Below, in pieces: positions 1 through 53,352 of a stretch of DNA of 53,352 nt. The notes beneath the pieces are model-generated. The model saw nothing but the letters and a program-made list of their open reading frames with translations, ran no database searches and was not told the origin of the DNA. Source of the DNA: Pseudomonadota bacterium (lineage in GTDB: Bacteria; Pseudomonadota; Gammaproteobacteria; Steroidobacterales; Steroidobacteraceae); assembly GCA_025357635.1 (NCBI GenBank), contig JANXOV010000063.1:1-53352 (forward strand), in the 5' to 3' direction. The translations under genes and the position numbers were made by a program. Positions within the stretch are counted from its first letter, which is position 1; each line of letters opens with the position of its first letter.

Positions 1-1
1 G

Positions 2-142
2 GGACAAGGCCAAGGACAGAACGGGCAGCAATCTGGCTATCAGCAAGGTAAACAGGGACAAGGTCAGCAAGCGCAAGGACAGGGCCAGCAAGGTCAGGGA
101 CAAGGTCAAGGCCAAGGTCAAGGCCAAGGCCAAGGCCAACAA
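2..142 (+). repeat. GGN-CAR hexanucleotide repeat coding for (Gly-Gln)n
   Basis: Imperfect tandem 6-base units (GGNCAA or GGNCAG) run from the window edge to about base 142, some interrupted by other codons such as AAC, TCT, TAT and AAA. Synonymous third bases vary (ggt, ggc, gga), so selection probably acts on the Gly-Gln peptide rather than on the DNA. Slippage could change its length between strains, and it is a likely place for assembly collapse. Confidence 0.8.
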
Positions 143-619
143 GCTGGCGGTAATGGTAATCGCGGCGGAGGAGGTTCCGGCTCCTTCGGCAACCGTCAAT
201 TCGGCGGTGGGGGCAACCGTTTTGATTCCGATGGCTATGGCGCAATGAATCGGGGAGATGTCTTCAACCCCGGGGCTGCTGAGAGCGCCTTGCGTGAAGG
301 CGCCCGCGACTTGAACGAACTTCGCCGTACTCTAGGTCAACCACGAGACGCCGAGTCTGCTGAAATTGCGCGAGAAATTGACCGTGTCCTCCAAGAGGTT
401 CGCGACATTGACCCGCGCAAGTTCAAAGACAATCCAGAGTTAATGGAAAGAATCCGTAACCAAATCCTGCCATCGATTGAGCATCTGGAACTGGCGCTTC
501 GTAAACAAGTTGACGAATCAGCCAAGGGCCAAGTTCGGACTCCAGCTTCGGAAAAAGTACCTGCCGGGTACGGCGAAGCGGTGGCGGAATACTTCCGCAA
601 GCTAAGCCGTGGCAAGTAA
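2..619 (+). CDS. C-terminal part of a Gly/Gln-rich protein, DUF4175-like
   Basis: The frame is already open at the first base, so this is the 3' part of a larger gene; the ATG at 245 is internal. The visible product starts with a low-complexity run of about 47 residues made almost only of Gly-Gln pairs, then a Gly/Asn/Ser-rich linker, then about 120 charged helical residues ending in a short motif (AGYGEAVAEYFRKLSRGK). Such a Gln/Gly-rich stretch before a helical tail that ends in a YGEAVAEYFRKL-like motif resembles the end of the large DUF4175 proteins of Acidobacteriota, which carry N-terminal membrane segments. That family assignment is from memory of the pattern and is moderately sure. 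The function of the family is not established. No downstream gene is close enough to form an operon (368 bases follow). Confidence 0.6.
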   Translation, partial: GQGQGQNGQQSGYQQGKQGQGQQAQGQGQQGQGQGQGQGQGQGQGQQAGGNGNRGGGGSGSFGNRQFGGGGNRFDSDGYGAMNRGDVFNPGAAESALREGARDLNELRRTLGQPRDAESAEIAREIDRVLQEVRDIDPRKFKDNPELMERIRNQILPSIEHLELALRKQVDESAKGQVRTPASEKVPAGYGEAVAEYFRKLSRGK

Positions 620-987
620 ATTGGACCGGTAGTGCGTTTGTTGTCATGAAAGTCCATTCCGTACACTCAGGTTTCTAGCTAGCGTGACTATCTGTCCAAA
701 CGGGCATTTCGACCAGCCCCCGATGAAAATCGGGGGATCGTCCCAAGTCCAACAACATAACGTGGTTCGGAAGAATCCCAATTCCTTTGTGGGCTGATAG
801 ACGGGTCCTAAGCTGTTGGAGCTAGACCTCTTGGCGCCAAGAATTCCTACCCCCAACTTTCCCAATCACCAACGAATCAAAAATTCCTCCGCCGCCATAA
901 CCCCCATCCCCTCAATAGTTTCCAGCCATCCGCCGCCCCAACTCCCCGCCATCTCCCGTTCCCCATGCTCTACGCTTTGAATGGGAA
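620..987. other. Intergenic stretch with one perfect hairpin (717-736)
   Basis: No convincing gene is seen here. The only structure is an inverted repeat at 717-736: arms CCCCCGAT and ATCGGGGG around a GAAA loop, an 8-bp stem closed by a stable GNRA-type tetraloop. No T tract follows, so it is not a standard Rho-independent terminator. It lies 98 bases past the stop of the upstream gene and could stabilise the 3' end of that transcript. Confidence 0.45.
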
Positions 988-2001
988 ATGACTGACCTAC
1001 TACAACTCGCCGCCGACCGCGTCCAGCTATTCCTGTCACCCGCTGGCCAATCCCACGCCACACTCCCTTCAGGCGCCGCCACCCCAATTTTCTCCGAGGA
1101 TTTTTTCACTTACCTCGTCGCCCTCGGCGACTCTCAACAAATCGACACACCCTTCGGCACGCCCCTGGCGAATCTCCTCCGCAAGCTCGACGCCCAAGCC
1201 CACGGCTCAAATCGCATCCAACCCGTGCCGCTTCGCTCATTTCAGCAAGACCCGCAAACCCTCCTCATCGATCTCCAAGAAAATCTCGATGCCGTCGAAC
1301 TCACCCGCAAAGGCTGGAGCCTCACCAACAACTTCGACACCCCATTTCTCCGCCCAACGCAAAACATTCCACTCCCCGCTCCGGAGCCACCCCAACACGA
1401 TCTGACGACGTACCTAACCGGCCTGTTCGATATCGCGGTCGAGCCGGCCCAGCAACTGTCCAATTGGCTCGCCCAAGCCTTTATGCCCGATGCCCGGCCG
1501 CCCATCCTGGTCATCACTGGCGAGGCCCGCGACGAAGCCGCATCCAAGCTGCGCATGCTGCTCGACCCGGTCCCGCAACCTCTATTTCCATTCCCGGCAA
1601 CCATCAACCAGCTAGGCCAATTGGCGCTAACCAATCGGGTGCTGGCATTCGCCGCTTACAACAAGCTCACCGAAACAAGAAAGGCCAGCCTCAACCGCCT
1701 AAGAAAAGGAATGCCGGTGCGCTTGAAGGAAACAAACCAACGCCGCCCCCAAATTTTCACGAATATCGCTCGGCCCATAATCGTTGCCGCCGAAAGCTCC
1801 GAACAAATCAGCAACCATCAGCTAACGGTGGAGATTAACCAAGCCAATCAAGGCGATCATCCAAAGTTGTTGGGAGCGCTGCTGAATCTGGTGGCGGAAG
1901 CACTCGAAAAACCCAAGCAGTCGCCAATCGAAACCAACTGGAAATCGATCTTGCCGGAATCGCAAGAAACCGCCCCACAGGCCGATCCTCCAGGCCCATG
2001 A
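988..2001 (+). CDS. Hypothetical protein, possible degenerate relative of primase-associated P-loop ATPases
   Basis: 337 residues, soluble, Pro- and Gln-rich, no signal peptide. I do not recognise a named family. The middle (about residues 165-270) follows the layout of ATP-binding proteins found with DNA primases in mobile elements: a strand and loop where a P-loop would be (ILVITGEARDEAASK), then LLDP, a Phe/Pro-rich segment, a strand ending VLAFAAYN, and RPIIVAA further on. Functional members have GxxGxGK(S/T) at that loop; here the glycines are gone, so ATP binding looks lost or altered. This relationship is my inference from motif order. The first 100 residues resemble nothing I know. 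The gene stands alone, with 368 bases before it and a convergent esterase gene after it. Confidence 0.6.
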   Translation: MTDLLQLAADRVQLFLSPAGQSHATLPSGAATPIFSEDFFTYLVALGDSQQIDTPFGTPLANLLRKLDAQAHGSNRIQPVPLRSFQQDPQTLLIDLQENLDAVELTRKGWSLTNNFDTPFLRPTQNIPLPAPEPPQHDLTTYLTGLFDIAVEPAQQLSNWLAQAFMPDARPPILVITGEARDEAASKLRMLLDPVPQPLFPFPATINQLGQLALTNRVLAFAAYNKLTETRKASLNRLRKGMPVRLKETNQRRPQIFTNIARPIIVAAESSEQISNHQLTVEINQANQGDHPKLLGALLNLVAEALEKPKQSPIETNWKSILPESQETAPQADPPGP

Positions 2002-2159
2002 AGAAAAGAGGCCAAGCTCCGGCCACCAAGTGGAGCACAACGCAACCTACTCGTAAGATCTTTCACAACTGAATAAAAACACTGCGGACGTGCGCCCAAA
2101 CTTGGCTTACCGAGCCGCAAGCGTAAGCGACCGGTCTTGTCCGGCTTCAGCCACGGCTA

Positions 2160-3632
2160 CTACCGCCCAGATGCCGATTGGCTTGGCGTTGGACGTTTTA
2201 GCATCGTGTTGGCCCAGACAATGAAGGACTTCATGTTAGACCGGTCCTCATGGCCGCCGTCATGTTGACGCCAAGCCAGTTCACCGTCCATCAGGCCGGT
2301 CTTGACCGGCGGCATTTTTGCGATACGGTAGTCGTTCTTATCGCCAATATCCTTCGCTCCAAGCAGCCGGAAAACAGGACCAGCGGCGACAGTCGCCATG
2401 TAGCTGCCCTGTTGATCCAGCCATAGAGCGTCACCCTTCTCGGGAATGCCATAGCTGATGAACGTCGGACGAGGCGCGCAAAGCGCGATCAACTGATGCG
2501 CGTCCACTGGAATATCACCGGCGTTCTTGCTGCCAAACGAAGCGTCAGCGGCGCCATATTTCAAAAAGTTTCCGGCCATCCAATGGTATTCACCGGAACC
2601 GGTTAAGTTCTCTACCGCCTCGCCGAAATTGCGCCGATGCAACTTAGCGCCGCCTTCGCCCGAGGATCCAACTAACGCCAAAGCAAACCTGGGTTCAAAC
2701 GCCAAAGTAACCAATGCAGCCTTGCCATACCGGGACACGCCCTCAATGCCGATTTTCTTCGCGTCCACGGCCGGATCGGTCTCCAGATAATCGAGCCCTC
2801 GCGCAGCGCCCCAAGCCCAAGCCCGCAAAGATCCCCAGTCATCCGGCTTACGCGCCTGACCCTTGTTGACCAAACCAATGATGCCCTTCGTAAGCCCCGC
2901 CCCATTATCGGCCTGAATGCTACGAGGGGAAATGGACACGTAACCCCATCCAGCCGCAATGAGTTGCTCGTTCGACGGAGGGTCATTGAACTGCATCGGT
3001 GGCGGCCCGGGCGCTTTTCCCGCTCCAGCCGGAGCCCCAGGACGTCCCGGCAGCGGATCGCCCGGAAGTCCCCCGCTGCCGAACATCATCAATATGGGAA
3101 CAGGTCCTTTGGCATTCGCGGGCGTGACCAGCCCCATCTCAATAGCAACGCTAATCGCCGGATAAGCCGAGTTATCGACGCGCCCCACCAGCCGCTTCCC
3201 GATCACCGGAATGCCGCCAACTTCAAGGTTCACTTTTTCTGTTACCGTCCACGTAACCTTCGGCGCATTCTTTGGAACCCTGCCGAAAACTTCCCTTTCA
3301 AAATCTTCGACAATTTCCGGCCGCCGCTGATTCCACCAAATTGCGGCGCTGGTCACCTTTTTACCGTTCTTAAGCACCAGTGCGTCGGGAAGATCGGGAA
3401 ACGGATTTGCCTTTGCCGCATCGTAATTGGCCCCAGTCGGGTCCCCCGCCGCAGCCCGCCCACTTGGACCGGGCCGCAGTGCCTTGATCCCCAATTGCTC
3501 CATCATGTTCCTGTGATCTTCGGCGGCAGTCCATTCAATAGGAGCCTGGCTTGATGACGCGGCTGGCTGCCCCCATAGCATCGAGCCAATTGCCACAAGC
3601 GTCCCCGTCATTCTCAGCGTTGTTCTTACCAT
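2160..3632 (-). CDS. Glucuronoyl esterase, carbohydrate esterase family CE15
   Basis: 490 residues with an N-terminal signal peptide (about 1-23), so exported. CE15 enzymes hydrolyse the ester between 4-O-methyl-glucuronic acid of xylan and lignin alcohols. The alpha/beta-hydrolase nucleophile is seen in GVSRYGKAA (Ser about 300), the family form of GCSRxGK. The likely acid is Glu about 326 in GSSGEGGAK, and the catalytic His lies in HDGGHED (about 457-461). The family segment GEYHWMAGNFLKYG follows the nucleophile at the usual distance. A Gly/Pro-rich insertion (about 186-215) is typical of the bacterial group. The start codon overlaps the end of the upstream TonB receptor gene by 7 bases, so the two are translationally coupled and probably handle the same plant polymer. 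Confidence 0.88.
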   Translation of the reverse strand: MVRTTLRMTGTLVAIGSMLWGQPAASSSQAPIEWTAAEDHRNMMEQLGIKALRPGPSGRAAAGDPTGANYDAAKANPFPDLPDALVLKNGKKVTSAAIWWNQRRPEIVEDFEREVFGRVPKNAPKVTWTVTEKVNLEVGGIPVIGKRLVGRVDNSAYPAISVAIEMGLVTPANAKGPVPILMMFGSGGLPGDPLPGRPGAPAGAGKAPGPPPMQFNDPPSNEQLIAAGWGYVSISPRSIQADNGAGLTKGIIGLVNKGQARKPDDWGSLRAWAWGAARGLDYLETDPAVDAKKIGIEGVSRYGKAALVTLAFEPRFALALVGSSGEGGAKLHRRNFGEAVENLTGSGEYHWMAGNFLKYGAADASFGSKNAGDIPVDAHQLIALCAPRPTFISYGIPEKGDALWLDQQGSYMATVAAGPVFRLLGAKDIGDKNDYRIAKMPPVKTGLMDGELAWRQHDGGHEDRSNMKSFIVWANTMLKRPTPSQSASGR

Positions 3633-6600
3633 GTAAACCGTGCTGTATATTGCATTGTGCGGGCGCCTTGCGCGGATGTACGAAGACTAAGGATGCCGTC
3701 GCCGCCAGGCAGGTTCAGGCCCGGCTGGTTCAAAGCGTTGAAAGCGTCCAGACTCAGTCGTAAGTTGATGCTCTCCGTGATCGGAACATTCTTGTACAAA
3801 CTGGCGGTGATGCTCGTCAACCACGGACCCGGGATCACCTGATTTCGCCAAGGATGAAGACCGTTGTCGAAGGCCACCAACTGAGTCTGCCCATTCTTCA
3901 GCGGCACATTCACATTATTGTTGTCATTGAAGTTTGCGTTGGCCACGATGCCCGACGCGGGAATGGGGTTGATGGGTTGCGTGGCTGGCGTGTAGTTTTG
4001 CGGAATGCCTGTAACGCCCGTTGGAACGTTAACTCGATTGGCCGGAATGTAGCCGTTGTAGTAAAGATATCCTGGGAAGCAAGTGCCCTGCCGGCAGTCG
4101 GAGATTTTGTATTGGGTCCCATAAATCTGTAGAGGCGAAAACGTTCCCCAGTTGTTGGTGGGAAGCGACCAATATCTACTGGCGGTGGTTCCCGAACCGG
4201 CTATCTGCCAGCCGCCAATAACGCGATTGAGGCCATTGCCCACGTTGCTTGCGAAGTGCTTGCCGCGGCCGAACGGTAAATCATAGAGGTAGTTCCAGCG
4301 AATGCGGTGTTTCGTAATATCAGGGTCGCGCTGGTAGCGATAGAATCGCAGCCGGTCGGCGCTGTCTTTAGGTGTTGCCCCGGCAAGAAAGATCTCGGGT
4401 TGATCAAGCTGATAGGTCGCGAATCCGCCGCCTTGCGACGCCACGTTGCCGGTGGACGCCGAGTTACTCATCAAGTAAAAGAGTTGGAAGGCAAGCCCTT
4501 CGCTAAACCGGCGTTCCAGTTCCAATTGTACGCCGGTATAGTTCGAATAACCGGTCTTCGTATAGATCGAAATGTCGCCAAACGTGGTTTGGTCAATGGC
4601 GCGGCGGGCCGTATTGGCGTAAAAGCCTGTGGGTAAAGGCAGGCCGGAATTGGCGTACCAGACGTAAGCACTGATCGGGTTCGCGTTGTACCGCTGCACG
4701 CTTTCGCCGTTGCGTCCATTAGTGCCGATCAAGCCCACGCGCGCCACAGTGTTCTTTGAAACCTCGGCTTCAACCGTCATATTCCATTGATGGGCTTTAG
4801 ACGTAGGCAGATTGCGGTCCAACGCAATCATCGAAACGCCCGGCAGAATCACCGGCGGTTTGGCAATGCTCAACTCCGTCAAATTGGATGAGTTGACGCC
4901 GGCGATAACGGTTGGCGCGTTACGCAGGAAATAATTGGGCAACCCATCGGGAGCATTTGCCGAATCGTTCCAGTTATAGGAATAGGAACCTTGCAGCGGG
5001 GCGTTGCCGCGCATGCCATTAAACGTTCGGGCCGGGATCGGGAATTGATACAGTCCGTAGCCACCCCGCAGTACCCAGGTTCGGCCGGCAGCCGGCCGGG
5101 AATAAGCGAATCCGACACGGGGGGCGAAATCGTGCTTGCTAACGGACACAAGATCATCCGGGATGCCGAGTTTATCCGGCGTGACCCACTTCACGCCGAT
5201 GGCGGCGTAGCCATCCACGATCGGTTGCGTCGTATAACCGCTCTTCACCAAGTCCTGAACGGGGACTGGATTGACAATGCTTTTGCTGGCGAAGTCAAAC
5301 AGCGACGTCACGCCCGCTCGATCAAGATACGGACCGAGATACTGCCAGCGGATCCCCAGGTTCACTGTTAGATTCCTTGAAACTTTCCAGTTGTCCTGAA
5401 AATACATTGAGAGATCCTTGCCTCGCATATTGTAAGGTCCTGGAGGACGCTGCTGAGCATAGCGGCCCGCGATGCCCAGAAAGAAGTTCGCGGAATTATC
5501 CCCTGTTTGGGGGGCTGTTCCGAATGCCGTTCCGGTCGCCGTATTGTAAAGGGCTGTGGCATTGCTTCCGAAATCGAGATCGGATTGATCCGGCCGGTCG
5601 GGGATGGTGTCAAGAATTTCCTGCCGGTAACGTCCGCCGAACTGGAACTGATGTTTGTTCTTCATCCATGTGTAGTTTTGTTCGCCGCTGATTACCTGGG
5701 TATATTGCGAGCGCGGAACGATACCATGAAACTGAACGTTCTGGAAGCCCACATTCAGCAGGTACGGCGCCCCGTTGACTTTGAACGGATTCGGGGTTCC
5801 GAATTGGGCCGAGATGTCCTGTTCGGCGCTGGGCTGATTCAGGCTGTAAAGCCAGTTTATGGCCGATCCGGTGACTACCGTCTCCGCAAACAAAGTCGGC
5901 GAGAACGTATGGTTCCAGGAGATCATCTCAGTATTCGAGCGTTCATAGTAGGTTTCGCGGTTCCATAGGTTGTCGGAAGTGATCGGATTCCCGGCGGTAT
6001 TGAAGGCGCGGCGGTTCATCTGGTCCCATTGGCCGCGAGAGAAGCGTCCGTACACTTGATCCTTGTCGCTGAAGCGATGATCGGCGCGGAACGTAAAAGT
6101 GCGCTGATCGGAGTTTGTAGGGGCTGGACCAAAGTAGTTGTTGGCTACCAAGGGATTCACCCCTGGGTCGGTGGGCAGCGGCACCACGCCATAAACGTAC
6201 TTGGCCAACGGGCTAAGGCGTGTGGTGGAGATCTGGTTGTTTACGTACGGGACTTTCGAGTAGCTTGGGCCAGGGCCGACTGACCAGGGATCGTAGAGGA
6301 TAGTTCGGCGGCCGTTACCGTCGATCAAGCCGCTGAAGTCTCCCTGCCGCATGGCCGGGGTCCACACAGCGGAGCCGGTGCTTGCGGCCGATCGAAGTCT
6401 GAGATCTTCCCAGGCCCCGAAGATAAAGGTGCGATTTCGGCCATTGTAGATTTTCGGTATCCACACCGGGCCGCCCGCGGACGCGCCGAATTCATTGCGC
6501 ACAAGATGAGGAGGAGTGGAGAAAGTGTCCTGGCGTTGGCGGGCGACGCCGAAGCCGCTGTTGCGGCCGGTTTCAAAAAGCGCCCCGTGGAACTGGTTGG

Positions 6601-7294
6601 TTCCAGATCGCGTGATCAAGATCGCGTTGGCCGGACGGTCCAGTTTGGCGCTGGAGCCATTGGTCTCAACGCGAAATTCCTGCACCGTGTCCAATCCCGG
6701 CGGCCGCGCCTGGATGCTGCCCGTGTTGCGGTCATCAAGGGGCACGCCATCTTGGCTGAACTCCATGGCGGAGTCGCGCAAACCGTAGACGCGTGGCTGG
6801 GCTCCCGCGCCTTCAAGGCCCGGCACAGTGACGGTAAGCAAAGTCTGAATAGAACGTCCGTTCAACGGGAGCTGTTCGATGCGCGCGCGCTCGACTGTGG
6901 TGGCGAGAGTTGAACTGGTGGTGGTGATTAATTGTGTGACGTTGCCGACTACGGTGACCTGTTCGGCTGCCATTGCCACTTGGAGGACAGTGTCGACCAC
7001 TGCCTGCTGGCCCGCGCGGAGCGTGGCTTGGCCGGTCCATTTTTGCAGGCCTGAGAAATTGATGGTTATTTTGTACTCGCCGGCTTGAACGCCCGGGAAG
7101 ACATAGGCTCCGGCTGCGTTGGTTAGGGACTCGAAACGATTTCCCGTCTTGGTATTTTCAACGACGACGGCGGCGTTGGGGATGACCGCGCCACTCGAAT
7201 CGGTGACGGTGCCTTGAATCTGCCCAGCGCCGGTTTGGGCTCTAAGAATCCCGGCGAAGACGGTGCACGCAAATGCAATCTGGATTTTGCTCAT
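3626..7294 (-). CDS. TonB-dependent receptor, Oar-like, with carboxypeptidase-regulatory domain
   Basis: 1222 residues, the usual size of the acidobacterial Oar-type receptors. Order of parts: signal peptide (about 1-20), a carboxypeptidase-regulatory-like beta-sandwich (about 23-105, motif GxVTDxSGAVIPNAxV), plug domain (about 115-230, with LPLNGRS), then a very long outer-membrane beta-barrel ending in aromatic Trp (ARFTW), as expected for BAM recognition. Inferred role is TonB-driven uptake of a large substrate; coupling to a CE15 esterase suggests lignin-carbohydrate fragments. No SusD-like partner is present. An AGAGG Shine-Dalgarno precedes the ATG, and a plausible promoter is annotated at 7327-7355. 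Confidence 0.93.
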   Translation of the reverse strand: MSKIQIAFACTVFAGILRAQTGAGQIQGTVTDSSGAVIPNAAVVVENTKTGNRFESLTNAAGAYVFPGVQAGEYKITINFSGLQKWTGQATLRAGQQAVVDTVLQVAMAAEQVTVVGNVTQLITTTSSTLATTVERARIEQLPLNGRSIQTLLTVTVPGLEGAGAQPRVYGLRDSAMEFSQDGVPLDDRNTGSIQARPPGLDTVQEFRVETNGSSAKLDRPANAILITRSGTNQFHGALFETGRNSGFGVARQRQDTFSTPPHLVRNEFGASAGGPVWIPKIYNGRNRTFIFGAWEDLRLRSAASTGSAVWTPAMRQGDFSGLIDGNGRRTILYDPWSVGPGPSYSKVPYVNNQISTTRLSPLAKYVYGVVPLPTDPGVNPLVANNYFGPAPTNSDQRTFTFRADHRFSDKDQVYGRFSRGQWDQMNRRAFNTAGNPITSDNLWNRETYYERSNTEMISWNHTFSPTLFAETVVTGSAINWLYSLNQPSAEQDISAQFGTPNPFKVNGAPYLLNVGFQNVQFHGIVPRSQYTQVISGEQNYTWMKNKHQFQFGGRYRQEILDTIPDRPDQSDLDFGSNATALYNTATGTAFGTAPQTGDNSANFFLGIAGRYAQQRPPGPYNMRGKDLSMYFQDNWKVSRNLTVNLGIRWQYLGPYLDRAGVTSLFDFASKSIVNPVPVQDLVKSGYTTQPIVDGYAAIGVKWVTPDKLGIPDDLVSVSKHDFAPRVGFAYSRPAAGRTWVLRGGYGLYQFPIPARTFNGMRGNAPLQGSYSYNWNDSANAPDGLPNYFLRNAPTVIAGVNSSNLTELSIAKPPVILPGVSMIALDRNLPTSKAHQWNMTVEAEVSKNTVARVGLIGTNGRNGESVQRYNANPISAYVWYANSGLPLPTGFYANTARRAIDQTTFGDISIYTKTGYSNYTGVQLELERRFSEGLAFQLFYLMSNSASTGNVASQGGGFATYQLDQPEIFLAGATPKDSADRLRFYRYQRDPDITKHRIRWNYLYDLPFGRGKHFASNVGNGLNRVIGGWQIAGSGTTASRYWSLPTNNWGTFSPLQIYGTQYKISDCRQGTCFPGYLYYNGYIPANRVNVPTGVTGIPQNYTPATQPINPIPASGIVANANFNDNNNVNVPLKNGQTQLVAFDNGLHPWRNQVIPGPWLTSITASLYKNVPITESINLRLSLDAFNALNQPGLNLPGGDGILSLRTSAQGARTMQYTARFTW

Positions 7295-7326
7295 AAACTT
7301 TAACCTCTTTGACCGACAGTGCGGAA

Positions 7327-7355
7327 ATCATATCATTTGCTGCAGCTCAAAACAA
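7327..7355 (-). promoter_or_regulatory. Probable sigma-70-type promoter of the receptor-esterase operon
   Basis: On the minus strand, TTGTTT (7355-7350) and TATGAT (7332-7327) are 17 bases apart, followed by a leader of about 25 bases with AGAGG before the receptor ATG. Just upstream, 7361-7390 holds three similar 10-base units (GAACAGTTAA, GACAGTTGAG, ACAGAAACAG), spaced one helical turn, which could bind a regulator. The rest of the 299-base divergent gap shows nothing else except AGGAGG before the DUF4097 gene. Confidence 0.4.
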
Positions 7356-7593
7356 TAGTTGAACAGTTAAGACAGTTGAGACAGAAACAGACCCCACTCA
7401 AATGCCAGCCGGCCCGATCAGCGGCGGATGGCGATCTCGCCGCGGTTGAGGGTTACAAGTTTCTCTATATCGATCAGGAGTCGGCGCCGAACGGGGTACA
7501 ATCGAGGGCTAAAGTTTTAGCGTAACATGAGTCTTTCGATGGAACGATTTTTAATTTGATTCGTATCTAACCACAGTCACCTAGGAGGATGTA

Positions 7594-8535
7594 ATGTGTA
7601 AACAATTGCTGGCGGTCACCGCCATTCCGTTTTTTCTTTCGTTGACCGGTTGCGATACCGATGGAGTTTGGGCGGCTACGGCTTCCGAAAAACAAGATTT
7701 CCACTACACAAAACCCCTTAATCAGGGCGGTCGCTTTTCCATCGAAAATATGAACGGTTCCGTCGAAATCTCCGGCTGGGACAAGAACGAGGTAGACATT
7801 TCGGGAACCAAGTACGCCAGAACCAAAGCCTACCTCGATGAGATCAAGATTGATGTTCAGGCTTCAACCGGCGTGGTGAGTATCCGGACCATTCCTCCTG
7901 TTGACCGGTCTAATAGCAATGCCGGAGCCAAATACATTATTCGTGTGCCGCGCCAGGTGGCTACGGATCTGGTTTCTTCAAATGGAAGCATTCAGCTTTC
8001 TAGCGTTGAGGGGACGGCAAAGATTCGGACGAGCAACGGGACAGTCGGCGCCAAATCTGTAAAAGGATTAGTGGATATCATGACTACTAACGGAAACGTG
8101 GATATTGCCGATGTCACAGGCGGCGCGCGCGTGGCCACTAGCAACGGAACAGTGGATGCGGACAACTTGCACGGCGAATTCAACGCCAAGACAACGAACG
8201 GAGGCATAAAGGCGCGTTTGTTCGACATACCGTCGAATGCTCTGGTAAAGGCCACCACCTCCAATGGGCCCGTGGAACTTACGGTTGACCAGGTCAGGAG
8301 CGACATTCGCGCGTCGACCAACAACGGCCACATTCACTTGCGGGTGCCTTCAAACACCAATGCCAGGGTCGATGCACAGACATCGAATTCCAACGTTACT
8401 AGTGATTTGGCCGTCACTGGCGGAAGTTCTTCATCTAAGAAGCATTTGGAAGGAACGATCGGTTCGGGTGGGCCTCATATCGACCTTTCCACCACCAACG
8501 GTTCGATTCGTCTGATGAAAGGCGCCTCAATTTAG
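7594..8535 (+). CDS. DUF4097-family lipoprotein with repetitive beta-helix
   Basis: 313 residues. The N-terminus has a lipoprotein signal with lipobox LTGC (Cys about 20), so it is probably anchored in a membrane facing the periplasm. The rest is built from about 20-residue units carrying SNG or TNG followed by a hydrophobic strand, repeated about nine times, the pattern of the DUF4097/adhesin-like right-handed beta-helix. Such proteins are common in Acidobacteriota; their role is unknown and may be structural or linked to envelope stress. A strong AGGAGG stands 7 bases before the ATG. The next gene on the same strand begins 122 bases later and may be independent. Confidence 0.8.
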   Translation: MCKQLLAVTAIPFFLSLTGCDTDGVWAATASEKQDFHYTKPLNQGGRFSIENMNGSVEISGWDKNEVDISGTKYARTKAYLDEIKIDVQASTGVVSIRTIPPVDRSNSNAGAKYIIRVPRQVATDLVSSNGSIQLSSVEGTAKIRTSNGTVGAKSVKGLVDIMTTNGNVDIADVTGGARVATSNGTVDADNLHGEFNAKTTNGGIKARLFDIPSNALVKATTSNGPVELTVDQVRSDIRASTNNGHIHLRVPSNTNARVDAQTSNSNVTSDLAVTGGSSSSKKHLEGTIGSGGPHIDLSTTNGSIRLMKGASI

Positions 8536-8657
8536 ACGGATGTCAAAATCGTTAATTTACGTCACCACAACGAATTTCCAGCACTTGGGTTTAATTAAGT
8601 TACGGTAACATCTAGTTGCCAGACTACGTCCAAATGACGGATAAAAAAGTAGGTCTC

Positions 8658-10016
8658 ATGCGTAAGCTTTTCTCGATTTCGACCCTGTTGTTCGCCTCCG
8701 TGACTGCTTGGGCCCAACCCACGGAAGCCCCCGTGGTGTTCCGCAGCGATGTTGCTTTGGTGCGGGTGGACGTCCAGGCGCTAGATAGTACAAATCATGC
8801 AATCACGAGTCTACGTGCTCAGGATTTCGAGATCCGCGACGAAGGCCGGTTGCGTGAGGTGAAGAATTTTGCCAAAGAAAACATGCCCATCGACGTGCTG
8901 TTCCTGCTGGACGTTAGCGGCAGCATGCGCCCTCATGTGGAAAAGATCGCCTCAGCTTCGCGCACGGCCATGCACGTCCTACGTGAGGATGACCGAATTG
9001 GAATCATGGTTTTCGATCGGCAGACCCGGATGCGCATGCCATTGCGAAAGGGACTGGATGCGGTGGAATCGGAATTCCGCACCTTGCTGCGACAGGAAAA
9101 GTTCAACGGCGGCACGGACATTACAAGGGCCCTATTTGATGCGGCTGAATATATGGAGCGTTCCGGACGCAAGGAAGCTCGCAAGACTGTGATCATTGTT
9201 ACCGATGATCAAACCGAGGGTGCGTTCCAAGTGGACGAATTCGGAGTGGGAAGGGCATTTGGCCAATCAGACACCGTGTTGAATGCGTTGCTTGCGCCCG
9301 ATGCGATGCAAAATCGTGGGATGATTCCGCAGCGTGGCGGCTACCCGCAGGGCGGTCAAAGGCGCGGTGGTGGTGGCCGTAGCCGCGGTGGTATTGGTTT
9401 TCCGATGCCTGGAGGAGGAGGCGGTTATCCCGGTGGTGGCGGCGGTTATCCCGGAGGCGGAGGGGGCGTTGGCGGCCCACGCACCAAGTCGGCACACACA
9501 GCTGAGATCGCCCAGGATTCCGGCGGCGACAGTTTCCCCGTGAGTGATGCCTTCGCTTTGGAAAATACGCTGACCCGCATGAGGCAACGCTACACGCTTT
9601 ATTTCCTCTCGCCTGACGATGCGCGGCCCGGACAGGAGCGCAGCATCAGCGTGGACTTGGCTGCGGTGATTCGAGACCGCTACCCTAATGCCGACGTCCG
9701 ATACCGCAAGACCTATTTCGCGTCTTCAAGTGCGACGGGGAAGGCGGAGCCGAGCTATTCTTCGATTGATGACCGGCCATCGAGCAACCCTCGAAGCCGT
9801 TCCAACAGGGATGACGCTTCCGATTCCGATCGCCCGGTGATACGCCGCCGGCCGGTTGCGGATGGAACGGGTAGTGGTCCGCGAGGTCCAAATCCGGCAT
9901 TGGGCGGAACCGCCCCGACAGGTAGCATTACGACTCCCGATTCGCAGACGAAAACTGGAGGTTGGCGAAAGGTGGAAGATCCTCCTCCTCCGGTTAAATT
10001 GAAAGAAAACCAGTAG
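8658..10016 (+). CDS. VWFA-related secreted protein with internal Gly-rich loop
   Basis: 452 residues from the ATG at 8658, chosen because a typical signal peptide begins there (MRKLFSISTLLF, cleavage after AWA); in-frame TTG 8616 and ATG 8634 would add a polar leader. It matches the VWFA-related domain widespread in Acidobacteriota: an N-terminal beta domain, then a von Willebrand A fold with a complete MIDAS motif (DVSGS, Asp85, Ser87, Ser89) that binds a divalent metal, and later TDDQTE. An insertion rich in Gly, Arg, Pro and Tyr (about 218-275, with two GGGGGYP units) splits the A domain before its last helices (LENTLTRMRQRYTLYF). The C-terminal 90 residues are disordered (Ser, Arg, Pro). 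Probable role is extracytoplasmic protein binding. Confidence 0.85.
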   Translation: MRKLFSISTLLFASVTAWAQPTEAPVVFRSDVALVRVDVQALDSTNHAITSLRAQDFEIRDEGRLREVKNFAKENMPIDVLFLLDVSGSMRPHVEKIASASRTAMHVLREDDRIGIMVFDRQTRMRMPLRKGLDAVESEFRTLLRQEKFNGGTDITRALFDAAEYMERSGRKEARKTVIIVTDDQTEGAFQVDEFGVGRAFGQSDTVLNALLAPDAMQNRGMIPQRGGYPQGGQRRGGGGRSRGGIGFPMPGGGGGYPGGGGGYPGGGGGVGGPRTKSAHTAEIAQDSGGDSFPVSDAFALENTLTRMRQRYTLYFLSPDDARPGQERSISVDLAAVIRDRYPNADVRYRKTYFASSSATGKAEPSYSSIDDRPSSNPRSRSNRDDASDSDRPVIRRRPVADGTGSGPRGPNPALGGTAPTGSITTPDSQTKTGGWRKVEDPPPPVKLKENQ

Positions 10017-10022
10017 AGATAA

Positions 10023-10040
10023 AGGTTAATTATGTAACCT
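10023..10040. promoter_or_regulatory. Inverted repeat AGGTTA-N6-TAACCT
   Basis: A perfect 6-base inverted repeat lies 6 bases after the stop of the VWFA gene. A related palindrome, GTTAC-G-GTAAC, lies at 8599-8609 before the same gene. Either could be an operator; there is no T tract to make this a terminator. The rest of the gap 10,041-10,249 shows nothing clear except GAGG before the TTG start at 10,250. Confidence 0.2.
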
Positions 10041-10249
10041 GAGGTTGCATCCGTTAACTATTCCGGGCAACCACTGGAACGCAACTCGTAAATTTGATAC
10101 GCTTTTCGGTTGGGCCTGTTGTTACAAGGAAGTTACCGGCATCGTCTCTGACCGAAGAAAAGCAGCGCAAGAAAGCCACCTTCATAAGATGATCTGATGT
10201 TAGCCGCCGAGCTACTAACGAGTACTGCGCCCAGAAGACGGAGGATCGA

Positions 10250-12028
10250 TTGAAACCTACCGACGTTCGCAATCCAGACTACTTCCATAAAGTAGTCGAT
10301 TGCCAATGGGGTTGCCCTGCGCACACCAACGTGCCCGAATATATCCGCATGATAGCCCAAGGCCGTTATAGCGATGCCTACATGCTGAACCGGGAATCGA
10401 ACGTGTTCCCTGGCGTGTTGGGCCGCACTTGTGACCGTCCATGTGAACCGGCATGCCGCCGCGGGCGTCTTGAAGACGCCAAGCCCGTTGCCATTTGCCG
10501 GCTGAAGCGCGTTGCCGCCGACCATCGCGACGACATTACTGACCGGCTGCCCACTGCCCCCGAAAAGAAAAATGGTAAGCGAGTGGCGTGCATTGGCGCC
10601 GGCCCCGCTTCGTTGACGGTGGCCAATGACTTGATGCCGCTTGGCTACGAAGTCACGATTTTTGAAAAGCAGGACAAGCCGGGCGGTCTGATGCGGACTA
10701 ATATTCCGTCGTTCCGTTTGCCGGAACAAGTTTTGGATGACGAGATAGGTTACATCCTTAACATGGGTGTGGACATCCGTTACGGTTCGCCTGTGAAGAG
10801 CTTGAAAGCTATCGCGAGCGAATATGATGCGGTATTTGTGGGAAGCGGCGCACCGCGTGGTAAGAATCTGGAATTGCCCGGCCGCGATGAAACAGATCGG
10901 ATCCATTTGGGTATCGACTGGCTGGAATCTATCGCATTCGACCATGTGACTTCGATTGGGGAAAAAGTTCTGATCATCGGCGTGGGGAACACGGCTATGG
11001 ATTGTTGCCGTTCGTCCCTGCGGATGGGTGGCAAGGACATTAAGGTGATGGCGCGACGGCCCCGCGCCTACTTCAAGGCATCGCCCTGGGAACTGGAAGA
11101 CGCCGAGGAAGAAGGCGTGGAAATTGTTATCAACCACGCGCCCAAGAGGTTTGTCGTTGAAAACGGCAAATTGAAAGGTATGGAGTTCGAGCGCCTGGAA
11201 TGGGATGCGGACGCGAAGAAATCCACCGTGATAGATACGGTGTTTCTGCCGGCCGACGACGTAATTCTGGCTATCGGGCAGGACAACGCTTTCCCTTGGA
11301 TCGAGCGCGACATGGGGATCGAGTTCGACAAGTGGGACATTCCCAAAGTCGACAAGGTGACATTTGAATCGGCGCGTCCTGGTGTGTTCTTTGGCGGCGA
11401 CGCGGCGTTTGGCCCGAAGAATATTATATGGGCCGTGGAGCATGGCCACCAAGCGGCGGTTTCTGTACACAATCACTGCCAGGGCATCGCCACCAGCGAA
11501 CGGCTTCCGGTGGGAATGAACTTGATTCCGCAGAAGATGGGTCTTAGCGAGTGGAGCTACCACAACGATTTCAATCCATCCAAACGCCAGAAAATGACTC
11601 ACGTCGATCTGGTGGAGCGATTCAAGAATTTGAATGTTGAAGTGGAGACTGGCTTCACAGCTGAACAGACCGCGCGTGAAGTGCAGCGCTGTTTGAATTG
11701 CGACATTGAAACTGTATTCACCGCTAAACGCTGCATCGAATGCGATGCCTGCATCGACATCTGTCCCGTGGATTGCCTGACCATCGCACCCAACGGCACC
11801 GACGCGCAGCTGCGCTCACGGCTCAAGGCGCCGGCGACCAATCCTGCGCAGGCCCTGTACGTATCCAGCGCGTTGCCGCACACCGCGCGCGTCATGGTCA
11901 AGGACGAGGACGTTTGCGTTCACTGCGGTTTGTGCGCGGAACGCTGCCCGACCGCCGCCTGGGACATGCAAAAATCCACGATCAACATTCCGCACGCAAT
12001 CGATGAGGGCGCGACATGCCGGAGCTAA
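10250..12028 (+). CDS. GltD-like FAD/NAD(P) oxidoreductase with C-terminal 4Fe-4S domains (probable chimera)
   Basis: 592 residues from a TTG start with GAGG in front. Order: Cys-rich N-terminal 4Fe-4S helical domain as in GltD and dihydropyrimidine dehydrogenase (about 18-72), FAD-binding GAGPAS (about 115), NAD(P)-binding GVGNTAMD (about 245), then two ferredoxin clusters, CxxCxxCxxxCP from about 495 and again from about 556. It probably passes electrons between NAD(P)H and the 2-oxoacid oxidoreductase encoded next, whose start overlaps it by 13 bases. Base composition changes within the gene: codons up to about 11,720 are mixed, those after about 11,760 are strongly GC-ending like everything downstream. 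The last about 95 residues therefore seem to come from another genome. The reading frame is intact across the join. Confidence 0.85.
   Translation: MKPTDVRNPDYFHKVVDCQWGCPAHTNVPEYIRMIAQGRYSDAYMLNRESNVFPGVLGRTCDRPCEPACRRGRLEDAKPVAICRLKRVAADHRDDITDRLPTAPEKKNGKRVACIGAGPASLTVANDLMPLGYEVTIFEKQDKPGGLMRTNIPSFRLPEQVLDDEIGYILNMGVDIRYGSPVKSLKAIASEYDAVFVGSGAPRGKNLELPGRDETDRIHLGIDWLESIAFDHVTSIGEKVLIIGVGNTAMDCCRSSLRMGGKDIKVMARRPRAYFKASPWELEDAEEEGVEIVINHAPKRFVVENGKLKGMEFERLEWDADAKKSTVIDTVFLPADDVILAIGQDNAFPWIERDMGIEFDKWDIPKVDKVTFESARPGVFFGGDAAFGPKNIIWAVEHGHQAAVSVHNHCQGIATSERLPVGMNLIPQKMGLSEWSYHNDFNPSKRQKMTHVDLVERFKNLNVEVETGFTAEQTAREVQRCLNCDIETVFTAKRCIECDACIDICPVDCLTIAPNGTDAQLRSRLKAPATNPAQALYVSSALPHTARVMVKDEDVCVHCGLCAERCPTAAWDMQKSTINIPHAIDEGATCRS
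11700..11800. other. Compositional break; suspected chimeric junction
   Basis: Left of here the genes look acidobacterial with about 52% GC in sampled lines; right of here they look proteobacterial with 60-67% GC in most sampled lines. The break coincides with the first ferredoxin motif of the oxidoreductase, whose Cys-dense coding is strongly conserved between phyla. No insertion sequence, integrase, tRNA or direct repeat is seen at the join. Confidence 0.6.
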
Positions 12029-13854
12029 TCAAATCCGCCGACCGCGTGAACGACTTCACCTTGAAATTCGCCAACGTCAACGGCACCGGGTCGGCCAGCG
12101 CCAATTCGCTGCTCATGAAGGCCATTTTCCGGATGGGCATTCCGGTGACGGGAAAGAATTACTTTCCCTCCAACATCCAGGGCCTGCCCACCTGGTACGA
12201 AATCCGCGTCACGCGCGACGGCTATGCCGCGCGCGCCAGCCGCATCGACATCATGGTGGCAATGAATGCGGAGACCTACGCCAAGGATGTGCGCGAGGTG
12301 GCCTCCGGTGGCTTTTTGATTTATGACGCCACCTGGCCGCGCAGCGCGCTGCTGCAGCGGGGCGACATCACCGTCATCGGCGTACCGCTGGCAAAAATGG
12401 TCAACGAGAGTTTCGACGGTGTGCGCAACCGCATCCTGCTCAAGAACATCGCCTACGCCGGCGTGCTTGCGGCGCTGCTGGATGTCGATCTGAACATCAT
12501 CGACACGCTGCTGAAGGAAAGCTACGCCAAAAAACAAAAGCTTCTGGATTCGAACACCAAAGCCTTGCGTCTGGGCTACGACTACGCCAAGCAGCACCTG
12601 AACTGTCCATTGCCGCTGCGGGTGGCGCATCTGGACAAGACCAAGGGCCACATCATGATCGACGGCAACACCGCGGCCGGTCTGGGCTGCGTTTATGCCG
12701 GGGCGACGGTCGGCGCCTGGTATCCGATCACGCCGTCCACCTCACTGATGGACGCGTTCAAAGGCTTTTGCGAGCGCTATCGCGTGGACCCGGATACCGG
12801 CGAGCGCAATTTTGCAGTGATTCAGGCGGAGGATGAACTGTCCGCCATCGGCATGGTGCTGGGCGCGTCCTGGAACGGCGCACGCGCCTTCACACCCACC
12901 AGCGGGCCGGGCATCTCGTTGATGAATGAGTTTGTCGGGCTCGCGTACTACGCCGAAGTGCCCGCCGTGATTTTCGACGTGCAGCGCGTCGGGCCCTCCA
13001 CCGGCATGCCCACGCGCACGCAGCAGTCCGACATCATGTTGGCTGCCTATGCCTCGCACGGGGACACCCGCCACGTGGTGCTGTTTCCGGCGAACCCCGA
13101 GGAGTGTTTCTACATGGCGGTGCAGGCATTTGACCTGGCCGAACGGTTGCAGACGCCGGTGTTCGTGCTGTCGGATCTGGACATCGGCATGAACGATTGG
13201 ATGTGCCGCGATCTGAAATGGGACGATGCCTACAAGCCCGACCGCGGCAAGGTGCTGTCCGCCGAGGAGCTGGCGGGGCTGGACAAGTTCTATCGCTATG
13301 TCGATCGTGACGATGATGGGATCACCTACCGCACGCTGCCGGGCGTGAACCCCAAGGGTGCGTATTTCACGCGCGGTTCGGGGCACAATCAATACGGTGG
13401 CTACACCGAGGATTCGGCCGAGTATCAATTCGTGCTCGACCGGCTCAAGCGCAAGTTCTCCAACGCGGCCAAGTATGTGCCCAAACCGGAGTTCGTGGGC
13501 AAGGGCGACAGTGAGGTCGGCATCATCAGTGTCGGCAGCTGCGACGGCGCGGTGCGCGAAGCGCTCGACGTGCTGGCGCGGCAGAAGATGAACGTCGACT
13601 ACATGCGCGTCAGAGCCTTCCCGTTCAACGCCGACGTGGAGGCGTTCCTGCGCAATCACGCCACGATTTTCGTGGTCGAGCAGAATCGCGACGCGCAGCT
13701 GCGCTCTCTGCTGATTCTGGAAACGGCGGCGGAAAAATCCAAGCTGAACTCCATCCTGAGCTACAGCGGGTTTCCGATGTCATGCGACCCGATCGTCGAT
13801 GGCATCCGCGCCAAACTTGCCGAAGCGCCGCGGCTCTCTGCCATCAAGCGTTGA
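12016..13854 (+). CDS. 2-oxoacid:acceptor oxidoreductase, fused gamma-alpha subunit
   Basis: 612 residues. The first about 190 form the gamma domain (early GTGSASANS glycine loop); residues about 205-600 are the alpha (pyrimidine-binding) part, with WYPITPSTSLMD and an ExE-type region (QAEDELSA), as in KorA. With the next gene it forms a thiamine-diphosphate enzyme that oxidises a 2-oxoacid to an acyl-CoA with a low-potential electron acceptor. The preceding oxidoreductase could be that acceptor or a link to NAD(P). The start overlaps the upstream gene by 13 bases with GAGGGC in front, and the beta gene begins 13 bases downstream. Which 2-oxoacid is used cannot be read here; 2-oxoglutarate is the common choice for this gamma-alpha fusion. 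Confidence 0.88.
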   Translation: MPELIKSADRVNDFTLKFANVNGTGSASANSLLMKAIFRMGIPVTGKNYFPSNIQGLPTWYEIRVTRDGYAARASRIDIMVAMNAETYAKDVREVASGGFLIYDATWPRSALLQRGDITVIGVPLAKMVNESFDGVRNRILLKNIAYAGVLAALLDVDLNIIDTLLKESYAKKQKLLDSNTKALRLGYDYAKQHLNCPLPLRVAHLDKTKGHIMIDGNTAAGLGCVYAGATVGAWYPITPSTSLMDAFKGFCERYRVDPDTGERNFAVIQAEDELSAIGMVLGASWNGARAFTPTSGPGISLMNEFVGLAYYAEVPAVIFDVQRVGPSTGMPTRTQQSDIMLAAYASHGDTRHVVLFPANPEECFYMAVQAFDLAERLQTPVFVLSDLDIGMNDWMCRDLKWDDAYKPDRGKVLSAEELAGLDKFYRYVDRDDDGITYRTLPGVNPKGAYFTRGSGHNQYGGYTEDSAEYQFVLDRLKRKFSNAAKYVPKPEFVGKGDSEVGIISVGSCDGAVREALDVLARQKMNVDYMRVRAFPFNADVEAFLRNHATIFVVEQNRDAQLRSLLILETAAEKSKLNSILSYSGFPMSCDPIVDGIRAKLAEAPRLSAIKR

Positions 13855-13867
13855 TCCCGGGAACACC

Positions 13868-14926
13868 ATGTCATTCATCAACAAACCCAAAGTCTCCCAT
13901 CCGTCCCTGCCGCGCAATGCGTTGGGACTGACGCGCCGCCAGTACGAGGGCAGCATGTCGACGCTGTGCGCCGGCTGCGGCCACGATTCCATCACGGCCG
14001 CGATCGTCGAGGCTTGCTGGGGACTGGACATGCGCCCCGAGCAGCTGGTCAAGCTGTCGGGCATCGGCTGCTCCTCCAAGACGACGGCCTATTTCGTCGC
14101 CGGTGCGCACGGCTTCAACTCCGTGCATGGCCGCATGCCCTCGATCGCCAGCGGCGCCAGCGCGGCAAATCGCGAACTGACCTATATCGGCATTTCCGGC
14201 GACGGCGATTCGCTGTCCATCGGTCTGGGGCAGCTGGTGCATGTGATCCGCCGCAACGTGAACATGCTGTACATGATCGAAAACAACGGCGTCTACGGCC
14301 TCACCAAGGGTCAATTTTCGGCTTCCGCCGACATCGGCACCAAGGCCAAGAAGGGGGATGTCAATCAGACGCCGCCCATCGATCCGGTGCTGCTGGCGCT
14401 GTCATTGGGCGCCACCTTCGTTGCGCGCAGCTTCTCCGGCGACAAGGCGCAGCTGGTGCCGTTGATCCAGGCCGGCCTGCGCCACAACGGGTTCGCGCTC
14501 ATCGACGTGCTCTCACCCTGCGTGACGTTCAACGATCATGAGGGTTCGACCAAGAGCTACACGTTCACGCGCGAACACTATCAGCCCGTCGTGGAAACGG
14601 ACTTCGTGGCGCACGCGTCCGAGATTTCCGTCAACTATGCCGAAGGCGAGAGCGTGTCGGTTCAATTGCACGACGGCAGCCGGGTCAACCTGCGCAAGCT
14701 CGACCCGAGCTACGATCCGACAGACCGCAGCGCTGCTTACAACTACATCGAAACCAAGCTCAAGAATCACGAGTATGTGACCGGGCTGATTCACATCGAC
14801 GAATCCAGCAGCACCGAGTTTCACACGCTCAACAAGACCACTGCGGTGCCATTGAACCGCCTGCCGTTCGAGAAGCTCGCGCCGGGTGCCGCCGCATTGG
14901 ATAAGCTCATGGGACGGTATCGCTAA
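13868..14926 (+). CDS. 2-oxoacid:acceptor oxidoreductase, beta subunit
   Basis: 352 residues. It binds thiamine diphosphate through GDGDS (Gly111-Asp112-Gly113) followed by ENNGVYGLTKGQ, and one 4Fe-4S cluster through CAGCGHDS (Cys34, Cys37), GIGCSS (Cys68) and a later Cys in SPCVTF. This is the KorB/PorB layout at the usual length. It lies 13 bases after the gamma-alpha subunit and completes a three-gene operon with the flavoprotein. The gene ends 13 bases before the convergent yceH. Codon use matches the rest of the right-hand part of the window. Confidence 0.9.
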   Translation: MSFINKPKVSHPSLPRNALGLTRRQYEGSMSTLCAGCGHDSITAAIVEACWGLDMRPEQLVKLSGIGCSSKTTAYFVAGAHGFNSVHGRMPSIASGASAANRELTYIGISGDGDSLSIGLGQLVHVIRRNVNMLYMIENNGVYGLTKGQFSASADIGTKAKKGDVNQTPPIDPVLLALSLGATFVARSFSGDKAQLVPLIQAGLRHNGFALIDVLSPCVTFNDHEGSTKSYTFTREHYQPVVETDFVAHASEISVNYAEGESVSVQLHDGSRVNLRKLDPSYDPTDRSAAYNYIETKLKNHEYVTGLIHIDESSSTEFHTLNKTTAVPLNRLPFEKLAPGAAALDKLMGRYR

Positions 14927-14939
14927 AGGACCGGCCGCG

Positions 14940-15599
14940 CTAGGGCTTGGGCAGCAAGGTCTGGATCTGCGCCTGCAGTTCCGCGACGAGTTCCTCGAGG
15001 CGGCTCACTCGTGCATTCAAGGTCGGCCCCTGCGCGGCGCCAGCGCTTTCCATTTCCGGCTCAGGCTCCGGCGCCGACTCCACCATGCCGCTGAACAGGT
15101 GAACGTAGCGCGACTCGCGTGATCCGGGCGCGCGCGGCAGGCGGGCGACGAACGGGCCTTCCTCACGGGCCATGAGGCCTTTGAGCACGCTCTCCACCTC
15201 GTCGCTGTCGGCGAAGTCGCAGAACCGATTGGTGCGTGTGCGCAGTTCACCCGGCGTCTGCGCGCCGCGCAGCAGCAGCACGTCGAGGATGCCCAGTTCC
15301 TGCTTGGTGAACTTGAGCGAGCCGAACTCCGTGTTGCAAAAGCGGTGCTTGTACTTGGTGACGCGCCCGCCGTAGCCGGCGGACTTGTCGCTCACGAGGT
15401 ATTTCTTCATCAAGGCGTCCACCGCCGACTGCACCTGGGATTCGCTCAATTCCATGACCGGTTCACGGTTGGTTTTTTGATTGCAGGCGTTCGTCAGGGC
15501 GTTCAGCGACAGGGGGTATTGGTCCGGTGTCGTGACTTCTTTTTCGATCAGGGAGCCTATGACGCGGGCTTCGACGGCGGACAGTTCGATATTCATCAT
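14940..15599 (-). CDS. yceH: YceH-like protein (DUF480)
   Basis: 219 residues. It begins with the family signature ([40 protein letters not shown], here only partly quoted by its ends [10 protein letters not shown] and NQKTNRxPV), two winged-helix domains, and [13 protein letters not shown] in between. The final about 30 residues form a coiled coil ([15 protein letters not shown]). YceH homologues are widespread in Proteobacteria and of unknown role; the winged helices suggest nucleic-acid or protein binding. It is convergent with the korB-like gene and divergent from frmA, sharing an 81-base intergenic region. Two adjacent Met codons (15,599 and 15,596) could each be the start. Confidence 0.9.
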
Positions 15600-15680
15600 T
15601 CACCTTTCATGACGGACTTCCAACTCGGGTCCGCTTGCACTAGGGTAGCGGTTTCGCGCGCCACCTTACGGACATTCATC

Positions 15681-16790
15681 ATGAAAACAAAAGCTGCTGT
15701 TGCATTTGCCGCCGGCAAACCGCTGGAAATCCACGAGGTGAATCTCGACGGCCCCAAGGCCGGCGAGGTCCTGGTCGAAATCAAGGCCACCGGAATCTGT
15801 CATACCGACGAATTCACCCGTTCCGGGGCCGATCCGGAAGGCCTGTTTCCGGCGATTTTCGGCCATGAAGGCGCCGGCATTGTCGTCGATGTGGGTCCCG
15901 GCGTCACTTCGGTGAAAAAGGGCGACCATGTCATTCCGCTGTATACACCCGAATGCCGGCAGTGCAAATCCTGCACCTCGCACAAGACCAACCTGTGTAC
16001 GGCCATCCGCGCCACCCAGGGCAAGGGACTCATGCCCGACGGCACCAGCCGCTTTTCCATCGGCAAGGACCTGATCCACCACTACATGGGCTGCTCGACG
16101 TTTTCCACTTTCACCGTGATGCCGGAGATCGCAGTGGCCAAAATCCGTGAAGATGCCCCTTTCGACAAGGTCTGCTATATCGGCTGCGGCGTCACCACCG
16201 GCATTGGCGCCGTCATCAACACGGCCAAGGTGGAGGCGGGCGCCAATGTCGTGGTGTTCGGCCTGGGCGGCATCGGACTCAACGTCATCCAGGGCGCACG
16301 CCTGGTGGGCGCCAACAAGATCATCGGCGTGGACCTTAACCCCAAGCGCAAAGCGCTGGCCGAGAAATTCGGCATGACGCATTTCGTCAACCCGAAGGAA
16401 GTGGGCGCTGACCTGATTGCGCATCTGGTTGCTCTCACCGACGGCGGCGCGGACTACAGCTTCGAGTGCGTGGGCAATGTGGATCTGATGCGCCAGGCGC
16501 TGGAGTGCACGCATCGCGGCTGGGGCGTGTCGGTCATCATCGGTGTTGCCGGTGCCGGTCAGGAAATCAAGACGCGTCCGTTCCAGCTGGTGACGGGCCG
16601 CGTGTGGAAGGGCACGGCTTTTGGCGGCGCCCGCGGCCGCACCGACGTGCCGAGGATCGTGGACTGGTACATGGACGGCAAGATCAACATCGACGATCTG
16701 ATCACGCACCAGATGCCGCTTGCCGACATCAACAAAGCCTTCGATCTGATGCATTCCGGCGACTCGATCCGCAGCGTCGTGGTGTACTGA
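15681..16790 (+). CDS. frmA: S-(hydroxymethyl)glutathione dehydrogenase (class III alcohol dehydrogenase)
   Basis: 369 residues, the exact usual size. It oxidises S-hydroxymethylglutathione, formed spontaneously from formaldehyde and glutathione, to S-formylglutathione with NAD+. Catalytic zinc ligands are Cys in GICHTDE, His in FGHEGAG and Cys in YIGCGVTTG; structural zinc is held by the [15 protein letters not shown] cluster; NAD+ binds at GLGGIGLNV. The downstream esterase gene overlaps by one base (TGATG), so the two steps of formaldehyde oxidation are coupled. No frmR-type regulator is adjacent. Demethylation by the Rieske or P450 enzymes further on could supply formaldehyde, but this pair is common as housekeeping. 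Confidence 0.96.
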
Positions 16791-17629
16791 TGGAAATCGT
16801 TTCCGAACACGTTTGCTATGGCGGCGTCCAGCGCTTCTACAAGCACGTTTCCTCGGAAACGCGTGGGGAGATGAAATTCTCGGCCTATCTGCCTCCGCAG
16901 GCACGTGAGCGCAGCGTGCCGGTGCTGTATTTCCTCTCCGGCCTGACCTGCACCGAAGAGACCTTCATGATCAAGTCGCATGCGCAGATGGTTGCCGCGC
17001 AGCTCGGACTGATGCTGGTGAGTCCGGACACGAGTCCGCGCGCACAGCGCTATCCCGGGGATGCCGACAATTGGGATTTCGGGTGTTCGGCAGGATTTTA
17101 CGTCGATGCGACGCAGTCCCCCTGGTCCGAAAGCTATCGCATGTACAGCTACGTGACGCGCGAGCTGCCGGCGCTGGTGGCCGCGAACCTGCCGGCGCGC
17201 GCCGGGGCCGCGGGCATTTTCGGGCATTCCATGGGCGGTCATGGGGCATTGGTGTGCGCCTTGCGCAATCCGGGTCAGTACAAGTCGCTTTCCGCGTTCG
17301 CGCCCATCGCCGCGCCGAGCCAGTGTCCCTGGGGTCAGAAGGCGTTCACGAATTACCTGGGACACGACAAGCAGTCATGGCAGGCGTATGACGCCAGCGA
17401 ACTGGTCGCGCAAAGCCCTTTCATGGACGAGATTCTCATCGATCAGGGCACGGCGGATAAATTTCTGGCCGAGCAATTGAATCCGGATGTTTTCGCCGCC
17501 GCCGCGCGCAAGTCGGGCCAGAAGCTCAACCTGCGCATGCAGACGGGTTATGACCACGGCTACTATTTCATCCAGAGCTTCATGGCGGATCATCTGAAGC
17601 ACCACGCGGCGCGGCTTCAGCCTGCTTAG
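16790..17629 (+). CDS. fghA: S-formylglutathione hydrolase
   Basis: 279 residues. It hydrolyses S-formylglutathione to formate and glutathione. The alpha/beta-hydrolase triad is visible: nucleophile Ser in GHSMGGHG, Asp in IDQGTADKF, His in GYDHGYYFI. The family segment LYFLSGLTCTEETFMIK and the DTSPR loop near residue 80 confirm the esterase D/FrmB family. Translation is coupled to frmA through the TGATG overlap. I chose ATG 16,790 because the longer open frame upstream lies inside frmA. Confidence 0.95.
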   Translation: MEIVSEHVCYGGVQRFYKHVSSETRGEMKFSAYLPPQARERSVPVLYFLSGLTCTEETFMIKSHAQMVAAQLGLMLVSPDTSPRAQRYPGDADNWDFGCSAGFYVDATQSPWSESYRMYSYVTRELPALVAANLPARAGAAGIFGHSMGGHGALVCALRNPGQYKSLSAFAPIAAPSQCPWGQKAFTNYLGHDKQSWQAYDASELVAQSPFMDEILIDQGTADKFLAEQLNPDVFAAAARKSGQKLNLRMQTGYDHGYYFIQSFMADHLKHHAARLQPA

Positions 17630-17646
17630 GCTGGACGCCTGAAGCC
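17613..17646 (+). other. Inverted repeat at the end of the frmA-fghA operon
   Basis: GGCTTCAG (17,613-17,620) pairs perfectly with CTGAAGCC (17,639-17,646), with an inner AGCC-TGCTT-AGGCT stem as an alternative fold. It spans the fghA stop codon. No T tract follows, so it may protect the mRNA 3' end or mark a Rho-independent-like end; weak evidence. Confidence 0.3.
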
Positions 17647-17677
17647 AGGGTCAACCTCCTTGAGTCATAGTACGGGC

Positions 17678-19585
17678 ATGCTCCAGCCCAGCCAGCGCGT
17701 TCTTTGCCTCATCCCGCCGATGACCCAGCTCAATACGCCGTATCCTTCAACGGCGTATCTCACAGGCCTTTTGCGTTCGCGCGGCATCGATGCGGTGCAG
17801 GAAGATCTGGCGCTGGAACTGGTGCTGCAGTTGTTCACGCCGAAGGGCTTGCAGGCCGTTCATCGCTGTATCGACGCACTGCCGGCCCGCGCGCGGACGC
17901 AGCGGGTGAAGGCGTTTGCTGCACAGTTTGAGCGCTATGCCGCCACCATCGGCGCCTCGATCGCCTTTCTGCAGGGCCGCGACCCGACACTTGCGCATCG
18001 CATTGCCGGCCGCCGCTTTCTCCCCGAAGGCCCGCGCTTTGCAGCGCTGGACGGGTATGTCGATCAGACGGGTGGCGATTCACTGGCATGGGCATTTGGC
18101 TCACTGGGTACGCAGGATCGCGCGCGGCATCTGGCCACGCTGTACTTGAATGACATTGCCGATGTGCTGCGCGATGCGGTGGACGATCGCTTCGAGTTCG
18201 TCCGCTATGCCGAAAGACTGGCGATGAGCCAGCCCACCTTTGAGCCCCTGGCCGAGGCGCTGGCCGCAACGCCCAACCTGGTGGACGATGTGCTGCAACA
18301 ACTCAGCGTGGCGGCGCTGGAACAGCATCGGCCGCAGGTGGTCTTGATTTCCGCGCCTTTTCCCGGCGCGGTGTATGCGGCTTTTCGCATTGCGCAAGCC
18401 ATCAAGGCACACGATGCCAGCGTCAGGGTCGTACTGGGTGGCGGCTACGTCAACACCGAATTGCGCGAGCTTGCCGAGCCGCGCGTGTTCGACTACTTCG
18501 ACTTCGTGACTCTGGATGATGGCGAGTTACCGGCGCTGGCACTGCTCGAACATCTGCGCGGCGAACGCGCCCGATCAAAACTGGTGCGCACCTTCCTGCG
18601 CGAACACGGCAAGGTGCGTTATCTCAACCACGACGAAGCCGATATTCCATTTGCCAGCATCGGCACGCCCACCTGGGATGGCCTGCCGCTGGATCGCTAC
18701 CTGTCGCTGCTAGACGTGCTCAATCCCATGCACCGGCTGTGGTCGGATGGCCGCTGGAACAAGCTCACCGTGGCTCATGGCTGCTACTGGAAGAAGTGCA
18801 GCTTCTGCGATGTAACACTGGACTACATCTCGCGCTATGAAGCCGCTTCTGCCAGTACGCTGGTGGATCGCATTGAAGCCATCATTGCCGAAACCGGCCA
18901 GACCGGCTTTCACTTTGTGGATGAAGCGGCGCCGCCAAAATCACTGAAAGCGCTGGCCATGGAACTGCAGGCTCGCAATGTGTCGATCTCGTGGTGGGGC
19001 AACATCCGTTTTGAAAAAACTTTTGCCCCCTCACTGTGCCGGCAGCTGGCCGACAGCGGCTGCATCGCGATCTCCGGCGGTCTTGAGGTCGCCTCGGATC
19101 GCCTGCTCAAGCTGATGAAAAAAGGCGTGTCGGTGGCGCAGGTTGCGCGCGTCACGCGCAACCTCACCGATGCGGGCATTCTGGTGCATGCTTACTTGAT
19201 GTACGGTTTTCCCACGCAAACCGTCCAGGACACGGTGGATGCACTGGAGTACGTGCGCCAGCTATTTGCCGCAGGCTGCATCCAGTCGGGATTCTTTCAC
19301 CGCTTTACCTGCACCGTGCATTCACCGGTGGGACTGCATCCCGAAGAATACGGCGTGAAACTTGCGCCTCTGCCCAAAATCACTTTCGCCAGGAACGATG
19401 TGAGCTTCATCGACCCCAGCGGCGTGGATCACGACGCATTGGGCATCGCCCTCGACAAGGCGCTTTACAACTACATGCATGGCATCGGGCTGGACAACGA
19501 TGTGCGCAGCTGGTTTGAAGGGGGTGCGCCGCGCACCACGGTGCCAAAGCAATTCATTGCCAAGGCGCTGCTCGAAGGCAGATAG
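17678..19585 (+). CDS. B12-binding-domain-type radical SAM protein
   Basis: About 635 residues. An N-terminal region ends in a Rossmann-like cobalamin-binding fold (about 225-300: VVLISAPFPG, VVLGGGYVNTE, FDFVTLDDGE), followed by a radical SAM core whose cluster motif is GCYWKKCSFC (about 370), a CX4CX2C spacing rather than the common CX3CX2C. The classic B12-ligand motif DxHxxG is not seen, so cobalamin binding is uncertain. Later parts (ISGGLEVASDRLLKLMKKG, YLMYGFPTQT) are normal for the class. Substrate unknown. The start is uncertain: ATG 17,678 puts the conserved RVLCLIPPM near the N-terminus, while an in-frame TTG at 17,660 would add six residues. No partner gene is adjacent. Confidence 0.85.
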   Translation: MLQPSQRVLCLIPPMTQLNTPYPSTAYLTGLLRSRGIDAVQEDLALELVLQLFTPKGLQAVHRCIDALPARARTQRVKAFAAQFERYAATIGASIAFLQGRDPTLAHRIAGRRFLPEGPRFAALDGYVDQTGGDSLAWAFGSLGTQDRARHLATLYLNDIADVLRDAVDDRFEFVRYAERLAMSQPTFEPLAEALAATPNLVDDVLQQLSVAALEQHRPQVVLISAPFPGAVYAAFRIAQAIKAHDASVRVVLGGGYVNTELRELAEPRVFDYFDFVTLDDGELPALALLEHLRGERARSKLVRTFLREHGKVRYLNHDEADIPFASIGTPTWDGLPLDRYLSLLDVLNPMHRLWSDGRWNKLTVAHGCYWKKCSFCDVTLDYISRYEAASASTLVDRIEAIIAETGQTGFHFVDEAAPPKSLKALAMELQARNVSISWWGNIRFEKTFAPSLCRQLADSGCIAISGGLEVASDRLLKLMKKGVSVAQVARVTRNLTDAGILVHAYLMYGFPTQTVQDTVDALEYVRQLFAAGCIQSGFFHRFTCTVHSPVGLHPEEYGVKLAPLPKITFARNDVSFIDPSGVDHDALGIALDKALYNYMHGIGLDNDVRSWFEGGAPRTTVPKQFIAKALLEGR

Positions 19586-19620
19586 CGCCGCCGGCAGCCG
19601 CAGGAATCCAGAGAAGAACC

Positions 19621-20751
19621 TCAGCGGCTGACGACCGGCTCCGAGGTAACGCGCCCCTCGTAATCCGTCCACACATGCCGTGCATAGTCATACAACTTGC
19701 AGCGGCGCACCGTGTTCCAGTAGTAGCGCCAGGTGAAGACTTCCGAATTGAGGCGCTCATCCAGCGTGGCTGACAGGCGCGCCTGCGCTTCCTTCAGGCG
19801 ATACAGCGGGATGCCCATGTTCACGTGATGTGCGCCGTGCTCGAGAATGTAGTGAATCAGGCCATCGAGCGGGCGCATGAGCTTGACGTGCACCGTGGTG
19901 GTGGCGTAGCCGGCATTCGAGGTCCACTCTTCCTTGCGCTCGTACCAGGCCACGCGCGGATGCGTGTGCTGCACGTAGATGACGAAGCCCATCAGACAGT
20001 TCCAGACGAAGAACGGAATGGCGAAGCCGAATATCAGCAGCGACACGACGGAGCGGTGGCTGATGAGGGCCCAGGCGACGAGTCCGCCGATCCACAACGC
20101 GCCGAAGGTGGCGACCAGCAGGCTGTCCCAGGTGAAACTCTTGCGGCGGGCGCTGATGTGTTCGGGCGTTGGAAAAAACAGTTTCTTCCACCAGAGTTCG
20201 ATCATGTAATAAACGCCCTGACCTACGCCGCTGCGGTACAGCTTTTCCATTTGCCGGCGCAGCCATGACAGGCGCAGAAACTCTTCGCGCGTGAACGGCG
20301 TCCAGACGTAGTCGCGTCCCTTCAAGTTGGTGAAGCCGTGGTGCGCGAGGTTATGGCCCACTTCCCACAGACTGTAGGGCGTGAGTGAGGGCAGGAAGGC
20401 GATGCGGCCGATCCACGCGTTGAGGCGTTTGCGCGGCGTATAGCTGCCGTGACAGGCATCGTGCCCGATGACGAACAATCGTGCGATCCACAATGCGGCA
20501 ACCAGCGAGGCGAAGATCCGCACCCAGATGGAATCCACCACCAGCATCGTGGCGATCGCGGCGATCAGGACAAACCAGTCGAGAAAAAACCAGATGATGG
20601 GCGTGGCGATGCGACGCGAGGCGGCAAAGGGTTGCAGCAGCGTGCGGAACCGGCGCCGCGAACCTTCTTTGGGAGCGGCATCTTCTGCGGCGGGGCTGGC
20701 AACAGGGGGCTCAGGACTGGGCGAGCCGCTCGGCGGTAGGGGCGATTGCAT
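19621..20751 (-). CDS. Membrane fatty acid desaturase family protein
   Basis: 376 residues from ATG 20,751, chosen because upstream in-frame codons give an unlikely Arg/Pro-rich leader. It has several hydrophobic segments (about 55-100 and 210-260) and the three His boxes of membrane di-iron desaturases and hydroxylases: HDACHGS (HxxxH), HNLAHHG (HxxHH) and HGAHHVNM (HxxHH). These enzymes insert double bonds or hydroxyls into acyl chains at the inner membrane, using oxygen and electrons from a ferredoxin or cytochrome b5-like donor. The N-terminal 35 residues are Pro/Ser-rich and probably disordered. A possible SD, AGGAG, is rather far (about 12 bases) from the ATG. Confidence 0.9.
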   Translation of the reverse strand: MQSPLPPSGSPSPEPPVASPAAEDAAPKEGSRRRFRTLLQPFAASRRIATPIIWFFLDWFVLIAAIATMLVVDSIWVRIFASLVAALWIARLFVIGHDACHGSYTPRKRLNAWIGRIAFLPSLTPYSLWEVGHNLAHHGFTNLKGRDYVWTPFTREEFLRLSWLRRQMEKLYRSGVGQGVYYMIELWWKKLFFPTPEHISARRKSFTWDSLLVATFGALWIGGLVAWALISHRSVVSLLIFGFAIPFFVWNCLMGFVIYVQHTHPRVAWYERKEEWTSNAGYATTTVHVKLMRPLDGLIHYILEHGAHHVNMGIPLYRLKEAQARLSATLDERLNSEVFTWRYYWNTVRRCKLYDYARHVWTDYEGRVTSEPVVSR

Positions 20752-20891
20752 CTTGACAAAACTCCTGGCGGATGGTGACGTCCGACAATCCCAAATTATA
20801 CATAAAAAGCACTGCTCAAAGCGGGCGGCAATCGCTGTTGGGGGTGTCGGAACAGTCGCGCGACGGGTCTGTACGGGGCCCGGCTGGCCGA

Positions 20892-21431
20892 TCAGGCCGT
20901 TTCGGCATCCGGCCAGAGCAGCAGACCCAGGTGCTCGCACGCTTCGATGAGTGCGGTGGCCGCCTCACGCGTGCTGGCATCAAGGCGCCGGTCGTGGGTC
21001 AGGAGCCAGGTGAGACGGGCGCGCCGCGAGCGTGCCGTCGGGTCCAGGTCGAACAAGGAAGGAAACAGGCCCAATGCGTCGACGAACTCGCGCATGGCGG
21101 GCGCTGGCGTGGCATCCGAGGGCGAGGTCAGCAACAGCTTCAGCCACGAAACGCAGCGCTTGGCGAGGCTGCCGCGGCTGATGCTCAGGCTGGCGCCTTT
21201 GGATGCTTCCGTTGCGCCACAGGAAGCGGCCAGTTCGCGGTAGCGCACGATCATGCTTTCATTGGCGCCAATGGCTGGACTGGGATTGGCGAGGATGGAG
21301 CGCAGCAGATCGCTGAGCAGTTGCGCAAGCGCCTCGGCGAGAAAGCGCTGACACTGCCCGGAGTTGGGATCCGCCAACTGCGACCAGGACAAGAAGTGAC
21401 CGGCACGTCGAGTGTGATGAGAATCAGCCAT
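20892..21431 (-). CDS. Hypothetical protein, helical
   Basis: 179 residues, no signal peptide, rich in Ala, Leu, Ser and Arg and probably all-helical. I do not recognise a family. GC-ending codons fit its neighbours, and the frame is open where the opposite strand has no credible gene. It starts 78 bases from the divergent metallo-hydrolase start and ends 140 bases before the desaturase start, so it may be in the same transcript as the desaturase. The gap 20,752-20,891 shows no clear signal. Confidence 0.6.
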   Translation of the reverse strand: MADSHHTRRAGHFLSWSQLADPNSGQCQRFLAEALAQLLSDLLRSILANPSPAIGANESMIVRYRELAASCGATEASKGASLSISRGSLAKRCVSWLKLLLTSPSDATPAPAMREFVDALGLFPSLFDLDPTARSRRARLTWLLTHDRRLDASTREAATALIEACEHLGLLLWPDAETA

Positions 21432-21509
21432 TGCAGTTAGTGCAGTGTATCTGCTCCAGCGCCGCTCGCAATGCCTGCTCGCTTAAAGATTTGCCGGCCA
21501 TTAAAATGG

Positions 21510-22361
21510 ATGCTCATGGAAGCCCGTTCACGACTTGCATCTGGCACAGCAATTGCTCTGGCGCCAGGCATACGCCGCCTGGTGGCCGGCAATCCTGGAC
21601 TCATGACGGGCCCTGGCACCAATACCTATTTGTTCGGCGTTCACGAAATCGCCGTGCTGGATCCGGGCCCGCTCGATGACGCACACCTGCAGCGGATCAT
21701 CGAGGTGGCCGACGCGCCGATTCGCTGGATCATCACCACGCACACGCACGGCGATCATTCGCCGCTGGCAAAGCGGCTTGCGCGCGCCACCGGCGCCGAG
21801 CTCATCGGCGTGCCGCCGCCGCATGACGGCCGGCAGGACATGACGTTTGCGCCGGACCGCGTGCCGGTGGATGGGCAGACGCTGCAGCTGGGCGATGTGC
21901 GCCTGGTCGCCATCTGCACGCCGGGCCATGCCTCCAATTGCGTTTGCTATCTGCATCAGGAAGCCGGCATGCTGTTTTCCGGCGATCACGTGCTGGAAGG
22001 CGTTTCGCCGGTGATTCTGCCGCCGGACGGCGATATGGCGCATTACCTTGCCTCCATCGACAAATTGATGGGCCTGAGTTTCGATCGCATCGCCCCCGGC
22101 CACGGCGGGGTCATCGACAACGCCAAGCAGACGCTTGCCATGTTGCGCAAACATCGCTTGATGCGCGAAAGCAAAGTCATCTCGGCATTGCGAGCCACCG
22201 ACAACGCCACCTTGGAATCGCTGACACCGCGCGTCTACGATGACGTGCCGCCCGATCGCCATGTGTGGGCGCGCCTGACCCTCGAAGCCCATCTCATCAA
22301 GCTCCTGCAGGAAAACCGCGTCGATCGACAAGGCGCCATCTGGTCGCTGCGCAAGGAATGA
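21510..22361 (+). CDS. Metallo-beta-lactamase-fold hydrolase, LACTB2/glyoxalase-II-like
   Basis: 283 residues from ATG 21,510 (a second Met at 21,516 is equally possible). The fold's zinc motif is THTHGDHS, with later His in CTPGHASN, Asp in FSGDHVLEG and His in APGHGG, so the binuclear site is complete. A C-terminal winged-helix-like segment (about 225-280: VYDDVPPDRHVWARLTLEAHLIKL) is as in LACTB2-type hydrolases, some of which are endoribonucleases and others thioesterases. The stop overlaps the ABC protein start by four bases (ATGA), indicating translational coupling. The substrate is unknown. Confidence 0.88.
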   Translation: MLMEARSRLASGTAIALAPGIRRLVAGNPGLMTGPGTNTYLFGVHEIAVLDPGPLDDAHLQRIIEVADAPIRWIITTHTHGDHSPLAKRLARATGAELIGVPPPHDGRQDMTFAPDRVPVDGQTLQLGDVRLVAICTPGHASNCVCYLHQEAGMLFSGDHVLEGVSPVILPPDGDMAHYLASIDKLMGLSFDRIAPGHGGVIDNAKQTLAMLRKHRLMRESKVISALRATDNATLESLTPRVYDDVPPDRHVWARLTLEAHLIKLLQENRVDRQGAIWSLRKE

Positions 22362-23839
22362 AGGCGCGCCTGAACATCACGCTGCACGATGTGGGCGTAC
22401 GGCGCGGCAAGCGCTGGGTGCTCAAGCACATCGATTTGAATCTTCGAGCCGGTGAACGCTGGGCGCTCATCGGCAGCAACGGCGCCGGCAAGACGCAGCT
22501 GCTCAAGCTGCTGAGCACGGAGATCTGGCCCACGCCCACAGGAAGCGAAAAACGCCGCTTCACGTTGGGCCGGCGCGTCATCGAGGAGATCGACGCGAAG
22601 CCCCTCATCGCCTGCCTCGGCGCCGAGTTGCAGGACAAGTTTGCCCGCTACGGCTGGGATTTTTCAGTGCGCGACATCGTCGCGGCCGGGCTGCACGATA
22701 CCGACATCCTGCTCTCGCCGGTCACGCGCGATCAGCGGCGCAAGGTGGCGGGGGTGCTGCGCGCGTGCGGGATGCTGCGCCTCGCGGGCCGCAATTTCCT
22801 ATCGCTGTCCTACGGACAAAAGCGGCTCGCGCTGCTGGCGCGCGCGCTGGTGCGCAAGCCGCATTGGCTGTTGCTGGATGAACTTTACAATGGGCTGGAC
22901 GCCAGGTTCCGCCGCAAGGTGGACGCGATCCTGGCCCGCGCCAGAAAACGCGGGCAGTCGTGGGTTGTCGCGGCGCATCGCGCTGCCGACATTCCGCGCG
23001 GCACGAACCGCCTGCTGCATTTGCAGGACGGCCGCATCCTCGCCACGCGCACGCTGCGCGCCGGGGCGCGCATGCCGGTGGCGCTGCGCGAACCCACCGA
23101 GTCCGCGCCTGCCCTATCCAATGCGCGCCGGCCGGCCGAGCAGGCGGGAGCCCTCACGCTCTTGCAGCTGACACAGGCAACTCTCTACGTCGAGTACTGC
23201 TGCGTGCTGCGCAATCTGAACTGGCGTTTGCAGCACGGCGAGCAGTGGGCGGTGCTCGGCGCCAATGGCTCGGGAAAGTCCAGCTTTCTGCGCCTGTTGT
23301 ATGGGGATCTTGCGCCGGCCAGCGGTGGCACGATCAAGCGGGGCGGATTCGTGCGCGGCACGCCCATCGAGCATTGGAAACAGACCGTCGGCTTCGTTTC
23401 CCCGGAGCTGCAGAGCGACTATGCCATCGACGTGAGCATCCGCGAACTGGTGGCAAGCGGCCGGCACGCCAGCATCGGCTTGAACGAAGCGCCCGATGCC
23501 GAGGATTTGCGCATCGCCAATCTGTGGCTGGGATATTTTCATTTGAATGCCGTGGCGCAGCGCCGTCCGCGCGAACTGTCTTATGGCCAGATGCGGCGCG
23601 CTCTGTTTGCGAGGGCGATGGCGGCAGCGCCGCGCCTGTTGCTGCTGGACGAGCCGTTGACGGGACTGGACACACAGCAGCGGCATCTCATGCGCGATTT
23701 GCTCAGCGGACTGATGGCCCGCGGCATCACCCTGGTCATGGCCGTGCATCACCCTGAAGATCTACCCGCTGGCATAACGCATGCGCTGCATTTACATAAC
23801 CGGCAGGCGCGCGCCTTGCCTTATCGGATTGCGAACTGA
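22358..23839 (+). CDS. Duplicated ABC ATPase without membrane domain, ModF-like
   Basis: 493 residues with two complete ABC cassettes, as in E. coli ModF (about 490). Walker A: GSNGAGKT and GANGSGKS; signature LSYGQKRL and LSYGQMRR (LSYGQ rather than LSGGQ in both); Walker B: LLLDELYN and LLLDEPLT; switch His: VVAAHRAAD and MAVHHPED. There are no transmembrane segments and no permease gene nearby, so a soluble or regulatory role is more likely than transport. ModF is linked by name to molybdate but its function is unproven. Coupled to the metallo-hydrolase by ATGA overlap, so the two probably act together. Confidence 0.85.
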   Translation: MKARLNITLHDVGVRRGKRWVLKHIDLNLRAGERWALIGSNGAGKTQLLKLLSTEIWPTPTGSEKRRFTLGRRVIEEIDAKPLIACLGAELQDKFARYGWDFSVRDIVAAGLHDTDILLSPVTRDQRRKVAGVLRACGMLRLAGRNFLSLSYGQKRLALLARALVRKPHWLLLDELYNGLDARFRRKVDAILARARKRGQSWVVAAHRAADIPRGTNRLLHLQDGRILATRTLRAGARMPVALREPTESAPALSNARRPAEQAGALTLLQLTQATLYVEYCCVLRNLNWRLQHGEQWAVLGANGSGKSSFLRLLYGDLAPASGGTIKRGGFVRGTPIEHWKQTVGFVSPELQSDYAIDVSIRELVASGRHASIGLNEAPDAEDLRIANLWLGYFHLNAVAQRRPRELSYGQMRRALFARAMAAAPRLLLLDEPLTGLDTQQRHLMRDLLSGLMARGITLVMAVHHPEDLPAGITHALHLHNRQARALPYRIAN

Positions 23840-23907
23840 GTCGGCGGCGCCGGCGCCAATACACGGCATAAGGTTACTCGTCTGTCCACGACGGGAAGCG
23901 CCAAGTT

Positions 23908-24267
23908 ATGTCACGTTCACTGCCGTTTGCAATTGCGATCGCTGCCACCGCGTTGAGCGCCTGCGGTCACTCCGAATTCGCGGTGCGACCGGTGCCGAAG
24001 ATCGTTGCCGACAACATCGGACAACCCGTGGCCAAGCTGCAGGAGACTTTCGGTGCGCCGCGAAAAGTCGACAGCAGCGGCATCAAGCAGGTTTACGTGT
24101 GGTTCCTGCCGGCGCAGCCTGCGGGCGCACCGAGCGGGTTTCACGGCTGCGAGATGGAAGTGACCGTGGATGCTCGTTCACAGCGCGTGCTCGGCTACAC
24201 GCTGTCCAACATCGGCTGGTCGAACTGCGGCGAGGTGCAGCGACGCATCCGCATCGCCGCACGGTAA
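23908..24267 (+). CDS. Small lipoprotein of unknown function
   Basis: 119 residues with a lipoprotein signal ending in LSAC (Cys about 19). The mature part includes a segment like the SmpA/OmlA (BamE) fold, with GQPVAKLQETFGAP followed by strands (KQVYVWFLP), and two further Cys (FHGCEME, NWSNCGE region) that could form a disulfide. Family membership is a guess from that pattern. It is convergent with the Rieske oxygenase gene (10 bases between stops) and 68 bases after the ModF-like gene. Confidence 0.65.
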   Translation: MSRSLPFAIAIAATALSACGHSEFAVRPVPKIVADNIGQPVAKLQETFGAPRKVDSSGIKQVYVWFLPAQPAGAPSGFHGCEMEVTVDARSQRVLGYTLSNIGWSNCGEVQRRIRIAAR

Positions 24268-24277
24268 TGCCTGGAAG

Positions 24278-25645
24278 CTACTTCTCGTCGTTCAGGTAGC
24301 GATCGATTTCCCGCTGATAGTGCCGAACGCGTGTTTCCTGCTCGCTCCACAGCGGGCCTCGGAAGCCGCGTGACTTGATGCCCTGCTGCACGACGGGGAG
24401 CAGATCCGAGTCCTGATCCAGCACCTCGCCCAATTCGGGCTTTTGGCCCAGCGGCACATGCTTGATGTTGGGCCGCGTCTGACCCGTGACATCGATGCCC
24501 GCCGGCAGACCCATCCACGCCGGCACGGTGTAATCCTTGTCATCGACATGGCGATACATAATCATCGTGTCATAGGTGAACTTCTCCGGGTCGGTGGCGT
24601 GGGGCACGAAGCGCATGATGAATACGCCTTCCGGATGCATGCCCATCTGCACGTTCGGAAACAGCCCGGTGGCCCAGCTGTCGGTGAGTTGTCCGTTGGT
24701 GAACTTTTCGTAGTGCTTCAGGCCCAGCCGCTGCGCGCGCGCGCGCTTGCTTTGCTGAACGGCTTCGCGCACGCCCTGCGCATTGCCTTTGTAGCCGTCC
24801 GGATCCATGCCCGCGTCCTGCATCATGAAGCGCAGGCCGGCATCGACCGAATCCTGATCGCCGACGCGGTGCGACTTCATGCACAGCGGCACAATCATGC
24901 GGCTGGCGCCGTTCGGGTATAGATCGTACTGGCTGAAGTCTTCCATGACCGTCTGCGTCTGCGGATGCACGAAAGCCAGGTGATAGGTTTCGTAAAACGC
25001 GTCAACGCCGGTTTTCCAATTCGCGGCCCATTCGCTGCGCACGTGATGCACCACGTTCATCTTGTCGATTTCGTAGTTCTCGATGTAGCCGGCCGGCAGA
25101 CCGATGTACTCGCGCAAGGGTCGCGCCTTGCCGTCCATGTTGATGAAAATGATACCGCCGAGCACCTCGCAGCGGATTTCCGTCAAGCCGGGACGGTGAT
25201 GAATGAGTTTCGGGTTGAAAGTGTTTTCATCGGTGATGGTCTTCAGCTTGCCGTCGCAGGCGAATTGCCAGCCGTGAAAGGTGCAGGTGAACTGCTCGAC
25301 ACTGCCGCGCTCGTTCAGCGCGATGCGATTGCCGCGATGCGGGCAGACGTTATAGAAGGCCTTGACCTTGCCGTCGGCCTGGCGCGCCAACAAGAAAGAT
25401 TCGGGGCCGAACTCGAACGTCGTGTAGTCGCCGTCTTGGGCAATATCCGACACCACGCCGGCCAGCAGCCAGACCCGCGGCCACAGGTGCCGCCATTCCT
25501 TTTCCATGAATTCGCTCGAGTAGTAGCGCGAAGGGTGGGGGATATCCAAGCCGTCATCGATCGCCGGTTGCTTGCGCTCCAGCGAATGCGCCGGGGCGTT
25601 GGGATTGACCTCGAGCGGCCAGCCGGCCTTGATGTTGATCGCCAT
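24278..25645 (-). CDS. Rieske non-heme iron oxygenase, alpha subunit
   Basis: 455 residues. The Rieske 2Fe-2S site is complete (CPHRG, Cys101/His103; CTFHGW, Cys121/His124). The mononuclear iron site is seen in DAFYETYHLAFVH (Asp215, His222, His227). The long C-terminal domain (to 455) is of the alpha-only, aromatic-ring-hydroxylating type that can hydroxylate, demethylate or cleave. No beta subunit, ferredoxin or reductase gene is in the window, so electron partners are elsewhere. A good GGAGGAAG site precedes the ATG. Operator copy A (25,707-25,724) lies 62 bases upstream in the region shared with the TonB receptor gene. First gene of the cluster on the left side. Confidence 0.92.
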   Translation of the reverse strand: MAINIKAGWPLEVNPNAPAHSLERKQPAIDDGLDIPHPSRYYSSEFMEKEWRHLWPRVWLLAGVVSDIAQDGDYTTFEFGPESFLLARQADGKVKAFYNVCPHRGNRIALNERGSVEQFTCTFHGWQFACDGKLKTITDENTFNPKLIHHRPGLTEIRCEVLGGIIFINMDGKARPLREYIGLPAGYIENYEIDKMNVVHHVRSEWAANWKTGVDAFYETYHLAFVHPQTQTVMEDFSQYDLYPNGASRMIVPLCMKSHRVGDQDSVDAGLRFMMQDAGMDPDGYKGNAQGVREAVQQSKRARAQRLGLKHYEKFTNGQLTDSWATGLFPNVQMGMHPEGVFIMRFVPHATDPEKFTYDTMIMYRHVDDKDYTVPAWMGLPAGIDVTGQTRPNIKHVPLGQKPELGEVLDQDSDLLPVVQQGIKSRGFRGPLWSEQETRVRHYQREIDRYLNDEK

Positions 25646-25706
25646 CGATTTCTTCCTCCGGATTCGTTCTTAAGGCAGTGTACGCCGTCTGTCGGGCGTG
25701 GAAAAG

Positions 25707-25724
25707 AAACAGTCAAGTCTGATT
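25707..25724. promoter_or_regulatory. Operator copy A of the AAACAGTC-NN-GACTGTTT palindrome
   Basis: AAACAGTC-AA-GTCTGATT: 14 of 16 arm positions match the consensus defined by copy E. On the minus strand it contains TTGACT, which could serve as a -35 box for the Rieske gene, although no good -10 lies 17 bases further. Confidence 0.6.
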
Positions 25725-25885
25725 CTTTTTTCCTGAACGGTATGGCGGCGCGCCGATCATTTTGTTGCATTTTCGCATCAGATGATCTGCTTGCGGCGTC
25801 TGCGCTGACCAAATAGATACCAGTGAATTTCCGCTGAACCATCACGCTGCAGGGCGGTATTGTGGCTAAATGGCGGTAGGGAAAA

Positions 25886-25903
25886 AAACAGTCTTGCTTG
25901 CTT
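25886..25903. promoter_or_regulatory. Operator copy B of the shared palindrome
   Basis: AAACAGTC-TT-GCTTGCTT: left arm perfect, right arm 5 of 8, flanked by A and T tracts like copies C and E. It lies 138 bases before the TonB receptor ATG. The plus strand reads TTGCTT over the centre, a possible -35 box. Confidence 0.5.
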
Positions 25904-26041
25904 TTTTTAATCGCACAGGTAAGCTTTGCAGCGGGTCCTCTGCTGGCGCAGATATAACAAAGCAGGCAGGGGGCGTTTGCGTGCGGCGGAATCGTCGCTG
26001 CTGAGTTTCGAATCAGGCTGGTTATTCAAGTAGGGGGATCT

Positions 26042-28537
26042 ATGCTCCGGTTAAAGTCTCTTGCTTCTTTTTTGATGGTGCCCGCGCTGCTGGCGAGTAC
26101 CACCGTCTTCGCGCAGACAGAAAGCGGGGCCCACAAAGGAAACGACTTGTCCCTTGAAGAGATCGTCGTAACCGGCACAAAGCGTAACGAGGCGCAGCAG
26201 GACCTGTCGGTGGCGGTCACGGCAGTAACCGCCAAGAAGCTGGAAAGTACCTTCCAGAACGACGTCAGCGCGCTCGCTCAATTGGCGCCGAACGTAACCC
26301 TGACGCCGCAAGTGGGCTTCAATGCCGTCGGTGGCGGCATACGAGGCACCGGGTTCATCTCGATCCTGGTGACCAAGGACCCTTCAGTGGGCATCAGCGT
26401 TGACGAATTCGCCTTCAACCACGTGCAGTCGCAGTTCGTTGAAATGTTCGACATCGAGCAGGTGGAAATATACCGCGGCCCGCAGGGCACGCTGTTCGGC
26501 AAGAATACGACTGGCGGTGCGATAGCGTTCACCACCAAGAAGCCTGTTCTGGGTCAGCTTTTCGGCAATGTCGAGGCCAATTACGGCCAATTCAGCTCCA
26601 ATAGTTCCAATTTCTACAAAGTTAAGTTCGCGTTGAATGTGCCCATTAGCGACACGCTGGCCATGCGCTTTGCCGTCATCAAGGATAAGAGCGATGGCTT
26701 TTACACCAATGACAAGCCGCCGGGCGGTCAGTTCACCAGCTTCGGTTGTCTGCCGGGTCCCGGCTACCAGTCTTGTATTGACTCCGTGATTTCAAAGTAT
26801 CCGCTGGTAGGCAACGGTGCAAAAATTGGCGGGACGGATGTGCTTGCGGCAAAGGCGAAGTTTCGCTGGCAGCCCACCGATTCCTACGTCGCGGATCTGA
26901 CCTTCGAGATTGTCAGGGATCGCGGCGACACTCAGGTGGCCGCGAATGAAACACCCAATGGCGAAGGATACATCTGGCCGCTGATCGGCTTTCCGGGCAT
27001 CGGCAGTGGCGATCCGTTCCACACCGGTCAGTCGTACACCGCCAACGCGGCTGTCGATCTCCCCGCAGGCCATCAGGTCGATGGCAAAGGCGTTTACCTG
27101 ACCCAGGCCTTCAAGGTGGGCCAATTCGAACTGAAGTCCATCACCGGCTATCGCAGGCAGGACGAGATTCTCGCGAGCACCTATACCGGCGAGGCCTACA
27201 CCTCGCTCTACGATGCGAGCCGCAATTCCAACCGCAAGCAGTTCCAGCAGGAATTGCGCCTGACGAGCCAGTTTGATGGTCCTTTCAAATTCACCACGGG
27301 AGCCGTGTATTTCAAAGACGACGTGAATTTCCAGGTGTTTGGAAGCCTTGGCTTCTTCCTGCCGCTGGCGGGCCCGGCGGGGGAGTTCTATCGTGATCGT
27401 TTCGAGATTCAGAACACCACACAGGACCGCAAGAACTGGGCGGTCTACGCCGACGGTTCTTACAACCTCACTGACAAGGCAAAACTCACGCTTGGAATCC
27501 GGCACACGGAAGACAAGAAGGACTTCCATCGCCTCAGTCTGGGCACTACAGCGAACCCTGTGAGCAATTTCATCGATATCACGCAGTATCGTGGCCCGTT
27601 CACCAACCCGCTGCCGGAATCGGCGTTCGGCAACAACATCAGGAACAGCAAAACGTTCAATGCCGATACCTATCGTGCGGTGTTTGACTATCACTGGGCC
27701 CCGCACCTGATGACCTATGTCAGTTACGCCACGGGCTTCGTTTCAGGCGGGTTCTCCGAAACCTGCGGCTCTGTGACATCCTGCGCGCCGTATAAGAGCG
27801 AGGAGAACACCAACGTGGAGTTTGGCGTCAAGTCCGATATGCTGGATGAGAAGCTGCGTTTGAATCTGGCGATATTCCAGACGAAGTACAAGAACTTGCA
27901 GCGTGACACCGTGGTCACCATCAAGGACGCCGCAGGCAACACGTTCCAGGAAACGCAATCGGTGAACGAGGGCAAGAGCACGGCCAAAGGGGTCGAGTTG
28001 GAAGCCAGCTATATACCCATGGCCAAACTGCGCTTCGATGCTTTCGTCGGCTTTCTTGATCACAAGTACGACTCGTACAATCCCAGTGCAGATCCCGGAC
28101 CGCTTGGGCTGACCGGAGCGGCGCGTCCTTTCGACTTCTCCGCGCTCGCTGTGACCTTCTCGCCCAGGTGGACCGCCGGCGCCACGGCCACCTTCATACA
28201 GAATCTGCAGAGCGCGGCCTCGCTGACCTATAGCCTCAACATGCACTATATGAGCGAGTTCGAGACCAATCCTTTCCCGGCCAACGCCCAGGGAGCTGAT
28301 TCTGCGGGCAATCCGATCGTGATACCCAAGGCCAATACGCAGGGCGAGGCGCGCACCCTGCTCAATGCGAACATCACGTGGAAGAGTTCGTCGGACAAGC
28401 TCGAGCTGACGCTCTACGGCAAAAACCTGACGGATCAAGTCTACCGAGTGGCCGCCAATCCGGTTGCGACGCTGTGGAACTTCTCCCGGCATGGTCCGCC
28501 GCGCGAACTGGGTGTGCAGGTGGGCTTGAAGTTCTGA
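26042..28537 (+). CDS. TonB-dependent outer-membrane receptor
   Basis: 831 residues of the proteobacterial type, unlike the acidobacterial receptor at 3.6-7.3 kb. Signal peptide about 1-24 (ending VFAQ); TonB box-like LEEIVVTGTKR (about 39-50); plug domain with LFGKNTTGGAI; a 22-strand barrel region to a C-terminal Phe (VQVGLKF). It takes up a scarce or bulky ligand across the outer membrane with TonB energy. In catabolic clusters of sphingomonads and related groups, such receptors import hydrophobic substrates rather than iron, and its place beside oxygenases argues for that. A terminator follows directly, so it is probably transcribed mainly alone from the copy-B promoter. Confidence 0.94.
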   Translation: MLRLKSLASFLMVPALLASTTVFAQTESGAHKGNDLSLEEIVVTGTKRNEAQQDLSVAVTAVTAKKLESTFQNDVSALAQLAPNVTLTPQVGFNAVGGGIRGTGFISILVTKDPSVGISVDEFAFNHVQSQFVEMFDIEQVEIYRGPQGTLFGKNTTGGAIAFTTKKPVLGQLFGNVEANYGQFSSNSSNFYKVKFALNVPISDTLAMRFAVIKDKSDGFYTNDKPPGGQFTSFGCLPGPGYQSCIDSVISKYPLVGNGAKIGGTDVLAAKAKFRWQPTDSYVADLTFEIVRDRGDTQVAANETPNGEGYIWPLIGFPGIGSGDPFHTGQSYTANAAVDLPAGHQVDGKGVYLTQAFKVGQFELKSITGYRRQDEILASTYTGEAYTSLYDASRNSNRKQFQQELRLTSQFDGPFKFTTGAVYFKDDVNFQVFGSLGFFLPLAGPAGEFYRDRFEIQNTTQDRKNWAVYADGSYNLTDKAKLTLGIRHTEDKKDFHRLSLGTTANPVSNFIDITQYRGPFTNPLPESAFGNNIRNSKTFNADTYRAVFDYHWAPHLMTYVSYATGFVSGGFSETCGSVTSCAPYKSEENTNVEFGVKSDMLDEKLRLNLAIFQTKYKNLQRDTVVTIKDAAGNTFQETQSVNEGKSTAKGVELEASYIPMAKLRFDAFVGFLDHKYDSYNPSADPGPLGLTGAARPFDFSALAVTFSPRWTAGATATFIQNLQSAASLTYSLNMHYMSEFETNPFPANAQGADSAGNPIVIPKANTQGEARTLLNANITWKSSSDKLELTLYGKNLTDQVYRVAANPVATLWNFSRHGPPRELGVQVGLKF

Positions 28538-28558
28538 GTGGTAACACATACCGCATTC

Positions 28559-28586
28559 AAAAGCCGGCTCACGCCGGCTTTTGTTT
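28559..28586 (+). terminator. Rho-independent terminator after the TonB receptor gene
   Basis: A perfect 10-bp stem, AAAAGCCGGC and GCCGGCTTTT, around a TCAC loop (28,559-28,582), followed by GTTTC. It starts 21 bases after the stop codon. Confidence 0.85.
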
Positions 28587-28601
28587 CTTGGGGTGACGTG
28601 T

Positions 28602-28700
28602 TTGCATGACCTCAAAATAGCGCGGTTCAGAGAACAACTGGCTGCGGCGGGCGTGTCTGCGCTGGTCGTGACCGCACGCCCTCATCGAAACCAACTAGCG
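28602..28700 (+). pseudogene. Possible N-terminal remnant of an M24-type enzyme
   Basis: From a TTG at 28,602 one frame reads LHDLKIARFREQLAAAGVSA followed by LVVTARPHRNQLAGG, which looks like the first about 35 residues of an M24 (Xaa-Pro peptidase/creatinase-like) protein: a helix ending in AAAG, then ALVVT and a short loop. Both intact M24 genes at 30.8 and 32.2 kb start in the same way. The likeness is lost about where the ABM gene begins, so the rest of the gene is missing, probably by deletion. It could instead be a chance resemblance. Confidence 0.35.
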
Positions 28701-28711
28701 GGAGGGCGCGT

Positions 28712-29137
28712 ATGCCATCGATGCTTGTTCATATCAAGGTCCGCGCAGGCCAAGCGCCGCGGTTTGAATTCATGCTGAAGGATCTGTCTGCGCACACCCA
28801 CGCTCACGAACCAGGGTGTTTGCGGTATGAATACTGGCGCGGCGCCGCGGAGAATCAGTATTACGCCTTTCTTGCATTCGTTGACAGTCGTGCATTCTAC
28901 GAACATCAGGCCAGCGAGTATCACGAGCAGTATCTGGAGGAACTGCTGAATATGTTTGAGACATTTTCCATCGAGTACGTGGATGCAATCGAAGCCGGCG
29001 GTTCCGGTCTGCCCGCGACCATGGATTCGCCGTTGGGGCCGGATCCCGAAGGCCGCCTGGGCGTGCAGAAACAGCGCTATCCAATTGCAGTTCAGGCGTG
29101 GTGGGAGCGTGTTCGAACCGATGCGCATGAAACTTAA
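28712..29137 (+). CDS. ABM-domain protein (antibiotic biosynthesis monooxygenase-like)
   Basis: 141 residues. The first about 95 form a dimeric alpha/beta-barrel ABM domain (MLVHIKVRAGQAPRFEFMLK, then HTHAHEPGCLRYEYW, FLAFVDSRAFYEHQ). Such proteins act as cofactor-free monooxygenases or quinone-handling and isomerase-like proteins. The last about 45 residues, Pro/Gly-rich with QKQRYPIAVQAWWERV, are an extension not usual for the family. GGGAGGG stands before the ATG. The next SDR gene starts inside its last codons, so translation is coupled. A second ABM gene lies at 35.5 kb. Confidence 0.8.
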   Translation: MPSMLVHIKVRAGQAPRFEFMLKDLSAHTHAHEPGCLRYEYWRGAAENQYYAFLAFVDSRAFYEHQASEYHEQYLEELLNMFETFSIEYVDAIEAGGSGLPATMDSPLGPDPEGRLGVQKQRYPIAVQAWWERVRTDAHET

Positions 29138-29897
29138 AGGGCAAGTGGCCATCGTAACCGGCGGCACTTCTGGAATCGGCGCGGCGATCGCGAGACGCTT
29201 TGCAGAGGAAGGGGCTGCGATTGGTATCATCACGCTATGCAGTCGGGAAGAAATGGATGCCATGCTGACGCAACTGCGCAATCTGGGTGTTCGAGCAGCT
29301 GGTCGTCATGCGGACATTTCACAATCCGGGGATGTCAAAGACGCTGTTGAGTCGCTCGCAGAGGAACTTGGCCCCGCTGCGATCCTCATCAACAACGCCG
29401 CGATATGGCAGCCCAATCCTGTTCCTCAGAGTTCCATTGAACTTTTCGACCGCCACATCGACATCAACCTCAAGGGCACGTTCTACGTGACTCAGTATGC
29501 ACTGCCCGCCATGCTGGCTGCAGGCAAGGGCCATATCGTCAATATCGGCTCCGTCAGCGGCATTGCAGGTCGGGCTGGTGACAGCGCGTACTCGGCATCC
29601 AAGGCTGGCGTTGCGATGCTTACCCGAACGCTCGCCAGCGAGTTGGGTTCCAAAGGAATTCGAATCAACTGCATTTGTCCCGGCGCAGTGGCAACGCCAT
29701 TGACAGCACACCTGCGAACGCCCGAAGGCGAGCGGGCAATCGATGCGCTCATGGAGAAGCATTCGAGCCCGAACCATAGATTTTTTATGCAGCCGGAAGA
29801 TATCGCCGGGGTCGCGCTGTTTCTCGTCAGCGAGGCATCTCTGGCGATACATGGTGCGGTGATTGCGGTAGACGAAGGTCTTACCGCAACCATGTAG
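29121..29897 (+). CDS. Short-chain dehydrogenase/reductase (SDR)
   Basis: 258 residues from ATG 29,121 (or 29,127, two codons later). Classical SDR: cofactor loop TGGTSGIG, NNAA, catalytic Ser in GSVSG and YSASK (Tyr-xxx-Lys). The start overlaps the ABM gene end by 17 bases, so both are made together. It probably oxidises an alcohol or reduces a ketone of the pathway with NAD(P); the cofactor choice is not clear. An unusual insertion at ITLCSREEMDAM after the second strand replaces the common Asp or Arg cofactor-selecting residue. Confidence 0.9.
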   Translation: MRMKLKGQVAIVTGGTSGIGAAIARRFAEEGAAIGIITLCSREEMDAMLTQLRNLGVRAAGRHADISQSGDVKDAVESLAEELGPAAILINNAAIWQPNPVPQSSIELFDRHIDINLKGTFYVTQYALPAMLAAGKGHIVNIGSVSGIAGRAGDSAYSASKAGVAMLTRTLASELGSKGIRINCICPGAVATPLTAHLRTPEGERAIDALMEKHSSPNHRFFMQPEDIAGVALFLVSEASLAIHGAVIAVDEGLTATM

Positions 29898-29988
29898 TGG
29901 AAATACGATCGAGAGGTGGGGCGATACGATTCTGATGCGGTGATGTAGCGAACGTTACGACGGTGCGCATTGGTTGTCAGGAGGAGCA

Positions 29989-30741
29989 ATGAGACTACAG
30001 AACAAGATCAGCATCATCACCGGCGGCGCAAGCGGCATCGGTGAGGCTACCGCCAGACGCTTCATTGCCGAGGGCGGCAAGGTGCTTATCGCTGATCGAA
30101 ACGTTGCCGCGGCTGAAAGATTGGCCGGGGAACTCGGCGCGAATGCGGCCGCCATCGAGTGCGATGTGCGAAAAGAGGCCAGCGCGATCGCGGTCGCCGA
30201 GCACGCTCTGCGGCTCTGGGGTCAGATTGACGTGCTGGTCAACAACGCCGGTTCCGAGCTGAATCGCTCCTACAACGAGACCACCTCGGACGAATGGGAC
30301 ATGGTGCTGGAGACGGATCTGAAAGGACCGTGGCTGCTGTGCAAGCATGTGGTGCCGCACATGGTAACGCGTGGGTCCGGCAGTGTCGTCAACGTGTCAT
30401 CGCTCAATGGACTGGTCGGTTTCCCTCTGTCCACAGCCTATGGCAGCGCCAAGGGTGGCCTCGTGGTCTTCACGCGCGACATGGCCATTGAACTGGCGAA
30501 GTCCGGCGTGCGCTTCAACTGCGTCTGTCCGGGCGTCATTCAGACGCCGATGATGGAGCGATGGACCAAGCTCATGCCCGATCAGCAACAGGCCCAGGCG
30601 ATGCTGCGCGGGGTGATGCCGATCGGCCGCATGGGCCGGCCCGAGGAAGTCGCCGGCGCGATTCTGTTCTTTGCGTCGGATGACTCAACGCTATGCCAGG
30701 GCGCGGTGTTGAGCGTCGATGGCGGGTTCACCGCCCAGTAA
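29989..30741 (+). CDS. Short-chain dehydrogenase/reductase (SDR)
   Basis: 250 residues; AGGAGGAG precedes ATG 29,989 by 4 bases, deciding the start. Motifs: TGGASGIG, Asp in IADRN after the second strand (NAD+ preference), NNAG, Ser in VSSLNG, YGSAKGG (Tyr-xxx-Lys), PG and VDGG at the C-terminus. A general oxidoreductase; with NAD+ it would act as a dehydrogenase in catabolism. It is the last gene of the rightward block that starts at the ABM protein and is convergent with the M24 gene (22 bases between stops). Confidence 0.92.
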   Translation: MRLQNKISIITGGASGIGEATARRFIAEGGKVLIADRNVAAAERLAGELGANAAAIECDVRKEASAIAVAEHALRLWGQIDVLVNNAGSELNRSYNETTSDEWDMVLETDLKGPWLLCKHVVPHMVTRGSGSVVNVSSLNGLVGFPLSTAYGSAKGGLVVFTRDMAIELAKSGVRFNCVCPGVIQTPMMERWTKLMPDQQQAQAMLRGVMPIGRMGRPEEVAGAILFFASDDSTLCQGAVLSVDGGFTAQ

Positions 30742-30763
30742 GCCGGCAAGCGATCGCCGCCGA

Positions 30764-32005
30764 TCACTCGAGGACAAACAATTCGTGCGGCAATGTATGC
30801 AGGCACTGCGCGCCGCCGCGCGTGATCAGGTAGCTGCTCTCCAAATGGTACGGCGCCACGGAGTGACCGAAGTATAGGTATTCAAAATTGACGACCGTAT
30901 TTTCTTCCAGCACGAAGTCCTTGAGCCGCCCGAAGGCAGGGTACTTGCTCGGCAGTTCGATGATGTCGAGGCCAATGCTGTGAAAGAACACCAACGTCTT
31001 CTTGGGCGTCGGTACGTCCATGGCATAGGCGATCCTGCTGACTTTCGACCAAGCCTCATGGGTGGTGATGCCGGCGCGCAGATGCTGCACAGCTTCCTGC
31101 TGCGCAGCCGAGATCGTCGCGCAGATGCGCGCGTAGTCGCTGGAAGGCTTGCCGATGTGCACCGTGCGCGAGACATCAAAGGCGTAGTTGGAGTAGCTGC
31201 CCCAGGATTCGAAGATGATGGTCTGTCCGGCATGCACGCGCCAATCGTTGTCGGCGAACATCAGGTCTGGAAAATACACGCCGCCGTATTCGGCGCCGAA
31301 TTGCAGCGCCTTCTGCGCCGACATCACGGTGGCGCCGGCCGCCTGCACGTGATTGCGAAAGCGGGTCGCAACCTCCTTCCACTGCACGCCTGGGCGGATG
31401 ACGGGCAGGATGTCCAGCAGGGCGGCTTCGTTGATCGCCGCGCCTTTGCGAAGAAACTCGATTTCCTGCGCTGTCTTGACCTTGCGGATATCCAGCCAGG
31501 CGTCATGGCCGTCCACCGTCTGAAGTCCTGCCAACCCGGCACTTACGTGCTGGGCGAGCCGCAGATCGTCGAAGCCGATCCGTGCGTTTGCAAGTCCTGA
31601 TTCGGCAATGGCATCGCGGGTGCCCGCGACGATGTCAGGCGCGAGTGAGCCCTGTACTTTTTGTTGATACAGCTTTTCGATGTCCGCCTGCAGCGGGTCG
31701 AGTCGCACCGGTTCGGGCTCGTGCGCCACATACGAAGTATTGAGAAATTCGGTGGTGCGAACCTGCGGGATCCAGGTCGGCGTCTCCAGGAGCCCAGCGA
31801 TCGCGAACTCCGGCACCACCAGCACCGCCGGTATGGCTGGGTCACGGGGAATGATCACTGCGGCCTGGTTTTCCTGAAAACCCCATTCCGAGATCCGGGT
31901 CCAGAAGCCGGAGGCGTAGTAGACATTGCGGGCAGACGAGGCGACCAGCGCGTCGAGCCCCAACTCGTCCATTTTCTGCCGCGCTCGATCCAGGTTTAAT
32001 AACAT
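30764..32005 (-). CDS. M24-fold (creatinase/aminopeptidase P-like) enzyme with altered metal ligand
   Basis: 413 residues from ATG 32,005; the open frame continues upstream but without family likeness. An N-terminal creatinase-like domain (about 1-165) precedes the pita-bread catalytic domain. Comparing with aminopeptidase P ligands (Asp, Asp, His, Glu, Glu): the first Asp is Glu (FESWGSYSNYAFD, with the normal 11-residue step to the second Asp), His is in FFHSIGLD, Glu in VNFEYLYFG, and the last Glu in YHLESSYLI. So a metal site may remain but is not standard. Such members include non-peptidases (creatinase, ectoine hydrolase), and amide or C-N hydrolysis is plausible. It is paired head-to-head with another M24 gene across operator copy C. 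Confidence 0.85.
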   Translation of the reverse strand: MLLNLDRARQKMDELGLDALVASSARNVYYASGFWTRISEWGFQENQAAVIIPRDPAIPAVLVVPEFAIAGLLETPTWIPQVRTTEFLNTSYVAHEPEPVRLDPLQADIEKLYQQKVQGSLAPDIVAGTRDAIAESGLANARIGFDDLRLAQHVSAGLAGLQTVDGHDAWLDIRKVKTAQEIEFLRKGAAINEAALLDILPVIRPGVQWKEVATRFRNHVQAAGATVMSAQKALQFGAEYGGVYFPDLMFADNDWRVHAGQTIIFESWGSYSNYAFDVSRTVHIGKPSSDYARICATISAAQQEAVQHLRAGITTHEAWSKVSRIAYAMDVPTPKKTLVFFHSIGLDIIELPSKYPAFGRLKDFVLEENTVVNFEYLYFGHSVAPYHLESSYLITRGGAQCLHTLPHELFVLE

Positions 32006-32092
32006 AAGGAGTGTCCCAGAGTGTCTATCCGTGGTCGGTGCGGGTTGCACCACGCTTTACGCGATCACATATACTAGCGTATCGTATAAAAA

Positions 32093-32110
32093 AAACAGTA
32101 CCGACTGTTT
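32093..32110. promoter_or_regulatory. Operator copy C of the shared palindrome
   Basis: AAACAGTA-CC-GACTGTTT: 15 of 16 positions match. The outer bases extend the inverted repeat (AAAAACAGT-N4-ACTGTTTTT, 32,091-32,112). It lies in the 149-base divergent region between the two M24 genes, 45 bases before ATG 32,155 and 88 bases from ATG 32,005. A possible -10, TATACT (32,070-32,075), lies just left. Confidence 0.65.
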
Positions 32111-32154
32111 TTATTGAATTGGCGTTGACTGATAGTCGTAAGAGGGTGGGGGGT

Positions 32155-33429
32155 ATGGATCCACGACTGGGCCGGATGCGAGAGGGCATGGCGAAAGCCG
32201 GCCTCGAGGCCATTGTATTGACCAATCAGTACGACGTGCTGTATGCCACCGGTTACACCTCCTTGCTGGAGCGCTGGAACCTGCAGGAACCCGTCGCTGC
32301 CGCCATCGTGCCGCTTGATCCCAAGCTGCCGGTAATTCTCGCGATTCCCGAAGCCAACATCGCGCTGCTCTCGGTGATGAAGGAATCTGGCAAGCCAGAC
32401 CGCGCCGATGAAATCCGCGTGTTTGAACTGCTCACCTTTTGCGAAATGGCGCGTCGATCGGACCCCTGGGCCCGGCGCAGCGCAATCGCCGAGGCAGCGA
32501 TGCAGTTGTATGCCGACCGGGTGCGCGGTCGCTCGGAGGCTGACATTATCGCCAGTCTGTCTGTGACGCTGACTGAGCACGGCCTGCACAAGGCGGCCAT
32601 CGGCTTTGACGATCTGCGCGTCGGCTTCGCAGTGCGCAAGGATCCGCGATTGACCGGTATTGCTGTTGAGGATGCGCTCGATCTGATGATCCGTGCCCGC
32701 AGCGTCAAATCGCCCGAAGAGATCGCGGCGTTCCGCCGCATCGGACCCGTCGGCGATCGATGCGTGGAATTCGCTGCGTCACTCCTCAAACCGGGCATCA
32801 CCTGGACCGAGCTGCAGCGTCAGCTCGCAGCCTTCATGGTTTCCATCGATGTCATGCCGCTCGATGAGGGGGTGCTGCTCTTCGGTGGTGCGTTTGCCGG
32901 TGAGTTCATTCCGGAGCTTTTCCGGACGCGGTCCGACAGCGCGCTCGAGAAGGGCCAGATCGTGATCCTCGAAACGCTCGGCCAGATGGAAGGCTTCTGG
33001 ATCGACATCAACCGCACTGCTTACATTGGCAATCCGCCGGCGGAATACCTGCGGATGCACGACGCCATCCGCGATGCGTTTCTCAAGGCTGCCGACCACA
33101 TGAAGGCCGGCAACCATACCGGCGAATGCACGCGGATTGCCTACGAGCATGTCAAAGCCGCGGGAGTGCCGGCGCCGGAGAAACTGCTGACACTCGCGCA
33201 TGGCATCGGCCTCACGCCGGTCGAGATGCCTGTCGGCTTTCCGTCCTACGGCCTGCGGGGCGCGCAGGGTTTTGTGATCGAAGAGAACATGGTGATCAGC
33301 CTCGATTGCCTGTATTTCGGCGGCAAGTATGGCCCCTGCCATATGGAAAACGTCTACATCATAGAAAAAGCGGGCCCGGTTCCAACCTACCGTGCGCCGC
33401 TCGAAGTTCTTGGCCCACGCAACATTTGA
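32155..33429 (+). CDS. M24-fold (creatinase/aminopeptidase P-like) enzyme, second copy
   Basis: 424 residues from ATG 32,155 (a GTG at 32,011 would add 48 residues that run across operator copy C, so I reject it). Same layout as the divergent copy. Metal positions: Glu instead of the first Asp (LETLGQMEGFWID), second Asp kept, His in LAHGIGL, Asp in VISLDCLYFGG where most have Glu, Glu in CHMENVYII. Two ligand changes make peptidase activity unlikely. It starts the rightward operon with E1-alpha, E1-beta, ABM and PQQ dehydrogenase (gaps of 11, 1, 35 and 11 bases). Confidence 0.85.
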   Translation: MDPRLGRMREGMAKAGLEAIVLTNQYDVLYATGYTSLLERWNLQEPVAAAIVPLDPKLPVILAIPEANIALLSVMKESGKPDRADEIRVFELLTFCEMARRSDPWARRSAIAEAAMQLYADRVRGRSEADIIASLSVTLTEHGLHKAAIGFDDLRVGFAVRKDPRLTGIAVEDALDLMIRARSVKSPEEIAAFRRIGPVGDRCVEFAASLLKPGITWTELQRQLAAFMVSIDVMPLDEGVLLFGGAFAGEFIPELFRTRSDSALEKGQIVILETLGQMEGFWIDINRTAYIGNPPAEYLRMHDAIRDAFLKAADHMKAGNHTGECTRIAYEHVKAAGVPAPEKLLTLAHGIGLTPVEMPVGFPSYGLRGAQGFVIEENMVISLDCLYFGGKYGPCHMENVYIIEKAGPVPTYRAPLEVLGPRNI

Positions 33430-33440
33430 AGGAGCCGGCG

Positions 33441-34409
33441 ATGACTTACGACCCAGTGATGCTGCTCGATGCGTACCGACGCATGCGCGCCATCCGCGAA
33501 TTTGAGGAGCGCATGCGGCGCGAAGTGCAGATGGGCACGGTGCCCGGTTTCGTTCATCTGTACTGCGGGCAGGAAGCGATCGGCGTTGGCGCCTGCATGA
33601 ACCTGCGCGATACCGACTACATCGGCAGCACCCATCGCGGCCATGGCCATTGCATCGCCAAAGGTTGCGACATCGGCGAGATGCTGCTCGAGATCTATTG
33701 CAAGCAGGGCGGCCTGTGCAACGGCAAGGGTGGATCGATGCACATCGCGGATTTGCGCAAAGGCATGCTCGGTGCAAATGCCATCGTCGGCGGCGCACCG
33801 CCCATTGCCGTGGGCGCAGCGCTCACTCAAAAGACGCTCGGTACAGACGGTGTGGCCATGGCGTTCATCGGCGACGGCGCATCCAACCAGGGAACGGTGG
33901 CTGAGTCGCTCACCATGGCGGCAGTGCTCAAGCTGCCGATGATCTTCATGTACGAGAACAACGGCTACGCTGAGTTTACCGGGACGTCTTATCACCTCGG
34001 CGGCGCCGACATCGCCAAGCGCGCGGCTGCTTTCGGCATGCCGGCGGAAAAGGTCGATGGCACGGATTTCTTTGCCGTTTACGATGCCGTCGGTCGTGCC
34101 GTGGCGAGGGCGCGCAAGGGCGAGGGTCCCAGTGCCGTCGAGGCGTTCGCCTATCGCTGGTACGGGCACTTCGAGGGCGATATGCAAAAGTATCGCGACA
34201 GCAAAGAAGTTGAGCGATTGCGCGCATCGTCCGATCCGATGATCAAGTTCAGTACCGCTCTGACCCAGAACCATGGCATCGACGCAGAGGAGCTGCGGGA
34301 GATTGACGAGGAAATCAGCGAGCTCATCGAGGATAAGGTCAACGCGGCCAAGGCTGCGCCCAAGCCTACGAGCGAAGCGCTTTATTCAGATGTTTACGGG
34401 AGCTACTGA
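33441..34409 (+). CDS. 2-oxoacid (pyruvate/acetoin-type) dehydrogenase E1, alpha subunit
   Basis: 322 residues from ATG 33,441 with GGAG in front. Thiamine diphosphate motif GDGASNQ (Gly144-Asp145-Gly146) to ENNGYA (Asn173-Asn174), and the family's STHRGHGH and NGKGGSMHIAD segments. It is closest in layout to AcoA (acetoin dehydrogenase) and PdhA. With E1-beta it decarboxylates a 2-oxoacid or cleaves an acetoin-like diketone or ketol, passing the acyl group to the E2 lipoyl group. The E2 gene is 7 kb away on the other strand (41,757-42,995), also behind a copy of the same operator. No E3 gene is in the window. Confidence 0.93.
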   Translation: MTYDPVMLLDAYRRMRAIREFEERMRREVQMGTVPGFVHLYCGQEAIGVGACMNLRDTDYIGSTHRGHGHCIAKGCDIGEMLLEIYCKQGGLCNGKGGSMHIADLRKGMLGANAIVGGAPPIAVGAALTQKTLGTDGVAMAFIGDGASNQGTVAESLTMAAVLKLPMIFMYENNGYAEFTGTSYHLGGADIAKRAAAFGMPAEKVDGTDFFAVYDAVGRAVARARKGEGPSAVEAFAYRWYGHFEGDMQKYRDSKEVERLRASSDPMIKFSTALTQNHGIDAEELREIDEEISELIEDKVNAAKAAPKPTSEALYSDVYGSY

Positions 34410-34410
34410 C

Positions 34411-35439
34411 ATGGCAATCAAGACTTACCGCGAGGCAATCACCGAAGCGCTGCAGGGCGAGATGCGGCGCGACTCTCGCGTCATTATTCTCGGCGAAGAT
34501 GTCGTGGGTGGACTCGGCGGCACCGCGGGCGAAGTGGAGGCGGCCGGCGGTACGTTCGGCGTGACCGCGGGGTTTGCGGCGGAGTTTGGCCGGCGCCGGG
34601 TCATCGACACGCCCATCACCGAATCGGCGATCGTCGGCGCCGCCAATGGCGCGGCGTTGACCGGGCTGCGGCCCGTGGCAGAAGTCATGTTCATGGACTT
34701 TATCGGTGTTTGTCTCGACCAGATCCTGAATCAACAGGCCAAATTCCGCTACATGTTCGGCGGCAAATGTTCGGTGCCGGTGGTGATCCGCACCTTGATG
34801 GGCGCCGGCTTCGGCGCCGGCCCGCAGCATTCACAGAGCCTGCATGCGCTGCTGACGGCGATTCCCGGTTTGAAAGTGGTTCTTCCGTCCTCGCCCGCCG
34901 ACGCCAAGGGACTGTTGACTACCGCGATCCGCGACGATGATCCGGTGATCTTCTGTGAGCACAAGGTCCTTTATGGAGAATCGGGCGAGGTGCCCGACGG
35001 TGAGTATCTTGTGCCGTTTGGCGAAGCCAACATCACGCGCCGCGGCAATCATGTGACCATAGTCGCCTTCTCGCGCATGGTGCTGCTTGCCAACAAGGTG
35101 GCCGACAAGCTCGCCAAGGAAGGCATATCCGTTGAAGTCATCGATCCGCGCACCACCTCCCCGCTCGATCGGGACAGCATCCTGGAATCAGTGGAGAAGA
35201 CAGGTCGTCTCGTAGTCGTGGATGAAGGCGACCCCTACTGCGGCATGGCCAGTGAGATCGCGAGCCTTGCCGCATGCGAAGCGCTGGATGCCCTGAAGGC
35301 GCCGGTGCAGAAGGTCACGCCACCGCATACACCCGTGCCGGCGACGCCGCACCTAGAGCAGGAATGGCTGCCCTCGCCGGATAAGATCGAACGCGCGGTG
35401 CGCACGGTGCTTGGTGCAAAACTGGCTCGCACCGGCTGA
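34411..35439 (+). CDS. 2-oxoacid (pyruvate/acetoin-type) dehydrogenase E1, beta subunit
   Basis: 342 residues, one base after the alpha subunit stop; GGGAG upstream. Transketolase-like pyrimidine domain with the active-site Glu in PITESAIVGAANG, then FMDFIGVCLDQILNQQAKFRYM, and a C-terminal transketolase domain (VEVIDPRTTSPLD, VVVDEGDPYCG). The alpha2-beta2 partner of the preceding gene. Substrate unknown: side-chain 2-oxoacid, pyruvate, or a ketol made in the pathway. The gene ends 35 bases before the ABM gene. Confidence 0.94.
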   Translation: MAIKTYREAITEALQGEMRRDSRVIILGEDVVGGLGGTAGEVEAAGGTFGVTAGFAAEFGRRRVIDTPITESAIVGAANGAALTGLRPVAEVMFMDFIGVCLDQILNQQAKFRYMFGGKCSVPVVIRTLMGAGFGAGPQHSQSLHALLTAIPGLKVVLPSSPADAKGLLTTAIRDDDPVIFCEHKVLYGESGEVPDGEYLVPFGEANITRRGNHVTIVAFSRMVLLANKVADKLAKEGISVEVIDPRTTSPLDRDSILESVEKTGRLVVVDEGDPYCGMASEIASLAACEALDALKAPVQKVTPPHTPVPATPHLEQEWLPSPDKIERAVRTVLGAKLARTG

Positions 35440-35474
35440 TCAGAAAAGTAACGGCGATTTGAAGGGGGAACGAG

Positions 35475-35777
35475 ATGAGCAAGCCGGTCGGATATGCAGC
35501 GTACTTGCGGCTTCGGACCAAGCCGGAAAAGCGAGAGGAGTTTTTGCGACTCATTGGCGAATTGCGCAACAACGTGCGCCGGCATGAACCGACCACGCTG
35601 TTCTTCGAGATCCTGCAAGGCAAGCATGCAAACGAGTTTGTATTTTTCGAAGGCTTCGTCGACGAGGCGGCGCAGCAGGCCCATCAAAATGCCGCATACC
35701 ATGTGGCGATGTCGGCGGCCGGCTGGGCCTGTCTTGATGGCGAGCCGGTGATTGAGTTCATGAAGCCGGCGCTCTGA
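35475..35777 (+). CDS. ABM-domain protein, single domain
   Basis: 100 residues, one ABM domain: GYAAYLRLRTKPEKREEFLR, HEPTTLFFEIL, NEFVFFEGFVDEAAQQAHQ and HVAM. The size and motifs (ExP near the middle, a last helix with AH) fit the usual homodimeric form. Role as a monooxygenase is an assumption from the family; some members only bind quinone-like or heme-like compounds. It lies between E1-beta and the PQQ dehydrogenase (11 bases), in the operon of operator copy C. The N-terminal half is alike in layout to the ABM at 28.7 kb but not close in sequence. Confidence 0.85.
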   Translation: MSKPVGYAAYLRLRTKPEKREEFLRLIGELRNNVRRHEPTTLFFEILQGKHANEFVFFEGFVDEAAQQAHQNAAYHVAMSAAGWACLDGEPVIEFMKPAL

Positions 35778-35788
35778 CGGGCAACCCC

Positions 35789-37756
35789 ATGCGCACCACT
35801 GCGGGATTGGCTTGTGCGGCGATGTTTGTCAGCGCCTTGGTTCATGCGGCCGCTGCAGCGCCGGCGACGGACGGGCTAGGCTGGGCTTATTATGGCGGAG
35901 ACTCCGGTGGCACTCGTTTCTCCGCTGCAAAACAGATCAACCGCGACAATGTCGGTGATTTGGAAGTTGCCTGGAGGTACTCCAGCGGCGAGGTAAAACG
36001 GCGCGGCCCTGACCTTATCGCCAACAGCTCGACTCAGGTGACGCCAATCCTGGTCGACGGCTCGCTCTTGTTCTGCACTCCGTTCAATCGCGTGATCGCG
36101 CTGGATGCCGCAACCGGCCGTGAGAAGTGGGTGTTTGACCCCAAGGTCAAGCTCGATCAAAAGCTTCCTTACCAGTACACCTGCCGCGGAGTATCTGCAT
36201 GGCGCGACCCGCAGGCGCCGGCGGGTTCCGCCTGCGCAGTGCGCGTTTTCATGGGAACAAACGATTCACGGCTGATTGCGCTCGATGCGCACACGGGTCG
36301 GCCGTGCACGGACTTTGGCCTCGAAGGGCAGGTGGCGGTGGTGCGGGATTGGCCGGACCGCTACCCCGGTGAGTCCAAACTGATCTCCGCTCCGGTGGTC
36401 GTAGCCGGAGTCGTGGCGGTCAGTTCCGCGATCATGGACAACATCCGCGCCGATTCGCCGCCGGGTACGATCTTCGCCTTCGATGCGCACACCGGCGCAC
36501 GGCGCTGGAAGTTCGAACCGGTTCCACGCGATCCGGCCGACCCGGCGTACGCAACCTGGCTGAACGACAGTGCCCGGCGCACGGGTGCGGCGAATGTCTG
36601 GTCGACGATGGTGGCCGATGAAGCCCGCGGCATCATCTATGCTCCGATCGGTTCGGCCTCGCCGGATTTTTACGGCGGCGAGCGCAAAGGCGACAATCTG
36701 TACTCCAGTTCACTGGTCGCCCTTGACGCTGGCAGCGGCAAGCCGGTATGGCATTTCCAAAGCATTCACCATGACATCTGGGATTACGATGTCGCCTCGC
36801 CGCCGCTGCTGACCGAGATCCGGCGCGGTGGGCAGATGGTGCCGGCGGTAATCCAGAACACCAAGCAGGGATTCGTGTTCGTGTTTGATCGCACCAACGG
36901 CGCGCCGTTGTTCCCCATTGAGGAGCGGCCTGTGCCCCAGGGTGCATTGCCGGGCGAATGGCTCTCGCCGACGCAGCCGTTCCCGGTCAAGCCTGCGCCG
37001 CTGGTCCCGTTGTCGGCAAAGCCTGAGGACGCATGGGGTTTTACGTTTTGGGACCGCAATGCATGCCGCAAACTGATGACGGCGCTGCGATCTGAAGGTA
37101 TTTACACGCCGCCGTCGACTGCGCCCGGCACCGTTCTTGTGCCTGGTTCCGCCGGCGGCGCCAATTGGGGCGGCGCCGCGTTTGATCCTGCGCGGCAGTT
37201 GATGCTTGTCAATGTAAACCGCGTGCCGCAAGTGGTGAAGATGGTGCCGCGCAAGGAGATCCCCGGCGTCGAGGGGATCGAGCTCAAGGACGGTAAAGAC
37301 ACCTCCGCGGCAACCGGCACGCCCTACGGTGTGCGTCGCGAATGGCTGTTATCGCCTTGGGGGGCGCCGTGCACTGCGCCGCCCTGGGGCGAGCTGATTG
37401 CCGTCAACATGGTGGATGGTGAGGTGAAGTGGCGTGTGCCGCTGGGGTCGATCGAGAAGCGGCTGCCCATCCGATTCGAATGGAACCTCGGTACGCCCAA
37501 CCTAGGCGGTCCGGTCATCACCGCCGGCGGCCTGGTATTCATTGCCGCCACCATGGATGGCTTCTTGCGCGCGTTTGACGTCGACACCGGCAAAATGTTG
37601 TGGCGCGAGGAGTTGCCGGCCGGAACGCAGACCACACCCATGACCTACGAAGCCGGCGGTCGCCAGTTCGTGGTGCTGGCCACGGGGCATCATCTTTGGT
37701 TCAACTCACCGGCGGGTGATGAGATCGTTGCCTTCGCGCTGCCCAAAAGCCGTTGA
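35789..37756 (+). CDS. PQQ-dependent dehydrogenase, glucose-dehydrogenase type, periplasmic
   Basis: 655 residues. Signal peptide about 1-23, so periplasmic and without the N-terminal membrane anchor of the E. coli Gcd enzyme. An eight-bladed PQQ propeller follows, with blade motifs such as VIALDAATGREKWVFDP and FLRAFDVDTGKMLWREELPAG, and the active-site landmark HHDIWDYDVASPP of the Gcd group; WYG-like start GWAYYGGDSGGTRFS. It oxidises an alcohol or sugar-like group and passes electrons to ubiquinone or a cytochrome. PQQ synthesis genes are not in the window. Last gene of the rightward operon; convergent with the P450 (28 bases between stops). Confidence 0.9.
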   Translation: MRTTAGLACAAMFVSALVHAAAAAPATDGLGWAYYGGDSGGTRFSAAKQINRDNVGDLEVAWRYSSGEVKRRGPDLIANSSTQVTPILVDGSLLFCTPFNRVIALDAATGREKWVFDPKVKLDQKLPYQYTCRGVSAWRDPQAPAGSACAVRVFMGTNDSRLIALDAHTGRPCTDFGLEGQVAVVRDWPDRYPGESKLISAPVVVAGVVAVSSAIMDNIRADSPPGTIFAFDAHTGARRWKFEPVPRDPADPAYATWLNDSARRTGAANVWSTMVADEARGIIYAPIGSASPDFYGGERKGDNLYSSSLVALDAGSGKPVWHFQSIHHDIWDYDVASPPLLTEIRRGGQMVPAVIQNTKQGFVFVFDRTNGAPLFPIEERPVPQGALPGEWLSPTQPFPVKPAPLVPLSAKPEDAWGFTFWDRNACRKLMTALRSEGIYTPPSTAPGTVLVPGSAGGANWGGAAFDPARQLMLVNVNRVPQVVKMVPRKEIPGVEGIELKDGKDTSAATGTPYGVRREWLLSPWGAPCTAPPWGELIAVNMVDGEVKWRVPLGSIEKRLPIRFEWNLGTPNLGGPVITAGGLVFIAATMDGFLRAFDVDTGKMLWREELPAGTQTTPMTYEAGGRQFVVLATGHHLWFNSPAGDEIVAFALPKSR

Positions 37757-37784
37757 CCACGATTTTCAATTTCAAGGCGCCAAT

Positions 37785-39041
37785 CTAGGCCGGCTGAACC
37801 GTGACGTAGAGTTCGCGAATGTTGCGGCCGAAGAAGCTGGGCGTGTAGCTGGGGGGCGCGTGGCCTGGTGTTGCGGTGAAGCTTTTGTACTGGTCCAACA
37901 GTCCACCAAATGCGCTGATCAGTTCCTGCCGCGCCAGTTGCGCACCGATGCAATGATGTCGGCCGATGCCGAGCGCCAAGTGCTTGCCTGGCTGATGGCG
38001 CCGCAAGTTGATGCGTTCCGCTTCGGGAAACTGTGACTCGTCGCGATTCGCCGCACCGAAACGCAGCGACAGAATCTCGTCTTTGCGCAAGGCAACGCCG
38101 CCAAGCACCGTGTCTCGCATAACCCGGCGGAACATCCCCTGCGCCGGCGACTCCAGCCGCAGGATTTCCTCGGCGAGGTTGTGCAACAGTTCGCGGTCAC
38201 TGCGCACGGCGGCAAGTGCCTGCGGATCGCGCATCAATAACAGCAGTCCTGAGGAGATTGCCGCCGTCGTCGTTTCATTGCCCGACGCCAGCAGGTCGAT
38301 GGTGATGATGGTCAGTTGTTCCTGCAGGTTGAATCGCAGTTCCGGATCGTCCGCCGCCTTGACCAGTTGGGTCAGCAGATCATCGCGCGGCGCGCGGCGC
38401 CGCTCTTCGAGCAGCGCGGCAAAGTACTGCTGCATCTCGACCACGAGGCGCGCGCACTCGAGTTCGCGCTCATGCGACACCATCATGCTGAACGGCTCGA
38501 CGATCGCATCCGACCATGCCTTGAAGCGGGTCAGGTCGGTATGCGGCACGCCAATCAGTTCGGCGATCACGATCATCGGCAAGGGGTGCGAGAATTCGTG
38601 CACGAATTCAATGTCGCTGCGGCCGGCCAACCCATCCAACAGGTTGGACACGGTACGGTCGATCAGCGGCGTGATCTCGCGCACGCGGCGGGCCGTGAAA
38701 AGCGGCTCGAGAAACGCGCGCACGCGGGTATGTTGCGGCGGATCGGAAGTGGAGCAGGAGGCGAGGGGAATCCAGCCTTGATTGACGTAGATGTCGATGA
38801 TGTCCTGCGGCACCGCGCCTTCGCGCAGCGCCATCGGGCTCACGCCGGAGGCAAACAGTTCGGGCTGCCGGATGACCTCGCGGCACAGGTCGAAGGAGGT
38901 CACCAGATAGAACCCGTTCTGGGGCATGCGGTAAACCGGCGCCTGCTCGCGAGTGGCCCGATAGAAATCGTATGGGCATTGCTGGACCTTCGGATCCATC
39001 AGATTCCAGGCATCGGGAGAATCGCTGCTCATCTGTTTCAT
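37785..39041 (-). CDS. Cytochrome P450, soluble bacterial type
   Basis: 418 residues; AAGGAG is 5 bases from the ATG. I-helix SGNETTTA (about 253-260, Glu256-Thr257 in the oxygen-activation position), ExxR (Glu292-Arg295), and heme loop LALGIGRHHCIGAQLAR with Cys364; the first Phe of the usual FxxGxHxC is Leu. The SCSTSDPPQHTRVR segment near residue 96 has the SxDPPxHxxxR pattern of class I bacterial P450s that hydroxylate terpenoids, steroids and fatty acids with ferredoxin and reductase. Those partners are not in the window. It is the last gene of the leftward operon from operator copy D, 16 bases after the quinoprotein. Confidence 0.95.
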   Translation of the reverse strand: MKQMSSDSPDAWNLMDPKVQQCPYDFYRATREQAPVYRMPQNGFYLVTSFDLCREVIRQPELFASGVSPMALREGAVPQDIIDIYVNQGWIPLASCSTSDPPQHTRVRAFLEPLFTARRVREITPLIDRTVSNLLDGLAGRSDIEFVHEFSHPLPMIVIAELIGVPHTDLTRFKAWSDAIVEPFSMMVSHERELECARLVVEMQQYFAALLEERRRAPRDDLLTQLVKAADDPELRFNLQEQLTIITIDLLASGNETTTAAISSGLLLLMRDPQALAAVRSDRELLHNLAEEILRLESPAQGMFRRVMRDTVLGGVALRKDEILSLRFGAANRDESQFPEAERINLRRHQPGKHLALGIGRHHCIGAQLARQELISAFGGLLDQYKSFTATPGHAPPSYTPSFFGRNIRELYVTVQPA

Positions 39042-39057
39042 CGTTTCTCCTTAACCG

Positions 39058-40956
39058 CTATTTGCCGTCCACAGAAAACACCAGCAGCACGTTGCCAGGC
39101 ATCCGGCCGCCGAACAGATATCCCGAGTTCACCACCACACGGCCATCGGCGATGATGGCGCCGACGCTTTCGATCGAACCGCCACGTCCCTTCTCGCCGG
39201 AGACGGTGTCGAAGTCGCGGGCCGTATTGAACGACCAGAGCATCCGGCCGTCGGTTTCCCGGTAGGCGCGAAGCCAGCCGTCATAGGAAGGCTGGAATAC
39301 CACGCCGGGCATCGAGGTCGGTGGGGGTGAAAAGCCGCGATCGCAGGCAGGCTTCTGCTCGGCTTTGCAAGCATCGGGCGCTGCGGCAAACCATTTGATC
39401 TTGCCGTTGGCGGGTTCCAATGCAAACAGCCCCGGCTTGGGTTCGCCCTTCTCGGTGCCCAGAAACGTGGTGTCCGCGTTGGGTGCGAAGAGTGTGCGCG
39501 CGCTCGCCGACATGCCCCAGTGCACACCTCCGGCGAAGCCGCCGCGCCCGTACTTCACCTTCCATAGCAGCCGACCGTCGTCCGGACTGAGCGCGAAGAC
39601 ATCGGCGGACTTCTGTCCGATGAGCAGCACATCGCCGCCGGAGGGCAGCCTGTGCAGAATCGGCGGTGCACCAATATCCAGGTCGGGGCCGTTCTGCACC
39701 GGGCAGTTCGGACCGCCGCCGATAAAGCAGGCCATGTTCCAGGCGTCGCCTGCGATGGATTGGTGCCACCACAGCATGCGTCCGGTATCCAGATCGTAGG
39801 CGATCACCGAATCGCTTTGCGCAGCAGCCGGCGAGGTATAGGCCTCGCCGGTGCCGACATACAGCCTGCGTCGTTTGACATCGATCGTCGGAGAATTCCA
39901 CACCGGTGCACCAGCCGGATGACGCCTGGCAGCCCCGGCCTTGTTGACTTCGCCAGTGGCCTGTGGCGCCTGCGGAATGGAATACGAGCGCCAGGCAAGG
40001 GCACCGGTTGCAGCGTTCAATGCGGCGACCCCGCCGCGGAACGTGCAGCATTCATACGCAGGATCCGCGGCCGCAGCCCACTCGTTGGAAGACATCGGAA
40101 CGTAGAGTCGCCCCTCGTAGTAACGTGGCGAGCCGGTGATGGTCAGCCGCGGGTGCTCATCGACGCGTGTCTTCCACAGCAAGGCGCCTGATTGCGCGTC
40201 CAGTGCGTAGGCGTTGCCCTTGAAATCGCCGAACCATAGTTTCGGCCGGGCTTCGCGATCGCCGCTGCGCCAGGGTTCCAGCACCGGGCTCGAGCGCACT
40301 TCGGCGTCCGCTGCGAAGGCGAATCGAATGCAGCCGGTGTCGAAATCGAGCGCGTAGACGGTGCCGTCCTGGCTGCCGACATACAAAGCGCCGCCCCCCA
40401 AGGTTGGCTGCGAACGCGCACGCGTGGCGCCGGGGAACGCAAACGCCCATTTCAAATCAAGCCGCGGCACATCGGCTGCACTCAGGCCGGCTGATTTCGC
40501 AGAGACGTGGCGTGTGCCTTCCAATGTCATGGCCCAGCCGGCGAGCGGTGGTGGGCGGTTGAAGTCGAATGTCGAATGAGCGGCGTCGCAGTTGGCTCGC
40601 TGTGCGGAATGTTCAGAAGGAAGGGCTGCGCCCGCAAGATACTCGGCCAGTGTGCGACGTTCGGTCGGCGTCAACGCCGCGCCTTGGGCTTGCATCACGC
40701 CGCTTTCGAGCGCGGTGAGAATGGTACGCGGGCCCAGCATCTGAAAGGCCACCGAGTGCGGTGCGCGCGGAACGGTGCCCTCATGACAGGCGGCGCAGAC
40801 GCTCTTGTAAATCTCGGCCGGCTCCCGCACTGCCGAGGCCTCTGCGCGCGCGGCTCCGGGCTCACTCAGGCTCAGACACAAAAGCACCAACCCGGCCGAC
40901 AGTTCTTTGTTGGTATTCACGCGCCTCGCTCTCTTGCTTGACAAAATCATCTTCAT
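39058..40956 (-). CDS. PQQ alcohol dehydrogenase with N-terminal cytochrome c, polyvinyl-alcohol-dehydrogenase-like
   Basis: 632 residues. Signal peptide up to about 40 (GAARA), then a c-type heme domain with CAACH (about 54-58), then a PQQ propeller with repeated AxDxxTGxxxW blades. In the propeller the vicinal-Cys pair ECCTF is present, the disulfide ring typical of PQQ alcohol dehydrogenases. Sequence landmarks (GGVHWGMSASA, NMACFIGGGPNCP, GTGEAYTSP) fit the PVA dehydrogenase (cytochrome) family, which oxidise secondary alcohols in polymers and other bulky compounds in the periplasm. Met at 40,956 and 40,950 both possible. Four genes of this operon: E2, SDR, this one, P450, with gaps of -4, 45 and 16 bases. 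Confidence 0.9.
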   Translation of the reverse strand: MKMILSSKRARRVNTNKELSAGLVLLCLSLSEPGAARAEASAVREPAEIYKSVCAACHEGTVPRAPHSVAFQMLGPRTILTALESGVMQAQGAALTPTERRTLAEYLAGAALPSEHSAQRANCDAAHSTFDFNRPPPLAGWAMTLEGTRHVSAKSAGLSAADVPRLDLKWAFAFPGATRARSQPTLGGGALYVGSQDGTVYALDFDTGCIRFAFAADAEVRSSPVLEPWRSGDREARPKLWFGDFKGNAYALDAQSGALLWKTRVDEHPRLTITGSPRYYEGRLYVPMSSNEWAAAADPAYECCTFRGGVAALNAATGALAWRSYSIPQAPQATGEVNKAGAARRHPAGAPVWNSPTIDVKRRRLYVGTGEAYTSPAAAQSDSVIAYDLDTGRMLWWHQSIAGDAWNMACFIGGGPNCPVQNGPDLDIGAPPILHRLPSGGDVLLIGQKSADVFALSPDDGRLLWKVKYGRGGFAGGVHWGMSASARTLFAPNADTTFLGTEKGEPKPGLFALEPANGKIKWFAAAPDACKAEQKPACDRGFSPPPTSMPGVVFQPSYDGWLRAYRETDGRMLWSFNTARDFDTVSGEKGRGGSIESVGAIIADGRVVVNSGYLFGGRMPGNVLLVFSVDGK

Positions 40957-41001
40957 TGATTCTTTACCACATCTGCTCTTGGCGTTATCCGAAAGCGGTT
41001 T

Positions 41002-41760
41002 TCAGGCGGCGGTGACGCCTCCGTCAACGGGGATGCAGGCGCCATTGACATAGCTCGCGGCGCTGGAACACAGCCAGGTGGCCACGTCCGCCGCTTCACT
41101 CGGCGCGCCCAGCCTTCCGATCGGCGCGCTGGCCGCAAGCGCTTCGCGCATGGCGGCCGTGGTCGATTGCTGGGTCATGCTCGTGTCCATGTAGCCAGGG
41201 CATATTGCGTTGACGCGAATGCCCTGGCGCGCATATTCCAACGCGGCACACTTGGTGAGGCCCAGGACACCATGTTTCGCGGCGGAATAGGGCGCGAGTG
41301 TTGCAAAGCCCACCAGTCCTGAGATGGAAGCGTTGTTGACAATGGCGCCGCCTCCGGTGGCAAGCATGGCGGTGAGCTCCGCGCGCATGCAATGGAACAC
41401 GCCCGACAGCGTTACGGCGATAACCCGGTCCCAGATGGCAGGTTTCTGCTCGGCAAACGGCAGCAACTCACCCGGGTAACCGGCATTGTTGAAGGCGAAA
41501 TCCAGGCGCCCGAGCTCGGCCACCACGCCGCGCACGGCCTGCTCGCATGCTTGCGGATCGCCGACCTGTGTTTCGAAGTACTTCGCCGTTGCGCCCATTG
41601 CCTTCAACGCGGCGATCCGCTGCCCGGCGAGTTCGACATTGGTGTCGCAGATGGCGACTGCGGCGCCGCGTGCCGCAAAGCGCTGCACCGCGGCCCAACC
41701 CATGCCATCCGCTCCACCGGTGACCAGCGCGACCCGCCCGGCGAAATCAGCTTCGTTCAT
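41002..41760 (-). CDS. Short-chain dehydrogenase/reductase (SDR)
   Basis: 252 residues. Motifs: TGGADGMG, Asp in ICDTN (NAD+ preference), NNAG, Ser in NASISG, YSAAKHG (Tyr-xxx-Lys), PG and VDGG. Four-base overlap with the upstream E2 gene (ATGA), so they are made together. The closest functional guess is NAD+-dependent oxidation of a hydroxyl group of an intermediate, perhaps following the PQQ or oxygenase steps; not provable here. Confidence 0.92.
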   Translation of the reverse strand: MNEADFAGRVALVTGGADGMGWAAVQRFAARGAAVAICDTNVELAGQRIAALKAMGATAKYFETQVGDPQACEQAVRGVVAELGRLDFAFNNAGYPGELLPFAEQKPAIWDRVIAVTLSGVFHCMRAELTAMLATGGGAIVNNASISGLVGFATLAPYSAAKHGVLGLTKCAALEYARQGIRVNAICPGYMDTSMTQQSTTAAMREALAASAPIGRLGAPSEAADVATWLCSSAASYVNGACIPVDGGVTAA

Positions 41761-42995
41761 AACGAGCCAGGGTGTTCAATGCGCTCCCGCAACTGCGCGA
41801 GAAAGCGGGCGCCGACTGCGCCATCGACGACCCGGTGATCGCACGACAGCGTCAGGGTTGCGAACTTGACGGCGGCCGCTTGACCATTGCGCAGCACCAG
41901 CCGATCGGTGATCGCGCCGACCGCCAGAATGCCCACCTGCGGTGGGTTGATGATGGCATCGAAACGATCGACGCCGAACATGCCGAGGTTGGAAATGGTG
42001 AAGGTGCCGCCGGTGATGTCTTCTCGTGTCAGGCGGCCCGCGCGTGCGTTGCCGGCAAGCACGGACATTGCGCGTCCGATGTCGGCCGGGGTCAGCGTGT
42101 CGGCGTTGTGGAGGACGGGTGCAACCAGTCCGTTGTCGGTTGCCACGGCGACGCAAATGTCGGCGTGTGGAAACTTCAGCAACTCCACACCGTCGAACTG
42201 CGCGTTGAGCGCCGGATGCTCACGCAACGCCAGCGCGCAGGCACGGACCAGCAGATCATTGATCGAGACCGGCGTGTCGCTTGCGTTGAGTTCGTCGCGG
42301 CGTGCGAGCAAGGCGGCCATTTGCACATCGCTCGACAGCCGGTAGTGAGGAATGCCCTGAGTGGACTCGAGCAGCCGGCGTGCGATGGTCGCGCGCATGG
42401 AACTCAGCTTCTCGCTGACGGGAACATTGGCGGTCGAACCGACGCCCGCGGCCGGCGTCGACATCGCAGGCGCCGCCATGATTGCAGCGCCGCTCCCGGT
42501 CTGCCGCGTGGCGGCATAGGCCTCGACGTCTTCCTGGGAAATGCGCCCATTGCGTCCCGTGCCTTTGACCTGAGTCAGATCGACACCCAGGCGCTGCGCC
42601 ACGCGGCGCGCGATCGGACTTACCTTTGCCTCGCCTTCCACAGTTGACTCAGCGGTGCTTGCGACGGGCGCCGCCGCGGATGAAGCATCTGCAGGCGTCG
42701 CAGGATTGAAGCCGGCGACGAAGGCATCGATTTCAGTGTCGGCCACGCTTGGGTCGGCGATCAGGGCGATCAATGCACCGATGTTTTCGGTGGAACCCTT
42801 CACCGCCACGATGCGGCGCAAAGTGCCCGCGATCGGTGCCTCGACGGAGTTGACGATCTTGTCGGTTTCGACATCGAACATGGGATCACCGCGCTTCAGG
42901 AATTGCCCCTGGTTCGCATGCCATTGAGCAATCGTGCCCTGCTGCATTTCGATTCCCCATTTGGGCATGGTTACCGCGAAGATCGATCCGCTCAT
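41757..42995 (-). CDS. 2-oxoacid dehydrogenase E2 (dihydrolipoyl acyltransferase)
   Basis: 412 residues. One lipoyl domain (about 1-85) with Lys46 in VETDKIVNS as lipoylation site; a short peripheral-subunit-binding domain (about 125-160: SPIARRVAQRLGVDLTQVKG, GRNGRISQEDV); then the catalytic domain with DHRVVDGA near the C-terminus (active His). This is the AcoC/PdhC design. It must serve the E1 subunits of the operon at 33.4-35.4 kb. A strong promoter with the operator inside it precedes the gene (43,051-43,087). No E3 gene follows, so dihydrolipoamide dehydrogenase would be borrowed from the cell. Confidence 0.94.
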   Translation of the reverse strand: MSGSIFAVTMPKWGIEMQQGTIAQWHANQGQFLKRGDPMFDVETDKIVNSVEAPIAGTLRRIVAVKGSTENIGALIALIADPSVADTEIDAFVAGFNPATPADASSAAAPVASTAESTVEGEAKVSPIARRVAQRLGVDLTQVKGTGRNGRISQEDVEAYAATRQTGSGAAIMAAPAMSTPAAGVGSTANVPVSEKLSSMRATIARRLLESTQGIPHYRLSSDVQMAALLARRDELNASDTPVSINDLLVRACALALREHPALNAQFDGVELLKFPHADICVAVATDNGLVAPVLHNADTLTPADIGRAMSVLAGNARAGRLTREDITGGTFTISNLGMFGVDRFDAIINPPQVGILAVGAITDRLVLRNGQAAAVKFATLTLSCDHRVVDGAVGARFLAQLRERIEHPGSL

Positions 42996-43050
42996 GGCAA
43001 TTTCTTCATATTGGATTGTTGTCGTCGACGCCTTCTACAGAGTGCAAGTC

Positions 43051-43079
43051 ACTGTACGGAATAGATAAAAAACAGTCAA
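43051..43079 (-). promoter_or_regulatory. Promoter of the E2-SDR-quinoprotein-P450 operon, overlapping operator copy D
   Basis: On the minus strand TTGACT (43,079-43,074), 17 bases, TACAGT (43,056-43,051). This is close to the sigma-70 consensus. The -35 box is the left arm of operator copy D read on this strand. The start point would be near 43,044, giving a leader of about 49 bases before ATG 42,995. Bound protein would block RNA polymerase, so repression is the simplest reading. Confidence 0.65.
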
Positions 43080-43087
43080 CTCTGACT
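43070..43087. promoter_or_regulatory. Operator copy D of the shared palindrome
   Basis: AAACAGTC-AA-CTCTGACT: left arm perfect, right arm 4 of 8 in this register; its first 10 bases equal those of copy A. A better right arm, GACTGT, begins 4 bases later (43,084). A half-site-like CACTGT lies at 43,050-43,055. The remaining gap to the SnoaL gene (43,088-43,235) shows no other signal. Confidence 0.5.
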
Positions 43088-43235
43088 GTAGTTAGGGTTG
43101 CATGCGGGCACGTAATGCAGCCCGCTGGGCGGAAATTGACACGCAAAGGAATTACTTCTACGGTGATTCTGCGGACTCGGCGCGGGCTGCCGAGATCATC
43201 GCGCCCGTTGAACCGGGATGTAGATGGGAGAGAGC

Positions 43236-43805
43236 ATGTCGATGTCTGCATTGCCGTTGGAATCCCTCGAACGCCGCATCCGCCGTCTGGAAGACCGCGA
43301 GGAAATCCACGAACTCATCGCCCGCTACGGGCTGGTGATGGACGATCGCGACATGGCGAGCATGGAGGACCTGTTCACTGCCGACGTGGTGCTGCGCTCC
43401 ATGGACGGCGTCTTGAACGCCACGGGCCGCAGCGCCGTGGTCGATCAGTTTCGTGGCCGCTTCAAGGTGCTCGGGCCCAGCAATCATTTCTCACACGACA
43501 AGATCATCCGTTTCGACGAAGCGGATCCGGATCGCGCCACGGGCCTGGTGCTGTCGCATGCGGAGATGAACCGCAAAGGTCAGGCCATGCTCACGGCCAT
43601 CCGCTACCAGGATGCCTATCGGCGCGAGCTGGGGCGCTGGAAATTCAGCGAACGCGTACTGAAGTTTTTCTATTATGTGCCCGCGGCGCAATACCTGGAT
43701 GCGCTGGGGCCTGGCCTGGCGATGCGCAACCGCGCCTATGACTCCCCGATGCCCGCGGACTGGCCGGAGAATCTGCCCAGCTGGAAGCATTACTACGGGG
43801 TTTGA
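43236..43805 (+). CDS. SnoaL-like/NTF2-fold protein (SnoaL_4 group)
   Basis: 189 residues from ATG 43,236, favoured over ATG 43,224 because GGGAGAG is then at a normal distance. The N-terminus has the family signature (LEDREEIHELIARYGLVMDDRD, here given by its core EIHELIARYG and DDRD), followed by FTADVVLRS. SnoaL_4 members include dehydratases such as BaiE of bile acid metabolism, isomerases and ring-hydroxylating-dioxygenase beta-like proteins. A dehydratase or isomerase role on a pathway intermediate is plausible. A role as the missing beta subunit for a Rieske oxygenase is possible but the length and lack of pairing with an alpha gene speak against it. Confidence 0.8.
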   Translation: MSMSALPLESLERRIRRLEDREEIHELIARYGLVMDDRDMASMEDLFTADVVLRSMDGVLNATGRSAVVDQFRGRFKVLGPSNHFSHDKIIRFDEADPDRATGLVLSHAEMNRKGQAMLTAIRYQDAYRRELGRWKFSERVLKFFYYVPAAQYLDALGPGLAMRNRAYDSPMPADWPENLPSWKHYYGV

Positions 43806-43856
43806 TCCGGCTGCTCTACAATCACGCCTGATCCACCGCGTTGATTGGGAGTTCGA

Positions 43857-44594
43857 GTGTCGCTGATCACCATCTTGTCGCTGGCCGTTCAGGCCGGTCT
43901 GATTGTTCATGTCATCAAGACAGGGCGCAACTCCCTGTGGATATGGGCGATCGCGCTCATTCCCATCGCCGGCGCACTGGCCTACATCGTTGTGGAACTG
44001 GCGCCTGCCGTGTTTGGCGGCGAAGCGGCTCGCAAGGCGAAGAAGGGTGTGCAGCGCGCTCTTGACCCGGACCGGGACCTGCGCAAGGTCAGTGCGCAGG
44101 TCGCCATTGCCGGGGATGTGGATTCGCGAAAGCGGTTGGGCGAACAATTGTTCGAGCGACAGCAATATGATCAAGCGATCCAGGCGTACCAGGCCGGGCT
44201 GACCGGCATTTTCGAACACGATCCGACGCTGCTGCTGGGACTGGCGCGCGCGCAGTTTGCGAAGCAGGAGTTCACCGCCGCGCGCGAATCGCTGGACCGG
44301 CTCATCCAGCACAATCCGGATTTCAAATCAGCCGAAGGTCATCTCCTGTACGCGCGTGCATTGGAAGCGGAAGGCAGCCTCGACAAGGCGGCAACCGAGT
44401 ATGCCGTGCTGGAGGGCAACTTTCCCGGCGCCGAGGCGCGGCTTCGCTATGGCCTGCTGCTCAAGCGTCTGGGACGCGCGGAGGACGCGCGGCGTGTTCT
44501 GAAGGAGCTGCTGGAAAGCGCGCAGCTGGCGCCGCGCCACTACCGCAAGGCGCAGGCTGAGTGGTTGGAGCAGGCTGCGCGCGAGATCGGTTGA
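43857..44594 (+). CDS. Membrane-anchored tetratricopeptide-repeat protein
   Basis: 245 residues from GTG 43,857 with GGGAG in front. Two hydrophobic helices (about 1-18 and 25-50) form a phospholipase D-nuclease-like N-terminal membrane hairpin, then about 190 residues of TPR-like helical repeats (RLGEQLFERQQYDQAIQAYQ, LGLARAQFAKQEF, ARALEAEGSLDKAATEYAVL). The repeats face the cytoplasm or periplasm and probably hold a protein partner. It looks like a housekeeping gene left inside the cluster; the downstream gene is convergent (1 base between stops). Confidence 0.85.
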   Translation: MSLITILSLAVQAGLIVHVIKTGRNSLWIWAIALIPIAGALAYIVVELAPAVFGGEAARKAKKGVQRALDPDRDLRKVSAQVAIAGDVDSRKRLGEQLFERQQYDQAIQAYQAGLTGIFEHDPTLLLGLARAQFAKQEFTAARESLDRLIQHNPDFKSAEGHLLYARALEAEGSLDKAATEYAVLEGNFPGAEARLRYGLLLKRLGRAEDARRVLKELLESAQLAPRHYRKAQAEWLEQAAREIG

Positions 44595-44595
44595 C

Positions 44596-45171
44596 CTACG
44601 CCGCGTCAGCGGCACTACCGGCAAACGGACAGTAGTTCTCCTTCTCCACCAGATTCAGCACGAACGACAACTTGGCCATGCCGGAAATCACCGCCATCGC
44701 AGTGCCCAGTTCCAGAATGTCGGCGTCCGAGAATTGCGCGCGCAGCCGCTTGTACAGCGCCGGGGTCAATCGGCCTTCAACGTTCGTCAGTGCCACTTCG
44801 GAGGCGTAGGCGAGCACTGCTTTTTCGCTTTCAGTGAACGGCCCTGTTTCGAAACTGTCCATGGCATCGATCTGCGCCTGGCTCAAACCCGCCGCCAGCG
44901 CGCCGGGAACGTTCTGCTTGTTGCAGGTGCGGCAGCCGTGTTCGAGCGACAGTTTCAGACGCGCCAGCTGCTTGTAGCGGTTGTCGACCTTGCCGCCGAA
45001 GAACACGGGCCCGTAGAACTTGTTCATGACGAAGTCGAGCATCTCGGGATTGTTGGCAAACACCTCCACGAAGGTCGGTTCTTCCGTGAGTTGATTCATC
45101 GTGTCCCAGGCGAGGTGGAACTGTTCAGGGAGCCGGTTGCGTGGAATGCGCGAAAGCAGCGTGTCAGCCAT
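44596..45171 (-). CDS. Carboxymuconolactone decarboxylase/AhpD-family protein
   Basis: 191 residues. CMD/AhpD fold with a CxxC pair, CRTCN (Cys80, Cys83), preceded by LARLKLSLEHG, and a second helical repeat. CxxC members are usually disulfide reductases or peroxidase partners as in AhpD rather than true decarboxylases. It could protect against peroxides formed by uncoupled oxygenases, or process a pathway lactone. Last gene of the leftward operon from operator copy E; the SDR gene ends 17 bases before its start. Confidence 0.85.
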   Translation of the reverse strand: MADTLLSRIPRNRLPEQFHLAWDTMNQLTEEPTFVEVFANNPEMLDFVMNKFYGPVFFGGKVDNRYKQLARLKLSLEHGCRTCNKQNVPGALAAGLSQAQIDAMDSFETGPFTESEKAVLAYASEVALTNVEGRLTPALYKRLRAQFSDADILELGTAMAVISGMAKLSFVLNLVEKENYCPFAGSAADAA

Positions 45172-45188
45172 GTGAATCCCCTTGAGCG

Positions 45189-46106
45189 TTAACGGTCGAG
45201 TTTGAAGTAATCAGGCTTCAATCCGGGCCAGACATCGCCCCATTGGTTGTTGCCGCCGTCCACCGTCAGTATGTCGCCGGTGATGAATTTGCCTGTGTCA
45301 GCCGATAAATACACCACGGCCTGCGCAATGTCGTACACATCGCCCAATGCCTTCATCGGATTGGAGAAGCGGAACTCCTCGGCGGCACCCGGCGGATAGA
45401 CGTTCAAGCCGTCGGTGGCGATCGAGCCGGGCGAGACGCAGTTGACGCGGATCTTGAGCGGCGCCCATTCAGTGGATAGCGTTTTGCTCAATGCGATGAC
45501 ACCGGCCCGGGCGGCGCAGGTGTGCGCGACCTGCGGCATGCCGCGCGTCACGTTGGCGACGATGCTGACGATGCTGCCGCCGACACCACGCTGCTGCCAT
45601 TGTCGGGCAGCCGCTTGCATCATGTACCAGCTGCCGTTCAGATTGGTGTCGATGACGGCCAGCCAGCCCTTCTGCGAAAAATCGACGGCGGCCTGTGGGA
45701 ACTGGCCACCGCCGTTGTTGACCAGCACGTCGAGTCTGCCGAAGCGCTCCCAGGTCTCGCGCACCAGATCCTCGACCATCTGCGGATCGCGGATGGTCAT
45801 TGCGCGCAGTGCGATGCTTTTCCCCAGATGTTTTTTGATGCCTGCGGCCGTGGCCTCGAGCATTTCCTGGCGCCGGCCGCAGATCATCACGTCGGCCCCG
45901 AGCCGCGCGAACAGATAGGCCATGCCGCGACCCATGCCACTTCCGCCGCCGGACACGAGAAACGTTTTACCGGCAAGCAGGTCGTCTCGATAGACGGTGG
46001 GGTGGGTGGCCAGCTGCTCATCCGTGAAACCCCAGCGCTTGTGTTGGCGCACATCCCGATTTTTGGCGCGGGCTGCCACCTCGATTCTTTTCTCCGTCGT
46101 GCTCAC
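45189..46106 (-). CDS. SDR related to peroxisomal trans-2-enoyl-CoA reductase, without the usual Tyr
   Basis: 305 residues. Cofactor loop SGGGSGMG after a about 45-residue extension, NNGGG, and IRVNCVSPGSIATDG with VDGG. Where classical SDRs have Tyr-xxx-Lys this one has AHTCAARAGV (the Lys position is Arg), like the AHxGAARAG segment of enoyl-CoA reductases (PECR type) and some citronellol-pathway (Atu) proteins. So it probably acts on a CoA thioester, reducing or oxidising at the alpha-beta position. Sits after the thiolase (25 bases), fitting a side-chain beta-oxidation-like step. Confidence 0.85.
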   Translation of the reverse strand: MSTTEKRIEVAARAKNRDVRQHKRWGFTDEQLATHPTVYRDDLLAGKTFLVSGGGSGMGRGMAYLFARLGADVMICGRRQEMLEATAAGIKKHLGKSIALRAMTIRDPQMVEDLVRETWERFGRLDVLVNNGGGQFPQAAVDFSQKGWLAVIDTNLNGSWYMMQAAARQWQQRGVGGSIVSIVANVTRGMPQVAHTCAARAGVIALSKTLSTEWAPLKIRVNCVSPGSIATDGLNVYPPGAAEEFRFSNPMKALGDVYDIAQAVVYLSADTGKFITGDILTVDGGNNQWGDVWPGLKPDYFKLDR

Positions 46107-46131
46107 CTGGACATCCCTTTGTTGTTATTGG

Positions 46132-47334
46132 TCACAGCGCCGCAAGTCCAAAAACCGAAACGCTGGCGATGTTGCGGTTCGGGATGCCGCCCAAATTGTG
46201 TGTCAAGCCAAGCGAGGGCGATGCGAGTTGCCGATCGCCTGCGCGTCCGAGCAGTTGCAGATAGATTTCGTAAGCCATGCGCAAACCGGTGGCGCCGATC
46301 GGATGACCGAAACATTTCAGGCCGCCGTCGATCTGAGCGGGAATGGCGCCGCCGCGGTCGTAGCGTCCGTCGAGAATATCACCCGGTGCGTGGCCGCGAT
46401 CCGACAGCAGCAGGTCTTCCATGAGCACGAGCTCGGTGATCGAGAAGCAGTCGTGCACTTCGATCAGGTCCAGTTCCTTGCGTGGATCCTGGATGCCGGC
46501 TTCCTTGTAAGCGCGTGCCGCGGCGATCGGCGTGGTGAGCGTGTGGCTGCCGTCCCAGGAGTCGTGGCCCATTTCCACGCCGTTACTGGGCACCAGCTGC
46601 AGCGCCTTGACGCAGACCGCATCGCGCCGTCCCAGCGCGCGCGCGATCTGCGGCGTGGTGACGATGGCGCAGGCGGCGCCATCGCTGACGCCGCAGCAAT
46701 CGAACACGCCCAGCGGCGAGGCGATCATCGGCGCGTTCAAGATCTGCTCGATGCTGACGCGGTTTCGCAAATGCGCCTTGGGATTCAGCGCACCGTTTTC
46801 GTGGCTTTTCCAGGAGACATGCGCCATGGCCTTCTTGAGCTCGGCCATTGGCATCCGGTATTTGGCGCAGTAGGCGCTGGCCAGCTGTGCGAACGCCCCG
46901 GGCGCGGTGCTGCTGGGCAGATACAAGTCCTCGAAGGTGCCTTTGGTGCGCTCGGGCAGCCCGGAGTAACCGGTGTCCTTGAGTTTTTCCACACCCATGG
47001 CGAGCGCGATGTCGCAGGCGCCGGCCGCCACCGCGTACACGGCGCCGCGCAGCGCCTCGGTGCCGGTGGCGCAGAGATTCTCCACGCGCGTCACAGGCAC
47101 GTTGGGCAGGCGCAGCGCCATGCTCAGCGGCAGCGCCGACTTGCCGACATTCTGTTCGTCGAAGAACACGCCCAGCCAGGCCGCCTCGATGCGGTCGCGT
47201 TCGATGCCCGCATCCTGCAAGGCCTCGTTGAAAGCCTCGACCATCAGGTCGTCGGGGCCGCTGTCCCAGCGCTCGCCGAAGCGCGAGCAGCCCATGCCGA
47301 TGATCGCCACCTTGTCTTTGATGCCGCTTGCCAT
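46132..47334 (-). CDS. SCP2-type thiolase (acetyl-CoA acetyltransferase-like)
   Basis: 400 residues. Nucleophile Cys88 in ENLCATGTEAL, His in VHDCFSI, and the C-terminal CFGHPIGATG. This is the sterol-carrier-protein-x-type thiolase without the lipid-binding domain. These enzymes cleave 3-oxoacyl-CoA thiolytically, or act as retro-aldolases on steroid side chains when joined with a DUF35 protein. The preceding gene carries a DUF35-like domain, supporting such a complex. The gap between the two is 4 bases. Confidence 0.92.
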   Translation of the reverse strand: MASGIKDKVAIIGMGCSRFGERWDSGPDDLMVEAFNEALQDAGIERDRIEAAWLGVFFDEQNVGKSALPLSMALRLPNVPVTRVENLCATGTEALRGAVYAVAAGACDIALAMGVEKLKDTGYSGLPERTKGTFEDLYLPSSTAPGAFAQLASAYCAKYRMPMAELKKAMAHVSWKSHENGALNPKAHLRNRVSIEQILNAPMIASPLGVFDCCGVSDGAACAIVTTPQIARALGRRDAVCVKALQLVPSNGVEMGHDSWDGSHTLTTPIAAARAYKEAGIQDPRKELDLIEVHDCFSITELVLMEDLLLSDRGHAPGDILDGRYDRGGAIPAQIDGGLKCFGHPIGATGLRMAYEIYLQLLGRAGDRQLASPSLGLTHNLGGIPNRNIASVSVFGLAAL

Positions 47335-47338
47335 GGTG

Positions 47339-48760
47339 TTACAGCGCCGGGGTGGCTTTCCAGAAGTAACGCTTGAAGTTGCGCAACTTGTCGATGTCCT
47401 TGATGCGAAACTGAAAGCTTACCGGCATTTCCACCTGCAGTTCGCCAGGTTCCAGATCGCAGAACTCCATGAACAGATTGCCGCCTTCGGCGAAGGTGAC
47501 GTTGCCGTAGATGAAGGGCGGGCGCGGCGAATAGGCCTGCCAGTCCTCGGTGAAGGTCTTCACCCGGCCGCCCTGATCGGCGAGCCGGTGCGGCACCTGC
47601 GTGTCGGTTTGCCGGCATTGCGGATTCACGCACACGCGCGAGCGCGGAAACTGCACGCTGTGGCAGCGCTCACAGCGGCCGCCGATGAAAGCGGTGAGCG
47701 CATCGCGGCGGCGGTAGGCGACGGTTTGCGCGGAGCGGTGATCGCGTTCGGCACGCATGCCGAAGTCCATGTCGATCAGTTGATTGTTCGACAGGTAGCG
47801 TACGTAGCTTTTTTCCGGCACGCCGTTGTCGATGGCCCGTGCGATGGCCGGCTCATGCTGCGCCCGCCGGTTCACCCGCAGCACCAGTACATCCACGCCC
47901 TGGCCGAAGCCGATCACCACCAGCGTGGCGCCGGCCGGCGCGCTCTCCAGCGTCAACGCCAGCGTAAACAGAGCGTGTGCGCTGCCCAGGTTGCCGACAC
48001 GCGCCGCAGTATCCGCAACCACCGACTCGGCGGCAAACCCGCAGGTCTGCGCGATGCGTCTGGCGATGGCGGGCGATCCCGGGCAAATGAAATGCGTGAC
48101 GGCGGCCGCGCCGACCTGCGCGCCGTCGAGCGCCTGGCGGATGGTCGCGGGCACGAGTTTGAAATACCCCTCATCGCGCACCCAGCGTTCTTCGAACGCG
48201 TAGTCGAAGCCGGCGTCCGCGTCGCGATGGTGGTCGACGAAATCGCGCGCCAGGCTTGCAGCGCCCAGCATCGACACCGCGGCGCTGTCGCCACTGAGAA
48301 CAAACGCGGCGGCACCATGGCCCAGTGCCATTTCCTGCGGACTGCCGGGTTTGGCCTGACGCTTCTCGGCGGCGACCAGCAGCGTCGGCGTGCTGTTTTG
48401 GAACGCCTGGATCAACGCGCCGGTCGCGCAGCGCAACGATCCGGTGACATCGGCAACGGCCACCGCGCCATCCAGCGCCAGCGCGGCGGCGAGCAATCCG
48501 GCGTTGCTGCGATCGGCAAAGGGCAGGGTGGTGGAGGCAAATTCGATGCGCGCCACCGCGGTCAACGGGGATTGCAGCAGACAGCGGCGCGCTGCCGCGA
48601 CGCCCATCGTGAGCGCGTCCTCATCCCAGTTGCAGACCGCGCGCGCGCCCTGCGCGGGCTTGTTGCCGGGTGGGTTCATCCAGCCCGTCGCTGCGGCGAT
48701 GGTCGAGCGCTCGAGCCGCAGCCGCGGCAGATAGGCACCGCAGGCGTAGATGCCGCTCAT
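47339..48760 (-). CDS. Ketosynthase III/HMG-CoA synthase-like protein fused to a DUF35 zinc-ribbon OB-fold
   Basis: 473 residues. The first about 340 have the thiolase-fold pattern of HMG-CoA synthase and KAS III (nucleophile Cys111 in GSLRCATGA; HGAAAFVLSGD; NLGSAHALF). The last about 120 form a zinc ribbon, CERCHSVQFPRSRVC with CRQTD after it, and an OB fold (VKTFTEDWQAYSPRPPFIYG), as in DUF35 proteins that partner SCP2-type thiolases. Fusion on the synthase instead of a separate DUF35 gene is seen in some lineages. Possible roles: condensation or its reverse with an acyl-CoA, together with the following thiolase. Its start overlaps the upstream Rieske gene by 4 bases. Confidence 0.88.
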   Translation of the reverse strand: MSGIYACGAYLPRLRLERSTIAAATGWMNPPGNKPAQGARAVCNWDEDALTMGVAAARRCLLQSPLTAVARIEFASTTLPFADRSNAGLLAAALALDGAVAVADVTGSLRCATGALIQAFQNSTPTLLVAAEKRQAKPGSPQEMALGHGAAAFVLSGDSAAVSMLGAASLARDFVDHHRDADAGFDYAFEERWVRDEGYFKLVPATIRQALDGAQVGAAAVTHFICPGSPAIARRIAQTCGFAAESVVADTAARVGNLGSAHALFTLALTLESAPAGATLVVIGFGQGVDVLVLRVNRRAQHEPAIARAIDNGVPEKSYVRYLSNNQLIDMDFGMRAERDHRSAQTVAYRRRDALTAFIGGRCERCHSVQFPRSRVCVNPQCRQTDTQVPHRLADQGGRVKTFTEDWQAYSPRPPFIYGNVTFAEGGNLFMEFCDLEPGELQVEMPVSFQFRIKDIDKLRNFKRYFWKATPAL

Positions 48761-49968
48761 CGTTCCACGAAATCTGCCAGCGTCGGCACCACGCGCAGCG
48801 GCACCGGCACATGCTCGACGCCGATGCGACGGTCCAGTTCCTCATGCCAGTGATAGATGCGCCGTTCCTGGTAGTTGAGCATCACCCCTTTGAAGCCGGG
48901 CGATTGCACCGAACGCTGGATTACTTCCGCGAACTGCGTGTCTTCGAACAGGATACGCTCGAAATTGTCGATGCGCTGTTTCCACAGCGCCGGCGGCTCG
49001 CCGCCGCCCCAGTCCGGTGCGAACCAATGCACCTCGATGTCCATTTCGTTGTCGCCGTCCGGCCAGAACAAAATGAACGGGATGCCGCTGTCGGCGATGG
49101 GCGTGACCAGGTTGGGGAAGAAGTTGAATGAAGGATTGTTCTTCGACACGATCTCAGTGACGGTGTCGATGGTTCGCATGCCGCGCGTGCCCGGGTCGAC
49201 CCAGTCGGGGCGCCGATTCGGCGTCACCATCAGCGAATGGCCGTGCGGCCACAGCGTGATGGTCGTGCCGCGATGATCCAGGAAGCGGTCCACCGTGTTG
49301 GTGTGGATGCTCTTGAGGTGGTACACCTCCAAGAACGCATCCAGCAGCACCTTCACGTTGCATTTCACGTGATAGCTGGCCTTGTGAATGAATCGCTGCT
49401 CCAGAGGCTTGATCTGCTCGAATTGCGCCGGGATGCCGCCGAGCGACTCGAGCAGCGGCGTGGCATTCGGGTCTTCGTTGATGAACACCCAGTTGCCGAG
49501 CATCTCGCAGCGCACGTCGACCAGCGAAAAACATTTCAGGTCCAGGTCGACGAAGTCACGCCGGTCGCGCAGGTTGATGAGCTTGCCGTCGAGCGTGTAC
49601 GACCAGCCGTGATACGAACACACGAAGCCTTCGATCTTGCCGTTCTCGTCCTTGACCAGCGGTCCGCCGCGGTGGCGGCAGGTGTTGTAGAAGGCGCGGA
49701 TGAGGCCGTCCTTGCCGCGCACGATGAGAATCGGCGAGCCGGTCTTGCGGAACATGAGGTAGCTGCCGGCGGCGGGTATTTCATCGCCATGGCAGGCATA
49801 CAACCAGGCACGCCTCCACATGCGTTCCTTTTCGAGCGCCAGAAACACAGGATCCACGTAGCGTCCGCCCGGAACCGGCGGAAACTGAGGAAATCCAGGC
49901 GGCGGTGCCGTACGATTCGCCTCGTACTCCATGCCGGCCTTGATGCGCCGAACCATGCTTTCGTCCAT
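48757..49968 (-). CDS. Rieske non-heme iron oxygenase, alpha subunit, second copy
   Basis: 403 residues from ATG 49,968; the frame remains open far upstream over the divergent GST gene, but the Rieske family N-terminus begins here. Rieske site: CRHRGG (Cys97/His99) and CSYHGW (Cys117/His120). Iron site: DAFLEVYHLKSIH (Asp210, His217, His222). It is not a close relative of the first copy at 24.3 kb. No beta subunit or electron-transfer genes are nearby. First gene of a five-gene leftward operon (this, DUF35-synthase, thiolase, SDR, CMD). TATAAT stands only 8 bases before the ATG, so the mRNA may be almost leaderless. Confidence 0.93.
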   Translation of the reverse strand: MDESMVRRIKAGMEYEANRTAPPPGFPQFPPVPGGRYVDPVFLALEKERMWRRAWLYACHGDEIPAAGSYLMFRKTGSPILIVRGKDGLIRAFYNTCRHRGGPLVKDENGKIEGFVCSYHGWSYTLDGKLINLRDRRDFVDLDLKCFSLVDVRCEMLGNWVFINEDPNATPLLESLGGIPAQFEQIKPLEQRFIHKASYHVKCNVKVLLDAFLEVYHLKSIHTNTVDRFLDHRGTTITLWPHGHSLMVTPNRRPDWVDPGTRGMRTIDTVTEIVSKNNPSFNFFPNLVTPIADSGIPFILFWPDGDNEMDIEVHWFAPDWGGGEPPALWKQRIDNFERILFEDTQFAEVIQRSVQSPGFKGVMLNYQERRIYHWHEELDRRIGVEHVPVPLRVVPTLADFVER

Positions 49969-49975
49969 GGCTGGA

Positions 49976-49981
49976 ATTATA
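49976..49981 (-). promoter_or_regulatory. Consensus -10 box TATAAT of the second Rieske operon
   Basis: TATAAT reads on the minus strand at 49,981-49,976. A 17-base spacing puts TTTCTT over 49,999-50,004, weak as a -35 box but overlapping operator copy E. The start point near 49,969 would coincide with the ATG, and no Shine-Dalgarno is seen, suggesting leaderless translation. Confidence 0.45.
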
Positions 49982-50001
49982 GGTTCAGCCCCCGACAAAA
50001 G

Positions 50002-50019
50002 AAACAGTCGTGACTGTTT
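50002..50019. promoter_or_regulatory. Operator copy E of the shared palindrome (perfect)
   Basis: AAACAGTC-GT-GACTGTTT: perfect 8-base arms with a 2-base centre, extended by AAAAG and TTTTT flanks. It lies in the 147-base divergent region between the second Rieske oxygenase and the GST-like gene, overlapping the -35 area of the former. It defines the consensus used for the other four copies. Confidence 0.75.
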
Positions 50020-50115
50020 TTTTCGCGGCCGCCGCGGTACAGTTCCACCCGGGGTCCCTGCGGTGCGCAATTCTGTGGCGTGGCGTTGGCCTCGCATTGC
50101 ACATAAGAGGCGAAT

Positions 50116-51030
50116 ATGACCGGCATCATCCTGCATTCTTACGACGCCTCGCCCTTCACGCAGAAGGCGCTGCGCATGCTCGGGCTGAAGCGCCTGGCAT
50201 GGCGGGCAGTGACCACGCCGATGATGCCGCCAAAGCCTGAACTGATGGCGCTGACCGGCGGCTACCGCGGCACTCCGGTGATGCAGATCGGCGCCGACCT
50301 GTACATCGACACCCAATTGATCGCGCGCGAACTGGAAGCCCGCTTCCCATCGCCCACCCTGTTTCCGGGCGACGATCCGGGCCTGTCCTACGCGCTGGTC
50401 AAGTGGGCGGACGCATTTTTCCGCACCGGCCTGAGGCTGACCATCGGCATGACCGCTTCGGCCTGGCCGGAGGAATTCCGCAACGACCGTCGCGGCGTGT
50501 TCCCCGACATCGACTTCCAGGCCGCCTCGCAAGATCTGCCGCATCATTTGTCGCAGCTGCGCGCGCACGCCGGATTTCTCGACATGCAGCTGGCGGACGG
50601 CCGTCGCTTTCTGAGCGGGGACGCGCCCGGGCTCGTCGACATTCAAGCCTTCAGCGTGCCGTGGTTCGCCCGGCCCTATATGCCCGTCGTCAATGATCTG
50701 TGGGCGGCATTCACGAGGATGCAGGCGTGGGAGCAGCGGGTTGCCGACCTCGGCGAGGGCACGCGCACTCCCATCAACGCCGAGGATGCCTTCGCGGAGG
50801 CGCGCGCGGCGCGGCGCGATACGGCGGTCAACGTCGATCCTGCGGATGCTCAGAAACTCCAGGCCGGCATGCAGGTCGAGGTGCAGCCCGATGACTCGGT
50901 GCGCGGCGCCGTGCGCGGCTCGGTCGTCATCGCCACCGTGAATGAAATCGCGGTGCGCCGTCATCACGAATGGTGCGGTGAGGTGGTGGTGCATTTCCCG
51001 CGGCTGGGCTACCGCGTCACCCCGGTTTGA
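50116..51030 (+). CDS. Glutathione S-transferase family protein with C-terminal extension
   Basis: 304 residues. Thioredoxin-like N-terminal domain (about 1-80: LHSYDASPFTQKALRMLGLK, YRGTPVMQIG, YIDTQLIARELE) with SPFTQK in the place of the active-site Ser/Cys motif, then a helical GST C-domain to about 225. About 80 further residues (VDPADAQKLQAGMQVEVQP, HHEWCGEVVVHFPRLGY) are beta-rich and not part of a usual GST. May conjugate, reduce or isomerise an oxidised intermediate with glutathione, or detoxify products. It is divergent from the second Rieske oxygenase across operator copy E. A housekeeping role is not excluded. Confidence 0.82.
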   Translation: MTGIILHSYDASPFTQKALRMLGLKRLAWRAVTTPMMPPKPELMALTGGYRGTPVMQIGADLYIDTQLIARELEARFPSPTLFPGDDPGLSYALVKWADAFFRTGLRLTIGMTASAWPEEFRNDRRGVFPDIDFQAASQDLPHHLSQLRAHAGFLDMQLADGRRFLSGDAPGLVDIQAFSVPWFARPYMPVVNDLWAAFTRMQAWEQRVADLGEGTRTPINAEDAFAEARAARRDTAVNVDPADAQKLQAGMQVEVQPDDSVRGAVRGSVVIATVNEIAVRRHHEWCGEVVVHFPRLGYRVTPV

Positions 51031-51104
51031 CGCTGGCGGCGCGGCGGTGGCAGGAGTAACCTACCCCGCCTGTTTCATTCCCTTGAAGTGCGAGCGAGGC
51101 AACA

Positions 51105-51314
51105 ATGGCTGAAAAAGACAACTCCTCAAACCCGCCTGCGGCAGGCGCTGCGTTAGGTCAGTACCACGTGGTCGTCAAGGGCGATACGTTGGGCAAGATA
51201 GCCGAGAAGTATTACGGGGATCCGAGCTTGTACAAGGACATCTTCGAAGCGAACAAGAATGTGCTGAAGGATCCGAACAAGATCTTTCCCGGGCAGAAGC
51301 TGCGGATTCCCTGA
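51105..51314 (+). CDS. Small LysM-domain protein
   Basis: 69 residues, a single LysM domain at the C-terminus (YHVVVKGDTLGKIAEKYYGD, then IFEANKNVLKDPNKIFPGQKL). There is no signal peptide, so it stays in the cytoplasm or is exported otherwise; such short LysM proteins resemble the C-terminal part of YgaU/Kbp-type proteins, without the BON domain. Possible K+ or peptidoglycan-related role is unproven. Followed after 54 bases by a lipoprotein gene. Confidence 0.88.
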   Translation: MAEKDNSSNPPAAGAALGQYHVVVKGDTLGKIAEKYYGDPSLYKDIFEANKNVLKDPNKIFPGQKLRIP

Positions 51315-51368
51315 ATCCTGCGGCCGGCTTTGTTTTTTTGCGTTCATTTACAACGGAGTCTCAAACTC

Positions 51369-51977
51369 ATGTCATTCAGAAATCGATTCAGTCAATTTGC
51401 AGTGCTGGCATTCGTCGGCCTTGCGCTGGCGGCCTGCGCAAATCAGAAAGTACCCGCCACGGCGGCCATCAGCGGCATAGAAACCGCGATCAACGCAGCC
51501 TCCGCCGAAGCCTCCAAGTATGTCCCGGATCAACTCGCTGACGTGCAGTCCAAGTTTGCCGCGTTGAAGGATTCCCTCGACAAGCAGGACTACAAGGCCG
51601 TGCTTGCCGGCGCACCGGCGGTGCTCTCTTCTGCACAGGGACTGGTTGCGGCGGCCGCGGCCAAGAAAGATGAAGTCATGAAGGCATTCAACGGCGACTG
51701 GACCGGACTTGCCGCCTCGCTGCCGAATCTGGTCTCGGCCGTCAAGAGCCGGGTAGACATCCTGAGCAAGAGCAAGAAGCTGCCGGCGGGCGTGGATCTT
51801 GCCGCGGCCAAGTCGGGCCTGGAAGAAGCCTCCTCGCTATGGTCCAAGGCGCAAGGCGCGTTCTCCTCGGGCAACCTGGAAGAGGCGGTCAACACGGCGA
51901 AGGAAGTCAAGTCCAAGGCCGAAGCGGCCGCTGCCGCGCTCAAGCTGGACCTGAGCCAGCCAGCTGCCGCAAAATAA
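51369..51977 (+). CDS. Ala/Lys-rich helical lipoprotein
   Basis: 202 residues from ATG 51,369, picked because the lipoprotein signal starts there (lipobox LAAC, Cys about 23); GGAGT precedes it. The mature part is almost fully helical, rich in Ala, Lys, Ser and Leu, with about 30-residue blocks like ASKYVPDQLADVQSKFAALK, a pattern of periplasmic coiled-coil spacers. No family recognised. It may form a cell-envelope gene pair with the LysM gene. A good terminator follows. Confidence 0.75.
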   Translation: MSFRNRFSQFAVLAFVGLALAACANQKVPATAAISGIETAINAASAEASKYVPDQLADVQSKFAALKDSLDKQDYKAVLAGAPAVLSSAQGLVAAAAAKKDEVMKAFNGDWTGLAASLPNLVSAVKSRVDILSKSKKLPAGVDLAAAKSGLEEASSLWSKAQGAFSSGNLEEAVNTAKEVKSKAEAAAAALKLDLSQPAAAK

Positions 51978-51996
51978 CCCGGCGGTGATTTGAGCC

Positions 51997-52029
51997 AAAG
52001 CCGTCGGCAGCAATGCCGGCGGCTTTTTT
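51997..52029 (+). terminator. Rho-independent terminator after the lipoprotein gene
   Basis: AAAGCCGTCGGCA and TGCCGGCGGCTTT pair over 13 positions (one G-T pair) around GCAA, followed by TTT (six T in a row in all). It starts 19 bases after the stop. Confidence 0.88.
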
Positions 52030-52054
52030 CGTCAAGGCGAGGCGCCATAAGATC

Positions 52055-53352
52055 ATGAAGACACTGGGAATGTATCTGCTCGAAGCCCTCGAGCGCTACG
52101 GAATCACCCATGTGTTCGGCATCCCCGGGGTGCACAACATCGAGTTGTATCGCGGGCTGCCCGCATCGAGCCTGCGTCACGTGGGCGGCCGACACGAGCA
52201 GGGGCTGGGGTTCATGGCCGATGGCTTTGCGCGCGCCGCCGGCCGGCCCGCGGTTTGTTTCACCATCACCGGTCCGGGGCTTACGAACATCGCCACCGCC
52301 ATGGCGCAGGCGTATGCCGATTCCATTCCCATGCTGGTCATCGCCAGCCAGAACCGCCGCGGCGAGGCAGGCAGCGGCCGCGGCTATCTGCACGAGATGC
52401 CCAATCAAGCGGCGCTGGCCGCGCAGCTGAGTGGCTTCAGTCACGCCGTGTCGACCGTGAACGAATTGCCGGAGGTGCTGGCGCGCGCCTTCGCTCGCCT
52501 TAGCGCGGCCCGGCCGCGCCCGGCGTATATCGAGATACCGCGCGACCTGCTCGGCGCAGACGCCGCTTCGCTGCCGTTGCCGCTCAACATGGCGCCTGTG
52601 CAGGCGGGCGCTGCACCGGCGCGGGACTTGCGAGAAGCCGCGCGCCGATTGCGCAGCGCACGCTCGCCGCTGATATTGGCCGGCGGCGGTGCATTGCGCG
52701 CCGCTCCCGCGTTGCGCGCGCTCGCCGAGCGGCTGCAGGCGCCGGTGATCATGACCATCAATGGACGCGGCATTCTGCCGCCGGATCATCCGCTGACGGT
52801 GCCGTTCAGTCCCTCGCTGGCGCCCGTGCGCGCCGCGATTGCGCAGGCGGATGTGGTGCTGGCCGTCGGCACGGAACTCGGGCCCACTGACTACGACATG
52901 TATGCGCTGAGCGATTTCCCGCCGCCCGCCAATCTCATCCGCATCGACATCGACGCCGAGCAAATGGTGCGCACTGCGGTGCCGGGCGTTGCGCTGCTGG
53001 GCGATGCACTCGAATCGCTCGAGGTGCTGCTGACCCTGGACCTGGGAGCAGCCGCCGCGACAAACGCGTCGGCGGCCAGTCTGCGCGAGGCCGCGGCGGC
53101 GGCGTTGTCGCCGGCCATGCGCGGCCAGATCCGGTTTCTGGACAGCCTGCGAGACGCGCTGCCTGGCGCGCTGATGGTCGGCGACTCCACGCAGCCGGTC
53201 TATGCAGGCAACCTGGGATTTGCCGCGGCCGCGCCCGGCACCTGGTTCAATTCCTCCAGTGGATTTGGAACCCTGGGCTACGCGCTGCCCGCGGCCAACG
53301 GCGCATGGCTGGCGCAGCCGCAGCGTCCGGTGCTGGCACTGGTGGGTGATGG
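52055..53352 (+). CDS. Thiamine-diphosphate enzyme, acetolactate-synthase-like; 3' end outside the window
   Basis: The frame is open from ATG 52,055 to the last base, giving 432 residues and no stop; a full protein would be about 530-560. Pyrimidine-binding domain with the catalytic Glu in GRHEQGLGFMADG, central domain (about 190-320), and the beginning of the cofactor-binding domain, ending at the GDG of the thiamine diphosphate motif. The GIPGVHNIELYRGL and AYADSIPMLVIASQN segments resemble 5-guanidino-2-oxopentanoate decarboxylase (AruI) and related oxoacid decarboxylases more than acetolactate synthase; this subtype is a moderate guess. Separated from the cluster by two unrelated genes and a terminator. 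Confidence 0.85.
   Translation, partial: MKTLGMYLLEALERYGITHVFGIPGVHNIELYRGLPASSLRHVGGRHEQGLGFMADGFARAAGRPAVCFTITGPGLTNIATAMAQAYADSIPMLVIASQNRRGEAGSGRGYLHEMPNQAALAAQLSGFSHAVSTVNELPEVLARAFARLSAARPRPAYIEIPRDLLGADAASLPLPLNMAPVQAGAAPARDLREAARRLRSARSPLILAGGGALRAAPALRALAERLQAPVIMTINGRGILPPDHPLTVPFSPSLAPVRAAIAQADVVLAVGTELGPTDYDMYALSDFPPPANLIRIDIDAEQMVRTAVPGVALLGDALESLEVLLTLDLGAAAATNASAASLREAAAAALSPAMRGQIRFLDSLRDALPGALMVGDSTQPVYAGNLGFAAAAPGTWFNSSSGFGTLGYALPAANGAWLAQPQRPVLALVGD

Follow-up and report, generated by a model that had tools for sequence, protein, structure and literature searches.

A head-to-head gene pair, A and B, in the 53,352-nucleotide stretch of DNA analyzed here (the window) encodes two proteins of the M24B family that carry a complete but altered metal site. 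On balance, sequence comparisons lead us to favor the reading that A and B are paralogous metal-dependent enzymes of a non-peptidase M24B branch acting in a catabolic pathway. We base this reading on the completeness of the altered site, its fixation in the clade, the loss of the second conserved peptidase histidine, and the conserved neighborhood of B.

Table 1. Genes A and B, their neighbors, and the intervening palindrome (window coordinates)
Feature	Position	Strand	Remarks
Rieske oxygenase alpha subunit	24278..25645	-	54-57% identical proteins in B loci L095, L114, L117, L120
TonB-dependent receptor	26042..28537	+	
ABM (antibiotic biosynthesis monooxygenase family) protein	28712..29137	+	
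Short-chain dehydrogenase 1	29121..29897	+	Start inferred
Short-chain dehydrogenase 2	29974..30741	+	
M24 paralogue A	30764..32005	-	413 aa, ATG 32005; ORF tool start GTG 32053
Perfect palindrome AAACAGT-N4-ACTGTTT	32093..32110		A/B divergent intergenic region
M24 paralogue B	32155..33429	+	424 aa, ATG 32155; ORF tool start GTG 32011
E1 alpha, 2-oxoacid dehydrogenase type	33441..34409	+	PF00676; 11 bases after B
E1 beta	34411..35439	+	Transket_pyr, Transketolase_C; start inferred
Quinoprotein dehydrogenase	35789..37756	+	Closest NCBIfam model TIGR03074 (glucose/quinate/shikimate family), below cut-off
Cytochrome P450	37785..39041	-	
Quinoprotein	39058..40956	-	N-terminal cytochrome c domain
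Short-chain dehydrogenase	41002..41760	-	
E2 acyltransferase	41757..42995	-	Lipoyl and E3-binding domains
SnoaL-like protein	43224..43805	+	

Relatives of both proteins align from the ATG codons given in Table 1, so the longer GTG-start frames appear over-extended and the ATG codons are the likely starts. A and B share 32% sequence identity, and both resemble M24B peptidases such as prolidase and aminopeptidase P (PF00557 plus PF01321) in having the two-domain fold at full length. PF00557 was matched with 80.3 bits by A and 74.4 bits by B, and PF01321 with 33.8 and 25.2 bits, respectively; the Pfam gathering cut-offs (23 and 22) were exceeded in every case. The predicted structures have a mean pLDDT of 89.1 for A (from 35 aligned sequences) and 94.6 for B (from 49), and each consists of a pita-bread fold with an N-terminal creatinase domain. 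In the B model, the five metal-position residues sit on strands 269-278, 281-290, 344-350, 379-387, and 395-403. The 50 structural matches listed per model have Z scores of 24.6-33.2 over 329-362 residues. For B, they include the dipeptidase PepE (PDB: 4ege; Z 33.2, rmsd 3.0, 351 residues aligned), the ectoine hydrolase DoeA (PDB: 6twj; Z 32.4, rmsd 2.9, 350 aligned), creatinase (PDB: 1kp0; Z 30.7, rmsd 2.8, 352 aligned), and DddP (PDB: 4rzy; Z 26.0, rmsd 3.6, 354 aligned). The corresponding matches for A are 4ege (Z 32.4, rmsd 3.1, 352 aligned), 6twj (Z 32.3, rmsd 3.2, 347 aligned), creatinase 1chm (Z 30.1, rmsd 3.3, 352 aligned), and DddP 4b28 (Z 27.9, rmsd 3.8, 360 aligned). The top matches are nearly tied, so no function can be singled out from the fold. 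Public records label B-type proteins M24 family metallopeptidases.

Metal ligands were mapped from alignments to solved prolidases and dipeptidases (three listed for each of A and B, and five for the profile). The canonical ligands are numbered D97, D108, H171, E204, and E235, and the first and second conserved peptidase histidines H79 and H178, after E. coli methionine aminopeptidase. From the sequence alone, it had been proposed that both proteins have glutamate at the first aspartate ligand, 11 residues ahead of a retained aspartate, and that the rightward copy, B, also has aspartate in place of a glutamate; the alignments bear out both substitutions. The five positions are E266, D277, H342, E375, and E389 in A (E-D-H-E-E) and E273, D284, H349, D384, and E398 in B (E-D-H-D-E), compared with the canonical D-D-H-E-E. 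Thus the first ligand, aspartate in M24B peptidases, is glutamate in both proteins, and the fourth, glutamate in the peptidases, is aspartate (D384) in B, whereas the second aspartate, the histidine, and the last glutamate are common to all. No alternative aspartate lies within 10 residues of the new glutamate. M24B peptidases also have the second conserved histidine and an arginine before the last ligand; here these are replaced by I, V, L, or F and by a histidine two residues before the last ligand (I349 and H387 in A). Neither of these marks of an active M24 metallopeptidase, the D-D-H-E-E set and the second conserved histidine, is therefore present in A or B. Both are present in all four of the other M24 proteins of the same genome.

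A survey of related genes was used to determine how constant these residues are. Matches to A at E ≤1e-25 were present in 21 of the 296 genomes searched in the same order; eight of these encode A- or B-type proteins and the other 13 only more distant relatives of D-D-H-D type (C type; one C row is incomplete). A search with B at the same threshold in a 398-genome sample of the phylum returned the window's own genome as the sole match, and among plasmid records there were six matches to B and nine to A, with five of the latter falling on the B-type genes already found with B. Contigs were then scanned with a profile built from 11 A and B proteins plus two patterns, one for the second aspartate and one for the last glutamate with a histidine two residues before it, and 78 loci were kept. 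The two substituted positions lie outside these patterns and so were not selected for, whereas the constancy of the histidine before the last ligand is partly a product of the selection. The loci contain 109 M24 proteins (99 different), which were grouped by similarity rather than by signature: 83 best match B and 26 best match A. E-D-H-D-E is present in 80 of 80 readable B-best rows (73 loci without duplicates), the three unreadable rows being L052 B, the first half of L122 B, and L125 B. Among the A-best rows, all 18 with 50% or greater identity to A have E-D-H-E-E (14 loci without duplicates), and the remaining eight, 25-33% identical to A, are all D-D-H (C type). The ligand changes of A and B are fixed in the clade and exceed what chance would give. 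In a tree, A forms one group (SH-aLRT 99); the tree was used only for this grouping, as it splits B in two pieces (L059/L060 apart), has long branches flagged, and includes one DoeA row from a wrong open reading frame.

Columns other than the ligands were checked in 79 B and 18 A rows, with the second half of the L122 protein (≤380 aa) excluded; because these rows were chosen by signature, their ligand letters are no second test and only the other columns count. In every row, the H178-equivalent column contains one of I, V, L, or F, never histidine, and a histidine stands two positions ahead of the last ligand. The substituted ligands and the loss of the H178 equivalent in all A and B rows support the doubt about peptidase activity raised by the sequence-only reading, and the metallopeptidase label is probably misleading for the B-type clade.

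DoeA-type proteins offer a precedent for the aspartate-to-glutamate change in the first column, and in them it accompanies loss of the site. The seven usable rows above the cut-off of the ectoine hydrolase model (DoeA/EutD, TIGR02993) read E, P, Y, M, and T at the metal columns; an eighth, L164, came from a wrong open reading frame and was dropped. DoeA/EutD therefore matches A and B in fold and, among the metal columns, only in the first glutamate: the remaining four read D, H, E or D, and E in A and B. At the H79-equivalent column, which is poorly aligned in the outgroups (histidine in one of the four own-genome rows), all A and B rows have D or E, whereas seven of eight DoeA rows have histidine. 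The column likewise points away from peptidase activity in A and B, although its alignment is unreliable. Forty further genes were picked from one DoeA family-search listing, a sample biased toward DoeA-like proteins (L205 is in the wrong frame and L208 is unaligned), and 34 of these have glutamate at the first column. In all 34, the second aspartate is replaced by P, A, G, N, or I and the last ligand by T, S, or G; the metal histidine is tyrosine in 33 and a gap in one, and glutamate occupies the fourth column in three. None of the 40 surveyed genes combines the first-column glutamate with the retained aspartate and histidine. One row, L211, reads N, A, H, R, E, and H at six columns and is, we presume from this motif, creatinase-like. 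In A and B, the glutamate comes with a full set of histidine and carboxylate ligands, so the site looks re-tuned rather than lost. The likeness to creatinase and ectoine hydrolase suggested by the sequence-only reading holds for the fold (creatinase Z 29.5-30.7), but the residue signature sets A and B apart from ectoine hydrolase.

B is followed by the E1 alpha, E1 beta, and quinoprotein genes in the window, and this linkage recurs elsewhere. Thirty B loci have flanks of 8 kb or more in both directions, and in 26 of these E1 alpha and E1 beta lie within 8 kb of B. Among the four exceptions, L063 has only E1 alpha within that distance, with E1 beta farther off; both E1 genes are missing from that range in Luminiphilus syltensis L077 and in L122 and L123, which are of Pseudonocardia type. 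Across all 69 named B loci, many of them on short contigs, E1 alpha lies within 8 kb in 46 and E1 beta in 43; in 30 of the 46, the B and E1 alpha matches are on the same strand and 18-100 bases apart. The commonest other neighbors in the 30 long-flank loci are genes for TonB receptors (26), quinoproteins (20), and cupins (20). The B-E1 neighborhood, usually accompanied by quinoproteins, a TonB receptor, and oxygenases, occurs in sphingomonads and gammaproteobacteria; B is present in records of Sphingobium sp. RAC03, Croceicoccus marinus, and Novosphingobium resinovorum, the first two being annotated examples of the B-E1 arrangement, and the sphingomonad loci have a stand-alone lipoyl protein beside E1. 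None of the three A loci with flanks of this length has E1 alpha and E1 beta together within 8 kb. The partly annotated C-type clusters L045 and L036 differ from the B neighborhood, from which we conclude that E1 linkage is no property of the wider family. The genome contains nine E1-type matches, so the E1 beside B is one of several.

The A/B intergenic region also contains a perfect palindrome, a second perfect copy of which is located at 50002. Partial palindromes (11-12 of 14 positions) were found at 25707 and 25886, between the Rieske oxygenase and TonB genes, at 43070, between the E2 and SnoaL genes, and at 7361, outside the cluster. The window has six sites in all, whereas 20 base shuffles averaged 0.7, and the core pattern occurs in two places (three matches) against 0.11 expected from dinucleotide-preserving shuffles. 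The consensus was derived from the site at 32093, which is therefore not counted as evidence. The site at 50002 lies inside an over-long open reading frame in which the Rieske domain begins at about residue 397; the true gene start may therefore lie downstream of this site. A site scoring at least 11 was found in nine of 10 related loci in a scan run without a control, and none in L059. These data support a putative operator common to the A/B and oxygenase regions, in agreement with the earlier suggestion that the two M24 genes are under the same operator as the oxygenases.

No description of the A/B branch or its neighborhood was found in the open-licence PubMed Central literature, and we rate A and B as an M24B subfamily, very probably not of peptidases, that has a metal-site signature of its own and is undescribed there. 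In the accessible text on the estrogen (edc) pathway of the sphingomonad Novosphingobium tardaugens (PMC7793797), a 2-oxo acid from ring cleavage is decarboxylated by an oxidoreductase, and the pathway resembles the B cluster in having a P450, a 2-oxo-acid decarboxylation step, and a TonB receptor gene. The edc oxidoreductase is of the indolepyruvate ferredoxin type, unlike the E1 of the window, and the pathway is an analogy for the E1 step only; the same portion of text mentions neither M24 nor peptidase. The riboflavin/lumichrome pathway shares a P450, a Rieske protein, and a thiamin-dependent decarboxylase with the B cluster, but we do not equate the two because the available part of that account (PMC12746152) has no mention of M24 or peptidase and LumK and LumL are small (20 and 23 kDa). 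Bile-salt degradation in Sphingobium Chol11 was set aside, as M24, peptidase, PQQ, and pyruvate dehydrogenase do not appear in the portion of PMC8540908 that is accessible. The corresponding part of a Halieaceae genomics study has "peptidase" once, in a CAZyme figure legend (PMC10100682), and those of PMC12613374, PMC7568399, and PMC5924519 contain nothing on the A/B residues.

In A and B, a dinuclear metal site would activate water or hold a carboxylate or keto substrate. We tentatively propose, as a possible route, that B cleaves an intermediate made by the oxygenases and quinoproteins to give a 2-oxo acid or alpha-ketol, which is then decarboxylated by the E1/E2 proteins. P450 and Rieske oxygenases together with quinoproteins would make the intermediate. 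Cleavage of one bond, adjacent to a carboxylate or keto group, would release or expose the 2-oxo acid (or alpha-ketol), and E1 alpha/beta, partnered by either E2 or a stand-alone lipoyl protein, would oxidatively decarboxylate the product; which bond B cleaves is a guess from gene order. A may be an accessory paralogue that handles a related intermediate or stereoisomer, rather than an obligate subunit of B. The fuller form of this proposal is speculative and rather doubtful: that B represents a new class of M24-fold enzyme, a hydrolase or lyase that depends on metal at an E-D-H-D-E site to break a C-C (or C-O) bond. In sphingomonads and several gammaproteobacteria, its 2-oxo acid product would pass to a dedicated complex of the pyruvate dehydrogenase type within a shared, undescribed degradation pathway, of which A would be a side branch.

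The chief rival, which we consider unlikely, is that A and B resemble creatinase and ectoine hydrolase in function, as metal-free or weakly metal-dependent C-N hydrolases of a nitrogen heterocycle in which the first-position glutamate is catalytic. The near-tied fold scores of B and the glutamate in the same column of DoeA-type proteins are consistent with this, but those proteins lack the second aspartate, the metal histidine, and the last glutamate and differ at the poorly aligned H79 column, TIGR02993 scores are 40.3 bits (A) and 33.0 bits (B) against a cut-off of 613, and no nitrogen-specific gene was noticed among the annotated neighbors. A lyase similar to DddP, in which a metal would assist the beta-elimination of an ether, thioether, or ammonium intermediate bearing a carboxylate, is very unlikely. 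DddP does show that a metal-dependent enzyme with this fold need not be a peptidase: in the part of PMC4108388 that is available, it is a dinuclear-iron lyase of a non-peptide, with metal residues conserved from M24. DddP structures match the models (Z 25.8-27.9), but A and B remain far below the cut-off of the DddP family model (NF043017; 18.7 and 33.0 bits against 600). That A and B are ordinary Xaa-Pro-type peptidases tolerating the D-to-E and E-to-D swaps is highly improbable, even though the solved sequences nearest to them belong to prolidases, dipeptidases, and aminopeptidases and the best fold match is a dipeptidase, because the second conserved histidine is lost in all A and B rows, the genome already has four canonical M24 proteins, and the gene context is one of oxidative catabolism.

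A heteromer of A and B was one of two arrangements envisaged in the sequence-only reading. M24-fold proteins dimerize, according to the accessible text of PMC4108388. B is present in 12 of the 13 named genomes with A, the exception (G699) having an A that adjoins E1 alpha, and in six of the 13 both genes are on one contig: two pairs stand head-to-head as in the window, two are in tandem, and two are separated by about 9-10 kb. The pairwise identities of A also correlate with those of B (r 0.77; 55 pairs from 11 genomes). Against this, B is found in many loci without A, and two genomes (G697 and G702) pair an A 70-72% identical to that of the window with a B only 36-38% identical, which weakens the case for a strict heteromer. 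With a full site in all readable rows of both proteins, neither A nor B resembles an inactive, non-catalytic subunit. That A and B must combine into a heteromer sharing a single active site is thus distinctly unlikely, and A reads as a pathway-dependent accessory rather than a fixed partner of B.

For the non-peptidase M24B branch that we favor, the conserved neighborhood of B marks a catabolic pathway. The A/B clade is a natural experiment in which the metal site has been re-tuned, not lost, beside the site loss of DoeA-type proteins.

Several features were noted in the window and at loci in other genomes that carry B, the rightward member of the window's head-to-head M24 pair. At sphingomonad B loci, including L127, a 79-aa stand-alone lipoyl protein is encoded beside E1 alpha/beta, in place of the window cluster's E2. 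For the protein adjoining the window thiolase, neither the HMG-CoA-synthase-like match nor the match of ChsH2-type OB kind reached its cut-off. A thiolase and a ChsH2-type OB protein are likewise found near B in L095. An ORF family related to the DUF3604 protein of L095 was found in six loci. The B gene of a Pseudonocardiaceae MAG (L122:9986-11241) is divided by an apparent frameshift, which may be an assembly error. Sites resembling the operator-like palindrome of the window are present in related loci, e.g., L049, L050, L055, L066, and L067.

Coordinates of features in the window and at B loci
Feature	Location	Remark
Stand-alone lipoyl protein, 79 aa	L127:19338-19577	Adjoins E1 alpha/beta
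DUF3604 protein (PF12228)	L095:13838-15712	
Thiolase and adjoining protein	window 46135-48760	Thiolase matches PRK06157 above cut-off
Operator-like palindrome AAACAGT-N4-ACTGTTT	window 32093, 50002, 25707, 25886, 43070, 7361	Common to these sites

A second kind of M24 pair flanks a TonB receptor in L045 (G060:C1:1922001-1942000) and L036 (G010:C13:20001-40000). This pair has D-D-H-D-E at the metal positions, lacks the second peptidase His, and is accompanied by a methyltransferase and ChrR-type cupins; in L045, ureidoglycolate-lyase-like and acetoacetate-decarboxylase-like genes lie nearby as well. When 296 genomes of the same order were searched with A, the other window paralogue (E up to 1e-25), the genus of this pair (g30) had two matches per genome in all eight matching genomes. 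L172-L204 and L207 form a large group resembling DoeA (ectoine hydrolase), in which the M24 metal columns hold Glu, next P/A/G/N/I, and in nearly all cases Tyr; one genome (G366) contains 14 matches to the DoeA model (TIGR02993).
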